From Microbacterium stercoris (GTDB lineage Bacteria; Actinomycetota; Actinomycetes; Actinomycetales; Microbacteriaceae), in contig NZ_JAGFOA010000006.1 of assembly GCF_017592545.1 (NCBI RefSeq), forward strand, positions 186,001 through 250,000: a DNA stretch of 64,000 nt, written 5' to 3'. Shown here in pieces: positions 1-64,000 of the stretch. Position 1 is the first letter of the stretch. The number at the start of each line of letters is the position of its first letter. The notes beneath the pieces were generated by a model, which did not search any database, was not told where the DNA came from, and was given only the letters and a program-made list of their open reading frames with translations. Position numbers and translations under genes: made by a program.

Positions 1-687
1 GAGATCCGGCGATTCACGGCGCGATCGCGCCGGCGTCGCATGACCTGGGTCATCTCCCTCTCTTCGATCGTCCTGCTGATCGCGGGCAGCGTCGGCGCGG
101 CCTACAGCCCGCTGTTCGCCGTCGAGCGGATCGCCATCGAAGGCACGGTGACGCTGGACCAGAACGCCCTGCAGCAGGCGCTCGCCGGACAGATGGGCCG
201 CCCGCTGCCGCTCGTCGACCAGAGCGAGATCAAGGCCGCTCTCGTGGGCTTCCCTCTGATCGAGACCTATGCCCTCGAGGCCCGCCCGCCGCATGATCTG
301 CTGCTGCGGATCGTCGAACGCACGCCGATCGGCGTGGTCGCATCCGATGCCGGCTTCACCGTCGTCGACGCGGCGGGCGTTGTGCTGTCGACTGCGGGCG
401 ACAAGCCCGCGGGCCTGCCGCAGATCGACGCCGCGGGCGGACTCACCTCGCCGGCCTTCGCCGCGGCGGGACAAGTGCTGCGCTCTCTCTCCTCCGAGGT
501 GCACGGCCTCGTCGGATTGGTCCGCGCCACCACGCCCGACGACGTCACGCTCATCCTCGGCGACGGCACCGAGGTGCTGTGGGGGAGCGCCGAGAACTCC
601 TCGGCCAAGACCCGGGCATTCCTGGCGGCCCCCGACGGATACGGGTACTACGACGTGTCCTCGCCGCGCTCCGTCATCGTGCGCTGA
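1..687 (+). CDS. ftsQ: Cell division protein FtsQ, 5'-truncated by window edge
   Basis: This bitopic membrane protein of the divisome links the early and late division proteins at the septum. The reading frame is open from base 1, so the N-terminal cytoplasmic part lies outside the window. The visible part begins with an arginine-rich stretch before the internal ATG at base 40. One membrane segment follows (ISLSSIVLLIAGSVGAAY), then a POTRA-like region (FAVERIAIEGTVTLDQNAL) and a beta domain. ftsZ follows after a 184-base gap, which is the usual order in actinobacteria. The FtsQ assignment rests on context as much as sequence, because this family diverges fast. DivIB is the same family under another name. 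Confidence 0.88.
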   Translation, partial: EIRRFTARSRRRRMTWVISLSSIVLLIAGSVGAAYSPLFAVERIAIEGTVTLDQNALQQALAGQMGRPLPLVDQSEIKAALVGFPLIETYALEARPPHDLLLRIVERTPIGVVASDAGFTVVDAAGVVLSTAGDKPAGLPQIDAAGGLTSPAFAAAGQVLRSLSSEVHGLVGLVRATTPDDVTLILGDGTEVLWGSAENSSAKTRAFLAAPDGYGYYDVSSPRSVIVR

Positions 688-871
688 CCTGTTCAGGCTC
701 TGACGCGCCCGATCCGGCGACACGCCCGCGCCCAATCCGGGCGTGGTGCCGTTGCGCGCTTACCTTCAGTGAAGGAAATGCATACCGGGCAATACTTTAA
801 CCCTCATGTTGAGCATGAAGGTTGAGGGACCGGGGATGACACCCGAAGGTTCGCAAGCATCGGAGGCCGGC

Positions 872-2038
872 ATGAGCCAGAACCAGAACTACCTCGCCGT
901 GATCAAGGTCGTCGGCGTCGGCGGCGGTGGCGTGAACGCCGTCAACCGCATGATCGAGCTCGGCCTCCGTGGGGTCGAGTTCATCGCCGTCAACACCGAC
1001 GCGCAGGCGCTGCTGATGAGCGACGCCGACGTCAAGCTCGACGTGGGCCGCGAGCTCACTCGCGGTCTCGGCGCCGGTGCCGATCCCGAGGTCGGGCGAC
1101 GCGCCGCAGAGGATCACGCCGAGGAGATCGAGCAGGCCCTCGCGGGCGCCGACATGGTCTTCGTCACCGCGGGCGAGGGCGGCGGCACCGGCACGGGCGG
1201 AGCTCCGGTTGTGGCGCGCATCGCCAAGTCGATCGGCGCCCTCACCATCGGCGTGGTCACCAAGCCCTTCTCCTTCGAGGGCCGTCGCCGCCAGAACCAG
1301 GCCGAGATGGGCGTCGCAGCCCTCAAGGAAGAGGTCGACACCCTCATCGTGGTGCCGAACGACCGCCTCCTCGAGATCAGCGACCGCGGCATCTCCATGG
1401 TCGAGGCCTTCGCCACGGCCGACCAGGTGCTCCTCGCCGGTGTCCAGGGCATCACCGATCTCATCACCACCCCCGGACTCATCAACCTCGACTTCGCCGA
1501 CGTGAAGTCCGTGATGCAGGGCGCGGGGTCGGCCCTGATGGGCATCGGATCGGCGCGCGGCGCCGATCGTGCCATCAAGGCCGCGGAGCTCGCCGTCGAG
1601 TCGCCGCTGCTGGAGGCCTCGATCGAGGGCGCGCACGGTGTCCTCCTGTCGATCCAGGGTGGATCGAACCTCGGCATCTTCGAGATCAATGACGCCGCGC
1701 AGCTGGTCAAGGAGGCCGCGCACCCCGAGGCCAACATCATCTTCGGCACGGTCATCGACGACACCCTCGGCGACGAGGTGCGTGTGACGGTCATCGCGGC
1801 GGGCTTCGACGGGGGAGAGCCGCAGCAGCGCATCGAGATCCCGTCCCACGTCGCGACCCGCTCGTCCGCCCCCGCGGCCTCGAACGTCGCGGCGTCGGCG
1901 CCTGCCCCCACGGAGGCAGCGGCACCGGCTGAGCGCGAGCCCGTCGCCGTGGCGGCGCAGGTGCCGGTGCTGCCCGACTCCGGTTTCGACTCCGCGTTCG
2001 GCGACGACGACCTCGACATCCCCGACTTCCTGAAGTGA
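872..2038 (+). CDS. ftsZ: Cell division GTPase FtsZ
   Basis: FtsZ is a tubulin-like GTPase that polymerises into the Z ring and recruits the divisome. The start chosen is the ATG reading [20 protein letters not shown], preceded by a GGAGG-like site at 862-866; the open frame begins further up, at 806, but family members start here. The glycine-rich T1 loop ([13 protein letters not shown]), the tubulin signature [11 protein letters not shown] and the T7 loop ([11 protein letters not shown]) with its catalytic aspartates are all present. An alanine/proline-rich linker leads to the conserved C-terminal tail [10 protein letters not shown], the docking site for partners such as SepF. The product is 388 residues, normal for actinobacteria. 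The 184 bases upstream probably carry its promoters. Confidence 0.98.
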
Positions 2039-2042
2039 TCCG

Positions 2043-2729
2043 GTGACGGATCTCGCGCAGCGCCTCGCCGATGTGGACTCCCGCATCGGCGAGGCCGCGC
2101 GTGCCGTGGGGCGAGATGTGGGAGAGCTGACGCGCATCGTCGTCACGAAGTTCCACCCCGCCTCCCTGGTGCGCGAACTCCATGACCTGGGCGTGCGTGA
2201 GCTCGGGGAGAACCGCCAGCAGGAGCTGAGCTCCAAGGCGGCGGAGACCGCGGACCTCACGGATCTCACCTGGCACTTCATCGGGCAGGCGCAGACGAAC
2301 AAGGCTCGGCAGATCCGCCGCGCCGCGCACGTCGTCCACTCGGTGGATCGCGAGCGCCTCGTGGACGCGCTCGACGCCGCGGCGGAGCCGACGGATCCGG
2401 TCCTGGACGTCCTGATGCAGATCAACCTCACGGCGGACCCGGCGCGCGGGGGAGTCGATCCCGCTGGAGTCGAAGCCCTCGCGGAGCGCATCGCCACCGC
2501 ATCGACCCTGCGACTGCGCGGGGTCATGGCGGTCGCACCTCTCGATGAGGAACCCGCCGCCGCCTTCGAGCGTCTCGCGGGTTGTGCTGCCCGCGTGCGC
2601 TCCGTCGTGCCCGAAGCGGACTGGATCTCCGCCGGCATGACCGCTGATTTCGCCGAGGCGATCGCCCATGGCGCGACACACCTGCGGATCGGTTCCGCAA
2701 TCACGGGACCGCGCCCGCCCCGGGCGTAG
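2043..2729 (+). CDS. yggS: YggS/PipY family PLP-binding protein
   Basis: This alanine-racemase-fold protein binds pyridoxal 5'-phosphate without known enzymatic activity and buffers the PLP pool. The PLP lysine is in IVVTKFHP (about residue 36). The phosphate-binding element reads [10 protein letters not shown], and [10 protein letters not shown] and [10 protein letters not shown] are family signatures. It starts at GTG four bases after the ftsZ stop and is therefore probably translationally coupled to it. Its place between ftsZ and sepF is the standard Gram-positive order. At 228 residues it has the usual length. Confidence 0.95.
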
Positions 2730-2763
2730 CCTCGAACCAGACGAGCAGACTACGGAGGACGCC

Positions 2764-3240
2764 ATGGCGAACCCGCTCAAGAAGACGATGGTCTACCTCG
2801 GCCTTGCCGACGAGGAGGAGTACGACGATGCGCAGGAGCCTCAGCGCGCCCCGCGTGAGTCGCACCGGGAGGAGCTGCAGCACGACGACGTCAAGCCTGC
2901 TCCGATCACGCCGCTGCGCCGCCCGGCCGTCGTCCGCCAGCCCGCAGCAGGTGCCGTGAACGAGATCGTCACCGTCCACCCGAAGCAGTATCGCGACGCC
3001 CAGGCGATCGCCGAGCACTTCCGTGACGGCATCCCCGTGATCATCAACCTCTCGCAGATGAGCGACGCCGACGCGCGTCGCCTCATCGACTTCGCGAGCG
3101 GTCTCTCGCTGGGCCTCTACGGCCGGATCGAGCGTGTGACGAGCAAGGTCTTCCTGCTCTCGCCGGAGAACATCGCGGTCTCGGGTGACGGGGGAATCGC
3201 GCACGCGGACCCCGACGCGGCCCCCTTCGCCCAGGCCTGA
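2764..3240 (+). CDS. sepF: Cell division protein SepF
   Basis: SepF anchors FtsZ to the membrane and is the main Z-ring tether in actinobacteria, which lack FtsA. The start is the ATG of [20 protein letters not shown], preceded by GGAGGA at about 2755; the N-terminal amphipathic helix that inserts in the membrane is visible. A charged linker follows, then the SepF core ([49 protein letters not shown]). Length is 158 residues. It is followed closely by the yggT gene, consistent with a division operon. Confidence 0.96.
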
Positions 3241-3259
3241 CGGCCGCCCTTCGCTCGTC

Positions 3260-3562
3260 GTGGGCTCCGTCGTCGGCCTGATCGCGTCGATTCTCAACCT
3301 CGTCGTCCTGCTCTACATCCTCGTGCTGTTCGCGAGGCTGGTGCTCGAGTACATCCCGATGTTCAATCGCGAGTGGCGCCCCAAGGGCGCGCTGCTCGTG
3401 GTGGCAGAGGTGACCTACACGGTCACGGATCCGCCGATCCGCTTCCTGCGCCGGTTCATCCCGCCGTTGCGCTTCGGCGGCATCGCGATCGACTTCGCCT
3501 TCGCGCTCACGATGCTGATCTGCTTCGTGCTGCTGCAGGTGACACGCGCCTTCATGGCGTGA
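3260..3562 (+). CDS. YggT family membrane protein
   Basis: This small integral membrane protein has two hydrophobic segments (LIASILNLVVLLYILVLFAR and FAFALTMLICFVLLQVTRAF) flanking a basic stretch that contains PPIRFLRRFIPP, a hallmark of the family. Its molecular role is not settled; it recurs beside sepF and divIVA in Gram-positives and is thought to act near the division or osmotic-stress machinery. The start is uncertain: GTG at 3260 gives a 100-residue protein of family length, while the frame stays open upstream into sepF. No clear ribosome-binding site decides it. Confidence 0.85.
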   Translation: MGSVVGLIASILNLVVLLYILVLFARLVLEYIPMFNREWRPKGALLVVAEVTYTVTDPPIRFLRRFIPPLRFGGIAIDFAFALTMLICFVLLQVTRAFMA

Positions 3563-3664
3563 CCCTTCCGTTCGCGCCGAATGCCGCGGCGGTTATGCTT
3601 GCAAACGGAGAAGTGCCCGGGGGTCCATCCCAAGGCCACAGACACCCACGGATAGGAGCCACTC

Positions 3665-4297
3665 ATGGCATTGACGCCGGATGACGTCGTCACCAAGCAG
3701 TTCCAGCACGTCCGGTTCAAGGAGGGCTTCGACCCGGATGAGGTCGATGACTTCCTGGACGAGATCGTCGTCGAGTGGCGCAAGACGATCGAGGAGAACA
3801 ACGAGCTGAAGGCCAAGCTCGCCAAGTACGAGTCCGGCGAGCTCGCGCCCGCCGAGGCCGCCGCTCCCACCGCCGAGGCGCCTGTTCCGGCCGAGCCCGA
3901 GCCGGTCGTCGAGCCCGAGCCCCAGGTGGAGCAGGCTCCGGCCGCTCCTGCCGCGGACTTCTCCGCCACGGCCACCAGCGCCGCCAGCATCATCGAGCGC
4001 GCGCAGCGTCTGCACGACGAGCACGTCGCCGAGGGCAAGCAGCTCGCCGAGCAGCTGGTCGACGAGGCCAAGGCCGAGTCGGACCGCATCAAGGCCGAGG
4101 CCGAGACGAAGCAGCGCGAGCTCACCGAGAAGTACGAGCGCGAGCGCACGACGCTCGAGGGCCGCATCACGGAGCTGCGCCAGTTCGAGCGCGACTACCG
4201 CTCACAGCTGCGCAGCTACTTCGAGGGCAAGCTGAAGGATCTCGACGCCACGGGTTCGAACTCGGGCGAAACGCCGGTCTCGGCGATCGGCCTCTGA
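3665..4297 (+). CDS. wag31: Polar growth protein DivIVA/Wag31
   Basis: This coiled-coil scaffold gathers at cell poles and the septum and directs peptidoglycan insertion; it is usually essential in actinobacteria. The conserved N-terminal DivIVA domain is clear (MALTPDDVVTKQFQHVRFKE, then GFDPDEVDDFLDEI). A proline/glutamate/alanine-rich linker spans roughly residues 60-100, and a long charged coiled coil follows (about 105-190). A GGAG-type site at 3655-3658 supports the start. The product is 210 residues, with a shorter C-terminal coil than the mycobacterial protein. It closes the division cluster. Confidence 0.96.
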   Translation: MALTPDDVVTKQFQHVRFKEGFDPDEVDDFLDEIVVEWRKTIEENNELKAKLAKYESGELAPAEAAAPTAEAPVPAEPEPVVEPEPQVEQAPAAPAADFSATATSAASIIERAQRLHDEHVAEGKQLAEQLVDEAKAESDRIKAEAETKQRELTEKYERERTTLEGRITELRQFERDYRSQLRSYFEGKLKDLDATGSNSGETPVSAIGL

Positions 4298-4304
4298 GCC
4301 GGTT

Positions 4305-4865
4305 TTGACGGACCGCGCACCCCTGCGTACGGCGGCGGCCAGCATCACGATCGCGATCCTCGCGGTCCTGGTGCTGGCCGCCGACCAGTTCGCCAAGCAC
4401 GTCGCTCTCACCTCGCTGCCGCTGCAGACCCCGGTCCCGGTGCTGGGTGAGTTCCTCCAGTGGTACCTGGTGAAGAATCCGGGCGCCGCCTTCTCGATCG
4501 GCGAGGGCGTCACCTGGCTCTTCAGCATCGCCCTCGGCGTCGTCGCCGTCGCCATCGTCTACACCGGCATCACCCGCGTGCGCTCGCGTGTCTGGAGCGT
4601 GGTGCTCGGACTGCTGCTCGGCGGCGTCCTGGGAAACCTCGGTGATCGGCTGTTCCGCGAACCCGGCTTCGCCGTCGGCCACGTCGTCGACTTCATCTCG
4701 ACGCCCTGGATGATGCCCGCCATCTACAACGTCGCCGACATCTTCATCGTCTGCAGCATGATCGCGGTCGCCGCACTGGTCCTGTTCGGCGTGCCGCTGG
4801 ACGGGTCCGGTCGCGCGAAGAGCGCCGCCCCGGTCGACGAGCCCGAAGCCTCGCTGGAGGACTGA
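4305..4865 (+). CDS. lspA: Lipoprotein signal peptidase LspA
   Basis: LspA is an aspartic membrane protease that cuts the signal peptide of prolipoproteins just before the lipid-modified cysteine. Four hydrophobic segments are visible. The catalytic motifs are GNLGDRL (Asp114) and YNVADIF (Asp145), and [11 protein letters not shown] is a further family block. The start is TTG, seven bases after the wag31 stop, an unusual start codon but the only one placed well. The stop overlaps the next ATG (TGATG). Many of the electron-transfer proteins encoded at 25-29 kb would be substrates of this pathway. Confidence 0.96.
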
Positions 4866-5785
4866 TGGAGTTTCGTCGTATGCCCGTTCCGGACGGGATG
4901 GACGGCGTCCGGGTGGACGCCGCGCTCGCCAAGATGCTCGGGTTCTCGCGCACGTTCGCGGCCGAGGTCGCCGAGGCGGGGGGCGTCGAGCTCGATGGCG
5001 TCACCCTGGGGAAGTCCGACCGCCTCGTCGGGGGAGCCTGGCTGGATGTGTCGTGGAGACCGAAGGAGGAGCCCCGGATCGTTCCCGTGGACGTCCCGGA
5101 CCTCGGCATCGTGTACCAGGACGACCACATCGTCGTGGTGGACAAGCCGGTCGGCGTCGCGGCGCATCCCTCGCTCGGCTGGGAAGGGCCGACCGTGCTC
5201 GGCGCCCTGGCCGGCGCGGGCGTCCGGGTCGCCACCACGGGTGCCGCCGAGCGGCAGGGCATCGTGCATCGCCTCGACGTCGGCACGAGCGGCCTGATGG
5301 TCGTCGCCAAGACCGAGCACGCGTACACGGTGCTCAAGCGCGCCTTCAAGGAGCGCACCGTGGAGAAGATCTACCACGCGGTCGTGCAGGGTCATCCGGA
5401 TCCGCTGTCCGGAACGATCGACGCGCCCATCGGACGTCACCACAGCCACTCCTGGAAGTTCGCGGTGACCCCCGAGGGGAAGGACTCCGTCACGCACTAC
5501 GAGACCATCGAGGCATTCCCCGGCGCCTCGCTGCTGGAGATCCACCTCGAGACGGGCCGCACCCACCAGATCCGCGTCCACATGGCCGCTCACCGGCATC
5601 CGTGCGTGGGCGATCCGCTCTACGGCGCCGACCCGACGATGTCGGCCCGCCTCGGTCTCACGCGGCAGTGGCTGCATGCGCACGAGCTCTCGTTCGCGCA
5701 CCCCGCCACGGGTGATCGCGTCACGTTCAGGTCGGAGTACCCTGCCGACCTCGCCCACGCGCTGGCGGTGCTGCGCGGGGAGTGA
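4865..5785 (+). CDS. rluD: RluA-family 23S rRNA pseudouridine synthase (RluD-like)
   Basis: The enzyme isomerises specific uridines to pseudouridine in structured RNA, most likely in large-subunit rRNA. An N-terminal S4-like RNA-binding segment (residues about 15-60) precedes the catalytic domain. The catalytic aspartate is Asp138 in [28 protein letters not shown] and GDPLYGAD are further signatures. The start overlaps the lspA stop, and this lspA-rluD pair is common in Gram-positives. Exact target position is inferred from family and not visible in sequence. Confidence 0.93.
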
Positions 5786-5822
5786 CCTCGCGGATGTCGG
5801 TGGCCGGTGGCACGCTGACCCC

Positions 5823-6395
5823 ATGAGCATCGAGGTGCGTCCGGCGACCGACTTCGAGGGCGTGCGCACGCTCGTGGGGCCGAAGAATCCGGATTCGAAC
5901 GTGTGCTGGTGCCTGAGCCATCGTGTGCCGGGCAGTGTCAACTCCTCGCTCAAGGGACCGGAACGGGCGGAGTTCGTGAGGGCGATGTGCGCATCGGACA
6001 TCCCACCAGGAGTGCTCGCCTACGACGGCCTCGAGCCGGTCGGATGGGCGGGCGTCGCACCGCGCTCCGAGACGCAGTACGCACGAAGCCGCAAGGTGCC
6101 GCGGGTCGACGACCTCGACGTGTGGAGCGTGTGGTGCTTCCGCGTGCGACCCGGTCATCGCAAGCAGGGCATCCTCGACCGGCTGCTCGAGGGGGCGGTG
6201 GCCTTCGCGCGCGACCGCGGCGCCCCCGCGATCGAGGGTTATCCCGTCGACAACCGCGGGGCAAAGGTCGATCAGACGATGGCATTCGTCGGCTTCCGCT
6301 CGCAGTTCGAGCGCGCGGGCTTCACGATGGTCGCCGAGACCGCGTCGGTCTCGGGAGGATTCCCCCGAGTGGTGATGCGACGCGAGCTGCGCTGA
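5823..6395 (+). CDS. GNAT family N-acetyltransferase
   Basis: A 190-residue member of the acetyl-CoA-dependent N-acetyltransferase superfamily. The acetyl-CoA-binding region is recognisable as VWCFRVRPGHRKQGILDRLL, a degenerate form of the V-x-x-x-x-R-x-x-G-x-G/A loop, followed by FARDRGAPAIEGYPVD. The N-terminal CWCLSHR block and the YPVD element place it with the small-molecule acetyltransferases found widely in actinobacteria; the substrate is unknown. The start is an ATG 37 bases after rluD. It is probably transcribed alone or with rluD. Confidence 0.85.
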   Translation: MSIEVRPATDFEGVRTLVGPKNPDSNVCWCLSHRVPGSVNSSLKGPERAEFVRAMCASDIPPGVLAYDGLEPVGWAGVAPRSETQYARSRKVPRVDDLDVWSVWCFRVRPGHRKQGILDRLLEGAVAFARDRGAPAIEGYPVDNRGAKVDQTMAFVGFRSQFERAGFTMVAETASVSGGFPRVVMRRELR

Positions 6396-6444
6396 GCCTG
6401 TCAACCCCTGCGCGCCACCCGGGGGACATCGAGAGGATGAGCGC

Positions 6445-7065
6445 ATGGCCGACGGCAGGACGACACGCGACACGACCATCGGGCGATGGACCGAAGCCCT
6501 TGCGGGCGCGGGCGGAGATCCCGGAGGGGGATCGGCGGCGGGCGTGACGCTCGCGATCGCGGCGGCGCTGATGTCGATGGTCGCCCGGTACGCGGACGAC
6601 GCCGCGGCGCTCGACCGCGCGGACGCCCTCCGCGGCGCCGCGCTGGAGGCCGCGGATGCGGATGCGGCCGTCTCGGCCGCACTCGGGGCGGCCATGCGCC
6701 GGGACGACGAGGGACGACCGGAGGCGATCCGAGAGGCGTCGCTCGAGGCGGCTCGATCGTCCGCGCGTCTCGGCGAGCACGCCCGCGGGGCGGTTCCCGA
6801 CCTCGAGCATCTCGCCGCGGGCGCCGATGCCGCCCTCGTGGCCGATGTCGCGGTCGCCGCCGCGGCCCTTCGCGCGGCGATGTCGGGCGCACGCGCGAAC
6901 CTCAGCAGCGACCTCGGGCTGCTGCGTTCCGTGGGGCTCTCCCTGGCGGAGGTGCGGGCGCTGCATCCGGATCTCTGGGCCGCCGTTGCCGGCCTCGACG
7001 ACGCGATCGCGCGCCTCGATGGCCTGACAGCCCGCATCGACCATCGCGTCGCGCCGACCGACTGA
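6445..7065 (+). CDS. Cyclodeaminase/cyclohydrolase family protein
   Basis: A stand-alone 206-residue all-helical protein of the formimidoyltransferase-cyclodeaminase C-terminal family. The family hallmark GGDPGGGSAAG is at residues about 24-34, next to a hydrophobic helix. Known relatives act on one-carbon tetrahydrofolates: formiminotetrahydrofolate cyclodeaminase, and the FchA methenyltetrahydrofolate cyclohydrolase of methylotrophs, which is about the same size. Which reaction this one runs cannot be told from sequence. It is highly alanine-rich. It lies in the same direction as the genes on both sides, without clear operon partners. Confidence 0.82.
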   Translation: MADGRTTRDTTIGRWTEALAGAGGDPGGGSAAGVTLAIAAALMSMVARYADDAAALDRADALRGAALEAADADAAVSAALGAAMRRDDEGRPEAIREASLEAARSSARLGEHARGAVPDLEHLAAGADAALVADVAVAAAALRAAMSGARANLSSDLGLLRSVGLSLAEVRALHPDLWAAVAGLDDAIARLDGLTARIDHRVAPTD

Positions 7066-7142
7066 TCACGGCGGCCCGGGGACGCGCCCGGGCGCATCGC
7101 GGGGGAGGCGCCGCTGTCGGTGGCCCTCCGTAGACTCGATCC

Positions 7143-10100
7143 ATGGCATCCGACTCTTTCGTCCATCTGCATGTGCACAGCGAGTACTCGATGCTCGACG
7201 GCGCCGCGAAGATCGGCGCCATGACGCAGGCGGCGGCCGAGTACGGCATGCCGGCGATCGCGGTCACCGACCACGGCAACACGTTCGCGGCCTTCGAGTT
7301 CTACAAGGCGGCGCAGGCGTCGGGGGTCAAGCCGATCATCGGGCTCGAGGCCTATGTGACCCCGGGCACGCACCGTAGCGACAAGTCGCGCATCCAGTGG
7401 GGAACGGCCGACCAGAAGTCGGATGACGTCTCCGGCTCGGGCGCTTACACGCACATGACCATGTGGTCGCAGACGACCGAGGGCATGCACAACCTCTTCC
7501 GCCTCAGCTCGCTGTCGAGCATGGAGGGCTACTACTTCAAGCCGCGTATGGACCGCGAGCTGCTGCAGACCTACGGCAAGGGCCTCATCGCGACGACCGG
7601 CTGCCCCTCGGGCGAGATCCAGACGCGTCTGCGCCTCGGGCAGTACAAGGAGGCACGCCAGGCGGCCGCGGAGTTCCAGGACATCTTCGGCAAGGAGAAC
7701 TACTTCGCCGAGCTGATGGATCACGGCCTGTCGATCGAACGGCGGGTCATCACCGACCTGCTCGCGATCTCGAAAGACCTCGGCATCCCGCTCGTGGCCA
7801 CGAACGACTCGCACTACACACACCAGCACGAGGCCGACGCGCACGCCGCGCTCCTGTGCGTGCAGTCCGGCTCCACGCTCGACGACCCCAACCGCTTCAA
7901 GTTCGACGGCGACGGCTACTACGTGAAGTCGGCCGCAGAGATGCGGCATCTGTTCCGCGACAACCCCGAGGCGTGCGACAACACCCTCCTCATCGCCGAG
8001 CGCTGCGAGGTCGAGTTCAACACCTCGGCCAACTACATGCCGCGGTTCCCCGTACCCGAGGGCGAGACGGAGGACAGCTGGCTGGTCAAGGAGGTCGAGG
8101 CGGGCCTGCACTACCGGTATCCGAACGGCATCCCCGACAAGGTGCGCAAGCAGGCGGAGTACGAGACCGGGATCATCCTGCAGATGGGCTTCCCGGGCTA
8201 CTTCCTCGTGGTCGCCGACTTCATCAACTGGGCCAAGGACAACGGCATCCGCGTCGGGCCGGGCCGCGGCTCCGGCGCCGGCTCCATGGTCGCGTACGCG
8301 ATGAAGATCACCGACCTCGACCCGCTCGAGCACGGCCTCATCTTCGAGCGCTTCCTCAACCCCGACCGCGTCTCCATGCCCGACTTCGACGTCGACTTCG
8401 ACGATCGTCGACGCGGCGAGGTGATCGAGTACGTGACGCGCAAGTACGGGTCCGAGCGCGTGGCGCAGATCGTCACGTACGGCACCATCAAGTCGAAGCA
8501 GGCCCTCAAGGACGCGGGCCGTGTGCTCGGCTTCCCGTTCTCGATGGGCGACCGCCTCACCAAGGCGATGCCGCCTGCGGTGATGGGCAAGGACATGCCG
8601 CTCGACGGCATGTTCAATCCCGAGCACCCGCGGTACAAGGAGGCGAGCGAGTTCCGCACGCTCATCGAGACCGACCCTGAGGCCAAGACGGTCTATGACC
8701 GCGCCGTGGGCCTCGAGGGTCTGAAGCGCCAGTGGGGCGTGCACGCCGCGGGCGTCATCATGTCGAGCGAGCCGCTGCTCGACATCATCCCCATCATGCG
8801 CCGCGAGCAGGACGGCCAGATCGTCACGCAGTTCGACTACCCGGCCTGCGAGTCCCTCGGTCTCATCAAGATGGACTTCCTGGGCCTGCGCAACCTGACG
8901 ATCATCTCGGATGCGCTGGACAACATCCGTATGAACCGGGGTGAGGAACTCGACCTCGAGCACCTCGCCCTCGACGACCGCGCCGCCTACGACCTGCTCT
9001 CGCGCGGTGACACCCTGGGTGTGTTCCAGCTCGATGGCGGGCCGATGCGATCTCTGCTGCGCCTGATGAAGCCCGACAACTTCGAGGACATCTCGGCCGT
9101 CATCGCGCTGTACCGACCCGGCCCCATGGGCGCGAACTCGCACACCAACTACGCCCTTCGCAAGAACGGCCTGCAGCCCATCACGCCGATCCATCCCGAG
9201 CTCGAGGAGCCGCTGCGCGACATCCTCGACACCAGCTACGGCCTGATCATCTATCAGGAGCAGGTGATGGCGATCGCGCAGAAGGTCGCAGGGTTCAGCC
9301 TGGGACAGGCCGACATCCTCCGTCGCGCGATGGGCAAGAAGAAGAAGTCCGAGCTCGACAAGCAGTACGAGGGCTTCGCCGGCGGCATGAAGGAACGCGG
9401 CTTCGGCGAGGGCGCGATCCAGGCGCTGTGGGACATCCTGCTGCCCTTCTCCGACTACGCGTTCAACAAGGCGCACTCGGCCGCGTACGGCCTGGTGTCC
9501 TACTGGACCGCCTATCTGAAGGCGCATTACCCCGCCGAGTACATGGCTGCGCTGCTCACCAGCGTCGGCGACTCGAAGGACAAGATGGCTCTCTATCTCA
9601 ACGAGTGCCGTCGTATGGGCATCAAGGTGCTGCCGCCGGACGTCTCCGAGTCGATCAACTTCTTCGCGGCCGTCGGCGAGGACATCCGCTTCGGCCTCGG
9701 CGCCGTGCGCAACGTCGGCTCCAACGTGGTCGACGGCATCATCGCGGGACGCGCAGACGGGCCCTACACGTCGTTCCACGACTTCCTCGCCCGGGTCCCG
9801 CTGCACGTCGCGAACAAGCGCACCGTCGAATCGCTCATCAAAGCGGGGGCCTTCGACTCGACTGGATCCACACGCCGCGCGCTCATCGAGATCCACGAGA
9901 GCGCGGTCGAGGTCGCCGTGACCGACAAGCGAAACGCCGCCGGCGGTGCCATCGGCTTCGACTTCGACAGTCTCTGGGATGAGCCGCAGTCGGTGCAGAA
10001 GGTTCCCGAGCGCCCCGAGTGGACCAAGAAGGACAAGCTCGCGTTCGAGCGCGAGATGCTCGGGCTCTACGTGTCCGATCACCCTCTCGCCGGGCTCGAG

Positions 10101-10655
10101 GTGCCGCTCGCGAAGCATCGCACGATCACCATCAGCGCGCTGCTCGCCTCCGAGGACCTGCAGGACGGCGACCAGGTCACTGTCGCGGGGCTCGTCACGA
10201 GCGCCCAGCACCGCGTCGCCAAATCGAGCGGCAACCCCTACGGCATGATCACGATCGAGGACTTCGAGGGCGAGGTCACGGCCATGTTCATGGGCAAGAC
10301 CTACACCGAGTTCCAGCCCGTGCTGCAGCAGGACGCGATCATGGTCGTGCGCGGTCGCGTGTCGCGACGCGACGACGGTCTCAATCTGCACGCGCAGTCG
10401 GCGTTCACCCCCGATGTCGGATCCTTCGACGAGGCGGGTCCGCTCACCCTGGTCATCCCGGAGCAGCGCGCCACGGAGCAGATCGTCCAGGATCTCGCGG
10501 ACACCCTCCGTCGCCATGCCGGTGACACCGAGGTGCGCCTCAAGATGCACAGGGGTCGCAGCGCCAAGGTGTTCGAGATCCCCATGCCCGTTCAGATCAC
10601 GGCCGACCTGTTCGGCGACCTCAAGTCGCTGCTCGGCCCGCAATGCCTGGGCTGA
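7143..10655 (+). CDS. dnaE1: Replicative DNA polymerase III alpha subunit DnaE1
   Basis: This is the main chromosomal replicase (C-family). The 1170-residue product opens with the PHP domain (FVHLHVHSEYSMLDGAAK, ITDLLAISKD region), then the palm with catalytic aspartates in MPDFDVDFDDRRRGEVIEYV. Fingers, tandem helix-hairpin-helix and an OB-fold segment (about residues 1010-1090, DQVTVAGLVTSAQHR) follow. Length and domain order are normal. The ATG at 7143 starts MASDSFVHLH. A second, error-prone DnaE is encoded on the minus strand at 39580-42993; this copy is the housekeeping one, judged by its intact full-length PHP and C-terminal domain. Confidence 0.98.
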   Translation: MASDSFVHLHVHSEYSMLDGAAKIGAMTQAAAEYGMPAIAVTDHGNTFAAFEFYKAAQASGVKPIIGLEAYVTPGTHRSDKSRIQWGTADQKSDDVSGSGAYTHMTMWSQTTEGMHNLFRLSSLSSMEGYYFKPRMDRELLQTYGKGLIATTGCPSGEIQTRLRLGQYKEARQAAAEFQDIFGKENYFAELMDHGLSIERRVITDLLAISKDLGIPLVATNDSHYTHQHEADAHAALLCVQSGSTLDDPNRFKFDGDGYYVKSAAEMRHLFRDNPEACDNTLLIAERCEVEFNTSANYMPRFPVPEGETEDSWLVKEVEAGLHYRYPNGIPDKVRKQAEYETGIILQMGFPGYFLVVADFINWAKDNGIRVGPGRGSGAGSMVAYAMKITDLDPLEHGLIFERFLNPDRVSMPDFDVDFDDRRRGEVIEYVTRKYGSERVAQIVTYGTIKSKQALKDAGRVLGFPFSMGDRLTKAMPPAVMGKDMPLDGMFNPEHPRYKEASEFRTLIETDPEAKTVYDRAVGLEGLKRQWGVHAAGVIMSSEPLLDIIPIMRREQDGQIVTQFDYPACESLGLIKMDFLGLRNLTIISDALDNIRMNRGEELDLEHLALDDRAAYDLLSRGDTLGVFQLDGGPMRSLLRLMKPDNFEDISAVIALYRPGPMGANSHTNYALRKNGLQPITPIHPELEEPLRDILDTSYGLIIYQEQVMAIAQKVAGFSLGQADILRRAMGKKKKSELDKQYEGFAGGMKERGFGEGAIQALWDILLPFSDYAFNKAHSAAYGLVSYWTAYLKAHYPAEYMAALLTSVGDSKDKMALYLNECRRMGIKVLPPDVSESINFFAAVGEDIRFGLGAVRNVGSNVVDGIIAGRADGPYTSFHDFLARVPLHVANKRTVESLIKAGAFDSTGSTRRALIEIHESAVEVAVTDKRNAAGGAIGFDFDSLWDEPQSVQKVPERPEWTKKDKLAFEREMLGLYVSDHPLAGLEVPLAKHRTITISALLASEDLQDGDQVTVAGLVTSAQHRVAKSSGNPYGMITIEDFEGEVTAMFMGKTYTEFQPVLQQDAIMVVRGRVSRRDDGLNLHAQSAFTPDVGSFDEAGPLTLVIPEQRATEQIVQDLADTLRRHAGDTEVRLKMHRGRSAKVFEIPMPVQITADLFGDLKSLLGPQCLG

Positions 10656-10749
10656 TGCACCGGGCGTCACGGCCTGGGCTGAACTGCCCCGAAGGCCGCC
10701 TCCGCCCCGAAGATAAGATCGCTCCACACCCGCACCCGAGAGGATCAGC

Positions 10750-12285
<1,536 letters not shown>

Positions 12286-12312
12286 CCCTTCGCCGTCCGA
12301 CACGGCGAAGGG
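12286..12312 (+). terminator. Hairpin between low-complexity protein and hisD
   Basis: An 11-base stem (CCCTTCGCCGT paired with ACGGCGAAGGG) begins right after the stop of the upstream gene. There is no clear T-run, as is usual in high-GC genomes. It probably separates the upstream gene from hisD, which starts 20 bases later. Confidence 0.6.
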
Positions 12313-12331
12313 CGCCTGCCAGAATAGGGTC

Positions 12332-13636
12332 ATGCGCACCATCGATCTCCGCGGCCGGGCGCTCCAGGTCGCGGAACTGCTCGCCGTCGTCCCCCGAGCC
12401 GCGGAGGCGAGGGCGACGGCCCTGCATGTCGCGGCGGAGATCGTCGACGACGTGCGCGTCCGCGGAGAGGTGGCCCTGCGCGAGCAGGCCGAGCGATTCG
12501 ACGGCGCGATCGATCACGCGATCCGCGTGCCGGCCGAGCACATCGCCGATGCTGTCGCGACGCTCGACCCGCAGGTGCGCGCAGCGCTCGAGGAGGCGAT
12601 CCGTCGCGTCCGGGCTGCGTCCGCCGCGCAGGTTCCGGAGCCGCGCACCACCGAGCTCGGTCCCGGCGCGCGCGTCACGCAGCGTTGGCAGCCGGTTTCC
12701 CGCGTGGGCGTCTACGTGCCCGGGGGCAAGGCGGTCTACCCGTCGAGCGTGGTCATGAACGTCGTTCCGGCGCAGGTCGCGGGCGTGCAGAGCGTCGCCC
12801 TCGCCTCCCCGCCGCAGCGCGACCACAACGGCCGGGTGCACCCGACGATCCTCGCCGCCGCAGGGCTGCTCGGCGTCGACGAGGTCTACGCGATGGGCGG
12901 TGCCGGCGCGATCGGAGCTCTCGCGCACGGAGTCGCCTCATTGGCGCTCGATCCGGTCGATGTCGTCTCCGGCCCGGGCAACAACTTCGTCGCCGCGGCC
13001 AAGCGCGCCGTGGCCGGGGTCGTCGGCACCGACTCGGAAGCCGGCGCGACGGAGATCCTGATCATCGCCGATGAGACCGCCGACCCGCGCCTCATCGCCT
13101 ACGACCTGGTGAGCCAGGCCGAGCACGACGAGCAGGCGTCGGCCGTTCTCGTCACGCCGTCGCAGGTCCTGGCCGAGGATGTCGCGGCGCAGGTCGCGCT
13201 CGTGAGCACCGCCACCCGTCACGCTGACCGCGTGGCCGCCGCTCTGGGGGGAGAGCAGTCGGCGATCGTCCTCGTCGACGACCTCGCCGCCGCGGAGGCC
13301 TTCAGCAACGCGTACGCCCCCGAGCACCTCGAGATCCACGTCGCCGACGCGACGGCCTCCGCAGCGCGCTGCACAAGCGCCGGCGCCGTCTTCGTCGGCT
13401 CGTACACGCCCGTCAGCCTCGGCGACTACCTGGCCGGATCCAACCACGTGCTCCCGACCGGGGGACAGTCGCGGTACGCCGCGGGCCTCGGGTCGCACAC
13501 GTTCCTTCGTCCGCAGCAGGTCATCGAGTACGACCGCGGAGCCCTGGACGCCGTGAGGAGCGCGATCGTGGCCCTTGCGGAGGCCGAGGCGCTGCCGGCG
13601 CACGGCGAGGCCGTCACGGCGCGGTTCGACGCGTAG
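12332..13636 (+). CDS. hisD: Histidinol dehydrogenase HisD
   Basis: HisD catalyses the last two steps of histidine synthesis, the NAD-dependent oxidation of L-histidinol to L-histidine, with a bound zinc. The start is ATG at 12332 ([16 protein letters not shown]); the longer open frame upstream overlaps the previous gene. Signature blocks include [34 protein letters not shown], the zinc-site QAEHDEQA and the catalytic Glu-His in YAPEHLEIH, then [16 protein letters not shown]. Length is 434 residues. No other his genes are next to it; nrdR follows 11 bases later. Confidence 0.97.
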
Positions 13637-13647
13637 GATCTCGCCTT

Positions 13648-14142
13648 ATGCACTGCCCCTTCTGCCGCCACGGCGACTCCCGCGTCATCGACTCGCGCAC
13701 GAGCGATGACGGACTCTCCATCCGTCGGCGACGGCAGTGCCCCGAGTGCGGCGGGCGGTTCTCGACCATCGAGACCGCCAGCCTCAACGTCATCAAGCGT
13801 TCGGGCGCCGTCGAGCCGTTCACCCGCGACAAGGTGATCTCGGGCGTGCGAAAGGCCTGCCAGGGGCGTCCGGTCACGGATGCGGATCTGGCGATCCTCG
13901 CCCAGCGCGTCGAGGAGATCGTGCGCCAGACCGGGCTCAGCCAGATCGATGCGAACGAGATCGGTCTGGCGATCCTCGGCCCGCTCCGTGAGCTCGACGA
14001 GGTCGCCTACCTGCGCTACGCCAGCGTGTACCAGGCGTTCGAGTCGCTTGAGGACTTCGAGACGTCGATCGCCGAGCTGCGCGCCGACCACGCACGCGCC
14101 CACTTCTCGGGCGCGCCCGCGGGCGACGACGACCAGGACTGA
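13648..14142 (+). CDS. nrdR: Transcriptional repressor NrdR
   Basis: NrdR senses ATP/dATP and represses ribonucleotide reductase genes. A four-cysteine zinc ribbon is at the N-terminus ([17 protein letters not shown], then [14 protein letters not shown]). An ATP-cone domain follows ([36 protein letters not shown]). At 164 residues it is slightly longer than average, with an acidic C-terminal tail. It lies 11 bases after hisD and may be co-transcribed. Confidence 0.97.
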
Positions 14143-14184
14143 CGCGGTCGGTCGGCCTCAGGCCCGACCGATACCCTGAAGGGG

Positions 14185-15228
14185 ATGTATCCCCTTCTCT
14201 TCACGCACGTCCTCACGCGGTTCGATCCCGAGACGGCGCACCACCTGGGCATGGCCGTGATCCGGGTCGCGGGCTCCTGGCCCTTCGCACGGGCCGTCCG
14301 CGCCTTCGCGCGTCCCGCTCCGGAGCTCGCGGTCGAGGCCCTCGGCCACACGTTCCCGTCGCCGTTCGGCGTGGCAGCCGGCTTCGACAAGAACGCCGTC
14401 GGCGTGAAGGGACTCGAGGCGCTGGGCTTCGGCCACGTCGAGATCGGCACGGTCACGGCGATCCCGCAGGACGGAAACCCCAAGCCGCGACTGTTCCGCC
14501 TCGTGGCCGATCGAGCGGTCATCAACCGCATGGGCTTCAACAACCGCGGCGCCGAGGCAGCCGCGCGTCGACTCGCGAAGCTGCGTCGTTCGGGTGCCGT
14601 CGTCGGCGCCAACATCGGCAAGAGCCGCGTGGTCGAGGTCGAGAATGCGACGGCCGACTACGTCACGAGCGCCCGTATGCTCGCCCCGCTGTCGGACTAC
14701 CTGGCGGTCAACGTGTCGTCGCCGAACACCCCGGGGCTGCGCGGTCTGCAGGCGGTCGAGACGCTCGCGCCGCTGCTGCGGGCCGTGAAGGAGGCGGCCG
14801 GATCCACTCCGCTGCTCGTGAAGATCGCCCCGGATCTTCCGGATGACGAGATCACCGCCATCGCGCGGCTGGCGGTGGACGAGGGCCTCGCCGGCATCAT
14901 CGCGAACAACACCACGATCTCGCGCGAGGGCCTTGCCACCGACGCCGGGAAGGTCGAGGAGATGGGCGACGGCGGGCTGTCCGGCGCACCCCTCAAGGAG
15001 CGCTCTCTCGCCGTGCTGCGCACGGTGCGCGCCGCCGTTCCCGACGACTTCTGCGTGATCTCGGTCGGCGGCGTCGAGACGGCCGAAGAGGTGCAGGAGC
15101 GCCTCGACAACGGGGCCACGCTCGTGCAGGGCTACACCGCGTTCCTCTACCTCGGCCCGCTCTGGGCGAAGCAGATCAACGACGGCCTGGTGAAGCTGCG
15201 AGCCGTGCGCGCCCAGATCGGCCGCTGA
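14185..15228 (+). CDS. pyrD: Dihydroorotate dehydrogenase (quinone), class 2 PyrD
   Basis: A membrane-associated FMN enzyme that oxidises dihydroorotate to orotate in pyrimidine synthesis and passes electrons to the quinone pool. The N-terminal helical extension (MYPLLFTHVLTRFDPETAHH) that binds membrane and quinone marks class 2. The catalytic serine lies in VNVSSPNTPGLRGLQ. FMN-binding blocks include GFDKNAVG and VGGVETAEEVQERL. Length is 347 residues. A strong two-way hairpin follows at 15263-15310. Confidence 0.96.
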   Translation: MYPLLFTHVLTRFDPETAHHLGMAVIRVAGSWPFARAVRAFARPAPELAVEALGHTFPSPFGVAAGFDKNAVGVKGLEALGFGHVEIGTVTAIPQDGNPKPRLFRLVADRAVINRMGFNNRGAEAAARRLAKLRRSGAVVGANIGKSRVVEVENATADYVTSARMLAPLSDYLAVNVSSPNTPGLRGLQAVETLAPLLRAVKEAAGSTPLLVKIAPDLPDDEITAIARLAVDEGLAGIIANNTTISREGLATDAGKVEEMGDGGLSGAPLKERSLAVLRTVRAAVPDDFCVISVGGVETAEEVQERLDNGATLVQGYTAFLYLGPLWAKQINDGLVKLRAVRAQIGR

Positions 15229-15262
15229 GCCGGGGGCACCGGCGGGGCGCCACGGCGCGATT

Positions 15263-15310
15263 CACGAAGAACGCCCCGGATCTCCGAGGAGAGCCGGGGC
15301 GTCCTTCGTG
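15263..15310. terminator. Bidirectional terminator between pyrD and DUF3043 gene
   Basis: A long, nearly perfect inverted repeat. The outer arms are CACGAAG and CTTCGTG and the inner arms ACGCCCCGG and CCGGGGCGT, with one mismatch between the arms. It lies between convergent genes and should end transcription from both sides. Confidence 0.85.
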
Positions 15311-15322
15311 CGCGAGGGTCGT

Positions 15323-15901
15323 TCAGGCGGGGTGCTGGCCGCGCTTGACCTGCGGCTTGGGCAGGCGCATAAAGCGCATCTGCACCGATCGCATCGCGGC
15401 GTACCATCCGAGCCCGCGCTCGAGCTTGTCCTTGCCGAACTTCGCAGCGGCCTTCCGCTTGACCGTCGTGGACAGGATGAACATGTCGCCCACGGTGAAG
15501 AGGATGTAGCCCCACAGGGCGACGAAGGCGTAGAAGGTGACGGCCTCGCTCGGGATCGCCGTGGTGATGATCACGACGATCATCGCGGGCATGAGGAACT
15601 CGCCGAGGTGCCAGCCAGCATCCGTGTAGTCGCGCGCGAAGCGCTTCTGCGGGCCCTTGTCGCGGGCAGGAAGGAACTTCTCCTCGCCGTTGGCCATGCC
15701 GATCCGTGCACGATCCTGTCGCTCGCGCAGCTCGGCCTTGGCGCGTGCCTTGGCCTCCTTGGAGTCGGCGACGAGAGGGCGCTTGCGCGCGGCCTCCCGC
15801 TCGGCGCGGCTGGGAGTGGGGCGGCCCTTGCCGCTGACCGGCCCGCCGCCCAGCACGGTTCCCTCGGATGCGCCGTCGTTCACGGCGGGGGTCTTGCTCA
15901 C
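15323..15901 (-). CDS. DUF3043 family membrane protein
   Basis: A 192-residue actinobacterial protein of unknown function. The first half is hydrophilic and lysine/arginine-rich (SRAEREAARKRPL, then FLPARDKGPQKRFARDY), a family hallmark. Two membrane segments follow (LMPAMIVVIITTAIPSEAV and FVALWGYILFTVGDMFIL), then a basic tail. It is convergent with pyrD and divergent from the M20 peptidase at 15994, with 92 bases between the two starts, so the two genes may share a promoter region. Confidence 0.85.
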   Translation of the reverse strand: MSKTPAVNDGASEGTVLGGGPVSGKGRPTPSRAEREAARKRPLVADSKEAKARAKAELRERQDRARIGMANGEEKFLPARDKGPQKRFARDYTDAGWHLGEFLMPAMIVVIITTAIPSEAVTFYAFVALWGYILFTVGDMFILSTTVKRKAAAKFGKDKLERGLGWYAAMRSVQMRFMRLPKPQVKRGQHPA

Positions 15902-15993
15902 AGTTGCACCTCTTGATCGTCCGGATCGCGATTCGCGCGCAGACGTCGGGAAACGCCCGGATCACGTGTGGGGGTCGACCTAAGATTACCCGC

Positions 15994-17403
15994 ATGACTT
16001 CGGAGCCGACTGAGTTCGAGAACGTACAGGATCAGCACTTGCTGGATGCGGCCGAAGGCGGCATCCCGGCCGCGCTCGGCGATCTCGGCGAGCTGGTGCG
16101 CGTGCAGGGCATCGCGTGGCCCGCGTTCGACCAGGAGCAGCTCCAGATCAGTGCACGCCGCATCGCGGCTCTCGCCGAGGGCACCGGCGTGTTCGAGGAC
16201 GTCCGCATCCTCACGGCGCCGATCCCGGACACGGACGAGCAGGGCCAGCCCGCCGTCCTCGCGACGCGTGCGGCTCGCAACGGCAAGCCCACGGTCATGC
16301 TCTACGCGCACCATGACGTGCAGCCCCCGGGGGACGAGTCGCTCTGGGCGACGCCGCCCTTCGAGCCCACCGTGCGCGACGGCCGTCTGTACGGCCGCGG
16401 CGCGGCCGACGACAAGGCCGGTGTGATGGCGCACATCGCCTCGCTCCGCGCACTGCACGAGGTGCTCGGCGACGATCTGGAACTGGGCCTGGTGCTGTTC
16501 GTGGAGGGCGAGGAGGAGTTCGGCTCGCGCTCCTTCGGCTCGTTCCTCGCGGAGAACGCCGACGCGATGCGCAGCGATGTGATCGTGGTCGCCGACTCGG
16601 GCAACTGGGACTCCGAGACGCCGGCCGTCACGGTGTCCCTGCGCGGAAACGCGAAGTTCCACCTCACGGTGCGCACGCTCGAGCACGCGTCGCACTCGGG
16701 GATGTTCGGGGGAGCGGTGCCGGACGCCATGCTCGCCACGATCAAGCTGCTCGCCACGCTGTGGGACGAGACGGGGGCCGTGGCGGTCGAGGGCCTCGCC
16801 TCGCGTGACGCCGCGACGCCGGACTACGCGGAGGCGACGCTGCGCGCCGAGGCCGGGCTCCCCGAGGGCACGTCTCCGATCGGCGGCGGCGAGATCCTGT
16901 CCCGCATCTGGAACAAGCCGTCGATCACCGTGACCGGCATCGACTTCACCTCCGTGGCCGCCGCCTCGAACACGCTGTCCCCGGAGGTGACCGTGGTCGT
17001 GAGCGCGCGCGTCGCGCCGGGTCAGGCCGCGTCGGAGGCCTACGCCGCCCTCGAGGCGCACCTGCGGGCGCATGCGCCCTTCGGGGCGGAGCTCGCCTTC
17101 AGCGAGATCGACCTGGGGGACGGCTTCCTCGTCGACACCTCGGGATGGGCAGTCGAGGAGGCACGCGGCGCCATGCGCGACGGCTACGGCAAGGATCCCG
17201 TCGACCTCGGCATCGGCGGATCCATCCCCTTCATCTCGGATCTCGTCCGGCAGTTCCCCGGCGCCCAGATCCTGGTCACCGGCGTCGAGGATCCGCACTC
17301 GCGTGCGCACAGCCCGAACGAGTCGCTCCACCTCGAGACGTTCCGCAACGCGGTGCGCGCGGAGACCCTCCTGCTGGGTCGGATCAACGCCCGCGCGCTC
17401 TGA
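15994..17403 (+). CDS. M20 family zinc dipeptidase
   Basis: A cytoplasmic di-zinc peptidase of the DapE/ArgE/carboxypeptidase-G2 clan. The metal ligands and catalytic residues are visible as YAHHDVQPPG, GRGAADDKAG, EGEEEFGS and, at the C-terminal end, DPHSRAHSPNE. A dimerisation (lid) domain lies between about residues 215 and 335 (NAKFHLTVRTLEHASHSGMF). The start is ATG at 15994; an upstream extension of the frame overlaps the divergent DUF3043 gene. The product is 469 residues. The substrate is probably a dipeptide or N-acyl amino acid, not specified by sequence. Confidence 0.9.
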   Translation: MTSEPTEFENVQDQHLLDAAEGGIPAALGDLGELVRVQGIAWPAFDQEQLQISARRIAALAEGTGVFEDVRILTAPIPDTDEQGQPAVLATRAARNGKPTVMLYAHHDVQPPGDESLWATPPFEPTVRDGRLYGRGAADDKAGVMAHIASLRALHEVLGDDLELGLVLFVEGEEEFGSRSFGSFLAENADAMRSDVIVVADSGNWDSETPAVTVSLRGNAKFHLTVRTLEHASHSGMFGGAVPDAMLATIKLLATLWDETGAVAVEGLASRDAATPDYAEATLRAEAGLPEGTSPIGGGEILSRIWNKPSITVTGIDFTSVAAASNTLSPEVTVVVSARVAPGQAASEAYAALEAHLRAHAPFGAELAFSEIDLGDGFLVDTSGWAVEEARGAMRDGYGKDPVDLGIGGSIPFISDLVRQFPGAQILVTGVEDPHSRAHSPNESLHLETFRNAVRAETLLLGRINARAL

Positions 17404-17486
17404 GCCCTTCCCCGGCTCGCGGCGGTAGAATCGTGGCGACATCGTCCGATCGACCGGATCGGACGGCCGCCTTCGTAAGGAGCGTC

Positions 17487-17858
17487 ATGACCGACACGAC
17501 CATCGCCGACACCACCGTCGCCGACACGCGCGCTCACGGCGTGAGCCTCACCGACGCGGCGGCCACCAAGGTGAAGAACCTCCTGGAGCAGGAGGGCCGC
17601 GACGACCTGCGCCTGCGCGTCGCCGTGCAGCCCGGCGGCTGCTCGGGCCTGATCTACCAGCTCTATTTCGACGAGCGCTTCCTCGAGGAGGACGTGACGG
17701 TCGACTTCGACGGCGTCGAGGTCATCGTCGACAACATGTCGGTGCCGTACCTCGACGGCGCGACGATCGACTTCAAGGACACCATCTCGGAGCAGGGTTT
17801 CACGATCGACAACCCCAACGCCTCGGGCAGCTGCGCCTGCGGCGACAGCTTCCACTGA
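17487..17858 (+). CDS. erpA: Iron-sulfur cluster insertion protein ErpA/HesB family
   Basis: An A-type iron-sulfur carrier that hands clusters to apo-proteins. The three conserved cysteines are in PGGCSGLIYQ and GSCACGDSFH at the C-terminus. The start is ATG at 17487 behind an AAGGAG site (17477-17482). Length is 123 residues, with a slightly extended N-terminus. It lies just upstream of the cytochrome oxidase genes, a conserved actinobacterial arrangement, but a strong terminator separates them. Confidence 0.94.
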   Translation: MTDTTIADTTVADTRAHGVSLTDAAATKVKNLLEQEGRDDLRLRVAVQPGGCSGLIYQLYFDERFLEEDVTVDFDGVEVIVDNMSVPYLDGATIDFKDTISEQGFTIDNPNASGSCACGDSFH

Positions 17859-17864
17859 GTCCTC

Positions 17865-17910
17865 CGACGAAGAGCCCCGCACCCTCTGGCTGCGGGGCTC
17901 TTCGTCGTTT
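17865..17910 (+). terminator. Rho-independent terminator after erpA
   Basis: A perfect 17-base stem (arms CGACGAAGAGCCCCGCA and its complement) is followed by a short TTT. It closes the erpA transcript before the cta operon. Confidence 0.9.
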
Positions 17911-18050
17911 CCGGGCGTGTCCTGCATGTTTCTCGACAAGTTGTAGAAAAAGGTGCCGGGACACGCCCTCCGGCTGTGCGCTTGTCCTGAACCGGGTGAG
18001 AGGTTGCCCTAGACTGGCCTTTGCCTCATCCACGTTCGAAAGGTGAATTC

Positions 18051-18977
18051 GTGCCGTCGAAACGCTCCCTTCGCTGGGCCGCGATCCCCGTCGCCATCGC
18101 CGCAGCCGCCGCCCTCGCCGGTTGCACTCCCACGGAGCTGCACGGGTACCTGCCCGGATTCGAGGGCGACGACGGCGCTGCCCTCGAAGCCGCCACCAAC
18201 CAGACCGAGCGCGTCGCCGCTCTCTGGACCTCGTCGTGGATCGTCCTGCTGGCCGTGGGCATCATCACCTGGGGCCTCATGCTCTGGGCGATGGTGGTCT
18301 ACCGCCGCCGCAAGGGCCAGACCGGCCTGCCGGTGCAGCTGCGCTACAACATGCCCATCGAGATCTTCTTCACGACGGTGCCGCTCATCCTGGTCCTCGG
18401 CATGTTCGCCTTCACGGCGCGCGACCAGGCGGCCATCGAGCACCAGTGGACGGCCGACGAGGTCGACGTCAACATCACCGCGATCGCGAAGCAGTGGGCC
18501 TGGGACTTCCAGTACAACGGCGAGGAGGAGGACAACTCCGACGCCGTGTGGACCATGGGCATCCAGGCTCAGCCCGACAAGGACGGCAACATCGACCAGT
18601 CGCAGCTCCCGACGCTGGTGCTGCCGGTCGACAAGAAGGTGACGATCGACCTCGAGTCGCGCGACGTCATCCACTCGTTCTGGATCATCGACTTCCTTTA
18701 CAAGAAGGACATGTACATCGGCCGCGACAACTCGTGGTCGTTCATCCCCACGCGTGAGGGCACGTACGCCGGCAAGTGCGCCGAGCTCTGCGGCGAGTAC
18801 CACTCGATGATGCTGTTCAACGTCGAGGTGGTCTCCGAGGCCGAGTACGAGGACTACCTCGCCGAGCTGAAGGCCGACGGTCAGACGGGCGACATCAACG
18901 ATGCGCTCGACCGACTGCAGAACTACCCCGGCACCGACGCCCCCGCGACCACCGAATCCGAGGAAGAGGGCCACTGA
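18051..18977 (+). CDS. ctaC: Cytochrome c oxidase subunit II CtaC
   Basis: Subunit II of the aa3 oxidase carries the CuA centre that takes electrons from the cytochrome c part of the bcc complex. The start is GTG at 18051 behind an AAGG-type site. The signal ends in a lipobox ALAGC (Cys25), so it is a lipoprotein. Two transmembrane helices follow (about residues 65-90 and 108-130). The CuA ligands are at the end: HSFWIIDF and [12 protein letters not shown]. It leads a ctaC-ctaD-ctaF operon with two- and one-base junctions. Confidence 0.96.
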
Positions 18978-18979
18978 TC

Positions 18980-20725
18980 ATGGCGACCACACTCCAGGAG
19001 CACCGCACCACGCTCCCGCCGCGGCAGGCCGCTCTGCTCAGCGCATCGCGCACTGAGCAGAAGGGCAACATCGTGGTCAAGTGGCTGACGTCCACCGACC
19101 ACAAGACCATCGGCTACATGTACCTGATCGCCTCGGTGATCTTCTTCGCGATCGGCGGCGTCATGGCGCTGATCATCCGCGCCGAGCTGTTCGCTCCGGG
19201 CATGCAGGTGCTGCCCACCAAGGAGCAGTACAACCAGCTGTTCACGATGCACGGCACGATCATGCTGCTGATGTTCGCGACGCCGCTGTTCGCGGGCTTC
19301 GCCAACGCGATCCTGCCGCTGCAGCTGGGCGCCCCGGATGTGGCCTTCCCGCGTCTGAACGCGTTCGCGCTGTGGCTGTTCATCTTCGGATCGACCATCG
19401 CCGTCGCGGGCTTCCTGACCCCGTCGGGTGCCGCCTCCTTCGGATGGTTCGCGTACCAGCCCCTCGCGAACGCGACGTTCTCACCGGGTGTCGGAGGAAA
19501 CCTCTGGATGCTCGGCCTGGGCCTCTCCGGATTCGGCACGATCCTCGGCGCGGTGAACTTCATCACGACGATCATCACGATGCGCGCCCCCGGCCTGACG
19601 ATGTGGCGCATGCCGATCTTCACCTGGAACACGCTCATCACGAGCATCCTGATTCTCGTGGCGTTCCCGGTGCTCGCGGCGGCTATCTTCGCCGCCGGTG
19701 CGGACCGCGTGCTCGGCGCTCACATCTACGACCCGGCCAACGGCGGTGTGCTCCTCTGGCAGCACCTGTTCTGGTTCTTCGGTCACCCCGAGGTGTACAT
19801 CATCGCGCTGCCGTTCTTCGGCATCGTCTCGGAGATCTTCCCCGTCTTCAGCCGCAAGCCGATCTTCGGATACAAGACGCTCGTCTACGCGACCATCGCG
19901 ATCGCGGCGCTGTCGGTGGCCGTGTGGGCGCACCACATGTACGTGACGGGCGGCGTGCTGCTTCCGTTCTTCGCGCTGATGACGATGCTCATCGCCGTTC
20001 CGACCGGTGTGAAGATCTTCAACTGGATCGGCACGATGTGGCGCGGATCGCTGACGTTCGAGACGCCGATGGTCTTCGCACTCGGCTTCCTCGTGTCGTT
20101 CGTGTTCGGCGGTCTCACGGGCGTGATCCTGTCCTCGCCGCCGCTCGACTTCCACCTGTCCGACTCGTACTTCGTCGTGGCGCACTTCCACTACGTCGTC
20201 TTCGGAACGGTCGTCTTCGCGATGTTCGCGGGCTTCTACTTCTGGTGGCCGAAGTGGACGGGTCGCATGCTCAACGAGCGTCTCGGCTTCGTGCACTTCT
20301 GGATGCTCTTCATCGGCTTCCACATGACGTTCCTCATCCAGCACTGGCTGGGTGTGGATGGCATGGTCCGTCGTTACGCCGACTACTCGGCTGCTGACGG
20401 CTGGACCTGGCAGAACCAGCTCTCGACGATCGGTGCCGTCATCCTGGGCGCCTCGCTGCTGCCGTTCTTCCTCAACGTCTGGATCACCGCGCGCACCGCG
20501 CCGAAGGTCACGGTCAACGACCCGTGGGGCTACGGCGGATCGCTCGAGTGGGCCACGTCGTGCCCGCCCCCGCGCCACAACTTCACGTCGATTCCGCGCA
20601 TCCGCAGTGAGCGTCCGGCCTTCGACCTGAACCACCCTGAGGCCGGGATCCCGGTCGGCGTGGGTCCGGCGAAGGACGCCCCCGACGCGCCCGTGATCGA
20701 CGTCGCGGACGGAAAGGTCAAGTAA
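18980..20725 (+). CDS. ctaD: Cytochrome c oxidase subunit I CtaD
   Basis: The catalytic subunit of the aa3-type oxidase holds haem a and the haem a3/CuB site where oxygen is reduced and protons pumped. The start is ATG at 18980, two bases after ctaC. Twelve hydrophobic helices are visible. Haem and copper ligands are recognisable in [21 protein letters not shown] (the cross-linked His-Tyr), [10 protein letters not shown] and [10 protein letters not shown]. The product is 581 residues, with a soluble tail typical of actinobacteria. Its stop overlaps the ctaF start. Confidence 0.97.
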
Positions 20726-21144
20726 TGCGCTCCCACATCGGAATCTGGTGGCTCCTCGCCGGCTTCTTCGCCGTCACGGCTGTGGTCTACTCCGTCTGGG
20801 CTCTCATCGACCACGGCGAGATCGAGTGGGTCGGCACGGTCGCCCTCTCGTTCGGCTTCTTCATGTCCGCGATGATCGCGTTCTACATCCAGGTGATCCA
20901 CAAGGGTCAGCACGGGGTGAACCTTCCCGAGGACCGTGACGACGCCGACATCGACGACGGCGACGCGGAGCTGGGCGAGTTCAGCCCCTGGTCGTGGTGG
21001 CCCCTGGTGCTCGCGGCTTCGGCGGCGCTGATGATCCTGGGCCTCGCGGTCGGTCAGTTCCTGATCCCCGTGGCACTCGGCATCTTCGCGATCGCGATCG
21101 TGGGTTGGGTGTACGAGTACTACCGCGGATACTTCGCTCGCTGA
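20725..21144 (+). CDS. ctaF: Cytochrome c oxidase subunit IV CtaF (actinobacterial type)
   Basis: A small four-helix membrane subunit found in the actinobacterial bcc-aa3 supercomplex. It has two hydrophobic helices at residues about 7-60, an acidic loop (PEDRDDADIDDGDAELGEF) and two more helices, ending YEYYRGYFAR. Length is 139 residues, normal for the family. The start overlaps the ctaD stop by one base. A strong hairpin closes the operon. Confidence 0.93.
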   Translation: MRSHIGIWWLLAGFFAVTAVVYSVWALIDHGEIEWVGTVALSFGFFMSAMIAFYIQVIHKGQHGVNLPEDRDDADIDDGDAELGEFSPWSWWPLVLAASAALMILGLAVGQFLIPVALGIFAIAIVGWVYEYYRGYFAR

Positions 21145-21155
21145 TTCAGTACTGA

Positions 21156-21190
21156 GACGCCCCGGCCGGATGCCTTCCGACCGGGGCGTC
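21156..21190. terminator. Terminator after ctaF
   Basis: A perfect ten-base stem, GACGCCCCGG paired with CCGGGGCGTC, is followed by TTG. It sits between convergent genes (ctaF and the IclR regulator). It marks the left edge of the amine-dehydrogenase segment. Confidence 0.85.
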
Positions 21191-21206
21191 TTGCTGTCCG
21201 CCTGCC

Positions 21207-21923
21207 TCAGGTGCGCGTCGACCAGACCGCGCCGATGCCCACGGCCGCATCGCGCAGGCGGGCGACGTGGCGCGCTGCCGTGGAGATGTGCGTCGGCGGG
21301 GCCGAGAGCGCAACGGCCCCGACGACCGCTCCGGCGACGTGCACGGGGATGGCGAGGCAGGCGCCGTTCGGCGTGAGCATCCCGACCTGCTGGGCGTATC
21401 CGCGCAGCGCCGTGGCTTCTCGCAGGTCGTGGATCTCCTCTTCGGCGACTCCCCACAGGGCGCGCGCCCGTGGCGCGGGGAGTTCCGCGAGCAGCACCTG
21501 GCCGATCGCTGAGTGCGTGGGGTGCGCGGCGAAGGCGTCGACATCCGAGATGGGATGATGAGCGTCCTCATCGATGAGCTCGATGCGTGCGCCATCGAAT
21601 CGCGCCAAGTGGATCGCCGCCGAGGTCGTGCGCCGCAGGTCGGCGAGAATGGCCGACTCAGGGGAGGGGACCACCGATGACACGGTCTGCGCCAGCTCCA
21701 GCACCCGCACTCCGAGGATGAACCCGGTCAGGTCGGGGTGGCGAAGGAGGAACTCGCTCTGCACCAGGGAGTTCACGGTGCGATACATCGTGGACCGCGG
21801 CACCTGCAGGGCGCGCGCGAGGTCATTCGCCGAGATCCCGCTGCGGTGCCGTGCGACGAGCTCGAGCACCTGCAGGGCGAGAGAGACCCGATCGCCGTCT
21901 GCGGATGCCCGCCCGCCCGTCAC
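21207..21923 (-). CDS. IclR family transcriptional regulator
   Basis: A 238-residue regulator with an N-terminal winged helix (ALQVLELVARHRSGISANDL, then PRSTMYRTVNSLVQ) and a C-terminal effector domain of the GAF-like IclR type (SAIGQVLLAELP, GACLAIPVHVAG). It starts at GTG overlapping the stop of the APC transporter gene by four bases, so the two are co-transcribed away from the mau genes. By position it is the likely regulator of the divergent transporter and mau operons, with an amine or its product as a plausible effector; that role is inference. Confidence 0.9.
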   Translation of the reverse strand: MTGGRASADGDRVSLALQVLELVARHRSGISANDLARALQVPRSTMYRTVNSLVQSEFLLRHPDLTGFILGVRVLELAQTVSSVVPSPESAILADLRRTTSAAIHLARFDGARIELIDEDAHHPISDVDAFAAHPTHSAIGQVLLAELPAPRARALWGVAEEEIHDLREATALRGYAQQVGMLTPNGACLAIPVHVAGAVVGAVALSAPPTHISTAARHVARLRDAAVGIGAVWSTRT

Positions 21924-23374
21924 CGGGACCGCCGCGGGACGGTGTCGGGCGCCGGACCGGGTGCGCCGCCGATGGAGTCGGACGCGGTCGGCACGTCGTA
22001 GATGCCGATCCGTGCGGCGACCGCGCGGTCGCGATGCGCCCGATGGAGCAGCACAACGATGACGACGACGAGGAGAACCGCGCCCGCCCAGACGGGCCCT
22101 GCGCGCTCCGGCGAGATCACGAACAGGAAGTGGATCAGGGTCGCGGCCAGGGCGATGATGACAATCGTCGAGGGGAGGGCCGAGATGCCGCGGAACTCGC
22201 CGATCCGCGCAAGGAAGGCGGGCGCGGCGGCCGCCGCCAGCAGGTAGGCGACCAGGAACCCCAGAACGGCCGCGGAGTCGGCGGTGTCCTCGGCAGGGGA
22301 TCCCGCACCGCCCAGGGCGACGATCAGCAGGGCCGGAGCGGCCACGCCGGTCGCCGCGACGACCGCGGCCACCGCGGGGGTGCCGCGCCGGCTGATCGCG
22401 CCCAGTGACGTCGGGAGCACTCCCTCACGGCTCATCACGAAGCAGAGACGCGCGAGCGCCGTCGCCGTGGCGAGCGCGCACGCGAGGAACGACAGCGCCA
22501 CGATCAGATCCACAAGCGCTCCGGCGCCGCCCATGCCGGCTGCCGCACCCCCGACCGTGTTCGCTCCGGCCCCCAGGAGGTAGCAGACGCCCACAACGAT
22601 CACCGTGGTGATGAGAGACTGCGGGATGGCGGCGAGCGGCCGCCGCACCTCCGCCCCGAGGGCGGTTCCCGATTCGAAGCCGATGAAGCCCACGAGACCC
22701 ACCGCGACGCCCGCGAGCACCGCGTCGAAACCGGAATCGGCCTCGACGGCTCGAGGGAGCACGGGAGTCAGGTCCCATCCGGCGTCGGCGAAGGTGATGA
22801 CGGCGGCGGTGGTGACGGCGGCCAGCGCGATGATCTCGATGACGAGAAGGATGCGCGTCGACAGGCGCACACCGCGGGCGATGACGAGTGCGACGAGCAC
22901 GCCCATTGCGAGGACGATGCCCGCCCCGATCGCGGGGGAGGTGCGCTCGTCGGCGCCGATCAGCGTCGCGATGCGGCTCGCGGCGCCGACGAGGCAGACA
23001 GCCGCGATGGACAGGTAGCCGATCGCGAGAGCGGCACCGGCGACGATGCCGACCCGCGAGCCCAACCCGAGCACGGTGAAGGTGTAGAGAGATCCCGCGC
23101 TGGTCACACGACGCGCGAAGAGATTCAGCGTCACGGCGAGCAGCACAACGACGATCACGGTTGTCAGCGCCGCGAGCATCGTGAACGATCCGGCTTGGGT
23201 CTGGAGCTCGTCCGGATTGACGAGGGCGACGCCCGCGGGTGCGACCGCCGCGACCGATTGCGCGATCACATCGACGCGTGTGGCATCGCGGCGGCGCAAT
23301 CCGCCCAAGGGGGATTCCTGTGCGAGTCCCTCGACAGGGGTCCGTTCGACGATCGCGCGTCCGAGTGCCTGCAT
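21920..23374 (-). CDS. APC superfamily amino acid/amine permease
   Basis: A 484-residue integral membrane transporter with about 12 hydrophobic segments. Family features include the glycine-rich GFIGFESGTALGAEVRRP block and the N-terminal ALTTVIVVVLLAVTLNLFAR helix. The N-terminal 60 residues before the first helix are longer than usual, so the true start could be downstream. Divergent placement from the mau operon, in an operon with an IclR regulator, suggests it imports an amine or a related nitrogen compound. The substrate cannot be read from sequence. Confidence 0.8.
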   Translation of the reverse strand: MQALGRAIVERTPVEGLAQESPLGGLRRRDATRVDVIAQSVAAVAPAGVALVNPDELQTQAGSFTMLAALTTVIVVVLLAVTLNLFARRVTSAGSLYTFTVLGLGSRVGIVAGAALAIGYLSIAAVCLVGAASRIATLIGADERTSPAIGAGIVLAMGVLVALVIARGVRLSTRILLVIEIIALAAVTTAAVITFADAGWDLTPVLPRAVEADSGFDAVLAGVAVGLVGFIGFESGTALGAEVRRPLAAIPQSLITTVIVVGVCYLLGAGANTVGGAAAGMGGAGALVDLIVALSFLACALATATALARLCFVMSREGVLPTSLGAISRRGTPAVAAVVAATGVAAPALLIVALGGAGSPAEDTADSAAVLGFLVAYLLAAAAAPAFLARIGEFRGISALPSTIVIIALAATLIHFLFVISPERAGPVWAGAVLLVVVIVVLLHRAHRDRAVAARIGIYDVPTASDSIGGAPGPAPDTVPRRSR

Positions 23375-23605
23375 CCTGCGCCTCCAGCTGGCTCGACCCT
23401 AGGGCGGGCGCGTTGCCTGGCCGGATCCCCGGTGTTACCGGCACATCACGTGACCCGGGACACACGGGGCACCCGCCCCCTGTCGCGTCCCAATCGCCGT
23501 GCGGAGATCGTCTCCGGGCCGCTACGGCGACGAAAGACCTGGCTGGGAGTCTCGGATCACCGCCGCCGGGCTCACCGGAGGGGCGGTGGACGAGAGGAGA
23601 CAGGC
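23375..23605. promoter_or_regulatory. Divergent control region between APC/IclR and mau operons
   Basis: This 231-base gap holds the start regions of two opposite transcription units. It contains the short palindromes CCGGT-GTT-ACCGG (23429-23441) and TCACGTGA (23446-23453), both candidate operators for the IclR protein or another regulator. GAGGAGA at 23593-23599 is the ribosome-binding site for mauE. No promoter boxes can be assigned with confidence. Confidence 0.45.
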
Positions 23606-24202
23606 GTGATCTGGTCGCTGCTTTCGACAGTGCTGGGAGGGATCCTGCTGCTCTCCGGTGTCCCGAAGCTCCGTGAGTCCGCCGCGATGCTCACCGTTGT
23701 GCGCGGGTATCGGCTTCTCCCCGCCACGCTCGAGCGGCTGGTCGCCCGGGTCCTGCCGACGGCGCAGGTGATCCTGGGCGCGGCGCTTGTGCTCGGCATC
23801 CCGCTGCGCATCGTCCCCCTGGCGGCGACGGGACTGTTCCTCGTCTTCTTCGCCGCACTCGCGATCAACCTCCTTCGGGGCCGGCGCGATCTCGACTGCG
23901 GCTGCTTCGGATTCGCGGGCTCGGAAGAGACACCGCGCATCGGGTGGTTCCACGCGTTCCGCGCCTTGCTGCTGGCGTTCGCCGGCGGCGTGCTCGCCGT
24001 TGCACCAGGCCGCGTCGGTCTGGGCTTCACCCCGCCCGCCGAGCAGCTCGTCGGCACGGCGATCGCGGCGGTGGTGTTCGCGGGCGGGCTGGCGGCGATG
24101 TCGCTGCGTCGCGTGATCCATCCCGGCCGCCGCACGGTCGACTCCCATCTGGCGGCGGCGCGGACGGAACTGCGTGCCGCGTCGTCGCTCTCCCGATCCT
24201 GA
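23606..24202 (+). CDS. mauE: Methylamine utilisation protein MauE
   Basis: MauE is a DoxX-like membrane protein needed in proteobacteria, with MauD, to make the disulfide-rich light chain of methylamine dehydrogenase. The start is GTG at 23606, seven bases after GAGGAGA. About four hydrophobic segments are visible in the 198 residues, with an extracytoplasmic-type cysteine pair in DLDCGCFG (Cys98, Cys100), the family hallmark. It is the first gene of the rightward mau operon and is followed by mauD 57 bases later. MauE-like proteins also occur with other TlpA/thioredoxin partners, so the specific role rests on its neighbours. Confidence 0.87.
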   Translation: MIWSLLSTVLGGILLLSGVPKLRESAAMLTVVRGYRLLPATLERLVARVLPTAQVILGAALVLGIPLRIVPLAATGLFLVFFAALAINLLRGRRDLDCGCFGFAGSEETPRIGWFHAFRALLLAFAGGVLAVAPGRVGLGFTPPAEQLVGTAIAAVVFAGGLAAMSLRRVIHPGRRTVDSHLAAARTELRAASSLSRS

Positions 24203-24259
24203 CGCCGCCCCCGGATCCGTTCCCTACTGTCTGCATCCACTCTCGACCGAAGGAGCATC

Positions 24260-24898
24260 ATGACGCTCTTCCTGCTGATCGCCGTCGTCGTCCTGGCACT
24301 CGCCGTGGCCTTCCTCTTTCTGATGAATCTCGCGCTCGCCCGAGAGATCGGGCGTGTGCAGGTGCGCCTCGGTCCGCTGGGCGCGCGGATGATGGACAAC
24401 GGCCCGCGTGTCGCGGAGGCCGGCCCCGCGTTCGCCGGGCTGACGGATCATCTCGGCCGCAGCGTCAGCGTCGCCGGGCACCGCGACCGTGCCCAGCTGC
24501 TGATGTTCACGGGGCCCAAATGCTCGACGTGCAAGAGCCTGCTCCCCGGCCTCAAGGCGCTCGCGAAGGCCGAGCGCAAGGAGCTGGAGGTTGTGCTGAT
24601 CTCGGATGGCACACCCGAGGAGCACGAGGCGTTCCTTGCCGCGGCCGGCATCCGAGACGAGTTCTCGTACGTCGACGCGCGCGATGTGGGTATCGCCTAT
24701 CAGGTCGGCACCACGCCCTACGGCGTTGTCCTCGACGAGCACGGCAAGATCCGGGCCAAGGGGCTGTGCAACCAGATGGCGCATGTCGAGAGCCTGCTCA
24801 ACGCGCTCGAGACGGGCACCCCGTCCCTGCAGCACCTGCACGAGCACGCGAAGGCGCGCGCTGCCGCGGCGCCCGCATCCGAGCTGATCGCGCGCTGA
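24260..24898 (+). CDS. mauD: Methylamine dehydrogenase accessory protein MauD (thioredoxin fold)
   Basis: MauD is a membrane-anchored thioredoxin-like oxidoreductase thought to form or isomerise the six disulfides of the MauA light chain. A single N-terminal membrane helix (LLIAVVVLALAVAFLFLMN) is followed by the fold with the redox motif GPKCSTCK (Cys88, Cys91) and the cis-proline region TTPYGVVL. Length is 212 residues, close to known MauD proteins. An AAGGAG site precedes the ATG. mauA follows 56 bases later, and the E-D-A gene order is the same as in proteobacterial mau clusters. Confidence 0.9.
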   Translation: MTLFLLIAVVVLALAVAFLFLMNLALAREIGRVQVRLGPLGARMMDNGPRVAEAGPAFAGLTDHLGRSVSVAGHRDRAQLLMFTGPKCSTCKSLLPGLKALAKAERKELEVVLISDGTPEEHEAFLAAAGIRDEFSYVDARDVGIAYQVGTTPYGVVLDEHGKIRAKGLCNQMAHVESLLNALETGTPSLQHLHEHAKARAAAAPASELIAR

Positions 24899-24954
24899 GC
24901 GCGACGATCACGTAGACCTCGCACCACCGAACGTGAGAAAGGAGATCGACCGAC

Positions 24955-25635
24955 ATGACGGAGAACCAGTACCCGATCGATGAATCGGCCATGCAAGAGC
25001 AGATCGACTGGATGGCAGGCCGGGGCGGCAGCATGATCGGCCGCGTCGGGCGCAGGATGTCCGAGACGACGTCGCGCCGCTCGATGCTCGGGGCCCTGGG
25101 CCGGTGGGGGATCGGGGCCGCCGGAGTGGCTCTCATCGCGAGCCTCCCGGTGACGCGCGCCGACCTCGCGGCCGCCGCCATACCGTCCCACCGACCGGCG
25201 GCCGGTGGCGACGAGCTCTTCCCGGCGTTCGACGAGACGGGCGACACATCGACCTGCGAGTACTGGCGCTGGTGCAACATGGACGGCACCCCGTGCACCT
25301 CCTGTGCCGGAGGCGGCCTGACCACGTGCGCGCCGGGGTCGAAGCCGGGCGCGGAGTTCTGGGTGGGCTGCTGCACCAATCCTGACGACGGCAAGACATA
25401 CCTCATCGCCTACTACGACTGCTGTGGCGCTCCGGGGTGCTCCAACACGTTCTGCGGCGAGCCCGACAACCAGGCGATCATGTACAACCCCGTCGCCGGC
25501 TCGTTCGACCAGGAGATCATCTGGTGCGTCTCGGACGAATCGCAGGCCTACACCTGCACCATGGCGCCGATCATCGGCACCGACTGCCAAGTGGCGCCCT
25601 CCGCGCGCCCCAAGGTCGGAGCGGGGTCGCGATGA
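24955..25635 (+). CDS. mauA: Methylamine dehydrogenase light chain MauA (TTQ subunit)
   Basis: The small catalytic subunit of a primary-amine dehydrogenase that carries tryptophan tryptophylquinone made from two of its own tryptophans. By alignment from memory with the Paracoccus light chain, Trp136 (FWVGCC) and Trp190 (EIIWCV) match the TTQ tryptophans 57 and 108, and Asp110 (NMDG) and Asp155 (YYDCC) match Asp32 and Asp76, which serve catalysis and maturation. There are 14 cysteines after the signal, two more than the usual 12. A twin-arginine-type signal (SRRSMLGALG, residues 40-49) precedes a hydrophobic stretch, after an unusually long 39-residue leader. GAAAGGAG lies just upstream, and the stop overlaps the mauB ATG. 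The true substrate may be another primary amine. Confidence 0.94.
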   Translation: MTENQYPIDESAMQEQIDWMAGRGGSMIGRVGRRMSETTSRRSMLGALGRWGIGAAGVALIASLPVTRADLAAAAIPSHRPAAGGDELFPAFDETGDTSTCEYWRWCNMDGTPCTSCAGGGLTTCAPGSKPGAEFWVGCCTNPDDGKTYLIAYYDCCGAPGCSNTFCGEPDNQAIMYNPVAGSFDQEIIWCVSDESQAYTCTMAPIIGTDCQVAPSARPKVGAGSR

Positions 25636-26945
25636 GCGCGCGTCGCACCGTCGTCCTTCCCGCCGTCGTGCTGCTCGGCACGACCGTCGCCCTCACGGGA
25701 TGCATCGCGACCGCGGGCGCATCCGAGGGGGAGTCGAAGGAGAAGCCGGCGGGTTACGTGGAACTCCCGGACCAGCCCTGGACCCCCGCGGACGAGGACA
25801 CCCCTCTCGGCGGCGAGGACGAGGAGATCCCCTCGGCCGATGCGATCCCCGAGAAGCTGCACGTGAGCAAGATCGATCCGATCGGCGAGGACGAGATCCT
25901 GCTGATGGGCGAGGGATGGGGGCTGGAGATCAGCTCTCAGGTGATCGACCCGGCGACCGGGGAGGCGACGGCGAAGTTCACGACGGGACCGGGTATCTGG
26001 GATCCCGTGATCCACGCGTTCGTCGGGGAGGATCCCGATGACCCGGCGGTGCTCGCGCAGGAGGTCTGGCGACCGCGCGGATCGCGGGGCGCGGCGGAGT
26101 TCACGATTTCGACGTACTCCGGTGACCTCCTCACACCCGACGAGATCGTGATGCCCGACTACACGCGATCGCACTCGCGCTGGGGGTCGAGCGACCTCAC
26201 GCAGGACGGTCGGTACCTCGTGTTCTGGGATGACGCCCTCTACGGCCCGCGCATCTACGACCTGGAAGAGGGAGAGGAGACCGGAGCGCTGGCGATCCCG
26301 GAATGCGGACCCTTCGCCTGGGTCGTCGAGCGCACCGTCTACTCCGTGTGCGAGCGCGACCGGGAGCTGATCGAGCTCACGATCAAAAAGGACGGATCCC
26401 TCGCGGAGGCGGGGCGCGAGAAGGTGCTGCCCGCCGACTTCGTCAGCAACCGCCATGCCAGCATCGCTCATGACGCCGGCAAGGCTCTGCTGGTCTCCGC
26501 CAACGGAGACGTCTTCGTGTTCGACTTCGGCGACGGCCTTCCCACCGCTCAGCAGAAGCCGATCGGCAACGCGGGCCAGGACTCGGGGCGCTTCGACCAG
26601 TTCGTGCTCAACGTCGACGCCACGAGCATGGTGATCAGTTACACGGACTCCGAGATCCACCCCGACTCCGTCAACGGCGGCGACGAGGTGCGTCTGATCG
26701 TGTCGGACCCCGAGACGTTCGCGCCCCTGGCCGACCTGAGCCTGGAATCGATGAAGCTCGCATCGCTCGATGCCTTCGGGTACTCGGTAGACGGCGCGAC
26801 GCTGTATGTCGTCGGGTCGACGGCCGATGAGAAGCTCGAGATCGTGGGCTTCGATGCGCTCACCGGCGCGGAGAAGTCGCGCTCGACGATCGACAACTTC
26901 ACCGATTCGCCGTCGCGCATCATCACCCCGCGGGTGATGGGATGA
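25632..26945 (+). CDS. mauB: Methylamine dehydrogenase heavy chain MauB-like lipoprotein
   Basis: The large beta-propeller subunit that pairs with MauA and channels substrate and the electron acceptor. It starts at ATG overlapping the mauA stop (ATGA). A signal with lipobox ALTGC (Cys24) replaces the cleavable signal of proteobacterial MauB. Blade-like repeats run through the rest. The cysteine pair in IPECGPF (Cys225) and VYSVCERD (Cys240) matches the conserved heavy-chain disulfide, and the C-terminal PSRIITPRV echoes the family ending PQIITTHDM. It is 437 residues, near the family length. Similarity is moderate, so an aromatic- or other-amine-specific form is possible. Confidence 0.83.
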   Translation: MSARRTVVLPAVVLLGTTVALTGCIATAGASEGESKEKPAGYVELPDQPWTPADEDTPLGGEDEEIPSADAIPEKLHVSKIDPIGEDEILLMGEGWGLEISSQVIDPATGEATAKFTTGPGIWDPVIHAFVGEDPDDPAVLAQEVWRPRGSRGAAEFTISTYSGDLLTPDEIVMPDYTRSHSRWGSSDLTQDGRYLVFWDDALYGPRIYDLEEGEETGALAIPECGPFAWVVERTVYSVCERDRELIELTIKKDGSLAEAGREKVLPADFVSNRHASIAHDAGKALLVSANGDVFVFDFGDGLPTAQQKPIGNAGQDSGRFDQFVLNVDATSMVISYTDSEIHPDSVNGGDEVRLIVSDPETFAPLADLSLESMKLASLDAFGYSVDGATLYVVGSTADEKLEIVGFDALTGAEKSRSTIDNFTDSPSRIITPRVMG

Positions 26946-28555
26946 ACCGCTCCGGAGCCGGTCTGCTGGATGTGCGGACGAGTCGTCGCGGAGTCCTCCG
27001 CCTGGGCGCCCTCGGCGTCGGAGCATGGGGACTCGGGTCGCTGGGACTGGGCCTGACAGGATGCGCGCCGCAGACCCCTGCACCGGCGGCCGGTTCCGGA
27101 TACGACTTCATCCTCCCGCATGACCCCGAGGTGGCGGCGGCCGAGGCCGCCCGGACGAGCAGCGGCCGCACCGCGGCCTTCGCTCTCGCAGCGGGCGCTG
27201 CGGTCGTCGATCTCGCAGGACGCAAGGCCACCACGTGGGCCTATGGCGGTGAAGCGGTCGCGCCCGTGCTGCGCGCCTCGCGCGGCGACCGGATGCACGT
27301 CGCGGTGACGAACGCGCTGCCGGAGGAGACCACGCTGCACTGGCACGGGATCCGCATCCGCAACGACATGGACGGCGCCGCACCCACCACGCAGGATCCG
27401 ATCGCCGCGAACGGCGGCACCTTCGACTACGACTTCGTGGTCCCGGATCCGGGCACCCACTGGTACCACTCGCACAGCGGACTGCAGGCGGACCGCGGTC
27501 TGTTCGGCGCGCTGATCGTCGAGGACCCGGACGACCGGACCGGGGTGGATGCGGACGCCGTGATCGTGATCGACGACTGGGTCGACGGCCTCGGCACAAC
27601 ACCGGATGCCGTGCTGGCCGCGCTCAACCCGGCGTTGGCGGGTGCGCACGGCGGACACGGCGGCCATGCCGCCCAGACCGCCTCGCCCGCGCCGACTCCC
27701 GAGGGGGCGGCCCTCACGTTGGCCGCCGATCTCGTGTCGCAGGGGCACGGCGACTCGGGGGCGCTCGGCGGAATGACTCAGCACATCTCCTATCCGCTGC
27801 ACCTGATCAACGGGCGCCCACCCGAGGACCCGGCGGTGATCGACGCTGTCGCCGGTCAGAGGCTGCGTCTGCGCGTGATCAACGCCGCCGCCGAGACCCC
27901 GTATCGTCTCGCCGTCGGCGGTCACGAGCTCACGGTGGTGGCCGTGGACGGCTTCGACACCCGGCCCCAGAAGGCGGACACCGTGATCGTGGGGATGGCG
28001 CAGCGCGTCGACGTGATCGTGACGGTCCGTTCGGGCGCCTGGCCGGTGGTGGCGAGCGTCGAGGGACGGCCGGGGCATGCGGCCACGATCCTGAAGACGA
28101 ACGACGCGATGCCCTTCTCGGGGCCGCTTCCCACGCGACTCGACGAGCACAGCCGCCACCTCGTGATGGAGAGCGAGCTGCGTCCCGCCGAATCCGGTGT
28201 GCTCGACACCCGACCACCCGACCGCGACTACCGGGTGGAGCTCATCCAGGCGGGCGATCGGTACGCCTGGGGCATCGCAGGTGACGACGCCGGCGCGCTC
28301 GTGATGAAGCAGGGCGAGCGGATCCGCATCACGATGACGAACTCGACGCCGATGTGGCATCCGATGCACACGCACGGGCACACCTTCGCCGTTCCCCAGT
28401 ACGGGGGCCTCCGGCGGGACACCGTGATCTCGCTTCCGGGGTCGCAGCTCGCCATCGAGTTCGATGCCGACAACCCGGGCGAGTGGATGTTCCACTGCCA
28501 CAACGCCTACCACTTCGAAGCAGGCATGACGACGAACCTGCGCTACATCCGATGA
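26942..28555 (+). CDS. Multicopper oxidase, Tat-type lipoprotein
   Basis: A laccase-like oxidase with three cupredoxin domains that couples one-electron oxidations to reduction of oxygen to water. All four copper motifs are present: HWHG (His133/135), HWYHSHSG (His173/176/178), HPMHTHGH (His473/476/478) and HCHNAYHFEAGM (His518, Cys519, His520, His524, Met529). The N-terminus combines a twin-arginine motif (TSRRGVLRLG) with a lipobox LTGC (Cys41). A His/Gly-rich loop (GAHGGHGGHAA, about residue 235) may bind copper. It starts within the mauB stop (ATGA). Its place inside a mau operon is unusual: it may oxidise the blue-copper partners or act in TTQ maturation. A copper-tolerance oxidase is the dull alternative. 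Confidence 0.93.
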   Translation: MNRSGAGLLDVRTSRRGVLRLGALGVGAWGLGSLGLGLTGCAPQTPAPAAGSGYDFILPHDPEVAAAEAARTSSGRTAAFALAAGAAVVDLAGRKATTWAYGGEAVAPVLRASRGDRMHVAVTNALPEETTLHWHGIRIRNDMDGAAPTTQDPIAANGGTFDYDFVVPDPGTHWYHSHSGLQADRGLFGALIVEDPDDRTGVDADAVIVIDDWVDGLGTTPDAVLAALNPALAGAHGGHGGHAAQTASPAPTPEGAALTLAADLVSQGHGDSGALGGMTQHISYPLHLINGRPPEDPAVIDAVAGQRLRLRVINAAAETPYRLAVGGHELTVVAVDGFDTRPQKADTVIVGMAQRVDVIVTVRSGAWPVVASVEGRPGHAATILKTNDAMPFSGPLPTRLDEHSRHLVMESELRPAESGVLDTRPPDRDYRVELIQAGDRYAWGIAGDDAGALVMKQGERIRITMTNSTPMWHPMHTHGHTFAVPQYGGLRRDTVISLPGSQLAIEFDADNPGEWMFHCHNAYHFEAGMTTNLRYIR

Positions 28556-28566
28556 AAGGACACCCC

Positions 28567-28944
28567 ATGACGAACCCGCGCTCCCTCCTCCGCCCCGCCG
28601 TCGGGATGCTGCTCGCCGGGACGTTCGTCCTCGCCGGGTGCGCCGCGACCCCTGCCGCCGCCGGAGGGGACGACAGCGAGGCGGATGTCACCATCACCGT
28701 CACCGACATGTCGTACCAGCCGGCCGAGGTCACCATTCACCCGGGCGACACGGTCGAGTGGGTCTTCGATGACGGGGGTCTGCCGCACGACGTCTCCGGT
28801 CTCGACGAGATGGAGGGGGTGCTGCAGAGCGACCTGATGACGGAAGGCACCTTCACCTTCACGTTCGATGAGGCCGGCACCTACACCTACACGTGCACCC
28901 CGCACCCGATGATGCTCGGCACGGTCGTCGTCGAGGCGCCCTGA
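28567..28944 (+). CDS. Amicyanin-like blue-copper lipoprotein 1
   Basis: A small type-1 copper electron carrier. Ligands are His74 (LPHDV) and Cys110, His113 and Met116 in CTPHPMM, the same spacing as CTPHPFM of amicyanin, the natural acceptor of methylamine dehydrogenase. A lipobox LAGC (Cys25) anchors it to the membrane. The start chosen is ATG 28567, seven bases after AAAGGA; a further in-frame ATG lies five codons upstream. Length is 125 residues. The gene is co-directional and nearly contiguous with the multicopper oxidase, so it likely carries electrons from MauAB. Confidence 0.9.
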   Translation: MTNPRSLLRPAVGMLLAGTFVLAGCAATPAAAGGDDSEADVTITVTDMSYQPAEVTIHPGDTVEWVFDDGGLPHDVSGLDEMEGVLQSDLMTEGTFTFTFDEAGTYTYTCTPHPMMLGTVVVEAP

Positions 28945-28969
28945 GTCCCGCTCGCCCCGAGAAGAGAAC

Positions 28970-29359
28970 ATGCGACGCCCTGTGCCGACCCTCATCGCCG
29001 CCGCGGTCTCCCTCCTCACCGCGACCGGCCTGGTCGCCTGCACGATCGGGGGCGCGGGACAGACCGAGGGAGCGCTGGCCGCGAGCCACGAGCACGCCGG
29101 TCACACCCCCTCGACCCACACGGTCGCGATTCGCGATCTCGCCTTCACCCCCTCCGAGATCGAGGTGGCGGCCGGTGACACCGTCGCGTGGAGCTTCGAC
29201 GACGAGGGCATGCTCCATCACGTCGAGGCGACCGACGGCGAGTTCGAGAGTCCCATCCAGGGCGAGGGCTCCTTCTCCGCGACCTTCGAGGAGCCGGGCG
29301 AGCACCGCTACGTGTGCTCGATCCATCCCTACATGACCGGCGTCGTCCGGATCCGCTGA
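28970..29359 (+). CDS. Amicyanin-like blue-copper lipoprotein 2
   Basis: A second cupredoxin with ligands His83 or His84 (MLHHVE), Cys116, His119 and Met122 in CSIHPYM. The signal ends in LVAC (Cys24), a weaker lipobox. A His-rich linker (SHEHAGH, residues 39-45) follows, possibly a copper-loading segment. Length is 129 residues. It is about as different from the first cupredoxin as expected for two separate carriers, not a fresh duplicate. It lies 25 bases after the first copy, in the same operon. One may serve MauAB and the other the oxidase; this is inference. Confidence 0.88.
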   Translation: MRRPVPTLIAAAVSLLTATGLVACTIGGAGQTEGALAASHEHAGHTPSTHTVAIRDLAFTPSEIEVAAGDTVAWSFDDEGMLHHVEATDGEFESPIQGEGSFSATFEEPGEHRYVCSIHPYMTGVVRIR

Positions 29360-29415
29360 CGAACCATCCCGGGCCGAACGGCACCGGCATCCACCCCTGA
29401 AAGAAGGAGGAACCA

Positions 29416-30276
29416 ATGACGACCATCGAGACATCGCTGCTCTCCGGCCTGTCGCACCCCGTGCTGCAGACCGACCTCCCCGCCTTGCGGCCGACGGTGC
29501 GCCAGAGCGTGCCGATCCGTGTGCGCGCGATTCTGCCGATCACCGCCGCCCTCGCGGGAGCCGGTGCCGCCCTCGCGGTCGCGCCGGGCGCCGGGACGGC
29601 ACTGACCGCCTCCGTCGTCGGCACGGCGCTGCTCACGGCGATCGCGGCGAACTGGTCGACGTGCGGCATGTCGGTTGCCGGCGTTGTGGCGGCACCGAAG
29701 CAGCCCGACCGCGCGGGCGGATCGACACCGGTGCGTCGGCTCGGTTGGCACGCGCTCGGATCGGTGCTCACCGGCGCCCCGACCGGGGCCGCGATCGGGG
29801 CGATCGGAATGGCGCTGTCCGCGGTGATCGCTCCCGGCTGGGCACTCGTCGTGTGGGCGCTCGTGGCCGTGCTGTACGGTCTGCACGAGCTCGGAGCGCT
29901 GCGCATGCCCACTCCGATGCGGCGCCGGCAGCTGCCCCGTCACCTGCGGCGCACGATGGCGCCGCGGGCGGTCTCGTTCCTGTATGGCGCGATCATCGGC
30001 CCCGGCTTCCTGATCTTCATCCGGTCCAGCGCGTACTACCTGCTCGTGGCGGGCGTGATCCTCGCGGGCAGTCCGCTGCTCGGAGCCACGCTGTTCACGG
30101 TGGTGTCGCTCGGCCGCTGCCTGCCCAGCGTCGCCGCCATCCTGCACACGCGTGCGGGTGGCACGATGCCCGGTTTCCTGTCCGCGATGTGCCTCGTCGA
30201 CCGGCGCGTGCAGGCCATCACCGGCGCCGGCCTCATCGGGCTGGCTGCTTTCGCACTGGTGGCGCTCATCTCCTGA
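29416..30276 (+). CDS. MauF-like polytopic membrane protein
   Basis: A 286-residue integral membrane protein with about seven hydrophobic segments and a conserved-looking NWSTCGMSVAG motif (Cys83) early in the chain, followed by loops rich in arginine. Size, topology and the tryptophan-x-x-cysteine-glycine element agree with MauF, a membrane protein required for methylamine dehydrogenase formation in proteobacteria. It is the last gene of the operon, whereas mauF is usually first. An AAGGAGG site sits just before the ATG. The assignment is moderate: an unrelated membrane protein of the cluster is possible. Confidence 0.6.
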   Translation: MTTIETSLLSGLSHPVLQTDLPALRPTVRQSVPIRVRAILPITAALAGAGAALAVAPGAGTALTASVVGTALLTAIAANWSTCGMSVAGVVAAPKQPDRAGGSTPVRRLGWHALGSVLTGAPTGAAIGAIGMALSAVIAPGWALVVWALVAVLYGLHELGALRMPTPMRRRQLPRHLRRTMAPRAVSFLYGAIIGPGFLIFIRSSAYYLLVAGVILAGSPLLGATLFTVVSLGRCLPSVAAILHTRAGGTMPGFLSAMCLVDRRVQAITGAGLIGLAAFALVALIS

Positions 30277-30303
30277 CCGCGGCGCCCGGCGCCAGGCCGG
30301 ATG

Positions 30304-30335
30304 GATGCCCGGTGGACCTGTGTCCACCGGGCATC
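30304..30335 (+). terminator. Terminator of the mau operon
   Basis: A perfect 14-base stem (GATGCCCGGTGGAC and its complement) with a four-base loop lies 27 bases after the last mau gene. There is no long T-run. It fits the end of the mau transcript. Confidence 0.85.
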
Positions 30336-30400
30336 TCCGTGTGCGCGACATACATCTCGCGGCGGATGTCCGCCACGCGCGGGGCGACGACCATGTTCGT

Positions 30401-30847
30401 ATGCGGAAGACAAGGGGCCTTGCTCCGGCGACGGTGATGATCCTGTGCGGGCTTCTCGCGGGGTGTGCCGCCGCTCCGGATGCCGAGGACCGGCTGCTGG
30501 CGGCCGTGCACACGAAGTCGGTCACGCTCTCGGAGGTCTTCGACGACGTCGCCTGGGAGTCGCTCTACGTGGTGTGCCCGTACCAATCGCGCGAGACCAC
30601 CGCCGCCGCGCTCGGTGTCGATTCCGCCTCCGTCCCTGACCTCTCGGACGATGATTCGCGGCAGGTGGTGCTGCTGCTCGACGGGGGAGAGGTGGTGCGG
30701 CAGCTGCCGCTCGCACGGACCGCCCTCGATCTGTGTGCCCTGTCGTCGGTCACGCCGCCGATCATCGCCGGCGAGACCGACACCGTGATGTTCTCGGAGG
30801 CCGAGGGAATCTGGCGCGCCGAGCGCGTTGCGCCCGATCCGTCATAG
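30401..30847 (+). CDS. Small predicted lipoprotein
   Basis: I do not recognise a family. The 148-residue product starts MRKTRGLAPATVMILCGLLA and has a lipobox LAGC (Cys22). The mature part is acidic, with two cysteines (VVCPYQS and DLCALS) that could form a disulfide, and a strand-rich pattern (RQVVLLLDGGEVVRQLPL). It lies between the mau terminator and the terminator shared with qcrB, so it is probably transcribed alone. It may belong to the inserted segment or be an ancestral neighbour of the qcr operon. Confidence 0.75.
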   Translation: MRKTRGLAPATVMILCGLLAGCAAAPDAEDRLLAAVHTKSVTLSEVFDDVAWESLYVVCPYQSRETTAAALGVDSASVPDLSDDDSRQVVLLLDGGEVVRQLPLARTALDLCALSSVTPPIIAGETDTVMFSEAEGIWRAERVAPDPS

Positions 30848-30879
30848 GCGCTGCGCCGAGACCCAGGCCCGAAGACGAC

Positions 30880-30909
30880 AGCGCCCCCGGTCCGAAGACC
30901 GGGGGCGCT
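30880..30909. terminator. Bidirectional terminator before qcrB end
   Basis: A perfect 12-base stem (AGCGCCCCCGGT and ACCGGGGGCGCT) with a six-base loop lies between the convergent lipoprotein gene and qcrB. It marks the right edge of the segment between the two respiratory operons. Confidence 0.88.
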
Positions 30910-30924
30910 GGGAGGCGATCAGAG

Positions 30925-32598
30925 TCAGTGACCCGACTCGAGTTCACGCGGGCTGGGGCCGTACTCGTGCAGCTCGTGGTTCTGGTGGGCCACGGCCGAG
31001 TCGAGCTCAGTCTGCGTCAGCGGCGTGAGGCGGTCCTCGAAGAACCAGCGCGACAGACCGGCACGCAGCTTCTCGCCGAAGGGGATCTTGCCCTGGTCGT
31101 TGGGACGCAGGACGAGCGGAGCGTAGTTCTCCACGTCGACCAGCTTCCAGCGGTCGTACACGTTCACCGGGCGGTGCACCTCGCGGTACTCGCCGCCGGG
31201 CATGCGCACGATGCGACCCGACTCGTATCCGTGCAGGGCGATCTCGCGATCCTTCTTCTGCAGTGCCAGGGCGATGCGCTTCGTGATGAAGTACACGACC
31301 ACCGGCATCAGGATGAGCGAGATCTGCAGGAAGCGGATCACGCCCTCCATCGTGAGCATGAAGTGCGTCGCGATGATGTCCGACGAGGCAGCGGCCCACA
31401 GGATCGCGTAGAAGACGACGCCGGCGGCGCCGATCGCGGTGCGGGTCGCGGCGTTGCGCGGACGCTGGGCGATGTGGTGCTCGCGCTTGTCGCCCGTGAT
31501 CCACGCCTCGATGAAGGGGTAGATCGCGACGAGCACGATGAACAGACCGAGCACGATGACCGGGATCAGGATGCCGAGCGACAGCGTGAAGTTTCCGAGC
31601 TGGATGTCCCAGTTCGAGGGAGCCAGACGCAGCGCGCCATCCGCGAAGCCGATGTACCAGTCGGGCTGGGTGCCGGCCGACACGGGGGACGGGTCGTAGG
31701 GACCGTACGCCCAGATCGGGTTGATCTGCACCAGCGACGCGATCAGCACGACGGTGCCGAACACGATGAAGAAGAAGCCACCCATCTTGGCCATGTAGAC
31801 GGGCACCATCGGGTAGCCGACGACGTTGCCGTTCGTGCGGCCGGGGCCGGCGAACTGGGTGTGCTTGTTCACGATCATGAGCAGCAGGTGCACGGCGACG
31901 AGCGCGATGACCAGCAGCGGCAGGATCAGGATGTGCAGCGTGTAGAGGCGGCCGACGATCGCGTTGCCCGGGAACTCGCCACCGAAGAACAGGAACGAGG
32001 TCCAGGTGCCGATGATCGGCAGACCCTTGATGAGGCCGTCGATGATGCGGAGGCCGTTGCCCGACAGCAGGTCGTCGGGGAGCGAGTAGCCCGTGAAGCC
32101 CTCGGCCATCACGAGGATGAAAAGCACGAAGCCGATCACCCAGTTGAGCTCGCGCGGCTTGCGGAACGCGCCGGTGAAGAACACGCGGAGCATGTGCACG
32201 CCGATGCCGGCCACGAAGACCAGGGCGGCCCAGTGGTGGATCTGGCGGACCAGGAGGCCGCCTCGCACGTCGAAGGAGATGCGCAGGGTCGACTCGAGCG
32301 CCGACGACATCGCGATGCCGCGCATGGGCTCGAACGCGCCCGTGTAGTGGGTCTCGGCCATCGACGCCTGGAAGAAGAACGTCAGGAAGGTGCCGGACAG
32401 CAGCACGACGACGAACGACCAGAGCGCGATCTCGCCGAGCATAAACGACCAGTGGTCGGGGAAGACCTTGCGGCCGAGAGCCTTCACGAAGCCGGAGATG
32501 CTCGTGCGCTCGTCGAGGTAGTTGGCTGCGGCGGAGACGAACTTGCCGCCGAGCGGTGCCTCCGCCTCGGTCTTCTCAGGGGCAGTAGTGGTGCTCAT
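30925..32598 (-). CDS. qcrB: Cytochrome bc1/bcc complex cytochrome b subunit QcrB
   Basis: The quinol-oxidising membrane subunit of the cytochrome bcc complex. About nine hydrophobic helices are visible. The haem b histidines lie in QIHHWAALVFVAGIGVHMLR and in HILILPLLVIALVAVHLLL; GFTGYSLPDDLLSG is a family block near the quinol site. The ATG at 32598 overlaps the qcrA stop (TGATG); a TTG one codon upstream is less likely. The long C-terminal soluble extension is usual for actinobacteria. The product is 557 residues. Confidence 0.97.
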   Translation of the reverse strand: MSTTTAPEKTEAEAPLGGKFVSAAANYLDERTSISGFVKALGRKVFPDHWSFMLGEIALWSFVVVLLSGTFLTFFFQASMAETHYTGAFEPMRGIAMSSALESTLRISFDVRGGLLVRQIHHWAALVFVAGIGVHMLRVFFTGAFRKPRELNWVIGFVLFILVMAEGFTGYSLPDDLLSGNGLRIIDGLIKGLPIIGTWTSFLFFGGEFPGNAIVGRLYTLHILILPLLVIALVAVHLLLMIVNKHTQFAGPGRTNGNVVGYPMVPVYMAKMGGFFFIVFGTVVLIASLVQINPIWAYGPYDPSPVSAGTQPDWYIGFADGALRLAPSNWDIQLGNFTLSLGILIPVIVLGLFIVLVAIYPFIEAWITGDKREHHIAQRPRNAATRTAIGAAGVVFYAILWAAASSDIIATHFMLTMEGVIRFLQISLILMPVVVYFITKRIALALQKKDREIALHGYESGRIVRMPGGEYREVHRPVNVYDRWKLVDVENYAPLVLRPNDQGKIPFGEKLRAGLSRWFFEDRLTPLTQTELDSAVAHQNHELHEYGPSPRELESGH

Positions 32599-33704
32599 CA
32601 ATGACGCTCCCAGAAGCTCGGGCCGACGGGTTCGTGGAAGTCGCTCTGGGCGATGAGGTAGCCCTCAGCGTCGACGGTGATCGGCAGCTGCGGCAGCGGG
32701 CGGGCCGCCGGGCCGAAGATGACCTTGGCGTGCTCCGTCACGTCGAACTGCGACTGGTGGCAGGGGCACAGCAGGTGGTGCGTCTGCTGCTCGTACAGGG
32801 CGACGGGGCAGCCGACGTGGGTGCAGACCTTGGAGTAGGCGACGATGCCGTCGTACGACCAGGACTTGCGGTCCTCTTCCTCCTTGAGCTGCTCGGGGAG
32901 CAGACGCATGAGGAGGACGATCGCCTTGGCCTTCTCATTGAGCATGCCCTCGTTGTGGCCGAGCTCGAGGAGGTTCTCGGGGATGACGTGGAACGCCGAG
33001 CCGATGGTGACGTCCGAGGCCTTGATCGGGACGCCTGTGGGGTCGCGCACCAGGCGCACATCCTTGTCCCACAGAGTCTGGTTGAGCAGCGCCACCGGGT
33101 CGCCCGCGATGGGGTTGTCGGGCGTGGAATGCGGGGCCAGGCCGCGGAACAGCGTGATGCCGGGGAGGATCGACGCGCCGACTGCCGCGAAGAGCGAGTT
33201 GCGGATCATCTTGCGACGACCGAAGCCCGACTCCTCGTTGGCGAGACGCAGCGAGTCGACGACGGCGGTGCGCGTCTCCTCGGAGCCTCGAGTGCCGTGA
33301 CGCTCCTCGACGTACTCCTTGTCGCTCATCAGCGCCTTGGACCAGTGGATCGCGCCCACGCCGATGGCGAGGAGGGCGGCGGCGATGCCGAGACCGATCC
33401 AGAGGTTGTTGTAGCGGATCGACGAGGCGGATCCGTCCTCGATCGGGAACAGCATGTAGGCGGCGACGGCCCACAGGCTCGCAGCGACCGACACGTAGAA
33501 CAGCGTGTAGACCACGCGGTTCGCCATGCGCTCGGCACGGGGGTCCTTGTCGGTGATGCGGGTGCGGTGCGGCGGCAGACCGGGGTTCTGCACCGGGTCG
33601 GCGACCGAGACGGCCAGGCCGGGGTGGGCCTTGTAGGCCTCCACCTCGTGCGCGTCGGTGTCGTGAGCCATGGGGTTCCTCGTCACGTCTTCTTCGTTGG
33701 TCAT
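32598..33704 (-). CDS. qcrA: Rieske iron-sulfur subunit QcrA
   Basis: The Rieske subunit moves electrons from quinol to the di-haem cytochrome c. The 2Fe-2S ligands are Cys294, His296, Cys313 and His316, in CTHVGC and CPCHQS, with Cys299-Cys315 as the stabilising disulfide. Actinobacterial features are the long N-terminal part with three membrane helices, the third beginning after GFGRRKMIRN (a twin-arginine-like segment). Length is 368 residues. The start could also be the internal ATG at MAHDTDAHEV. It is the middle gene of qcrCAB. Confidence 0.96.
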   Translation of the reverse strand: MTNEEDVTRNPMAHDTDAHEVEAYKAHPGLAVSVADPVQNPGLPPHRTRITDKDPRAERMANRVVYTLFYVSVAASLWAVAAYMLFPIEDGSASSIRYNNLWIGLGIAAALLAIGVGAIHWSKALMSDKEYVEERHGTRGSEETRTAVVDSLRLANEESGFGRRKMIRNSLFAAVGASILPGITLFRGLAPHSTPDNPIAGDPVALLNQTLWDKDVRLVRDPTGVPIKASDVTIGSAFHVIPENLLELGHNEGMLNEKAKAIVLLMRLLPEQLKEEEDRKSWSYDGIVAYSKVCTHVGCPVALYEQQTHHLLCPCHQSQFDVTEHAKVIFGPAARPLPQLPITVDAEGYLIAQSDFHEPVGPSFWERH

Positions 33705-33714
33705 GCTCAGCGGC

Positions 33715-34515
33715 TCAGTTCGACTTCGCCGTGATCCACACGGTGATCGCGATCAGCGCGCCGATGCCGAAGATCCACACGAAGAGACCTTCCGACACGG
33801 GGCCGAGCGAGCCGATGGTGAATCCGCCGGTCGCGGGCTGCTCCTGCTGGTAGAGCAGTGCCGAGATGATGTCGCGCTTGTCCTCGGGGGTGAGGTTCAT
33901 GTCGCTGAACACGGGCATGTTCTGGGGACCGGTGACCATCGCCGCGTACATGTGCAGCGCGCTGGTGTCCTGGATGTCCGGGGCGTACTTGCCCTCGGTG
34001 AGCGCGCCACCGGCGGCGGCCACGTTGTGGCACATCGCGCAGTTGATGCGGAAGAGCTCGGCGCCTCGAGCGATGTCGCCTTCGCCGTCCAGGTAGTGCT
34101 CGTCGGGGAACTCAGGGCCGGGAGCCGAGTCCTGCACGAACTCGCCGATCGCGAGGATCTGCTCCTCCGTGAACTGGACGGGCTTCTGCGGAGCCTGGAC
34201 ATCCTGACGCTGCATCGGCATGCGGCCGGTGGCCATCTGGAAGTGCACCGCGAGCTCGCCCACGCCGTCGAGTGACGGACCGTTCGGGGTGCCCTCGAGG
34301 TTCATGCCATGGCAGGTGGCGCAGTTGGCCTGGAACAGCTTCTCGCCGTCCTCCGCCGTCAGCGCGGTCTGCACCTTGGTCTCGCTGGTGGCTGCCACCG
34401 CGGCCGTCGCGCCGGCGTACACGCCGCCGGAGATGAGCAGGCCGATGCCGATGAGGGCAGCGGCGGCAAGGGGGGAGCGTCGGCCGTTGGAGCGGCTCTT
34501 CTTCTCTCGTGCCAT
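33715..34515 (-). CDS. qcrC: Di-haem cytochrome c subunit QcrC
   Basis: A membrane-anchored protein with two c-type haems that delivers electrons from the bcc complex directly to CtaC. Haem sites are CATCHG (Cys65, Cys68, His69) and CAMCHN (Cys159, Cys162, His163). An N-terminal hydrophobic anchor lies at residues about 14-42, and a C-terminal helix at about 235-260. It is 266 residues, ten bases upstream of qcrA. This tethered cytochrome replaces soluble cytochrome c in actinobacteria. Confidence 0.97.
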   Translation of the reverse strand: MAREKKSRSNGRRSPLAAAALIGIGLLISGGVYAGATAAVAATSETKVQTALTAEDGEKLFQANCATCHGMNLEGTPNGPSLDGVGELAVHFQMATGRMPMQRQDVQAPQKPVQFTEEQILAIGEFVQDSAPGPEFPDEHYLDGEGDIARGAELFRINCAMCHNVAAAGGALTEGKYAPDIQDTSALHMYAAMVTGPQNMPVFSDMNLTPEDKRDIISALLYQQEQPATGGFTIGSLGPVSEGLFVWIFGIGALIAITVWITAKSN

Positions 34516-34536
34516 AAGGGTGATGTAGCTCCGCTC

Positions 34537-35166
34537 TTACTTGAGGAAGTAGATGACAAAGAACAGCGCGATCCACACGACATCGACGAAGTGCCAGTAG
34601 TAGGACACGACGATGGCGGTGACGGCTTCCTTGTGACGGGCGCGCTTGACCGCGTAGAAACGGCCGATCGTGAGGAGGAACGCGACCAGGCCACCGGTCA
34701 CGTGCAGGGCGTGGAAGCCCGTCGTGAGGTAGAAGGCCGACGCGTACGAGTCGGAGCTGATCGGCATGCCCTCCGACACCAGGGTGGTGTACTCCCACAC
34801 CTGGCCGGAGACGAAGAACGCGCCCAGGGCGAAGGACACCCAGAACCACGGCACAACGCCCCAGTCGATGAGGCGCTGCACGAAGGCGTTCTTGAAGCGC
34901 ACGCCCTCGGCCGAGAAGACGCCGAGCTGGCAGGTCACACTCGACAGCACCAGGATGATCGTGTTGACCAGCGCGAAGGGCACGTTCAGGAGGGCGCTTC
35001 GCTCAGCCCACAGCTCCGGCGACGTGCTGCGGAGCGTGAAGTAGATGGCGAACAGGCCCGCGAAGAACATGACCTCGCTGCCGAGCCAGACGATCGTGCC
35101 GACGGCGACGGTGTCGGGTCGCTTCACTGTTCTGGGAGCCGGGGCGAACGTAGCTGGTGCAGTCAC
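34537..35166 (-). CDS. ctaE: Cytochrome c oxidase subunit III CtaE
   Basis: Subunit III of the aa3 oxidase, a helical membrane protein without redox centres. The start chosen is GTG at 35166, where the product begins [20 protein letters not shown]; the frame remains open much further upstream but that part is antisense to trpD. Five hydrophobic helices are visible in 209 residues. Family blocks include [28 protein letters not shown] and [14 protein letters not shown]. It heads the ctaE-qcrC-qcrA-qcrB transcript. Confidence 0.95.
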
Positions 35167-35295
35167 CCGACCATTATTGCCGATCTCGCGGCGGGTTTTC
35201 GGCAACTTCGACACCGCGTCGAAATTGTCTCGCTCGGATCCGGCTGAGCGGGGGTGATGAAAGCCCCGTGAATCCGCCTGACTAGGATCGCTCGT

Positions 35296-36366
35296 ATGGC
35301 GGAACCCACCTGGGCGGATGTGCTCACGACTCTTCTCTCTCGCACGAATCTCAGCGTGTCGGAAGCCACCTGGGCCATGCGCGAGGTGATGGAGGGCCGT
35401 GCGACGCCGGCGCAGCTGGGCGGCTTCCTGCTCGCCCTGCGCGCCAAGGGCGAGTCGGTCGAAGAGGTCATCGGGTTCCGCGACGCGATCCTCGATGCGG
35501 CCGTTCCGCTCGATGTCGACCCGAACGTGCTCGATATCGTCGGCACCGGCGGCGATCGCTTCGGCACCGTCAACATCTCCTCCACCGCGTCGATCGTCAT
35601 CGCCGCGACGGGAGTCCCGGTCGTCAAGCACGGCAACAAGGCGGCGAGCTCGAAGTCGGGCTCGTCCGACGTGCTCAGCGCTCTGGGCATCGATCTGCGC
35701 CTCCCGTCCGGCGCGGTTGCCGAGGTGCTCGACCGCGCCGGCATCACGTTCGCGTGGGCGGCGGCGTTCCACCCGGGCTTCCGCCACGCCGGCACCGTGC
35801 GCGCCGAGCTCGGCGTGCCCACGGTCTTCAACTTCCTCGGGCCCCTCGTGAACCCGGCCCGCGCCGAGGCCAATGCGGTCGGTGTGGCCAATCCCGATGT
35901 GGTGCCGCTCATCACGGGTGTGTTCCGCACGCGCGGCGCGACGGCGCTGGTGTTCCGGGGCGAGGACGGTCTCGACGAGCTCACCACCACCGGCTACAGC
36001 CGCATCTGGGAGGTCTCGCGCGGAGACGTGCACGAGTTCGACATCCATCCGCGCGATGTGGGTCTGCCCGCATCGAAGATGGACGATCTGCTCGGCGGCG
36101 ACCCGGACCACAACGCGGACGTGCTGCGCCGCACGCTCTCGGGTGAGCAGGGCCCCGTGCGCGACATCGTGCTTCTGAACGCCGCGGCGGGCATGGTGGC
36201 CTATCGTCTCGCGCAGGATCCGATGCAGATGCAGCGCGGTATGGTCGAGCGCCTCGTCGAGGCACTCGGCGACGCGGCGGCCGCGATCGACGACGGTCGT
36301 GCGACGGCGAAGCTCGAGGCCTGGATCTCGGCCTCCCGCGAGCTGGGCGCCACGGCCGGGGCCTGA
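35296..36366 (+). CDS. trpD: Anthranilate phosphoribosyltransferase TrpD
   Basis: TrpD transfers phosphoribose from PRPP to anthranilate, the second step of the tryptophan branch. The PRPP-binding loop [17 protein letters not shown] and the [17 protein letters not shown] motif are intact. Length is 356 residues. It is isolated from other trp genes, and divergence from ctaE across a 129-base region is common in Microbacteriaceae. The start is ATG at 35296. Confidence 0.96.
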
Positions 36367-36370
36367 TGCC

Positions 36371-37363
36371 ATGGATCCGATCGAGGCGCTGAACGAGATC
36401 GCATTCCTCCTCGAGCGCGAGCGCGCGTCGAAGTTCAAGGCGAAGGCCTTCCGCACGGCCGCTGCGGCGGTGGCGGTGCTCGACGAGGATGCCCGGACGG
36501 ATCCGGACCGCCTGCGGAGGGCGAAGGGCATCGGCGATTCGACGTTCGCCGTGATCGAGCAGGCGCTGGCGGGGCAGGTCCCCGACTACCTGCGGGATCT
36601 GCGCGAGCGCCTGGGCGACGAGAGGAAGTCCGAGTTGCGAGGGCTGCTGCGCGGCGACCTGCACTCCCACAGCGAGTGGTCGGACGGCACAACGCCGATC
36701 GACCAGATGGTCGCCGCAGCCCGGGCGCTGGGGCACGAGTACCTCGCGCTCACCGATCACTCGCCGCGATTGAAGGTCGCACGCGGGCTCTCACCCGAGC
36801 GACTGCGGCAGCAGCTGGAGATCGTGCCGCAGTTCGAGTTCAACGACTTCTCGCTGCTCAGCGGCATCGAGGTCGACATCCTCAGCGACGGCTCGCTCGA
36901 CCAGGAGCCGGCCCTGCTGGATGAACTCGACATCGTCGTGGCATCGGCCCATTCCGAGCTGCGTATGGAGTCGGCGGCGATGACGCGGCGACTGGTGGCA
37001 GCCGTGTCGAACCCGCACGTGACGGTGCTCGGGCACGTGACGGGCCAGCTCGTCTCCGGATCGCGCGGCACGCGCCCGCAGTCGACCTTCGACCCCCGAG
37101 CGGTGTTCAAGGCGTGCGCAGAACACGGCGTGGCCGTCGAGATCAACTCCCGCCCCGAGCGCATGGATCCGCCGGACGAGCTCATCGCGCTGGCGATGGA
37201 GATCGGATGCCTCTTCGCGATCGACAGCGATGCTCACGCGCCGGGGCAGCTCTCGCTGATCGACCACGGCGCCGAGCGGGCCGAGCGGCTCGGCGTGCCG
37301 GTCGAGCGCATCGTCACCACCTGGCCCCTCGCTCGGCTGCGCGCCTGGGCGTGGGGAGCATGA
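36371..37363 (+). CDS. PHP-domain metal-dependent phosphoesterase (PolX-like C-terminal half)
   Basis: The 330-residue product combines an N-terminal helix-hairpin-helix region (residues about 1-95, with [20 protein letters not shown]) and a C-terminal PHP domain (about 95-330). The metal ligands appear as [33 protein letters not shown] and [12 protein letters not shown]. This is the layout of family-X polymerase PolX without its nucleotidyltransferase domain. A DNA-repair nuclease or phosphatase role is likely but unproven. The start is ATG at 36371, just after trpD, and the stop overlaps the next gene (ATGA). Confidence 0.88.
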
Positions 37364-38604
37364 CGCGAGCGGGAACCGCAGCGGCGGGCCGGGCGCTCCC
37401 ATGGCTGGTCGTGTCGGGTGTTCTCGTGGCCGCGCTCAGCCTGCGTGGGCCGATCCTGTCAGTCACACCGGTGCTGAGGGACATCGCCCGCGACTACGAG
37501 CTCGACGGGGCGACGGCCTCGCTGCTGACCACGTTCCCCGTACTGATGTTCGCGGCCATCACACCGCTCGCGGCAATCGCGATCCGGCGTGCCGGTGCCG
37601 AGCTGGCGCTGCTGGCCTGTCTCATCGGCGTCGCCGTCGGCACGCTCATCCGGGCCGTCCCCGGCTTCGGATGGATGATCACCGGGATGATCGTGATCGG
37701 CGCGAGCATCACGATCGGCAACGTGGTCATCCCGGTGATCATCGGCCGCGATGTGCCGGCGCCGCGCGTCGCGACGGTGACGGCGGCATACACGGCTGCG
37801 CTGAACGGCGGGTCCCTGCTGACGACGCTCACCACCGCGGGTATCGCGGAGGCCACCGGCTGGTCTGTCGCGCTGCTGCTGTGGGGCGTGCTCACGCTGC
37901 TCGGGATCGGGCTCTGGGCGCTTCACCTGTGGCGTGACCGGATCCCCGGCGTGCGCTGGGACGAGCGCGCGTCCGGCGGCGTGGTGCGATCCGAGGCGGT
38001 GATGCTGACGGGTCCGGTTCCGGTGATGGGCCGCCGCGGCGACGTCGTCCGCAATCCGACCGTGTGGCTGCTGGTGGCCGCGTTCGGCTGCCAGTCGGCG
38101 GGCTACTACGGGATGTCGACCTGGCTTCCGGCGATGCTCGGCGACATGACCGGATCCGGGCCCGCCGGGGCGGGGGCGCTGGCGTCGATCTTCCAGGGTG
38201 TCGCGATCGTCGGGGCGTTCATCGTGCCGGCCCTGGCGCGGTGGCTGCCGCTGGCGGTGCCCGCCGGCGTGGTGGCGGCCTGCTGGATCGCACTGTCGAC
38301 GGGCATGCTGCTCGCACCGGAGCTCTTCCCGCTGTGGGTGTCGCTCGGAGGTGTCGCGCACGCGGGCGGCTTCGTGGTGATCTTCACCGTGATGGTGGGC
38401 ATCGCCCGGTCGGACGCCGAGGCCGCCGCGATGTCGGCGCTGGTGCAGGGCGCCGCCTACCTGGTGGGTGCGGCGAGCGGACCCGTGCTGGGTGCGGTGC
38501 ACGACGCGACCGGCGCGTGGACCGCGCCGCTGACCATCACGCTGTCGCTTGCGCTGGGGTTCACCATCTGCCTGATGACGGCGGTGGCGCGCGTCCGGCG
38601 CTGA
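37360..38604 (+). CDS. MFS transporter, CynX/NimT type
   Basis: A 414-residue major facilitator with about 12 membrane helices. The first helix is followed by LRGPILSVTPVLRDI, the typical motif of the CynX/NimT subgroup of anion and nitroimidazole transporters. The central cytoplasmic loop contains RDRIPGVRWDERASGG. It starts within the stop of the PHP gene (ATGA overlap), hence co-translation is likely. The substrate is unknown. It is convergent with the exonuclease gene, only six bases away. Confidence 0.88.
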   Translation: MTRAGTAAAGRALPWLVVSGVLVAALSLRGPILSVTPVLRDIARDYELDGATASLLTTFPVLMFAAITPLAAIAIRRAGAELALLACLIGVAVGTLIRAVPGFGWMITGMIVIGASITIGNVVIPVIIGRDVPAPRVATVTAAYTAALNGGSLLTTLTTAGIAEATGWSVALLLWGVLTLLGIGLWALHLWRDRIPGVRWDERASGGVVRSEAVMLTGPVPVMGRRGDVVRNPTVWLLVAAFGCQSAGYYGMSTWLPAMLGDMTGSGPAGAGALASIFQGVAIVGAFIVPALARWLPLAVPAGVVAACWIALSTGMLLAPELFPLWVSLGGVAHAGGFVVIFTVMVGIARSDAEAAAMSALVQGAAYLVGAASGPVLGAVHDATGAWTAPLTITLSLALGFTICLMTAVARVRR

Positions 38605-38610
38605 CCGGGA

Positions 38611-39543
38611 TCAGCCGTGCGAAGCGCTCGCCAGAGCGGTGAGGGCGCGCTCCATGGCGCTGCCGAGGTTCCAGCGCTCGGCGAACTCGCGCGCGCGGTC
38701 GACCGCGGCCTCATCGAGTGCGGGGATCGCGTCGGCGATCTCCCCGAGGGCGAGATCGGTCGCGACGGCGACCACCTTCGGCGCCACGTCGAGGTAATCG
38801 GCCGCCTCGGCGAACTTGGCCCGTACGCCTGCGGACATCCCCTCTCCGGCAACGGCGGCGGCGCGGATGCCCGCCAGGTCGCCGTGGGCGGCGAGGAGGC
38901 TGGCGGCGCTCTTCTCGCCGACGCCCTTGACGCCCGGAAGACCGTCTGAGGCGTCACCGCGCATGGTGGCGAAGTCGGCGTATTGCGCGGCGTGGACGCC
39001 GTACTTCGCCACCACCACCTCGTCGGTGACGATCTCGAGGTTGCTCATGCCGCGTGCCGTGTAGACGACGCGCACATCGCGCTCGTCGTCGACGAGCTGG
39101 AACAGGTCACGGTCGCCCGTGACGATGTCGACCGGCAGCGTCGCGCGGGTGGCGAGCGTGCCGATGACGTCGTCGGCCTCGTGCTCGGGGGCGCCGATGG
39201 TGGCGATGCCGAGGATCGCGAGGGCCTCGCGGATGAGCGGGATCTGCGTCTCCAGGGGATCCGGAACCTCTTCGACATCCGGACCGGCGGCGACCACCTC
39301 GACGACGCGATGCGCCTTGTACGAGGGGATCAGGTCGACGCGCCACTGCGGACGCCAGTCGTCGTCCCAGCACGCCACGAGGTGCGTGGGCTCGTACAGG
39401 GTGACGAGCTTCGCGATGATGTCGAGCAGCCCGCGCACGGCGTTCACCGATGTGCCGTCGGCCGCGCGCACCTTGTCGGGCACCCCGTAGAAGGCCCGGA
39501 AGTAGAGGGACGCGGTATCGAGCAGCATCAGGCGCGAGGTCAC
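38611..39543 (-). CDS. 5'-3' exonuclease (PolA N-domain-like)
   Basis: A stand-alone flap/5' exonuclease with a PIN-like catalytic core and a helix-hairpin-helix. The acidic metal ligands can be seen in MLLDTASLYFRAF, CWDDDWRPQW, EADDVIGTLA and VTGDRDLFQLV, and the DNA-binding H3TH in SDGLPGVKGVGEKSAASLL. It lacks the polymerase part of PolA. Length is 310 residues from a GTG start. Roles in Okazaki-fragment processing or repair are inferred from family. It reads in the same direction as the mutasome operon and lies 36 bases downstream of dnaE2. Confidence 0.92.
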   Translation of the reverse strand: MTSRLMLLDTASLYFRAFYGVPDKVRAADGTSVNAVRGLLDIIAKLVTLYEPTHLVACWDDDWRPQWRVDLIPSYKAHRVVEVVAAGPDVEEVPDPLETQIPLIREALAILGIATIGAPEHEADDVIGTLATRATLPVDIVTGDRDLFQLVDDERDVRVVYTARGMSNLEIVTDEVVVAKYGVHAAQYADFATMRGDASDGLPGVKGVGEKSAASLLAAHGDLAGIRAAAVAGEGMSAGVRAKFAEAADYLDVAPKVVAVATDLALGEIADAIPALDEAAVDRAREFAERWNLGSAMERALTALASASHG

Positions 39544-39579
39544 GGGGATCAGTCTGTCAGGTGGGTCGGACAGCCCGGA

Positions 39580-42500
39580 TCAGCGGAAGTCGCGAGCGTG
39601 GTGGGAGATGCCGACGCGGAGATCCTCGAAGGCGTCGGCGAGGAGGTTGGTGACCCCCTCGGGAGAGCGCTCGAGGATGCCGCGGGCGATGAGTGCAGGA
39701 GAGTCGCGCACGATGCGGCGGTACCGGTTCCAGACGCCGACCGAGCAGATGACGTTGACGAGACCATGCTCGTCCTCGAGGTTGAGGAACGTGACGCCCG
39801 AGGCCGTGGCGGGGCGCTGACGATGCGTGACGAGGCCAGCCACCTCGATACGGCGGCCCGTCTCGTGCGTGCGCATGCCCGCGGAGGTCAGCACGCCGCG
39901 CGCATCGAGGCCACCGCGGAAGTGCGTGAGCGGATGATCCGTGGTCGACAGTCCCGTGGCCCAGAGATCGGAGGCCAGCTGCTCATAGCTCGTCGGATCG
40001 GGGAAGAGCGGCGGCTGCACACCGTCGATCCCCAGGGGAGTGACGGTGTGCGCGAGGAACTCGGGGCGATCCTGAGCGGCGGAGCCCGCGAGCCAGAGCG
40101 CCTCGCGACGTGTCAGCCCGAGGCATTCGAACGCACCCGCGGTGGCGAGGGACTCGAGATGCTTCTGCGTGATGCCGGTGCGCCGCACGAGCTCGTGCAG
40201 ATCTCGGTAGGGGCCACCGCGCTCGCGCTCGGTGACGATGCGCTGCGCGGTGTCGGCGCCGATTCCCGTGACGGCGCCGAGGCCCAGCCGCACGGCGAAG
40301 CCGCCGTCGCGGCGGTGCGCGAGCGTCTCATCCGGAGCGGCGCGATCGAACGGCCCCGGTGCGGGATGCACACGGGCGAGACAGGCGTCGAGTCCTGTCG
40401 GGCCGGATCCGTCGCCGATCGCCTCGAGTCCGTCGGTCGCGCCGGAGAGGTTGAGGTCGGGACGACGCACCTCCACGCCGTGGCGGCGGGCGTCGGCGGT
40501 GAGCGTGGCGGGGGAGTAGAACCCCATGGGCTGCGCGCGCAGCAGACCCGCGAGGAACGCGGCCGGGTAGTGCAGCTTGATCCAGGACGAGGCGTACACG
40601 AGCAGCCCGAACGACAGCGAGTGCGACTCGGCGAAGCCGAAGTTCGCGAACGCCTGTATCCGGGCGTAGATGCCGTCGGCGAGCGGCCCGGTGATGCCGT
40701 TCGAGGCCATGCCGGCGTAGAGCTTCTCTCGCAGCTTCTCGATCTTCTCCTTGCCCCGCTTGGAGCCCATCGCGCGACGCAGGAGATCGGCGTCCTCGCC
40801 CGAGCACTCGCCGACGGCCATCGCCATCTGCATGAGCTGCTCCTGGAACACGGGGATGCCCAGAGTGCGCTTGAGCACCGGTTCGAGCTTGGGGTGGTCG
40901 TAGGTGACCTCTTCGAGACCCATCTTGCGGCGCACGAACGGGTGCACAGCACCGCCCTGGATGGGGCCGGGGCGGATGAGCGCGATCTGGATCACGAGGT
41001 CGTAGAACCGGCGAGGCTGCAGGCGGGGCAGCAGACCCATCTGCGCCCTCGACTCGACCTGGAACACCCCGATCGAGTCGGCGCGGCAGAGCATGTCGTA
41101 TACCGCGGCCTCCTCCTTCGGCAGGGTGGCGAGCGTCCACTCCTCACCCGTGGACTCACGGATCAGGTCGAAGCAGTGCTGCAGAGCGGCGAGCATGCCG
41201 AGCCCCAGCAGGTCGAACTTCACCAGCCCCATCCAGGCCGCGTCGTCCTTGTCCCACTGGATCACCGTGCGGTCCTCCATCCGCGCGTGCTCGATGGGCA
41301 CGACCTCTCCCACGGGCTGCTCGGTGAGCACCATGCCGCCCGAATGGATGCCGAGGTGCCGGGGCGCCTTCAGCAGCTCGGTGGCGAACTCGATCACCTG
41401 ATCCGGGATGTCGTGATCCGGTCCCGTCTCGAGACCCGCGCCCCATCCCTCGACCTGGCGCGACCACGCATCCTGCTGTCCGGGAGAGAACCCGAGGGCG
41501 CGGGCCATGTCGCGCACGGCGTTCTTCGGCCGGTACTGGATGACGTTCGCCACCTGCGCCGCATTCTCCCGCCCGTACTTCGTGTAGACCCACTGGATGA
41601 TCTCCTCGCGACGGTCGGAGTCGAAGTCGACATCGATGTCGGGCTCCTCGTCGCGCATGGTCGAGAGGAAGCGCTCGAACGGCAGGTTGTACGCGATCGC
41701 ATCGACCGCGGTGATGCCGAGCAGATAGCAGACGGCGCTGTTGGCGGCGGATCCGCGCCCCTGGCACAGAATGCCGCGGCGCTTCGCTTCGGCGACGATG
41801 TCGTGGACGATCAGGAAGTAGCCGGGGAAGTCCTTCTGCTCGATGACTCGCAGCTCCTTCTCGATGCGGAGCCGGTCCTCCTCTGCCAGATCGGGGTACA
41901 GGCGAGGAACGGCGTCCCACACCAGCGTGCGCAGCCAGGACATCGGAGTGTGGCCTGCGGGCACCTCCTGCTTCGGGAGCGCGGGCTTCATACGCCGCAG
42001 AGGAAACGCCAGCTCGTCGGCCAGTTCGACCGTGCGCGACACGGCACCCGGGTAGCGGAGAAAGCGTGCGGCCATCTCGGCGCCGGAGCGCAGATGCGCC
42101 GAGGCGTGGGAAGGCAGCCAGCCGTCGAGATCGGCCATGCTGCGGGTCGCCCTCACGGCGGCGACCGCGGCGGCGAGCCGCGCCTTCTCGGGGCTCGCGT
42201 AGTGCGCATTGTTCGTTGCGATCACGGGCAGGCGCCGGGAGGAGGCGAGCTGTGCGAGCGCGTCGTTGCGGCGGGAGTCGAGCGGATCTCCGTGATCGGT
42301 CAGCTCGACGTGCACGTTGTCTTGTCCGAACAGGTCGACGAGCCGGTCGAGCGCCCTCGCGGCTTCGCCGTCGGGTGAGCCGTCCCGCGCGAGCGCCTGA
42401 CGGACGGAGCCCTTGCGGCATCCGGTCAGGATCGCCCACTGTCCGTCGGCCTGCTGAGCGAGCTCGTCGAGGTCGTAGAAGGGGCGGCCCTTCTCGGCCC

Positions 42501-42993
42501 CGCGCAGCTGTCCGTGCGTGAGCGCTCGCGCGAGCCTCCGATAGCCCTCCTCGCCACGCGCGAGGACGAGCAGATGCTCGCCGACCGGATCGGCGACACC
42601 GTTCTGGGGGGAAAGCAGCCCCAGAGTCAGCTCGGCCCCGAACACGGTCTTCACCGCGGTCTCCTCGGCGGCCTCGGCAAAGCGCACCAGACCGTAGAAG
42701 CCGTCGTGATCGGTGACGGCCAGCGCGTGCAGGCCGAGGCGTTCGCCCTCCTCGACCAGCTCCTCGGGAGACGAGGCGCCGTCGAGGAAAGAGAACGACG
42801 AGTGCGCGTGCAGCTCGGCATAGGGGACGGCGTCCTCGGGACGCTCGAGCGACGGCGCCTGGTAGGCCTCGCGCTTACGGCTCCATGCGGGGCTGTCTCC
42901 GCCATCCGCGCCTGCGGGGCGACTGTCGGGGCGACGGCCGCTGAGGGCGCGCTCGAGCTCGGACCAGGAGACCGGCGGGTTCTGCCATCCCAT
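39580..42993 (-). CDS. dnaE2: Error-prone DNA polymerase DnaE2
   Basis: The damage-induced C-family polymerase that does translesion synthesis with ImuA' and ImuB. A PHP domain is at the N-terminus (YAELHAHSSFSFLDGASSP, VTDHDGFYG), then the palm with PDIDVDFDSDRREEIIQWVY. The DnaE2-specific C-terminus (HLESLATAGAFECLGL, and an OB-fold ending GISHHARDFR) lacks the beta-clamp motif region of DnaE1. The start is ATG at 42993, overlapping the imuB stop (TGATG). The product is 1137 residues, of normal length. It is expected to be under LexA control through the box upstream of imuA'. Confidence 0.96.
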   Translation of the reverse strand: MGWQNPPVSWSELERALSGRRPDSRPAGADGGDSPAWSRKREAYQAPSLERPEDAVPYAELHAHSSFSFLDGASSPEELVEEGERLGLHALAVTDHDGFYGLVRFAEAAEETAVKTVFGAELTLGLLSPQNGVADPVGEHLLVLARGEEGYRRLARALTHGQLRGAEKGRPFYDLDELAQQADGQWAILTGCRKGSVRQALARDGSPDGEAARALDRLVDLFGQDNVHVELTDHGDPLDSRRNDALAQLASSRRLPVIATNNAHYASPEKARLAAAVAAVRATRSMADLDGWLPSHASAHLRSGAEMAARFLRYPGAVSRTVELADELAFPLRRMKPALPKQEVPAGHTPMSWLRTLVWDAVPRLYPDLAEEDRLRIEKELRVIEQKDFPGYFLIVHDIVAEAKRRGILCQGRGSAANSAVCYLLGITAVDAIAYNLPFERFLSTMRDEEPDIDVDFDSDRREEIIQWVYTKYGRENAAQVANVIQYRPKNAVRDMARALGFSPGQQDAWSRQVEGWGAGLETGPDHDIPDQVIEFATELLKAPRHLGIHSGGMVLTEQPVGEVVPIEHARMEDRTVIQWDKDDAAWMGLVKFDLLGLGMLAALQHCFDLIRESTGEEWTLATLPKEEAAVYDMLCRADSIGVFQVESRAQMGLLPRLQPRRFYDLVIQIALIRPGPIQGGAVHPFVRRKMGLEEVTYDHPKLEPVLKRTLGIPVFQEQLMQMAMAVGECSGEDADLLRRAMGSKRGKEKIEKLREKLYAGMASNGITGPLADGIYARIQAFANFGFAESHSLSFGLLVYASSWIKLHYPAAFLAGLLRAQPMGFYSPATLTADARRHGVEVRRPDLNLSGATDGLEAIGDGSGPTGLDACLARVHPAPGPFDRAAPDETLAHRRDGGFAVRLGLGAVTGIGADTAQRIVTERERGGPYRDLHELVRRTGITQKHLESLATAGAFECLGLTRREALWLAGSAAQDRPEFLAHTVTPLGIDGVQPPLFPDPTSYEQLASDLWATGLSTTDHPLTHFRGGLDARGVLTSAGMRTHETGRRIEVAGLVTHRQRPATASGVTFLNLEDEHGLVNVICSVGVWNRYRRIVRDSPALIARGILERSPEGVTNLLADAFEDLRVGISHHARDFR

Positions 42994-44573
42994 CAGCTGT
43001 ATCTCCCTTCGATCCACCAGCGTTCGTCCTCGAGCACGAGCAACCAGGCCGTCTGATCCGCATCGACCAGCTGGAAGCGATGCGCGCGACGCGCGCGATC
43101 CGGATCCCACTGCCTCTCGACCACGGGCCAGGGTCCGGCCCAGGCCAGCACCCGGCGTCTGTCGAGCGCCGCGGGAGGGGCGGACACACCGCCGCGCGCG
43201 TCGACCGCGACCGCGGATCCGTCGGCTGCCGTCACCGCAGCGGGACGGCGGGGGCGGTACACCTCGCTGGGGAGGGGCTGGGGCAGGCTCCCCGGCCACG
43301 GCAGGTCACGCCGTTGGGCCGGGTGCTCGGCATCGCCCCATGGCACGCGTCGCTCGCGCTCGCTGAGCCAGCGGCCCCCCGCCAGCAGCGGGGTCACGAC
43401 TCCGCGGTGGCCGAGCATCGCCTGCACGCGCGACATCGCGTGGTGCAGCCGCTCGTCGGGGCCCTGCCCGAGCAGCGCGGGCTGATGGTGCGAGGTGTCG
43501 TCGACCGCCTCGGGTTCGATGCGCACGAACGTGACGCCGCCGTTCTCGCCGCCGAACGGCATGTCCCCATCGAGGGTGGCCTGCAGCTGCCAGCGCACGC
43601 GGTCGACAAGGGAGGAGGCATCGAAGCAGGTCGGATGCAGCCAGGTGCGCTCGCTGCGCCCCCCGCGGTCGTCGAGCAGCACGATGCGCACCTCCGTGCA
43701 CACGAGCGAGGCCTCATCGAGACCCGTGATGACGTCGTCCGCCGTGGTGCGCACCGCGAAGGCGATCTGATCGGCAAGCTCGAGAGGCTGATCGAACTCG
43801 ATCTCTCGCGCCAGTTCGGGTGGTGGCACCCTCGGCACCACCGGACGCGAGTCGGATCCGCCGGCGAGCGCATGCAGACGGGCGCCGTTCTCACCCAGCC
43901 GATCACGCACGGCGGCGAGGTCGAGGGCGGCGAACCCGCCGAGCGTCTGCACGCCCAGCCGTGCGAGCAGGGCGATCAGATCGTCGTCTGCCAGCGCCGC
44001 GATCGTGAGGGGAGACAGGAAGGCCGCTGAGGCACCGCGAGGCACGATGCGCACCGACGCCGGACTCATCAGCCGCGCGGCTTGCTCGGCGGTGAACAGC
44101 CCGTCCGCGACACCGGCGCGCGCGTCCGGAAGACCGGCCGCGGCCAGCTCATCGAGCAAGGCGCTCGCCGCGGACTCCTCGCCGCCGAAATAGCGCGCGG
44201 GGCCGCGAGCACGCACGGCGAACAGACCGGGACGCAGCGGTTGCACGCCCGGGGTGAGCTGCTCGATGCGGGACAGAACGGGGCTGAAGGCGCGTTCGTC
44301 GCGGGCGGGATCGACGGGCACGAGACGCAGGCGGGGACAGGCTCCCTGGGCATCGCGGCGTCGCTGACCGCGGCGCACACCCTCGCGCCGGGCGGAGGCG
44401 GAGCAGGCCACGACACGATTCGCGTGCATGATGGCGATCGGCCGTTCGTCGGGGTCGACCTCGGGAGCGCCGGTGCCGTCGAGGGAGCGGGTCGCCGCCC
44501 GCGCCTCGCTGCGGTGCAGTGCCGTGACCGGCCAGTCGGGCAGCCACACGACGATCACGCGAGTCGGGTTCAT
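42993..44573 (-). CDS. imuB: ImuB, Y-family polymerase-like mutasome hub
   Basis: ImuB is an inactive Y-family polymerase relative that tethers DnaE2 to the sliding clamp. The N-terminus reads RVIVVWLPDWPVTALHRSEA, where an active enzyme has an acidic metal-binding motif, so catalysis is not expected. The little-finger-like middle part and the C-terminal RFQLVDADQTAWLLVLED region are recognisable. The ATG at 44573 overlaps the imuA' stop (ATGA) and is preceded by GGCGG-type sequence inside imuA'. The product is 526 residues. Confidence 0.93.
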   Translation of the reverse strand: MNPTRVIVVWLPDWPVTALHRSEARAATRSLDGTGAPEVDPDERPIAIMHANRVVACSASARREGVRRGQRRRDAQGACPRLRLVPVDPARDERAFSPVLSRIEQLTPGVQPLRPGLFAVRARGPARYFGGEESAASALLDELAAAGLPDARAGVADGLFTAEQAARLMSPASVRIVPRGASAAFLSPLTIAALADDDLIALLARLGVQTLGGFAALDLAAVRDRLGENGARLHALAGGSDSRPVVPRVPPPELAREIEFDQPLELADQIAFAVRTTADDVITGLDEASLVCTEVRIVLLDDRGGRSERTWLHPTCFDASSLVDRVRWQLQATLDGDMPFGGENGGVTFVRIEPEAVDDTSHHQPALLGQGPDERLHHAMSRVQAMLGHRGVVTPLLAGGRWLSERERRVPWGDAEHPAQRRDLPWPGSLPQPLPSEVYRPRRPAAVTAADGSAVAVDARGGVSAPPAALDRRRVLAWAGPWPVVERQWDPDRARRAHRFQLVDADQTAWLLVLEDERWWIEGRYS

Positions 44574-45295
44574 CCCGCCACCGCCTGAAGGCGGGCCACG
44601 GGACGCCAGGTCGGGCGGGCGAGGCCTGTGGCAGCGGCCGGCGCTCCGAGAGGCCCGGGCAGCTGCACGCGCACGGTGCGTGCGACGGGGAAGCGGCGTC
44701 CCGTCGCCGAGATCGTGACCTCGCGGGCAGCGAGCAGGCCGTGTCCCTGGCCGAGGCCGGACCACGCCGGATCGCTCAGCGTCAGCACGGCCTCCGCCTG
44801 CGGCCATGTTCCCTGCACGAGAAGCACCCCGCCGCGGTCGCGCAGCTTGGCGCTCACCCGGGCGGTGTCCGAGTCGCGGGCTGCGCGGGGAGGGCGCACG
44901 GCCACGACGGGGAAGACTTCGGCCACGGCCGAAGCGACGGCGAGCCAGCGTTCGCCGGGGTCGGGCACGAGCGCGAATCGCTCGAGGTCGACGCCGTACG
45001 CCTCGGCCGCTTCGGCCGCGAGCTCGGGCATGCCGATCGCGGCGCACCAGGAACCTGCGCGAGAGGGGGCGGACATCAGCGCCAGCAGCAGGCTGGTCGA
45101 GGTGTCGAGGCTGTAGACGGCGCCGGGGCGCAGCCCTCCTTCGGGAAACAGGGGAGCGAGGGTCTCATGCACCGGCACCGCATCGACCTGCGCGCGGCGT
45201 TGCTGCATGCGTGTGATCTGCGCCCTCAGGCGCTGCACATCGGCCTGCTGCGATCTCGCGGCCTCCGCCCGGGAGGCGGTCTCTGGAAGTGCCAT
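44570..45295 (-). CDS. imuA': ImuA', RecA-like mutasome accessory protein
   Basis: First gene of the SOS mutasome operon; the protein binds ImuB and helps recruit it. The 241-residue product is a RecA/SulA-like fold, with an N-terminal coiled coil (residues about 12-40). The stretch where a P-loop would lie reads GLRPGAVYSLDTSTSLL and lacks the lysine, so ATP hydrolysis is doubtful. Two in-frame ATGs lie six bases apart; the second, at 45295, is chosen because GAAGG lies six bases before it but abuts the first. A LexA box sits 17 bases upstream. Confidence 0.87.
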   Translation of the reverse strand: MALPETASRAEAARSQQADVQRLRAQITRMQQRRAQVDAVPVHETLAPLFPEGGLRPGAVYSLDTSTSLLLALMSAPSRAGSWCAAIGMPELAAEAAEAYGVDLERFALVPDPGERWLAVASAVAEVFPVVAVRPPRAARDSDTARVSAKLRDRGGVLLVQGTWPQAEAVLTLSDPAWSGLGQGHGLLAAREVTISATGRRFPVARTVRVQLPGPLGAPAAATGLARPTWRPVARLQAVAG

Positions 45296-45311
45296 CCCCA
45301 TCCTTCAAGAG

Positions 45312-45327
45312 TAGAACTGATGTTCGA
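45312..45327 (-). promoter_or_regulatory. LexA-binding SOS box upstream of imuA'
   Basis: The sequence TAGAACTGATGTTCGA matches the actinobacterial/Gram-positive LexA consensus CGAAC-N4-GTTCG at all but one core position (A for C in the left arm). It is 17 bases upstream of the imuA' start, a normal place for repression, and it fits known SOS control of imuA'-imuB-dnaE2. Confidence 0.82.
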
Positions 45328-45434
45328 AGAAGTCGACCTCAGAGGGAACGCTAGTTCGTACATCCGACATTCGCCGGGGAGGTGCTCACTGGGTGGGTGG
45401 GAAGCATGCCAGCGAGATCGGACGCCCGAATACA

Positions 45435-45447
45435 CCCACTGAGTGGG
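45435..45447. promoter_or_regulatory. Palindrome upstream of XRE regulator gene
   Basis: A perfect inverted repeat CCCACT-G-AGTGGG lies 38 bases before the XRE gene start. A related half-site (CACTGGGTGGG) is about 45 bases further upstream. It could be an autoregulatory operator. No further copies were noticed in the window by eye. Confidence 0.35.
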
Positions 45448-45485
45448 CAGAGGTGCCCCTGCAGGAGAAGGGAAATATCGCCACG

Positions 45486-45848
45486 ATGTCATCTATGACA
45501 GAGCCAAGTTCCTCCGCGCGGCTGGTCGATCCGCAGTCCTCTGCAGCGGCCAAGGTCGGTGAGCGCATCGCCAAGCTGCGCCGCCGTGCACGCCTGAGCC
45601 GCCCCACGCTCGCCGACTGCGCCGACCTCGACGTGCGCCATCTTCAGCGCATCGAACGCGGCCACGGCAACCCCACGTTGCTGAGCCTCATGCAGATCGC
45701 CGTCGCGCTCGAGGTGCCGCTCTGGCAGCTCGTCGAGGATGTCGTGCCCGAGGACATGCCAGATACGCGCCGTCCCTACGGCCACAGCACACGGGACATG
45801 CAGACTCGTCGTCGCTACTACGCGGGCAACGGCGCCCTCGAGTACTGA
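45486..45848 (+). CDS. XRE family helix-turn-helix regulator
   Basis: A 120-residue regulator with a Cro/CI-type helix-turn-helix (VGERIAKLRRRARLSRPTL, HLQRIERGHGNPTLLSLMQI) at residues about 23-80 and a C-terminal tail ending YYAGNGALEY. It lacks a signal-sensing domain. Upstream in-frame codons extend the frame, but the ATG at 45486 (MSSMTEPSSSAR) is the most sensible start, with AGAAGGGA 12 bases before it. It is divergent from imuA'; the target genes are unknown. Confidence 0.85.
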   Translation: MSSMTEPSSSARLVDPQSSAAAKVGERIAKLRRRARLSRPTLADCADLDVRHLQRIERGHGNPTLLSLMQIAVALEVPLWQLVEDVVPEDMPDTRRPYGHSTRDMQTRRRYYAGNGALEY

Positions 45849-45861
45849 CCCCTCGACGGCG

Positions 45862-46761
45862 TCACTCCTCCTCGAGCGGCCCGTCTGCGGAGGACTCCAC
45901 CGACTTCGCCGCCGTGGACGAACGGCGCGGGACGAGCCGCACCACCGAGGAGCCCACCGCCCGCACTCGTCGGAACATCAGCCGTTCGAAGCGCTCCGCC
46001 CCGGGCTGCGGCTCGAGCTCTGCAGGGAGCACCGCGGGCGGCGCGCCGAATGCCCTGCGGGATGCGACCACCACACGCCGTCCCAGGATGTGGTTTCCGG
46101 TGCCTCCGATGACGGCGCCCACGCCGAACGGCATGGCCTTGCCGATGAGCGTCGCTCCGCCCTTCTTCGCGAAGTAGGAGATGAACGACGCCTTCAGGCG
46201 GTCGAGCAGAGGCGCCAGGCTGGCCCGCGGGAGCGTCTTCGTCACGAGCTCGCCCCAATACGCCGAGCGACTTCCGGATCCGGTCGCCTGGCGAGCGAGC
46301 TGACGCACGAGGTTGACGCCTTCGTCCCCCAGCATCAGCGTCATCACGAGGGCGCGCGCACGATCCGGTGATTCGATCGCGATGCCGTGCACTTCGGCGA
46401 GCGACTGCGCGAACAGGGCTGTCGTCTCGAGGAACCCGACCGTCTCGGCGCCTGAGAGGCCGAGCGTCACCGCCGTGCCGACACCCGGCACCACGGCGGT
46501 CGCGCCGACGGCGGCGCCGCCCGTCGTGACCGCGGTGAGATAGCGCTGCTCGAGGATCTTCACGATCTGGGCAGGCGTCGCATCCGGATGCCTCAGCCGC
46601 ACCGAGCGGATGTGCGCCACCACCACCGGGCGCTGCACGCGGATGACCTGATCGAGCACGCGCACAAGCCACGGGTGCTCTTCATGGCCTGCGGGCGGCA
46701 GGCCGCCCTGCCAGGCGGCATCATCCGGCAGCGAGTGGATCTTGTGGATCTTCTCGGACAC
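45862..46761 (-). CDS. EcsC-like membrane-associated protein
   Basis: A 299-residue protein of uncertain function. Its middle has a hydrophobic glycine/alanine-rich hairpin (GAAVGATAVVPGVGTAVTLG) and a second hydrophobic patch (FFAKKGGATLIGKAMPFGVG region). The pattern resembles EcsC-family proteins, some of which are linked to secretion and ABC transporters. A charged C-terminal tail (RRSSTAAKSVESSADGPLEEE region) follows. The gene is convergent with the XRE gene and lies 44 bases from the next gene on the same strand. EcsC membership is tentative. Confidence 0.55.
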   Translation of the reverse strand: MSEKIHKIHSLPDDAAWQGGLPPAGHEEHPWLVRVLDQVIRVQRPVVVAHIRSVRLRHPDATPAQIVKILEQRYLTAVTTGGAAVGATAVVPGVGTAVTLGLSGAETVGFLETTALFAQSLAEVHGIAIESPDRARALVMTLMLGDEGVNLVRQLARQATGSGSRSAYWGELVTKTLPRASLAPLLDRLKASFISYFAKKGGATLIGKAMPFGVGAVIGGTGNHILGRRVVVASRRAFGAPPAVLPAELEPQPGAERFERLMFRRVRAVGSSVVRLVPRRSSTAAKSVESSADGPLEEE

Positions 46762-46805
46762 GTGGCCGATCCTCGCAGATCAGGCGGAGCGCTGGTCTGA
46801 AAGCG

Positions 46806-47498
46806 TCAGACGTACTCGTTGGCGACGACGAGGTCCTCCGCCGTGTCGATCTCGACCGCGTACAGGTCGGAGATGTCCATCGGCTGGAGCTTCACGCCGT
46901 CGTGCTGGATCGCCAGCTCGAGGCCGCGCTCGAAGTAGTCCTGGTCGCCGACGCGCGCGAGGTGACGCATGAAGGCCGGCTTGTCTGCGCGCGAGATGTA
47001 GTTGATGCCCACGGCCTCGCCGATGCCGCCGACCACGGTCTTCGACAGCTCGGCGATGTGGCCCGTGTCGTCGATCGTGTACTTGACCTCCTCGTCCGAC
47101 ACCTTCGAGGTGTTGACGGTGACGAAGGAGCGGTCCTGCTCGAGGAGCGACATGGCCCGGCCGAGCACGCGCGGGTCGAAGACGACATCGCCGTTCATCC
47201 AGAGCACACCCTTCTTGCCCGTCGCCTGAAGGGCGCGCAGAAGGCTCTTGGACGTGTTGGTCTGGTCGTAGCGCTCGTTGTGCACGTACGTGGCGTCGGG
47301 GAATGCGTCGATGATCGTCTCGGCTCGGTAGCCCACGACCTTCGTGACGTGCGCCTCCGGTCCGAACGCCGCGGCGATGTTGTCGCGCTGCTGCTGCATG
47401 ATCGAGCGGCCGTCGCTCAGTTCGGTCAGCGGCTTGGGAAGCGCGCGACCGAGTCGCGAGCCCATACCGGCGGCGAGAATGACAATGCGGAAGTTCAT
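46806..47498 (-). CDS. NTP transferase, phosphocholine cytidylyltransferase/LicC-like
   Basis: A 230-residue nucleotidyltransferase of the GT-A fold. The nucleotide-binding signature is ILAAGMGSRLG (residues about 7-17) with KPLTEL following; LWMNGDVVFDP carries the metal-binding aspartate, and FERGLELAI is near the C-terminus. Members activate sugar phosphates or small alcohol phosphates as NDP derivatives for cell-surface polymers. The substrate is not visible. A 190-base upstream region separates it from the divergent ABC transporter. Confidence 0.85.
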   Translation of the reverse strand: MNFRIVILAAGMGSRLGRALPKPLTELSDGRSIMQQQRDNIAAAFGPEAHVTKVVGYRAETIIDAFPDATYVHNERYDQTNTSKSLLRALQATGKKGVLWMNGDVVFDPRVLGRAMSLLEQDRSFVTVNTSKVSDEEVKYTIDDTGHIAELSKTVVGGIGEAVGINYISRADKPAFMRHLARVGDQDYFERGLELAIQHDGVKLQPMDISDLYAVEIDTAEDLVVANEYV

Positions 47499-47688
47499 AG
47501 CGGAAGCCCCCTGAAGTGCTGTGTTCGCAGTCGGTTCACCGACCGGTCACCTCGTTGTGCGTTCCCAGACTACAGATCCTTGCCTGTGAACAGGCAGAGA
47601 TGGCCTCTGATCGGCCGTTCTCCTGCGTGGAAGGGCCCGGCGGGCGGGCATGTGCGCGGCTGTCGGTGACGGTTGCTACGGTGAACGC

Positions 47689-49143
47689 GTGACTACTTCG
47701 CCAGGGGATGACGACGCAGGCACCGCGAACCCGGAAGGGAACGCGGGAGCCCGGCGCCCTGCTGCGAAGCGCCCGGTTGCGCCGCGCAAGCCCGCCCCGC
47801 GCAAGCCCCGGGTCGGCACGAAGACCTCCGCCGCGCGCAATGCGGGCGGCCGCACGGCCATCGTCCAGCCGACCGGCGACTCCGAGGCCTCGGAAGCCGC
47901 GCCCATCGCCACCGACCTCCTCGAGCCGGTCGGGGATCAGGGCACGCTTCCGGAGCAGGATGCCCGGATCGACGAGCAGCCGCAGGGAGCGGAGCCGGAG
48001 GCCGTGCCCGTCGCCGAGGGCGCCGACGAGCAGCCCCAGGATGCAGAGCCGGATGCCGCGCCCGCGGCCGAGGGCGCCGACGAGGAGCCCCAGGACGCGG
48101 AGCCGGAGGCCGCGCCCGCGGTCGAGGCGGACGCCGACGTCGCTCAGGACGCCGTGCAGGATGACGCGCCCGCTGTCGAGACGGAGACCGACGAGCAGCC
48201 CCAGGATGCGGAGCTGGAGGCCGTGCCCGCGGTAGAGACGGACGCCGACGTTCTCCAGGACACCGTGCAGGACGACTCATCCGCGGCTGAGACGGGTGCC
48301 GCGGCTGCGACGGACGTCGAGTCGGAGGCTGCAGGCGTCGACCCCGCATCGACCTCGATCACTCCGGAGACGACGCCGGGTTCGCCTCCCGCCCTCGTGC
48401 TGCGTGGGGTCTCCCGCTCCTACGGCGGCTCCACAGCGGTCGCGGGGCTCGACCTCACCGTGCCCGCAGGTTCGTTCTACGGTCTGGTCGGCCCCAACGG
48501 CGCGGGAAAGACCACGACGATGTCGATGATCGCAGGACTCCTGCGCCCCGATCGCGGCGAGATCCAGGTGGCCGGAATCGACCTGGCGCGCAATCCGCGG
48601 GCGGCCAAGGCGATGCTCGGCGTTCTTCCCGACCGCCTTCGCACGTTCGACCGCCTCACCGGTCGCCAGCTGCTCTACTACTACGGCGTGCTCCGAGGCC
48701 TGAAGCCCGGGGTCGTCTCCCAGCGCATCGCCGATCTGGCACGTGCCTTCGATCTCACCGAGGCGCTCGGCCGCGTCGTGTCCGATTACTCGGCCGGCAT
48801 GACCAAGAAGGTGATGCTCGCCGGAGCGATGATCCACTCTCCGCGACTGCTTGTGCTCGATGAGCCGTTCGAGGCGGTCGATCCCGTGTCCTCGGCGAAC
48901 ATCCTGGAGATCCTGAGCGCATACGTGGCGCGCGGCGGCACCGTGCTGCTGTCGAGCCACGGCATGGATCTGATCGAGCGGGTCTGCACGCGCGTGGCAG
49001 TGATCGTCGGAGGCCAGCTGCTCGCCGAAGGCACCGTGGATGAGGTGCGCGGCGAGATGACGCTCGAGCAGCGATTCGTCGAGCTGTCCGGCGAGGCCAC
49101 CAGCATGGAGGGCCTCGAGTGGCTGCACACGTTCTCGGACTGA
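47689..49143 (+). CDS. ABC transporter ATP-binding protein with long acidic N-terminal extension
   Basis: The C-terminal 250 residues form a normal ABC ATPase: Walker A GPNGAGKTT, a signature region YSAGMTKK in place of LSGGQ, and Walker B LLVLDEPFEAVDP. The first roughly 230 residues are unusual: a basic Pro/Lys/Arg-rich start (PAAKRPVAPRKPAPRKP) and then imperfect repeats of the type DEQPQDAEPEAAPAVE, highly acidic and probably disordered. The start GTG at 47689 is chosen over in-frame codons further up. The membrane partner follows directly. The exported substrate is unknown. Confidence 0.9.
   Translation: MTTSPGDDDAGTANPEGNAGARRPAAKRPVAPRKPAPRKPRVGTKTSAARNAGGRTAIVQPTGDSEASEAAPIATDLLEPVGDQGTLPEQDARIDEQPQGAEPEAVPVAEGADEQPQDAEPDAAPAAEGADEEPQDAEPEAAPAVEADADVAQDAVQDDAPAVETETDEQPQDAELEAVPAVETDADVLQDTVQDDSSAAETGAAAATDVESEAAGVDPASTSITPETTPGSPPALVLRGVSRSYGGSTAVAGLDLTVPAGSFYGLVGPNGAGKTTTMSMIAGLLRPDRGEIQVAGIDLARNPRAAKAMLGVLPDRLRTFDRLTGRQLLYYYGVLRGLKPGVVSQRIADLARAFDLTEALGRVVSDYSAGMTKKVMLAGAMIHSPRLLVLDEPFEAVDPVSSANILEILSAYVARGGTVLLSSHGMDLIERVCTRVAVIVGGQLLAEGTVDEVRGEMTLEQRFVELSGEATSMEGLEWLHTFSD
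47971..48280 (+). repeat. In-gene acidic repeats of the ABC ATPase extension
   Basis: Imperfect repeats of about 57-60 bases, coding units like DEQPQDAEPEAAPAVE and DADVLQDTVQDD, occur about five times in frame. The variation suggests ongoing unequal exchange or slippage. Between strains the number may differ. Confidence 0.6.
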
Positions 49144-49151
49144 GGCTCGCC

Positions 49152-50690
49152 GTGATGACGGGCCTCCTGCGAGGCCCGGCATCGCGAGTGATCGCCCGGG
49201 TGTTCGGGCTGCTTGTGCTTGTGTTCGTCGTCGGCGCGGTGTGCGTCGGCACGCTGAGCCTCGTCGACGCCCCCACGGGCGTCGCCTTCGCCTTGCTGGT
49301 GCTCTCGGGCTCGGCGGTTGTGCTGTCCTTCGCCGTCGCCCCGATCGTGGCGGGAGCGGCGGATCCGATGGATCCGCGCCGCTTCTCCGTGCTCGGTCTC
49401 GAACCCGGCCCTCTCGCGTGGACCCTCTTCGGCGTGGGGTTCCTCAGCGTGCCGATGCTGGCGGTGCTCGCCTTCGATGTGTGCGCCGCGATCGTCTGGG
49501 CCGCCCACGGTGTCCCCGCCGTCGTGACCGCCCTCACAGTGGTGCTGCACCTGGCGACCTGCGTGCTGTTCGCGCGCCTGAGCCTCGCCTTCGGCTCCGC
49601 GGTGCTGCGCCCTCGTCGCACCCGGGAGCTCTCGAGCCTTTTTGTGCTCGGCGTGGTCGTGGTGCTCGTCCCGGTGATCGTGTTCCTCTCGTCGCTCGAG
49701 TGGGCGGGTCGGGTTCCCAGCGCGCTGGCCACGGCCGCAGATGTGCTCGGCCGCACGCCGCTCGGGGCCGCCGCGGCGCTGCCCGGCGCACTCGCCCGCG
49801 ACGACGGGGCGGCGGCCTGGGGCTCCGCGTTCGTTGCGCTCCTCACGGTCGGCCTCGCCGCAGGGCTGTGGCTGTTCGTCGTGCGCCGCGCGCTGAGCAC
49901 GGTCGAGAACCCCGAGACGGCGACCGGCCGCGGAGGTCTCGGCTGGTTCGCGCTCGTGCCCGGCACCCCCGGCGGTGTGATCGCGGCACGCGCACTCGTG
50001 TACTGGCTGCGTGACAGCCGCTACATCGTGAACTTCGTGATCATCCCGATCGTGGGCCTCCTGCCCACCGTGCCGCTTCTCGTGGCGGGGGTGCCTGGCC
50101 CGATCGCCGCCCTCGTGCCGGTGCCGATCATCGCCCTGTTCTTCGGATGGCTGCCGCACAACGATGTCGCCTACGACTCCAGTGCCATCTGGGTGCACAT
50201 CGCGAGCGGTGTGCGCGGGCTTCCCGATCGGATCGGCCGGCTCATCCCGGTGCTGCTGATCGCCGTGCCGGTGCTCGCGATCGCGATCCCGATCTCCACG
50301 GCGCTGTACGGACGCTGGGCCGTGCTGCCGGCCATGATCGGAGTAGCCGGCAGCCTGTTCCTCGGGGGTCTCGGGCTGTCCAGCATCGCCTCGGTGGCGT
50401 CGCCCTATGCCGTCTCGCGCCCCGGCGACAGCCCCTTCCAGCAGCCGCAGCGGGCGGACTCGAGCGGGGTGGGGGCCCAGGCGATCGTGATGCTCGGCAC
50501 GATCCTGCTCAGCGCCCCCGCTCTCTGGTTCGGCTGGCTCACCGTGACCTCCGATGTCGCCTACGCCGATGCGGCCCTCTGGGCCGGTCTCGGCACGGGC
50601 GTCGTTGTGCTGATCGTCGGCATCGCGCTCGGATCCTGGATCTACGGACGCACGGGCGAGCGCATCATGGCGTTCGCCGGCACCACCTGA
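49152..50690 (+). CDS. ABC transporter permease
   Basis: An integral membrane protein with about 12 hydrophobic segments over 512 residues, the likely partner of the preceding ATPase. The start is uncertain: the chosen GTG at 49152 follows TGAGG by six bases and lies eight bases after the ATPase stop, while other in-frame starts overlap that gene. Long extracytoplasmic loops are not obvious. It resembles two-component exporters whose substrate has not been defined. Confidence 0.85.
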   Translation: MMTGLLRGPASRVIARVFGLLVLVFVVGAVCVGTLSLVDAPTGVAFALLVLSGSAVVLSFAVAPIVAGAADPMDPRRFSVLGLEPGPLAWTLFGVGFLSVPMLAVLAFDVCAAIVWAAHGVPAVVTALTVVLHLATCVLFARLSLAFGSAVLRPRRTRELSSLFVLGVVVVLVPVIVFLSSLEWAGRVPSALATAADVLGRTPLGAAAALPGALARDDGAAAWGSAFVALLTVGLAAGLWLFVVRRALSTVENPETATGRGGLGWFALVPGTPGGVIAARALVYWLRDSRYIVNFVIIPIVGLLPTVPLLVAGVPGPIAALVPVPIIALFFGWLPHNDVAYDSSAIWVHIASGVRGLPDRIGRLIPVLLIAVPVLAIAIPISTALYGRWAVLPAMIGVAGSLFLGGLGLSSIASVASPYAVSRPGDSPFQQPQRADSSGVGAQAIVMLGTILLSAPALWFGWLTVTSDVAYADAALWAGLGTGVVVLIVGIALGSWIYGRTGERIMAFAGTT

Positions 50691-50730
50691 TCCGATCCGT
50701 GCGACGGCGCAGCGCGTAGAATCGGGCGCT

Positions 50731-50997
50731 ATGAGCACCCCTCTGGACACGCCTGGCGATGGCGGCACGGCCCTTCTCGACCGCGAGCTGGAGGAGCTCC
50801 TCCAGCAGGAGCACATCGAGCCGGGCGACCACGAGCGCTTCTCGCACTACGTGAAGAAGGAGAAGATCCTCGAGTCGGCGCTCACCGGCAAGCCCGTGCG
50901 CGCGCTGTGCGGCAAGAAGTGGACGCCGGGGCGCGATCCGGAGAAGTTCCCGGTCTGCCCCACGTGCAAGGAGATCTACGAGTCGCTGAGCCAGTGA
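50731..50997 (+). CDS. DUF3039 family zinc-binding protein
   Basis: A small 88-residue actinobacterial protein. Its C-terminal half has the cysteine pattern VRALCGKKWTPG and FPVCPTCKEIYESL, a likely zinc site, preceded by the family block HYVKKEKILESALTGKPV. The function is unknown. It lies 40 bases after the ABC permease and is convergent with pncB; its own promoter is likely, given its occurrence with varied neighbours. Confidence 0.88.
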   Translation: MSTPLDTPGDGGTALLDRELEELLQQEHIEPGDHERFSHYVKKEKILESALTGKPVRALCGKKWTPGRDPEKFPVCPTCKEIYESLSQ

Positions 50998-51014
50998 CCG
51001 CCCGCCGGTGAGGT

Positions 51015-52346
51015 TCAGGCCTCGCCGGCGTCCTTGTAGATCGTCGGGATGGCCGGATCCGACCGGCTGAGCGCCAGTGCGCGGATCGGAAGCTCCTCGC
51101 GCACACGCAGATGGTGTTCGCGCGCGGCCGCGACGCCCGCCGCACCCTCGTGTTCGGCCACCGGCTCGCCGTCGATGACCAGCGGCACCTGCAGCGCACG
51201 TGCATCCGGATACTCGGAAGCCGGACTCAGCTGCTCGAATCCGTCGGCGACCTCGACGAGCTCCTGCACCGCCGTGCCGTTCTCGAGCACGCGGAACGCG
51301 TTCTTACGGCCGCCCTGGGAGCCCTTGCCCTCCGCGGTCTTGGAGACCGAGACCCAGCCGCCATCCGAGCCCTGCCGCGCGACGAGCTTGTACACCATGC
51401 CCGCGGCGGGGTGCCCGGATCCGGTGACCACCGAGGTGCCGACGCCGTATGCATCGACCGGGGAGGCCGCGAGGGCGGCGATCGCATACTCGTCGAGGTC
51501 GCTCGTCACGGTGATCTTCGTTCCCGTGGCGCCGAGCTCGTCGAGCTGGGCGCGCACCGACGCGGCGACGGTGGGCAGATCGCCCGAGTCGAGGCGCACA
51601 CCGCCCAGCTCGGTGCCCGCGACGCGGATCGCGGTCTCCACGCCCTTGCGGATGTCATAGGTGTCGACGAGGAGCGTTGTGCCCGTGCCGAGCGACTCGA
51701 TCTGCGCGCGGAAGGCATCCTCCTCGCTGTCATGCAGCAGAGTCCAGGCATGCGCGGCCGTGCCCATGGTGGGGATTCCCCAGGCGCGTCCGGCCTCGAG
51801 GTTGCTGGTGGCGTGGAAGCCCGCGATGTAGGCGATCCGTGCGGAGGCGATGGCGGAGGCCTCGTTGGTGCGGCGCGATCCCATCTCGGCCAGCGGGCGG
51901 TCACCCGCCGCGATGCTCATCCGCGAGGCCGCCGTGGCGACGGCCGAGTCGTGGTTGAGCACGCTGAGCGCGAGCGTCTCGAGGATCACGGCGTCGGCGA
52001 AGCTGCCCTCGACGGTGAGGATCGGCGAGCCGGGGAAGTACAGCTCGCCCTCGCGGTAGCCGGTCATGGATCCCGTGAAGCGGTAGTTCTCGAGATAGGT
52101 GACGGCCTCGGGGCTGACGACCCCGCCGTCGCGCAGGAAGCGCAGCTCGTCGTCGCCGAAGCGGAAGTCGCGCAGCAGGGAGAGAAGCCGTCCCGTGCCG
52201 CCGACGACGCCGAAGCGGCGGCCGCCGGACAGTCGTCGTGCGAACAGCTCGAAGACGCAACGGCGGCCGGCAGTGCCGTCGCGCAGCGCGGCATCCAGCA
52301 TCGTCAGCTCGTAGCGGTCGGTCATCAGGGCCGTCGAGGCGCTCAT
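51015..52346 (-). CDS. pncB: Nicotinate phosphoribosyltransferase
   Basis: This enzyme makes nicotinate mononucleotide from nicotinate and PRPP in NAD salvage. The N-terminal [17 protein letters not shown] block and the catalytic-region motifs [21 protein letters not shown] and [18 protein letters not shown] are clear, with [19 protein letters not shown] further on. The start is ATG at 52346, giving 443 residues. Only 28 bases separate its start from that of the divergent murI gene, a very compact shared promoter region. Confidence 0.95.
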
Positions 52347-52374
52347 GTCTGTCACCCTAGTAGGCTCGAACACC

Positions 52375-53208
52375 ATGAACGACGCGCCGATCGGCATCTT
52401 CGACTCGGGAGTCGGCGGGCTCACCGTCGCCCGCGCGATCGGCGATCAGCTGCCGCGCGAGTCGATGCTCTACGTCGGCGACACCGCGCACTCGCCCTAT
52501 GGGCCCAAGCCCATCGCCGACGTGCGTCGCTATGCGCTCGAGGTGCTCGACACCCTCGTCGACCAGGGCGTGAAGATGCTGGTGATCGCGTGCAACACCG
52601 CGTCCGCCGCCATGCTGCGCGACGCGCGCGAGCGCTATTCGGTGCCGGTGATCGAGGTCATCGGCCCGGCGGTGCGCACGGCGCTCTCGACGACCCGCAA
52701 CGGTCGGATCGGTGTGATCGGCACCGTCGGAACCATCGGCTCCGGCGCCTACCAGGACATGCTCGAGGTGAACCCGGGCGTCGAGGTCTTCACCGCGGCG
52801 TGCCCGCGCTTCGTCGAGTTCGTCGAGGCCGGACACACCGACACTCCCGAGGTGCTCGCGGCAGCCGAGGAGTACCTCGCCCCGCTGCGCGACGCCGGCG
52901 TCGACACCCTCGTGCTCGGCTGCACCCACTATCCGTTCCTCAAGGGTGCGATCAGCTACGTGATGGGTCCGGATGTGGCGCTCGTCTCGAGCGACTCCGA
53001 GACGGCCAAGGACGTCTACCGGCAGCTCCTGACCCGCGACCTGCTCGCCGGCCCCGATGCGATGCCGCGCCACGAGTACGAGGCGACGGGAGCGGCGACC
53101 GACGACTTCATCGCTCTCGCCAACCGTCTGCTCGGCCGCGAGATCCGCGATGTGCGGCTCGTGCGCACGGGCACCATCGACCTTTCCGCGCTCGAGGCGC
53201 GGTCCTGA
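52375..53208 (+). CDS. murI: Glutamate racemase MurI
   Basis: MurI supplies D-glutamate for peptidoglycan by racemising L-glutamate. The two catalytic cysteines are Cys73 (IACNTAS) and Cys183 (LGCTHYP); the N-terminus [13 protein letters not shown] is typical. The start is ATG at 52375. The product is 277 residues. The murI-rph-rdgB order is common in actinobacteria and suggests an operon. Confidence 0.97.
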
Positions 53209-53233
53209 TCCGCTTCATCTCGCAAGGAGAGAC

Positions 53234-53983
53234 ATGACCACTCGCGCCGACGGCCGCACCCCCGATCAGCTTCGCGCTGTCACCATCGAGCGCGGCTGGA
53301 GCAGCCAGGCGGAGGGCTCCGCCCTCATCAGCTTCGGCGGCACCAAGGTGCTCTGCACCGCCTCGTTCACCAACGGCGTGCCGCGCTGGCTGACGGGCAA
53401 GGGCAAGGGCTGGGTCACGGCCGAGTACGCGATGCTTCCGCGAGCCACCAACTCGCGCAACGACCGCGAGAGCGTGAAGGGCCGCATCGGCGGACGCACG
53501 CACGAGATCTCGCGCCTCATCGGCCGCGCGCTGCGCGCCGTGGTCGACACCAAGGCGCTCGGCGAGAACACCATCGTGATCGACTGCGACGTGCTGCAGG
53601 CCGATGGCGGCACCCGCACGGCGGCCATCACCGGTGCGTACGTCGCCCTCGCCGACGCGATCGAGTGGGGTCGCAGGAACAAGTTCATCGGCCAGAAGGC
53701 ACAGGTGCTGCGCGACTCGGTGTCGGCCATCTCCGTCGGCATCATCGACGGTGTGCCCATGCTCGACCTGCCCTACGTCGAGGACGTGCGGGCCGAGACG
53801 GACATGAACGTCGTCGTCACGGGATCCGGCAAGTTCGTCGAGGTGCAGGGCACGGCCGAGGGCGCGCCGTTCGACAAGGCCGAGCTCGACGCGCTGCTCG
53901 AGCTCGCGCTGGCGGGCACGGCGCACCTGCGCGGCTTCCAGCTCGCGGCACTCGAGCAGGCGCCGGCGGAGGTCGAGTCCTGA
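53234..53983 (+). CDS. rph: Ribonuclease PH
   Basis: A phosphorolytic 3' exoribonuclease that trims tRNA precursors. Signatures include [39 protein letters not shown] and [20 protein letters not shown], with the catalytic acidic residues in the last. AAGGAGA sits eight bases before the ATG at 53234. The product is 249 residues. It is between murI and rdgB. Confidence 0.97.
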
Positions 53984-53985
53984 GC

Positions 53986-54588
53986 ATGCGGGTGGTTCTG
54001 GCAACGCACAACGCGCACAAGGTCTCGGAGTTCCAGGCGATCATCGCGCGTGTGCGCCCCGACATCGAGGTCGTCGCGTATGACGGCCCGGAGCCCGTCG
54101 AGGACGGTGTCACGTTCGCCGAGAACGCGCTGATCAAGGCTCGCGCGGCCGCCGCGCACACCGGCCTGGTGGCCCTCGCCGATGACTCGGGCATCGCGGT
54201 GGACGTTCTGGGAGGATCGCCCGGTGTGTTCTCGGCCTACTGGGCCGGCCACGCGAAGGACGACGTCGCGAACCTGAACCTGCTGCTCGACCAGCTCTCG
54301 GACGTGAAGGACCCGCACCGGGCTGCGCACTACAACTCGACCATCGCGCTCGTCACGCCCGCCGGCGTCGAGCACACGGTCGAGGGACTCTGGCCCGGGC
54401 GCCTCGCGACGGCCCCTCGCGGTGAGGGCGGGTTCGGCTACGACCCCGTCTTCGTCCCCGCCCACGAGGAGGGCACGCCCGCAGATGGTGAGCGCACGTC
54501 CGCCGAGTTCACCGCCGAGGAGAAGAACGCGATCTCGCACCGCGCGCGCGCCTTCGTGGCCCTGGAGCCCCTGCTCCGCGAGCTCTGA
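53986..54588 (+). CDS. rdgB: Non-canonical purine NTP pyrophosphatase RdgB/HAM1
   Basis: This house-cleaning enzyme hydrolyses dITP, XTP and similar nucleotides so they are not built into DNA. The family blocks are LATHNAHKVSEFQ, TFAENALIKARAAA, ALADDSGIAVDVLGGSPG, GEGGFGYDPVFVP and EKNAISHRARA. The start is ATG at 53986, two bases after the rph stop; the length is 200 residues. A strong hairpin follows the gene. Confidence 0.96.
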   Translation: MRVVLATHNAHKVSEFQAIIARVRPDIEVVAYDGPEPVEDGVTFAENALIKARAAAAHTGLVALADDSGIAVDVLGGSPGVFSAYWAGHAKDDVANLNLLLDQLSDVKDPHRAAHYNSTIALVTPAGVEHTVEGLWPGRLATAPRGEGGFGYDPVFVPAHEEGTPADGERTSAEFTAEEKNAISHRARAFVALEPLLREL

Positions 54589-54606
54589 CGTCGCGAAGCT
54601 GCCGCA

Positions 54607-54643
54607 AGAAGGCACCGGATGCCGTGCGCATCCGGTGCCTTCT
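54607..54643. terminator. Terminator after rdgB
   Basis: A perfect 15-base stem (AGAAGGCACCGGATG and its complement) with a seven-base loop lies between the convergent rdgB and LysE-type genes. It probably acts in both directions. Confidence 0.88.
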
Positions 54644-54663
54644 GCATGAGTACGCGGCGGGAC

Positions 54664-55293
54664 TCAGTGCACGGCGGCGAGCAGCACACCCACGCCGATG
54701 AACAGCCCGCCGAACACCCGGCTGAGCACCCTCTGCCCCTTCACGCTGCGCGTGAGGCGGGCGATCGCCCGGGCGGCGGCCGCGAACACGAACCACATCA
54801 CGGCGATGTCGATCGCGAAGACGGTCAGCACCAGCACCGTGTACTGCTCGACGAGCGGCAGATCCGGTCGGATGAACTGCGGCACGAACGCGAGGAAGAA
54901 CACGATGGCCTTGGGGTTCGTGAGGTTGACCAGCACCCCGCGACGGAACATCGTCCATGCGCTCTGCGGCGGCGCCAGCATCTCGAGATCATCGGATGCG
55001 GGCTCCACGGGCTTCGCGAGGATCTGGCGCACGCCGAGATAGATCAGATAGGCCGCCCCCACGTACCGGATCACCGCAAACAGCACGGGAGATCCGGCCA
55101 CCAGCGCTCCCACGCCTGCCGCGACGACGAGGATGTGCACAAGCAGCGCGACCTGCTGGCCGAGGATGCCCCAGATGCTGCGTCGCCACCCGTGGGCGAT
55201 CGCGTTGGACATCGCGAAGATGGCGCCGGCGCCCGGCGTCAGGGAGATGACGAACCCGGATCCGACCAGCGCCAGCCAGAGCGGAAAGGTCAT
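54664..55293 (-). CDS. LysE/RhtB family amino acid exporter
   Basis: A 209-residue membrane exporter with about six hydrophobic segments. Family signatures are the N-terminal VISLTPGAGAIFAMSNAIAHG and GVLVNLTNPKAIVFFLAFVPQF. The substrate is probably an amino acid or a small amine; it is not fixed by sequence. The ATG at 55293 is preceded by GGAAAG-type sequence. It is divergent from the guanidine riboswitch unit. Confidence 0.9.
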   Translation of the reverse strand: MTFPLWLALVGSGFVISLTPGAGAIFAMSNAIAHGWRRSIWGILGQQVALLVHILVVAAGVGALVAGSPVLFAVIRYVGAAYLIYLGVRQILAKPVEPASDDLEMLAPPQSAWTMFRRGVLVNLTNPKAIVFFLAFVPQFIRPDLPLVEQYTVLVLTVFAIDIAVMWFVFAAAARAIARLTRSVKGQRVLSRVFGGLFIGVGVLLAAVH

Positions 55294-55375
55294 GCGTCCA
55301 GCGTAGAGCGGCCCTCCTGCACCGGAACTGCACAGGCGCGCGGGGGAGAATGGAGGCAGAGTCGCCAGACGGCTC

Positions 55376-55416
55376 CCGGACGATGGCCAAGTACCCGGCG
55401 CGCGACAAGACTTGCC
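55376..55416 (+). ncRNA. Guanidine-III riboswitch (ykkC-III motif)
   Basis: The leader of the next gene contains CCGGACGA, then TACCCGG, then GACAAGAC in the order and spacing of the guanidine-III aptamer. Compared from memory with the Thermobifida fusca aptamer, all three conserved blocks match. CCGG at 55376-55379 can pair with CCGG at 55395-55398 to form the pseudoknot helix. GGC-C-AAGT (55385-55392) pairs with ACTTGCC (55410-55416) with one bulged C. The AGGAG ribosome-binding site follows directly at 55417-55421, so control at translation start is likely. Confidence 0.88.
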
Positions 55417-55427
55417 AGGAGCGCGTC

Positions 55428-55754
55428 ATGTCGTGGATCGTCCTCATCCTGTCCGGTGTCCTCGAGGCCGTGTGGGCCACAGCCCTCGGCAAATCGGAGG
55501 GCTTCAGCAAGCCCGGGCCGACCGTGGTGTTCGGCATCGGCCTCGTCGCGAGCATGATCGGGCTCGCGTGGGCGATGCGCGACATCCCCACGGCGACCGC
55601 CTACGCGGTATGGGTGGGTGTGGGCGCGGCCCTCACCGTCATCTACGCCATGATCACGGGTGACGAGTCGGTGTCGTGGGTGAAGATCCTGCTCATCGTG
55701 GGCCTCGTTGGCTGCATCGTGGGGCTGAAGCTCGTGGGCGACGCCGAGCACTGA
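55428..55754 (+). CDS. gdx: SMR-family guanidinium exporter (Gdx/SugE)
   Basis: A 108-residue four-helix small multidrug resistance protein. Glu13 (SGVLEAVWATALGKSEGF) is the conserved proton/substrate-binding carboxylate, and the WATALGKSEGF stretch is of the SugE/Gdx type, not the EmrE drug-pump type. The riboswitch directly upstream indicates that the substrate is guanidinium and that the gene is switched on by it. AGGAG precedes the ATG at 55428. The in-frame codons further upstream are inside the riboswitch and are not used. Confidence 0.93.
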   Translation: MSWIVLILSGVLEAVWATALGKSEGFSKPGPTVVFGIGLVASMIGLAWAMRDIPTATAYAVWVGVGAALTVIYAMITGDESVSWVKILLIVGLVGCIVGLKLVGDAEH

Positions 55755-55818
55755 CCGGCTGCGAGCGGTCGCGGACACTTCGGCCGCCACCGAAACGTCC
55801 TGGCCATACGGTCGCGGT

Positions 55819-56274
55819 ATGAGCGATCACACCTATTCGACGGCTCTCGCGTGGACCGGATCCACCGGCGCCGGCTATCGCGATTACGACCGCGATCACA
55901 CGCTCGGGCTGGGCGGCGCGAACCACCTCGTCGCCAGCGCCGACGCGGCCTTCCGGGGAGACTCGCGTCTGCCCAATCCCGAGCAGCTGCTGGTGGCCGC
56001 GGCGAGCTCGTGCCAGCTGCTGTCCTTCCTCGCGGTCGCCGCCTTCGCCGGCATCGACGTCGTCGCCTACGACGACGACGCGACCGGCCGGATGCCGCAG
56101 GGCGACTCGCCCATGCGCATCACGGAGATCGAGCTGCGGCCGATGATCCGGGTGCGCGGCGCGGACGCGGCGAACGTCGCCGCCCTCGTCGAGCGCGCTC
56201 ATGAGGAGTGCTACATCGCGAACAGCCTGAGCGGCACCGTGCGGGTCACGCCGCGCATCGAGGTCGTCTCGTGA
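55819..56274 (+). CDS. OsmC family peroxide reductase
   Basis: A 151-residue OsmC/Ohr-fold protein that reduces organic peroxides with a redox pair of cysteines. The two cysteines are in ASSCQLLSFLAV and HEECYIANSL, the standard positions; PNPEQLLVAA is another family block. It overlaps the downstream ACT-like gene (TGATG), so the pair and the ArsR gene form an operon. It is closer to OsmC than to Ohr by its N-terminal part. Confidence 0.9.
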   Translation: MSDHTYSTALAWTGSTGAGYRDYDRDHTLGLGGANHLVASADAAFRGDSRLPNPEQLLVAAASSCQLLSFLAVAAFAGIDVVAYDDDATGRMPQGDSPMRITEIELRPMIRVRGADAANVAALVERAHEECYIANSLSGTVRVTPRIEVVS

Positions 56275-56627
56275 TGGACGTGCGGATCGCCGGAGTGCGT
56301 GGGGCCGCGGATCTCGCACGGATCGGCGGCGTGCTCGGGCGAGCGGGCGTGGGACTCGAGGGCGGCGGCATGTGGGGGAGCATCACTCACTACCTCGTGG
56401 AGGACGGACGGGCCGCACACGCGGCGCTCACCGACGCCGGATGGGACGAGGTCGAGGTGCGCGAGGCCGCCGTGGTGCCGCTGGATGCTGACGTGCCCGG
56501 CGCGCTCGGTCGCATGATGACGCGGCTGGCCGACGCGGGAGTCGAGCTGGTCGCGCAGTACAGCGACCATCACAACCGCAAGGTGCTCGTCGGAGACGCG
56601 GACGCGATCCGCGCGGCTCTGGGATGA
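56274..56627 (+). CDS. ACT-like domain protein
   Basis: A 117-residue protein with the fold pattern of ACT regulatory domains (LARIGGVLGRAGVGLEGGGM and YLVEDGRAAHAALTDAG), then a second part ending YSDHHNRKVLVGDADAIR. It has no enzymatic motif. It starts within the OsmC stop, and its own stop overlaps the ArsR start (ATGA). It probably senses an amino acid or another small ligand for the neighbouring regulator; the function is unknown. Confidence 0.72.
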   Translation: MDVRIAGVRGAADLARIGGVLGRAGVGLEGGGMWGSITHYLVEDGRAAHAALTDAGWDEVEVREAAVVPLDADVPGALGRMMTRLADAGVELVAQYSDHHNRKVLVGDADAIRAALG

Positions 56628-57319
56628 TCGACGCTGTGGCATCCATCGCGCTGGAGGAGCTCGGCCGTGTGCTCGCCGAACCCGTGCGCCTGCGTGTTCT
56701 CGTGGAGCTGCTCGGCGGGCCGCCTCTGCCCGCCGGGGCGCTCGCGGCGCGCGTCGGAGTCGCGCCCTCGACGGTCAGCGCACACCTGGCGCGTCTCGAG
56801 CAGGCGGGACTGATCGTGCTCGAGCGCCAGGGGAGGGCCCGGCTCGCACGGCTCGCCGACCCCGCCGTCGCCGACGCGGTCGAGTCGCTGCTGCGCCTCT
56901 CCGGCGAGTCGGCCGTCACCTCGTGGAGTGCCCACGACCGACGCGCCGCCCTGCGCGCGGCGCGCTCCTGCTACGACCATCTCGCCGGACGGGCGGGCGT
57001 CGGCGTGGCCGATGCGCTGGTCGCTCGCGGGTGGATCGACGAGCGCAATGGCGTGTGGAGCGTGGCGGATGATGCTCCCCTGGCCTTGTCCGAGGGGCTC
57101 GGAATCGACGTCCGCCTCGCGCCCTCGCGCCGCCCGGTCCTGCGCCCTTGCGCCGACTGGACCGAGCGTCGGCCGCACGTCGCGGGTCGGCTGGGGGAGG
57201 CGATCCTCAGCGGAATGCTCGCGGCTGATTGGGTGCGACGTCGCCGCGACGACCGCGCCCTGACCATCACGCCACTCGGCCGCGAGGGCTTCGAGCAGCT
57301 CGGCATCGACGGGCTCTGA
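56624..57319 (+). CDS. ArsR-type winged-helix transcriptional regulator
   Basis: A 231-residue regulator with an ArsR-like winged helix at the N-terminus (EPVRLRVLVELLGG, GVAPSTVSAHLARLEQAGL) and a longer C-terminal region without a recognised metal-binding motif. Many relatives of this length couple to OsmC- or quinone-stress genes. It overlaps the ACT-like gene by four bases. It may regulate the operon or the CDF exporter that follows after 76 bases. Confidence 0.83.
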   Translation: MIDAVASIALEELGRVLAEPVRLRVLVELLGGPPLPAGALAARVGVAPSTVSAHLARLEQAGLIVLERQGRARLARLADPAVADAVESLLRLSGESAVTSWSAHDRRAALRAARSCYDHLAGRAGVGVADALVARGWIDERNGVWSVADDAPLALSEGLGIDVRLAPSRRPVLRPCADWTERRPHVAGRLGEAILSGMLAADWVRRRRDDRALTITPLGREGFEQLGIDGL

Positions 57320-57395
57320 TGAGACCGAGAACCGTCATCATTCCCGACTGACGGATGCGCCTCCCGACGCCGGGCCGCGGACGTAGCCTGGAGCC

Positions 57396-58298
57396 ATGCA
57401 CGACCACGCGCACGGCGTCTCACAGGGCGACAGTCGCCGCCTGCTCGCCGTGTCGCTCGCCATCACGAGCGCGGTGTTCGTTGTGCAGGTCGTCGGCGCG
57501 ATCCTCACGGGCTCGCTCGCGCTTCTCGCCGATGCCGCCCACATGCTGACCGACGCGGCGGCCCTCGTCATCGCCCTGATCGCCAGCGCGGTCGCCGCCC
57601 GACCGGCAGACGACCGGCGCACCTACGGCTACCAGCGCGCCGAGGTGCTGGGTGCGCTGGTGAACGGCGTGGTGCTCATCGGGCTGAGCATCGGCATCGT
57701 CGTGGAGGCCGTCTCCCGGCTTGTGCGCCCCGAGACCCCCGAGGTCGCCGGCGGGTGGATGCTGGCGGTCGCCCTCCTCGGCCTCGCCGCGAACGCGCTC
57801 GCCGCGTGGATCCTGCGTCACGCCCAGCGCCACAGCATGAACGTGCGCGGCGCGTACCTCGAGGTGCTGGGGGACATGATCGGGTCGGCCGCCGTGATCG
57901 CGGCGGCCATCGTGATCCTGCTCACCGGCTGGACCCGGGCGGATGCCGTCGCCTCGCTGCTCATCGCGGCGTTCATCGTGCCCCGGGCGATCGGCCTCCT
58001 GCGCGAGGTGCTCTCGGTGCTGGCCGAGTCGGCGCCCAAGGGCACGGATGTCCCGGACATCCGCGCCCACCTGCTGGGCGCACCGGGCGTGCGCGACGTG
58101 CACGACGTGCACGTGTGGCAGCTCACCCGCGGCGCCCCGGTGTTCACCGCGCACGTGGTCGTCGAGCAGGAGGTGCTCGAAAGCGGATCCGCCGCGCTCC
58201 TCACACGTCTGCAGAACTGCCTCGCCGAGCACTTCGACGTCGCGCACTCGACGTTCCAGCTCGAAGCGGTGGGCCACGAGGATCGCGCGCACCACTAG
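57396..58298 (+). CDS. Cation diffusion facilitator (CzcD/ZitB-like zinc exporter)
   Basis: A 300-residue metal/proton antiporter with six membrane helices and a C-terminal cytoplasmic domain. The N-terminus begins MHDHAHG. The intramembrane metal site residues are visible as LLADAAHMLTDA (Asp46, His49, Asp53) and YLEVLGDMIGS. DVHDVHVWQLT is in the C-terminal domain. Zinc, cobalt or cadmium are the likely substrates. Its stop overlaps the convergent ligD stop by two bases. Confidence 0.93.
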   Translation: MHDHAHGVSQGDSRRLLAVSLAITSAVFVVQVVGAILTGSLALLADAAHMLTDAAALVIALIASAVAARPADDRRTYGYQRAEVLGALVNGVVLIGLSIGIVVEAVSRLVRPETPEVAGGWMLAVALLGLAANALAAWILRHAQRHSMNVRGAYLEVLGDMIGSAAVIAAAIVILLTGWTRADAVASLLIAAFIVPRAIGLLREVLSVLAESAPKGTDVPDIRAHLLGAPGVRDVHDVHVWQLTRGAPVFTAHVVVEQEVLESGSAALLTRLQNCLAEHFDVAHSTFQLEAVGHEDRAHH

Positions 58299-60712
58299 GG
58301 CTCGAGGACGACCTCCGCGGGAGTCTTGTCGATGCGCAGACCCCGCCAGCGGGGGTGCCGGAGGTGGCCGCTCGGCGTCCACTCCGAGAACTCGACCTCG
58401 CCCACCAGCTCGGGGCTCAGCCAGATCACGTCCCGCGCATCGAGCGCCGGCACGTCGGCGAGTGGGCATTGATCGGTGCGGAGCGGATCGAACAGCTCGC
58501 GCAGGCGGCGCAGCTCGCGATCGCTGAATCCCGTGCCGACGCGGCCGATGTAGCGCAGGCCGTCCTCGCCGGGGATGCCGAGCAGCAGCGACCCGAAGGA
58601 TCCGGACCGGCCGCCCTGACCGGGCCGGATGCCCGCGATCACGGCCTCTTGCGTGCGGGTGAGCTTGAGCTTGAGCCATCGTTCCGACTTGCCGGAGCGA
58701 TACGTCGAGGACGGATCCTTGGCCACCACGCCCTCGAGGTCGTGCGCGCGGGCAAGGGCCAGGGCCTCGTCGATGTCGTCGAACACGGGAGGCACATCGA
58801 TCGCGTCACCGGCGTCCGCGGCGATGCGCTCGAGGATCTCCCGGCGCTCGGAGAGCGGGCGGGTGGTGAGGTCGGCCCCGTTGGCGGCGAGCACGTCGAA
58901 CAGGTACAGCAGCGCCGGCGTGCGTCGCGACTCGGCCGCGATCTCGCCCGCCTTCGTCAGATGCATGCGATTTTGCAGCAGCGAGAAGCTGGGGCGCCCC
59001 TTCGCATCGAGCGCCACGATCTCGCCGTCGACGATCGCATCCGTGGCGTCGAACGCCGCCCCGCCCGGGGCCGTGAGCTCGGGATAGCGATCGGTGATCT
59101 CGGTGCCGCTGCGCGCGAAGAGACGGAGCGATCCGTCGGCCCAGACGCCGAGCGCTCGCACGCCGTCCCACTTCATCTCGGCCCAGGAAGCCGCGGCCGA
59201 CGTGCGCGCGAGAGCGGGGGTCGAGTTCGTCGCGAGCATGGGAGCCGGCGGCGTGACGGGCCGCGGTGCTGGCGCGGACGTCGGGTTCGGCGCAGACGGC
59301 GCGGGGCTGCGCCGGGGCGGTGCCGGCTCGGATGCAGCGCTCATCTGCGCGGCCGGCTCGCCTTGCTCCTTCATGCGGTGCAGCAGCCACTGCGACTTCT
59401 CTCCCGCGCCGTTCGTGCGCAGCAGAGCGAGCCGCACGCTCTCCCGGCGACCGTGGAGCGTGAAGATGACCTCATCGTCGCGCCACTTCTCGAGCGCATA
59501 GGTTCCCGTGTCCCAGATGTCCATGTGACCGGCGCCGTACTCGCCCTTCGGGATGTCGCCCTCGAACGTGGCATACGACAGAGGGTGGTCCTCGGTCTGC
59601 ACAGCCAGGTGATTCTTGCCGGTGGTCTCGGGCACCCCCTTCGGCACCGCCCAGCTCGCGAGCACGCCGTCTCGCTCGAGCCGCAGGTCGTAGTGCAGGC
59701 GCCGCGCCTCGTGGCGCTGGATCACGAATCGCGGCTCCCCGGTGGAGGGGGCGCCGCCGCCCATGGGCTCGGGGGTCTTCGCCGCATCGCGTTTGGCGAC
59801 GTACGGGGCCAGCGCGGCATCCGGATCCGGCGCCGAGAGCGGAGCGAGGGGATCGCCGATGCGCTCGGCACGATCCAGCACCTCGTGGAAGAGCAGGTGC
59901 CGCAGATCCGGATCGTCGAGCTCGTCCCAGGTGCGCGGGGCGGCGACCCACGGCTGCGCGCGACCGCGCAGCGAGTAGGGCGCGATGGTGGTCTTCTTGC
60001 CGTTGTTCTGGCTCCAGTCCACCAGCACCCGCCCGGGACGAAGCGCTTTGCTCATGGAGCTCACCACCAGCTCGGGATGGTCGGCCTCGAGGGCCAGCGC
60101 GAGCGCCTTGGCCACCTCAGACACCTGCGCACTGGTCTGCAGGCCGGGCAGCCGTGCGTAGAGATGGATGCCCTTGCTGCCGCTCGTGACGGGCAGCGGG
60201 TCGAGCCCCATGCCGGTCAGGATCGGGCGCGCGAGCCGCGCGACCTCGGCGCACTCGGGCAGCCCCATCCCGGGGCCGGGGTCCAGATCCAGCACGAGCC
60301 GGTCGGGGTTGCCGGGCAGGCCCTCGGGCGTGAAGCGCCACTGCGGCACGTGCAGCTCGAGGCTCGCCACCTGCGCGAGGTAGGCGAGCGTCGCCACCTC
60401 CGAGACCAGCGGATAGGCCTTGGCGCCCGTGGAATGCGCTATGTCCTGCCGCGGCACCCAATCAGGCGCGCCGCGCTCGAGATCCTTCGCGAAGAAGGAG
60501 GGGAGCGGATCCTTCGCCGTGCCCACGCCGTCCACCCAGCGCTTGCGGGTGACCGGACGGCCGGCGACGTGGGGGAGCAGCAGCGGCGCGATGGTCGTGA
60601 GGTAGTGGATGACCTCGCCCTTGGTCGTGCCGGTGTCGGGGTAGAGCACCTTGTCGAGGTTCGTGATGCGCAGACGGCGCTCGCCGATCCGGACCGTCTG
60701 CTCGCCTGCCAT
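58295..60712 (-). CDS. ligD: ATP-dependent DNA ligase D (Pol-PE-Lig)
   Basis: The multi-domain non-homologous end-joining enzyme. The order is polymerase domain (residues about 1-300, metal ligands in LDLDPGPG, Asp142/Asp144), phosphoesterase domain (about 325-450, VIQRHEARRLHYDLRLERDG), a Pro-rich linker, then the ligase domain (about 490-805). The adenylated lysine is Lys514 in EMKWDGVRAL. The 805-residue length and the domain order match the mycobacterial type. It is divergent from ku, with a 76-base shared promoter region. Confidence 0.95.
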   Translation of the reverse strand: MAGEQTVRIGERRLRITNLDKVLYPDTGTTKGEVIHYLTTIAPLLLPHVAGRPVTRKRWVDGVGTAKDPLPSFFAKDLERGAPDWVPRQDIAHSTGAKAYPLVSEVATLAYLAQVASLELHVPQWRFTPEGLPGNPDRLVLDLDPGPGMGLPECAEVARLARPILTGMGLDPLPVTSGSKGIHLYARLPGLQTSAQVSEVAKALALALEADHPELVVSSMSKALRPGRVLVDWSQNNGKKTTIAPYSLRGRAQPWVAAPRTWDELDDPDLRHLLFHEVLDRAERIGDPLAPLSAPDPDAALAPYVAKRDAAKTPEPMGGGAPSTGEPRFVIQRHEARRLHYDLRLERDGVLASWAVPKGVPETTGKNHLAVQTEDHPLSYATFEGDIPKGEYGAGHMDIWDTGTYALEKWRDDEVIFTLHGRRESVRLALLRTNGAGEKSQWLLHRMKEQGEPAAQMSAASEPAPPRRSPAPSAPNPTSAPAPRPVTPPAPMLATNSTPALARTSAAASWAEMKWDGVRALGVWADGSLRLFARSGTEITDRYPELTAPGGAAFDATDAIVDGEIVALDAKGRPSFSLLQNRMHLTKAGEIAAESRRTPALLYLFDVLAANGADLTTRPLSERREILERIAADAGDAIDVPPVFDDIDEALALARAHDLEGVVAKDPSSTYRSGKSERWLKLKLTRTQEAVIAGIRPGQGGRSGSFGSLLLGIPGEDGLRYIGRVGTGFSDRELRRLRELFDPLRTDQCPLADVPALDARDVIWLSPELVGEVEFSEWTPSGHLRHPRWRGLRIDKTPAEVVLEP

Positions 60713-60788
60713 CTGCTCAGCGTATTTCCCAGGCCCGCTCAGGAATCAACCCCTGGCCGTGACACGGCGGAGCGTGTTCACTGGGCAC

Positions 60789-61667
60789 ATGAGATCCATC
60801 TGGAAGGGTGCGCTGACCTTCGGCCTCGTGAACGTGCCGGTGAAGGTATACGCCGCGACCGAGGACCACGACGTGAGCCTGCACCAGGTGCACAGCGCCG
60901 ACGGCGGCCGCATCCGCTATCAGCGTCGGTGCGAGATCTGCGGCGAGGTGGTCGCCTACTCCGACATCGATCGCGCCTACGACGACGGCGATCGCACCGT
61001 TGTGCTCACCGACGAGGACTTGAAGTCGCTGCCGTCCGAGCGCAGCCGCGAGATCGACGTGGTCGAGTTCGTGCCGAGCGAGCAGGTCGATCCCATCACC
61101 TTCGATCGCGCCTACTACCTGGAGCCCGACTCGGCGTCACCGAAGGCCTACGTGCTGCTGCGCCGCACCCTCGAGCAGACGGATCGCACCGCGATCGTGC
61201 GATTCTCGCTGCGGCAGAAGACGCGCCTGGCAGCCCTGCGCGTGCGCGGCGATGTGCTCGTGCTGCAGACGCTGCTCTGGTCGGATGAGGTGCGCGCCGC
61301 GTCGTTCCCATCGCTGGAGGGCGACGTGAAGATCTCGGCGAAGGAGCTCGAGCTGTCGGCCAGCCTCGTCGACAGCTTCGCCAGCGACTTCGATCCGGAT
61401 CAGTTCGTCGACGAATACCAGCAGGAGCTTCGCACGCTCATCGCCGCGAAGCTCGACAAGGGCGAGGCCGTCTCGACCGAGGCGACCTTCGGCGAGCAGG
61501 AAGAGGAGCAGGGCGGCGAGGTGATCGACCTCATGGCCGCGCTGCGGGCCTCGGTCGAGCGCTCGCGCGCATCGCGCGGCAAGGCATCCGACGACGAGCC
61601 GGCCGAGGAGGCCGAGCCCGAGGAGAAGCCCAAGACGAAGCGGAAGAGCTCGAAGAAGGCCTCGTAG
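60789..61667 (+). CDS. ku: DNA end-binding protein Ku
   Basis: Ku binds double-strand DNA ends and recruits LigD. The start is ATG at 60789 (MRSIWKGALTFGLVNVPVKV, the usual bacterial Ku N-terminus). The core includes YQRRCEICGEVV and LVDSFASDFDPDQFVDEYQ. A Lys-rich C-terminal tail (KPKTKRKSSKKAS) probably aids DNA or LigD binding. The product is 292 residues. Confidence 0.96.
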   Translation: MRSIWKGALTFGLVNVPVKVYAATEDHDVSLHQVHSADGGRIRYQRRCEICGEVVAYSDIDRAYDDGDRTVVLTDEDLKSLPSERSREIDVVEFVPSEQVDPITFDRAYYLEPDSASPKAYVLLRRTLEQTDRTAIVRFSLRQKTRLAALRVRGDVLVLQTLLWSDEVRAASFPSLEGDVKISAKELELSASLVDSFASDFDPDQFVDEYQQELRTLIAAKLDKGEAVSTEATFGEQEEEQGGEVIDLMAALRASVERSRASRGKASDDEPAEEAEPEEKPKTKRKSSKKAS

Positions 61668-61691
61668 CCGACCCGGATCGGCGGGCCCGGA

Positions 61692-62435
61692 TCAGAGGGT
61701 GATGTCGGGCTTGCCGTCGCCGTCGATGTCGGCGCCGCGCTCGAAGACGTCCTCGTCGAGCACCAGCAGCTGCGTGGGCACCGCGGCCTCCTTGCGGGCC
61801 TTGCGGCGCTCGGCGAAGTAGTGCCACAGCGTCACGATCGCCGTGCCGCCGACCGCGACCAGCAGCACCACGTCGATGTACTCGGTGACGATCTCCGCCA
61901 CCCACGGGATGAACGCGATCACGTAGCCGAGCATCGTGAGACCGAAGCCCCACAGCACGGCGCCGATGAGGTTGTACAGCGAGTACTTCTTCCACGGCAT
62001 GTGGCCGACGCCGGCCGCGACCGGCGCGAAGGTGCGCACCACCGGCACGAAGCGGGCGAGGATCACCGTGATGCCGCCGAAGCGCTCGAAGAACGCGTTG
62101 GTGCGCTCGACATTCTTCGTGCTGAACAGGCCGGATTCTCGCTTCTCGAAGATCGCGGGACCGCCCTTGTGGCCGATGAAGTACCCGGCCTCACCGCCGA
62201 TGAAGGCGGCCAGGGCGATCAGACCCGCCGCGATCCAGATGTTCACACCGAAGACGTTGCTCGTGTTGGTGAGCAGGCCGGAGATGATCAGCAGCGTGTC
62301 GCCGGGCAGGAGGAAGCCGACGAGCAGGCCGGTCTCCGAGAAGACGATGAGGCACACGACGAGCAGTGCCCAGGGGCCCGCCGCGTCGATGATTGCCTGA
62401 GGATCGAGCCAGGGGAGGAGGGCGAGCTGTCGCAC
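61692..62435 (-). CDS. DedA family membrane protein
   Basis: A 247-residue DedA/VTT-domain membrane protein, a family linked to lipid scrambling of undecaprenyl phosphate and other carriers. Family signatures are PGDTLLIISGLLT, GGEAGYFIGHKGG and FGGITVILARFVPVVRTFAPVAAG. The start chosen is GTG at 62435; the frame continues upstream but runs into the tRNA region. The C-terminus ends with DIDGDGKPDITL, an aspartate-rich loop (residues 236-244) of calcium-binding type, not usual for DedA. Confidence 0.9.
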   Translation of the reverse strand: MRQLALLPWLDPQAIIDAAGPWALLVVCLIVFSETGLLVGFLLPGDTLLIISGLLTNTSNVFGVNIWIAAGLIALAAFIGGEAGYFIGHKGGPAIFEKRESGLFSTKNVERTNAFFERFGGITVILARFVPVVRTFAPVAAGVGHMPWKKYSLYNLIGAVLWGFGLTMLGYVIAFIPWVAEIVTEYIDVVLLVAVGGTAIVTLWHYFAERRKARKEAAVPTQLLVLDEDVFERGADIDGDGKPDITL

Positions 62436-62502
62436 AGGGGTCCCGTCTTCTCTTACTGCGTCGGATGAACTGGGGCGGCGAAGCGCCGCGCTCGGATGAT
62501 CG

Positions 62503-62584
62503 TGCGGAAGGTGGGACTTGAACCCACACGCCGTGAGGCACAGGAACCTAAATCCTGCGTGTCTGCCGATTTCACCACTCCCGC
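62503..62584 (-). tRNA. tRNA-Leu (anticodon UAG)
   Basis: A complete cloverleaf can be drawn on the minus strand. The acceptor arms are GCGGGAG and CTTCCGC, the latter followed by discriminator A. The anticodon arm is CAGGA-TTTAGGT-TCCTG, giving anticodon UAG. A short variable arm and the TTCAAGT T-loop follow. The CCA end is not encoded. Length is 82 bases, normal for a leucine tRNA of the short-variable-arm kind. Confidence 0.95.
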
Positions 62585-62710
62585 GGAGTCCGATCAGTCT
62601 ACTGAGGCGGGGCCGTCTGAATTGGAAGGGCATCCCCCGGATCGGCTTCGGGATATCCCGGCTGTGGATAATTTCCGGGGGTCTTCGCGCGGGTTCGCCA
62701 CGATGAAGGG

Positions 62711-63007
62711 GTGCCCCAGCCACATTCCGACGCCCTGACGACGACCGCAGCGCTCGTCGGGCGCGTGCGCGAGCGTCTGCGCGCCGATCGCGTCGACGCG
62801 TCCGCCGCGCCCGATGCCGTCGCACGCATCACTCGGGCGGAAGTGCGTCGGCACAACGATCTCGCCCTCGCACGAGGGGGTGTGGCCGTCGACGACGAGG
62901 CTGCGCGCGTGAACGAGGTGCTCGCTGCGGTGACCGGTTACGGGGCGCTGCAGCCTTACCTCGATGACCCCGAGGTGGAGGAGGTGTGGCCCGTATGTCG
63001 AGGTTGA
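62711..63007 (+). pseudogene. Truncated TadA/CpaF-type secretion ATPase (N-terminal fragment)
   Basis: The 98-residue open frame begins MPQPHSDALTTTAALVG at GTG 62711. It matches the start of TadA/CpaF ATPases of Tad pilus or type IV secretion systems, with RITRAEVRRHNDLALARGG and GYGALQPYLDDPEVEEVW. The family goes on after EEVW with about 300 more residues, including the P-loop; here six unrelated residues (PVCRG region) and a stop follow. None of the rest is found downstream. The break at about 62989 looks like insertion of foreign DNA, not a point mutation. Confidence 0.72.
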
Positions 63008-63176
63008 GAAGAGCATACCGGCGGGGCCAGAGCGGTTGGCAATGGCGTCTCGCGATGGTCACGCGAGGATCCTTGCGCGAGGATGTTTGCGTCGCTGACC
63101 TGGGCATTTCTGGCCTGCTACTGTCTCGACTTGGAGTCGCCCGCCAACGGGGGCGGCGCAGTCGAAGGAGGCAGGG
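63008..63176. other. Non-coding stretch at the junction
   Basis: This 169-base stretch lies between the truncated ATPase and the next gene. It is less GC-rich than the surroundings in places and has no credible gene. It ends with an AAGGAGG ribosome-binding site for the gene at 63177. A promoter for that gene probably lies here (a TACTGT-like -10 at about 63118-63123). Confidence 0.4.
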
Positions 63177-63503
63177 ATGGGTGAGCGGTTCACGGTCGAG
63201 GATGTGGCGGCGATGGTCGGCGAGGGAGCTCTTGCAGACTCCGCGGAGTCGTGGGGGTTCGCGCTTGTCGCTGCCGACGCCGTCCTCGCGACGACCCCCG
63301 ACGACTACGTCCTCGCGCCGCTGCTGCGCGCATATCGGGAGGCGCATGCGGAGCTCGTGTCTTCGCTCGTGGCGATGGGCGGCGGGTGGGAGGGCCTCGA
63401 GGCGGCGGAGCGCCTCGGCGTCGACGTGCAGGGTGCGCTCTCCTACGCGGTCGAGCAGGCGGCCGAGCGGATCGTCGCGGGCGCGGTGGAGGGGCGGCCG
63501 TGA
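63177..63503 (+). CDS. Unknown small protein
   Basis: A 108-residue protein I do not recognise. It is helical in appearance, rich in alanine and acidic residues (MGERFTVEDVAAMVGEGALA, then AESWGFALVAADAVLATTPD), with no cysteine, signal or membrane segment. A strong AAGGAGG site precedes the ATG. Its stop overlaps the next start (GTGA). The pair looks like phage or conjugative-element accessory genes. Confidence 0.65.
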   Translation: MGERFTVEDVAAMVGEGALADSAESWGFALVAADAVLATTPDDYVLAPLLRAYREAHAELVSSLVAMGGGWEGLEAAERLGVDVQGALSYAVEQAAERIVAGAVEGRP

Positions 63504-63664
63504 CTGACTGGCTGAGTGATGGCGCCCAGCCGTCGTGTCCGGAGTGTCGCGTCGTAATGCGGCCGGGTGTCGGCGGCGACGTCTGCCCGGAGTGCGGGCG
63601 GGTCGAGCGCTACGTCGCGGTCGAGCGGCCGGTCGACGGTGCGCCGGGGCTGCCGGGGCTCTGA
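63500..63664 (+). CDS. Small zinc-ribbon protein
   Basis: A 54-residue protein starting at GTG, overlapping the preceding stop. Two CPEC knuckles (PSCPECRVVM and DVCPECGRVE) indicate a zinc ribbon. Such small ribbons are common in phage and plasmid genes. The function is unknown. Confidence 0.6.
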   Translation: MTDWLSDGAQPSCPECRVVMRPGVGGDVCPECGRVERYVAVERPVDGAPGLPGL

Positions 63665-63665
63665 G

Positions 63666-63959
63666 CTATCCACGTCGCCCCGCGCGTCTGGCGAGCTCGG
63701 TGGCATCCGGCGCCCCGGACGACATGCTCGGGCCATGCTCGCGGAGGTAGGCGGCGTGGATGCGCTCGCACGCGAGGCGGAGCGTGGTGGCCCATCCGAT
63801 GAGTTCGCCCCGGAACTCGACCCGGTAGCGGACCTCGCCGCCCTTGACGCGCCGGAGCTCGGCCGTGCCGTAGCCGCGGCCGAGAGCGTCGACGAGGCGC
63901 CAGAAGCCAGGAGGGCCCTCGACGGCGGACATGACGGGGTGCCAGCGCGGGTCGGACAT
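63666..63959 (-). CDS. Unknown protein, opposite strand
   Basis: A 97-residue protein that I do not recognise, convergent with the zinc-ribbon gene. It starts MSDPRWHPVMSAVEGPPGFW and has a strand-rich middle (GGEVRYRVEFRGELIGWATT) and a basic tail. There is no signal peptide. It is probably part of the same foreign segment; the remaining 41 bases to the window end lie upstream of its start. Confidence 0.6.
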   Translation of the reverse strand: MSDPRWHPVMSAVEGPPGFWRLVDALGRGYGTAELRRVKGGEVRYRVEFRGELIGWATTLRLACERIHAAYLREHGPSMSSGAPDATELARRAGRRG

Positions 63960-64000
63960 GGCGGGCGGTTCCTCTCGTCGGGCACGCCCGGCCTCGTGCG

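Follow-up and report, generated by a model that had tools for sequence, protein, structure and literature searches.

A mau-type operon with a multicopper oxidase and without MauG in actinobacteria

The mau-type operon of Microbacterium stercoris

The window analysed here, a stretch of 64,000 nucleotides from Microbacterium stercoris, holds the genes mauE-D-A-B, a multicopper oxidase (MCO), two cupredoxins, and mauF in this order on the plus strand, with 4-base overlaps between mauA and mauB as well as between mauB and the MCO gene. Two more genes, listed first, diverge from this series:

21207..21923, minus strand: IclR-type regulator, divergent (PF09339, 2.7e-9)
21920..23374, minus strand: APC-family amino acid/amine permease, divergent (PF13520, 4.6e-15)
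23606..24202, plus strand: MauE, membrane redox accessory protein, GTG start (PF07291, 1.5e-21, scanned as the longer ORF 23195-24202)
24260..24898, plus strand: MauD, thioredoxin-like accessory protein (TIGR02661, 2.3e-50)
24955..25635, plus strand: MauA, small subunit (PF02975, 1.2e-32; alignment to 3c75_L)
25632..26945, plus strand: MauB, large subunit, predicted beta-propeller with lipobox (hhalign, fold comparison)
26942..28555, plus strand: three-domain multicopper oxidase (PF07732/PF00394/PF07731)
28567..28944, plus strand: cupredoxin A, amicyanin-like, CTPHPMM (PF00127, 3.5e-14)
28970..29359, plus strand: cupredoxin B, CSIHPYM (PF13473, 7e-9)
29416..30276, plus strand: MauF homologue, membrane protein (BLASTP to Paracoccus denitrificans MauF, 5e-10)

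A preliminary description had read the same order from the sequence, ending in an F-like gene; the ORFs lie where it placed them, and domain and profile searches agree. Its statement that the region between 21.2 and 30.9 kb is devoid of CxxCH motifs is true of all genes there, the sole six-frame match falling in a 92-codon minus-strand frame within the MCO gene.

MauA carries a twin-arginine-type leader (by eye) and the presumed TTQ tryptophans W136 and W190. Together with the match to PF02975 and the catalytic Asp, both tryptophans mark it as the predicted small subunit of a TTQ-type amine dehydrogenase, and the working part of the actinobacterial enzyme is probably built from these two tryptophans of its own. 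MauB has no match in Pfam or NCBIfam (E 0.001) and none by PDB sequence search; its identity comes from hhalign to nine proteobacterial MauB/AauB proteins (98.0 %, E 2.4e-13). The model folded from an alignment of 28 of 35 MauB sequences (pLDDT 81.2) retrieves MADH/AADH entries at Foldseek ranks 1-28 throughout (2bbk_H, Z 30.1), which points to a beta-propeller of the MADH/AADH type. The lipobox Cys is invariant in 28/28 aligned MauB. The last gene, also lacking a Pfam or NCBIfam match at E 0.001, is MauF by profile comparison (hhalign 99.3 %, E 3.1e-20; profile of 17 of 34 sequences). MauF, MauE, and MauD are thus all present in the operon.

Cupredoxin A finds its best NCBIfam match in amicyanin (8e-17) and is 35 % identical to P. 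denitrificans amicyanin. A lipobox is discernible by eye in each of the two cupredoxins. The MCO combines three Cu-oxidase domains (Pfam) with complete type 1, 2, and 3 copper ligands, which are kept in 23/23 aligned sequences, and is thereby a three-domain MCO; the axial Met of its type-1 copper occurs in 34/34. Its export signals are a twin-arginine-type leader and a lipobox. The model, folded from 23 of 34 sequences, adopts a laccase-like fold at a pLDDT of only 63.8. Ligands and fold are shared with laccase, CopA, and CueO, whereas the operon MCO forms a clade of its own, lies beside a cupredoxin, and scores below the CopA cut-off.

Recurrence of the operon and absence of MauG

Our sample comprises 36 actinobacterial genomes with such a mauA, the window genome included. 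The MCO is complete in 34/36 operons; in one (L037) the contig ends within it, and one (L006, Planctomonas deserti) is without it. Among the 35 other mauA loci it thus occupies the same place in full in 33 and is contig-cut in one more, a recurrence that rules out chance or a local rearrangement of the operon. The proposal that the oxidase travels with mauA is borne out to this extent. The last ~160 bases of the L037 contig hold the start of an ORF resembling that of the L018 MCO (leader, lipobox, and downstream stretch, by eye), and we therefore count its MCO as present but cut; in the genome itself (G780), the search retrieves just pieces of a distant MCO (best E 5.3e-46). L037 was left out of trees and residue counts.

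W136, W190, D155, D110, and T202 of MauA are kept in 35/35 rows; the count for W136 is biased, as are those for residues 101-107, since these positions lay within the locus-search patterns, while the other four residues lay outside. A MauF homologue is found in 35/36 loci; the copy in L036 is out of frame and was excluded from the trees. The CTPHxxM motif of cupredoxin A recurs in 34/34 related loci scanned and a cupredoxin B-like motif in 31/34, being missing from L005, L006, and L007. Homologues of the IclR-type regulator and of the permease each occur in 32/36 mauA loci (window counted), and the regulator probably belongs to the cassette.

The cassette is rare. With the window's own copy counted each time, surveys yielded 3/366 genomes in the genus, 2/398 in the family (the second matching Planctomonas), 1/394 in the class, and 2/396 in the phylum, where the second match spans just 27 columns, contains a stop, and was ignored. 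Among open-licence PMC papers, none was found that deals with actinobacterial TTQ enzymes or describes a mau operon containing an MCO.

MauG is the known TTQ builder, yet it is missing from this whole branch of TTQ-type operons: the MauG/CCP family PF03150 reaches its cut-off in 0/36 mauA genomes, and a search with full-length MauG retrieved no credible homologue in them. As positive controls, PF03150 detected MauG/CCP in 4/4 mau-bearing proteobacterial plasmids and full-length MauG detected it in 3/3 mau-type plasmids. Candidates for a distant MauG were sub-threshold PF03150 matches (E 0.035-1) in 15/36 genomes and 99-codon fragments with two in-frame stops (E 6e-4 and 7.5e-4) in 2/36; both were taken as noise. 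Among 14 control genomes, 7 give PF03150 matches, 2 of them above cut-off. The absence first described for the operon hence extends to the entire genome, and the homologue elsewhere in the genome that would have spoken against it was sought and not found. With mauG in neither operon nor genome, the system is not a MauG-dependent mau system.

In P. denitrificans, the methylamine dehydrogenase operon reads mauFBEDACJG plus ferredoxin genes. The actinobacterial operon shares homologues of MauF, B, E, D, A, and amicyanin with it, including a MauA with TTQ tryptophans and catalytic Asp/Thr. In contrast, its order is E-D-A-B-MCO-C-(C)-F; it lacks MauG, MauJ, and the ferredoxin genes and instead has the MCO, often a second cupredoxin, and lipoboxes. 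Moreover, the window proteins score below the NCBIfam cut-offs for MauA (127 bits vs 196.85, TIGR02659), MauD (170.7 vs 188.6, TIGR02661), and amicyanin (cupredoxin A, 61.4 vs 110.2, TIGR02657), which places them outside the NCBIfam equivalogs of methylamine dehydrogenase and amicyanin as judged by sequence. Like aau operons of the aromatic amine dehydrogenase type, the actinobacterial operon contains B, D, and A without MauG in the locus. However, MauF is missing from the 11 aau loci compared, and they encode a small c-type cytochrome, one kind occurring in 11/11. With MauF and without any haem protein, the actinobacterial operon is not of the aau type. This comparison of mau and aau loci covers 16 of 31 matched plasmid records, one from Thermomicrobium; L065 (Sphaerotilus, no full mauA annotated) was dropped.

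An operon without the oxidase in Planctomonas deserti

One explanation is that the MCO, alone or via amicyanin, replaces MauG by removing electrons from the partly made TTQ in preMADH, thereby completing crosslink and quinone. MauG is missing while the MCO is complete in 34/36 operons and begun in one more, the MCO and mau trees look alike to the eye, with Actinacidiphila placed differently, and the export signals of the MCO target the same membrane face. MCOs can oxidise hydroxylated aromatics, which makes a role on half-made TTQ possible.

The Planctomonas operon argues against this explanation. It has no MCO, only 94 bases lying between mauB and cupredoxin A, while E, D, A, B, the amicyanin-like cupredoxin, and F are intact and the TTQ residues are kept. 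An operon-type MCO was not found elsewhere in the genome at E 1e-10. A relocated oxidase was considered in the one PF07732 protein, whose aligned part shows 22 % identity, and rejected; no mau or cupredoxin proteins were found within 14 kb around it. L006 clusters with three MCO carriers at a support of 100, or of 93 with four proteobacterial rows as the root, and all rows outside this group carry the MCO; the oxidase thus appears to have been lost secondarily. MauA of Planctomonas is still under purifying selection, somewhat weaker than elsewhere (dN/dS 0.21-0.27 against MCO carriers, 0.12-0.16 among MCO carriers). Since Planctomonas seemingly lost the MCO and retained the rest of the operon intact under purifying selection, the MCO is probably not a MauG substitute. 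Only this one genome shows the loss, as a single event, and its operon might be non-functional or served by the distant MCO.

Further evidence points the same way. None of the 11 aau-type TTQ loci contains mauG and just one contains an MCO, and a related MCO-cupredoxin pair exists apart from any mau operon. The axial Met at the type-1 copper of the operon MCO suggests a moderate potential, above that of amicyanin, and argues against a very high one. Tryptophan oxidation, placed at ~1 V in a passage of PMC6405878, lies well above it. Taken together, we regard the MCO as an unlikely replacement for MauG.

Planctomonas would offer a minimal set found in nature (E, D, A, B, amicyanin, F), turning the question of what TTQ formation requires into one of six genes. 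The maturation agent could then be MauF, MauE/MauD, an enzyme of the host, or MauB with amicyanin taking up the electrons; self-processing is a further candidate. A distant host enzyme, for instance a haem protein of a family other than that of MauG, would suit the minimal Planctomonas operon. However, CCP_MauG proteins are absent above cut-off from all 36 genomes, and a cassette this rare and this varied in location would, as a transferred operon, need a ready helper in each host, which makes such an enzyme very unlikely. Doubtful, too, is a haem-free TTQ route in actinobacteria in which copper finishes the cofactor and MauF, amicyanin, and, in most lineages, the MCO take up the six electrons that go to MauG in proteobacteria.

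The oxidase as a putative electron outlet

We favour, at a probability of about 0.6, a copper-only TTQ-type operon in which electrons pass from amines via TTQ and cupredoxin A to the MCO and O2, with TTQ made without MauG and probably without the MCO. By homology, MauA/MauB would work on the outer side of the membrane, oxidising a primary amine and passing electrons from TTQ to the amicyanin-like cupredoxin A; the lipid-anchored MCO would draw them from the cupredoxin(s) and reduce O2 to water. That TTQ forms without MauG is suggested by gene absence, and that it probably forms without the MCO by Planctomonas. Of the two roles initially proposed for the oxidase, TTQ maturation is therefore disfavoured by the Planctomonas loss with its TTQ residues kept, while transfer from blue copper to oxygen appears better supported.

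In proteobacterial mau systems, a small c-type cytochrome is the next carrier after amicyanin. Actinobacteria at large, rather than these 36 genomes in particular, are described in a passage of PMC8361435 as having no small c-type cytochromes, and a passage of PMC4505504 says likewise of mycobacteria. With such carriers reported missing, the MCO would take the cupredoxin electrons. A second MCO-cupredoxin pair lies apart from mauA in R. erythropolis and Rhodococcus sp. P-2; its neighbours, assigned by Pfam in R. erythropolis only, are a binding lipoprotein and two ABC transporters. Moreover, in the enterobacterium Chimaeribacter arupi a different MCO lies at the end of the TTQ operon, which also has small cytochromes; the order of this species is not known to have a cytochrome c oxidase. 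Hosts without small c-type cytochromes, the pair outside mau, the axial Met, and the Chimaeribacter MCO together make it most likely that the MCO acts as the terminal oxidase of amicyanin and passes electrons to oxygen. Chimaeribacter contributes just one case to the host argument, since 10/11 aau-type loci encode small cytochromes but lack an MCO. If the MCO is an amicyanin oxidase, amine oxidation would end in a new manner in bacteria devoid of small c-type cytochromes.

Electrons could also go straight to the bcc-aa3 supercomplex, with the MCO secondary. In a related explanation, the MCO handles copper, as a cuprous oxidase protecting the cupredoxins or loading them, while the supercomplex receives the amine electrons. 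The window cassette is indeed flanked by ctaF and qcrB, although this neighbourhood is not common to G508 and G550, where the two genes lie within 1.5 kb of each other; ctaF and qcrB are close together in 6/9 genomes. The best NCBIfam match of the MCO is the copper-resistance oxidase CopA (TIGR01480), but at 233.6 bits against a cut-off of 478.95. Six same-genome paralogues of ~40 % identity lie near a P-type-ATPase-like gene (three) or a response regulator (three, by eye), yet no cupredoxin was found near any of them, and the operon MCOs group with the two second Rhodococcus copies in a clade apart from these six. A copper-handling function thus seems improbable for the operon oxidase.

Operon layout and identity of its Mau proteins

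The order of genes in the preliminary description, ending in a MauF-like protein, is borne out: the last gene matches Paracoccus denitrificans MauF in BLASTP (5e-10) and four MauF proteins in a profile comparison (99.3 %, E 3.1e-20).

Genes of the mau-type operon (window coordinates, strand, product)
23606-24202, +, mauE, GTG start
24260-24898, +, mauD
24955-25635, +, mauA
25632-26945, +, mauB
26942-28555, +, three-domain multicopper oxidase (MCO)
28567-28944, +, cupredoxin A
28970-29359, +, cupredoxin B
29416-30276, +, mauF

IclR regulator and APC permease genes lie upstream of mauE, divergent from the operon. In this 3.57 Mb genome, the cassette sits between ctaF and qcrB (20725-32601), which are 9.8 kb apart. 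The two genes are convergent and at most 1.5 kb apart in six of nine other genomes, G508 and G550 included; no qcrB was found in the 1.5 kb examined in the remaining three. This neighbourhood is probably an insertion site rather than a functional link.

MauA aligns with 3c75_L at E 1.1e-35. Counterparts of W57 and W108, which form TTQ, and of D32, D76, and T122, in Paracoccus numbering, are kept in 35/35 actinobacterial MauA (the 3-kb contig L037 left out). PMC6405878 numbers the second tryptophan 107. By sequence, the window MauA is a TTQ-type small subunit, and TTQ presumably forms in the actinobacterial proteins. Fourteen cysteines are invariant across these 35 rows versus 12 in the aligned Paracoccus row, which makes one additional disulfide likely. 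MauB has no match in Pfam, NCBIfam, or PDB sequence searches; a profile of 28 actinobacterial MauB recovers nine proteobacterial MauB/AauB (98.0 %, E 2.4e-13). Its predicted model (pLDDT 81.2) retrieves chains from methylamine and aromatic amine dehydrogenase entries at all Foldseek ranks 1-28 and superimposes on 2bbk_H with Z 30.1 and rmsd 4.0 over 337 residues. Actinobacterial MauF carries two additional invariant cysteines, C235 and C259 (17/17), whereas Paracoccus MauF has Phe in place of C235 and C259 lies beyond the end of the aligned region. A conserved stretch close to the C-terminus is also seen in actinobacterial MauF (window mauF, 29416-30276).

Absence of MauG and comparison with other TTQ operons

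MauG is absent from the genomes as well as from the operon, since family and full-length searches gave no credible match while their controls were positive. A homologue elsewhere in the genome had been one alternative; the MauG/CCP family profile PF03150 found none in the window's genome (no match at E 1) and none over cut-off in the 36 mauA genomes, 15 of which gave weak sub-cut-off matches (E 0.035-1). Many of these assemblies are drafts, with a completeness figure for G000, G508, and G550 only. Among 12 control plasmid records, five scored over cut-off. These are all four mau-type plasmids, none weaker than E 1.7e-43, and one from Burkholderia that encodes two other family members; the remaining seven (six further records of aau type and one from Sphaerotilus) had none. 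Full-length P. denitrificans MauG recovered 3/3 control plasmids; its sole matches among the 36 genomes were two fragments of 99 codons interrupted by in-frame stops.

Fifteen proteobacterial loci, all plasmid sequence, were compared by tblastn (1e-4, within 14-18 kb). MauF and MauG both occur in all four mau-type loci, and neither occurs in the 11 aau-type loci (L040, L059, L061, L062, L063, L064, L066, and L138-L141). Thus, a TTQ cluster lacking mauG is not unique to actinobacteria. The aau-type loci, however, hold a small cytochrome, “cyt2” in 11/11 and “cyt1” in 9/11, whereas the actinobacterial operon encodes no haem protein; cyt2, which has a single CxxCH in Chimaeribacter, is a candidate TTQ maturation factor of the aau-type loci. 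What is new here is an operon entirely without haem protein, in genomes without a MauG-family protein over cut-off. Among the aau-type loci, an MCO was found in Chimaeribacter arupi only (L064, 6493-11809), where the operon is followed by two small cytochromes and an MCO of a different type, a single case of an MCO closing such an operon. Chimaeribacter is an enterobacterium, and Enterobacterales are not known to have cytochrome c oxidase. Separately, a Thermomicrobium roseum plasmid (L137) encodes a long protein with a MauE/DoxX family annotation, along with two divergent MauA-like stretches (3780-4232 and 9001-9372).

Recurrence of the operon and probable loss of the oxidase in Planctomonas

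mauA is rare, occurring in 3/366 genus genomes, 1/394 of a class sample, and 2/398 of a family sample, each count including the window's own genome. One GTDB contig scan added 33 loci from Rhodococcus, Prescottella, Nocardia, Kineococcus, Actinacidiphila, and Planctomonas, giving 36 with the window. The proposal that the oxidase travels with mauA holds: the MCO is complete in 34/36 loci, window included. In L037, counted as MCO-bearing, the sequence stops about 160 bases into an ORF opening like an MCO; only Planctomonas deserti (L006) lacks it. A CTPHxxM cupredoxin is present in all 34 related loci scanned, Planctomonas among them, and a second (CSxHxxM) in 31, not being found in L005, L006, and L007. 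MauF occurs in 35/36, the L037 contig being too short for it. In a Kineococcus locus (L036, 10657-11478), mauF is out of frame and sits between mauA and mauB.

On the 575-kb Planctomonas contig, no MCO gene separates the end of mauB (11961) from the start of the cupredoxin gene (12056); the genome has no operon-type MCO elsewhere at E 1e-10 and one distant PF07732 protein. A midpoint-rooted MauD+A+B+F tree joins Planctomonas to three MCO carriers from the window's genus at support 100. Rooting on four proteobacterial sequences, whose branch is very long, leaves that group with support 93, under the starred level. Since every row outside this group is also an MCO carrier, secondary loss is the simplest reading. 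Planctomonas MauA retains the TTQ and catalytic residues and is under purifying selection, somewhat weaker than in MCO carriers: Nei-Gojobori dN/dS is 0.21-0.27 against two carriers versus 0.12-0.16 for two carrier pairs. The corresponding values are about 0.43 versus 0.39-0.41 for MauB and 0.20-0.26 versus 0.26-0.28 for MauF.

Proposed role of the multicopper oxidase

Two roles had been offered for the MCO, replacement of MauG and transfer of electrons to oxygen. If the Planctomonas operon works, the MCO is dispensable for TTQ. A haem-free, copper-assisted maturation of TTQ is unlikely. We favour the second role, with the MCO as terminal oxidase (probability roughly 0.6). Its type 1, 2, and 3 copper ligands are invariant (23/23 aligned), the type 1 axial residue being Met in 34/34. 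The leader keeps RR and a lipobox Cys (23/23), as MauB keeps its lipobox Cys (28/28), and lipoboxes are visible by eye in both window cupredoxins; these leaders suggest that all four proteins are tethered to the membrane outer face.

Proteobacterial amicyanin forms a complex with methylamine dehydrogenase and a c-type cytochrome, as entry titles state. PMC8361435 describes actinobacteria in general as lacking small c-cytochromes and having QcrC within an obligate supercomplex instead. On that basis, the MCO may fill the place of the small c-cytochrome after amicyanin, and the electron path would run from amicyanin-like cupredoxin A through the MCO to oxygen.

Operon MCOs and second copies from Rhodococcus form one clade (support 100) that excludes six paralogues with roughly 40 % identity. 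No cupredoxin was found near these six; by eye, three neighbour a P-type-ATPase-like gene and three a response regulator. The second MCO of R. erythropolis and strain P-2 (61 % identity to the window MCO) has its own amicyanin-like CTPHPNM cupredoxin, lies a few kb outside the mau operon, and has a binding lipoprotein and a pair of ABC transporters as neighbours (L108, 8531-14996; L109, 3798-10263). Thus, the MCO-cupredoxin pair can serve a system other than mau. The R. erythropolis lipoprotein belongs to PF01497, a family that includes siderophore carriers.
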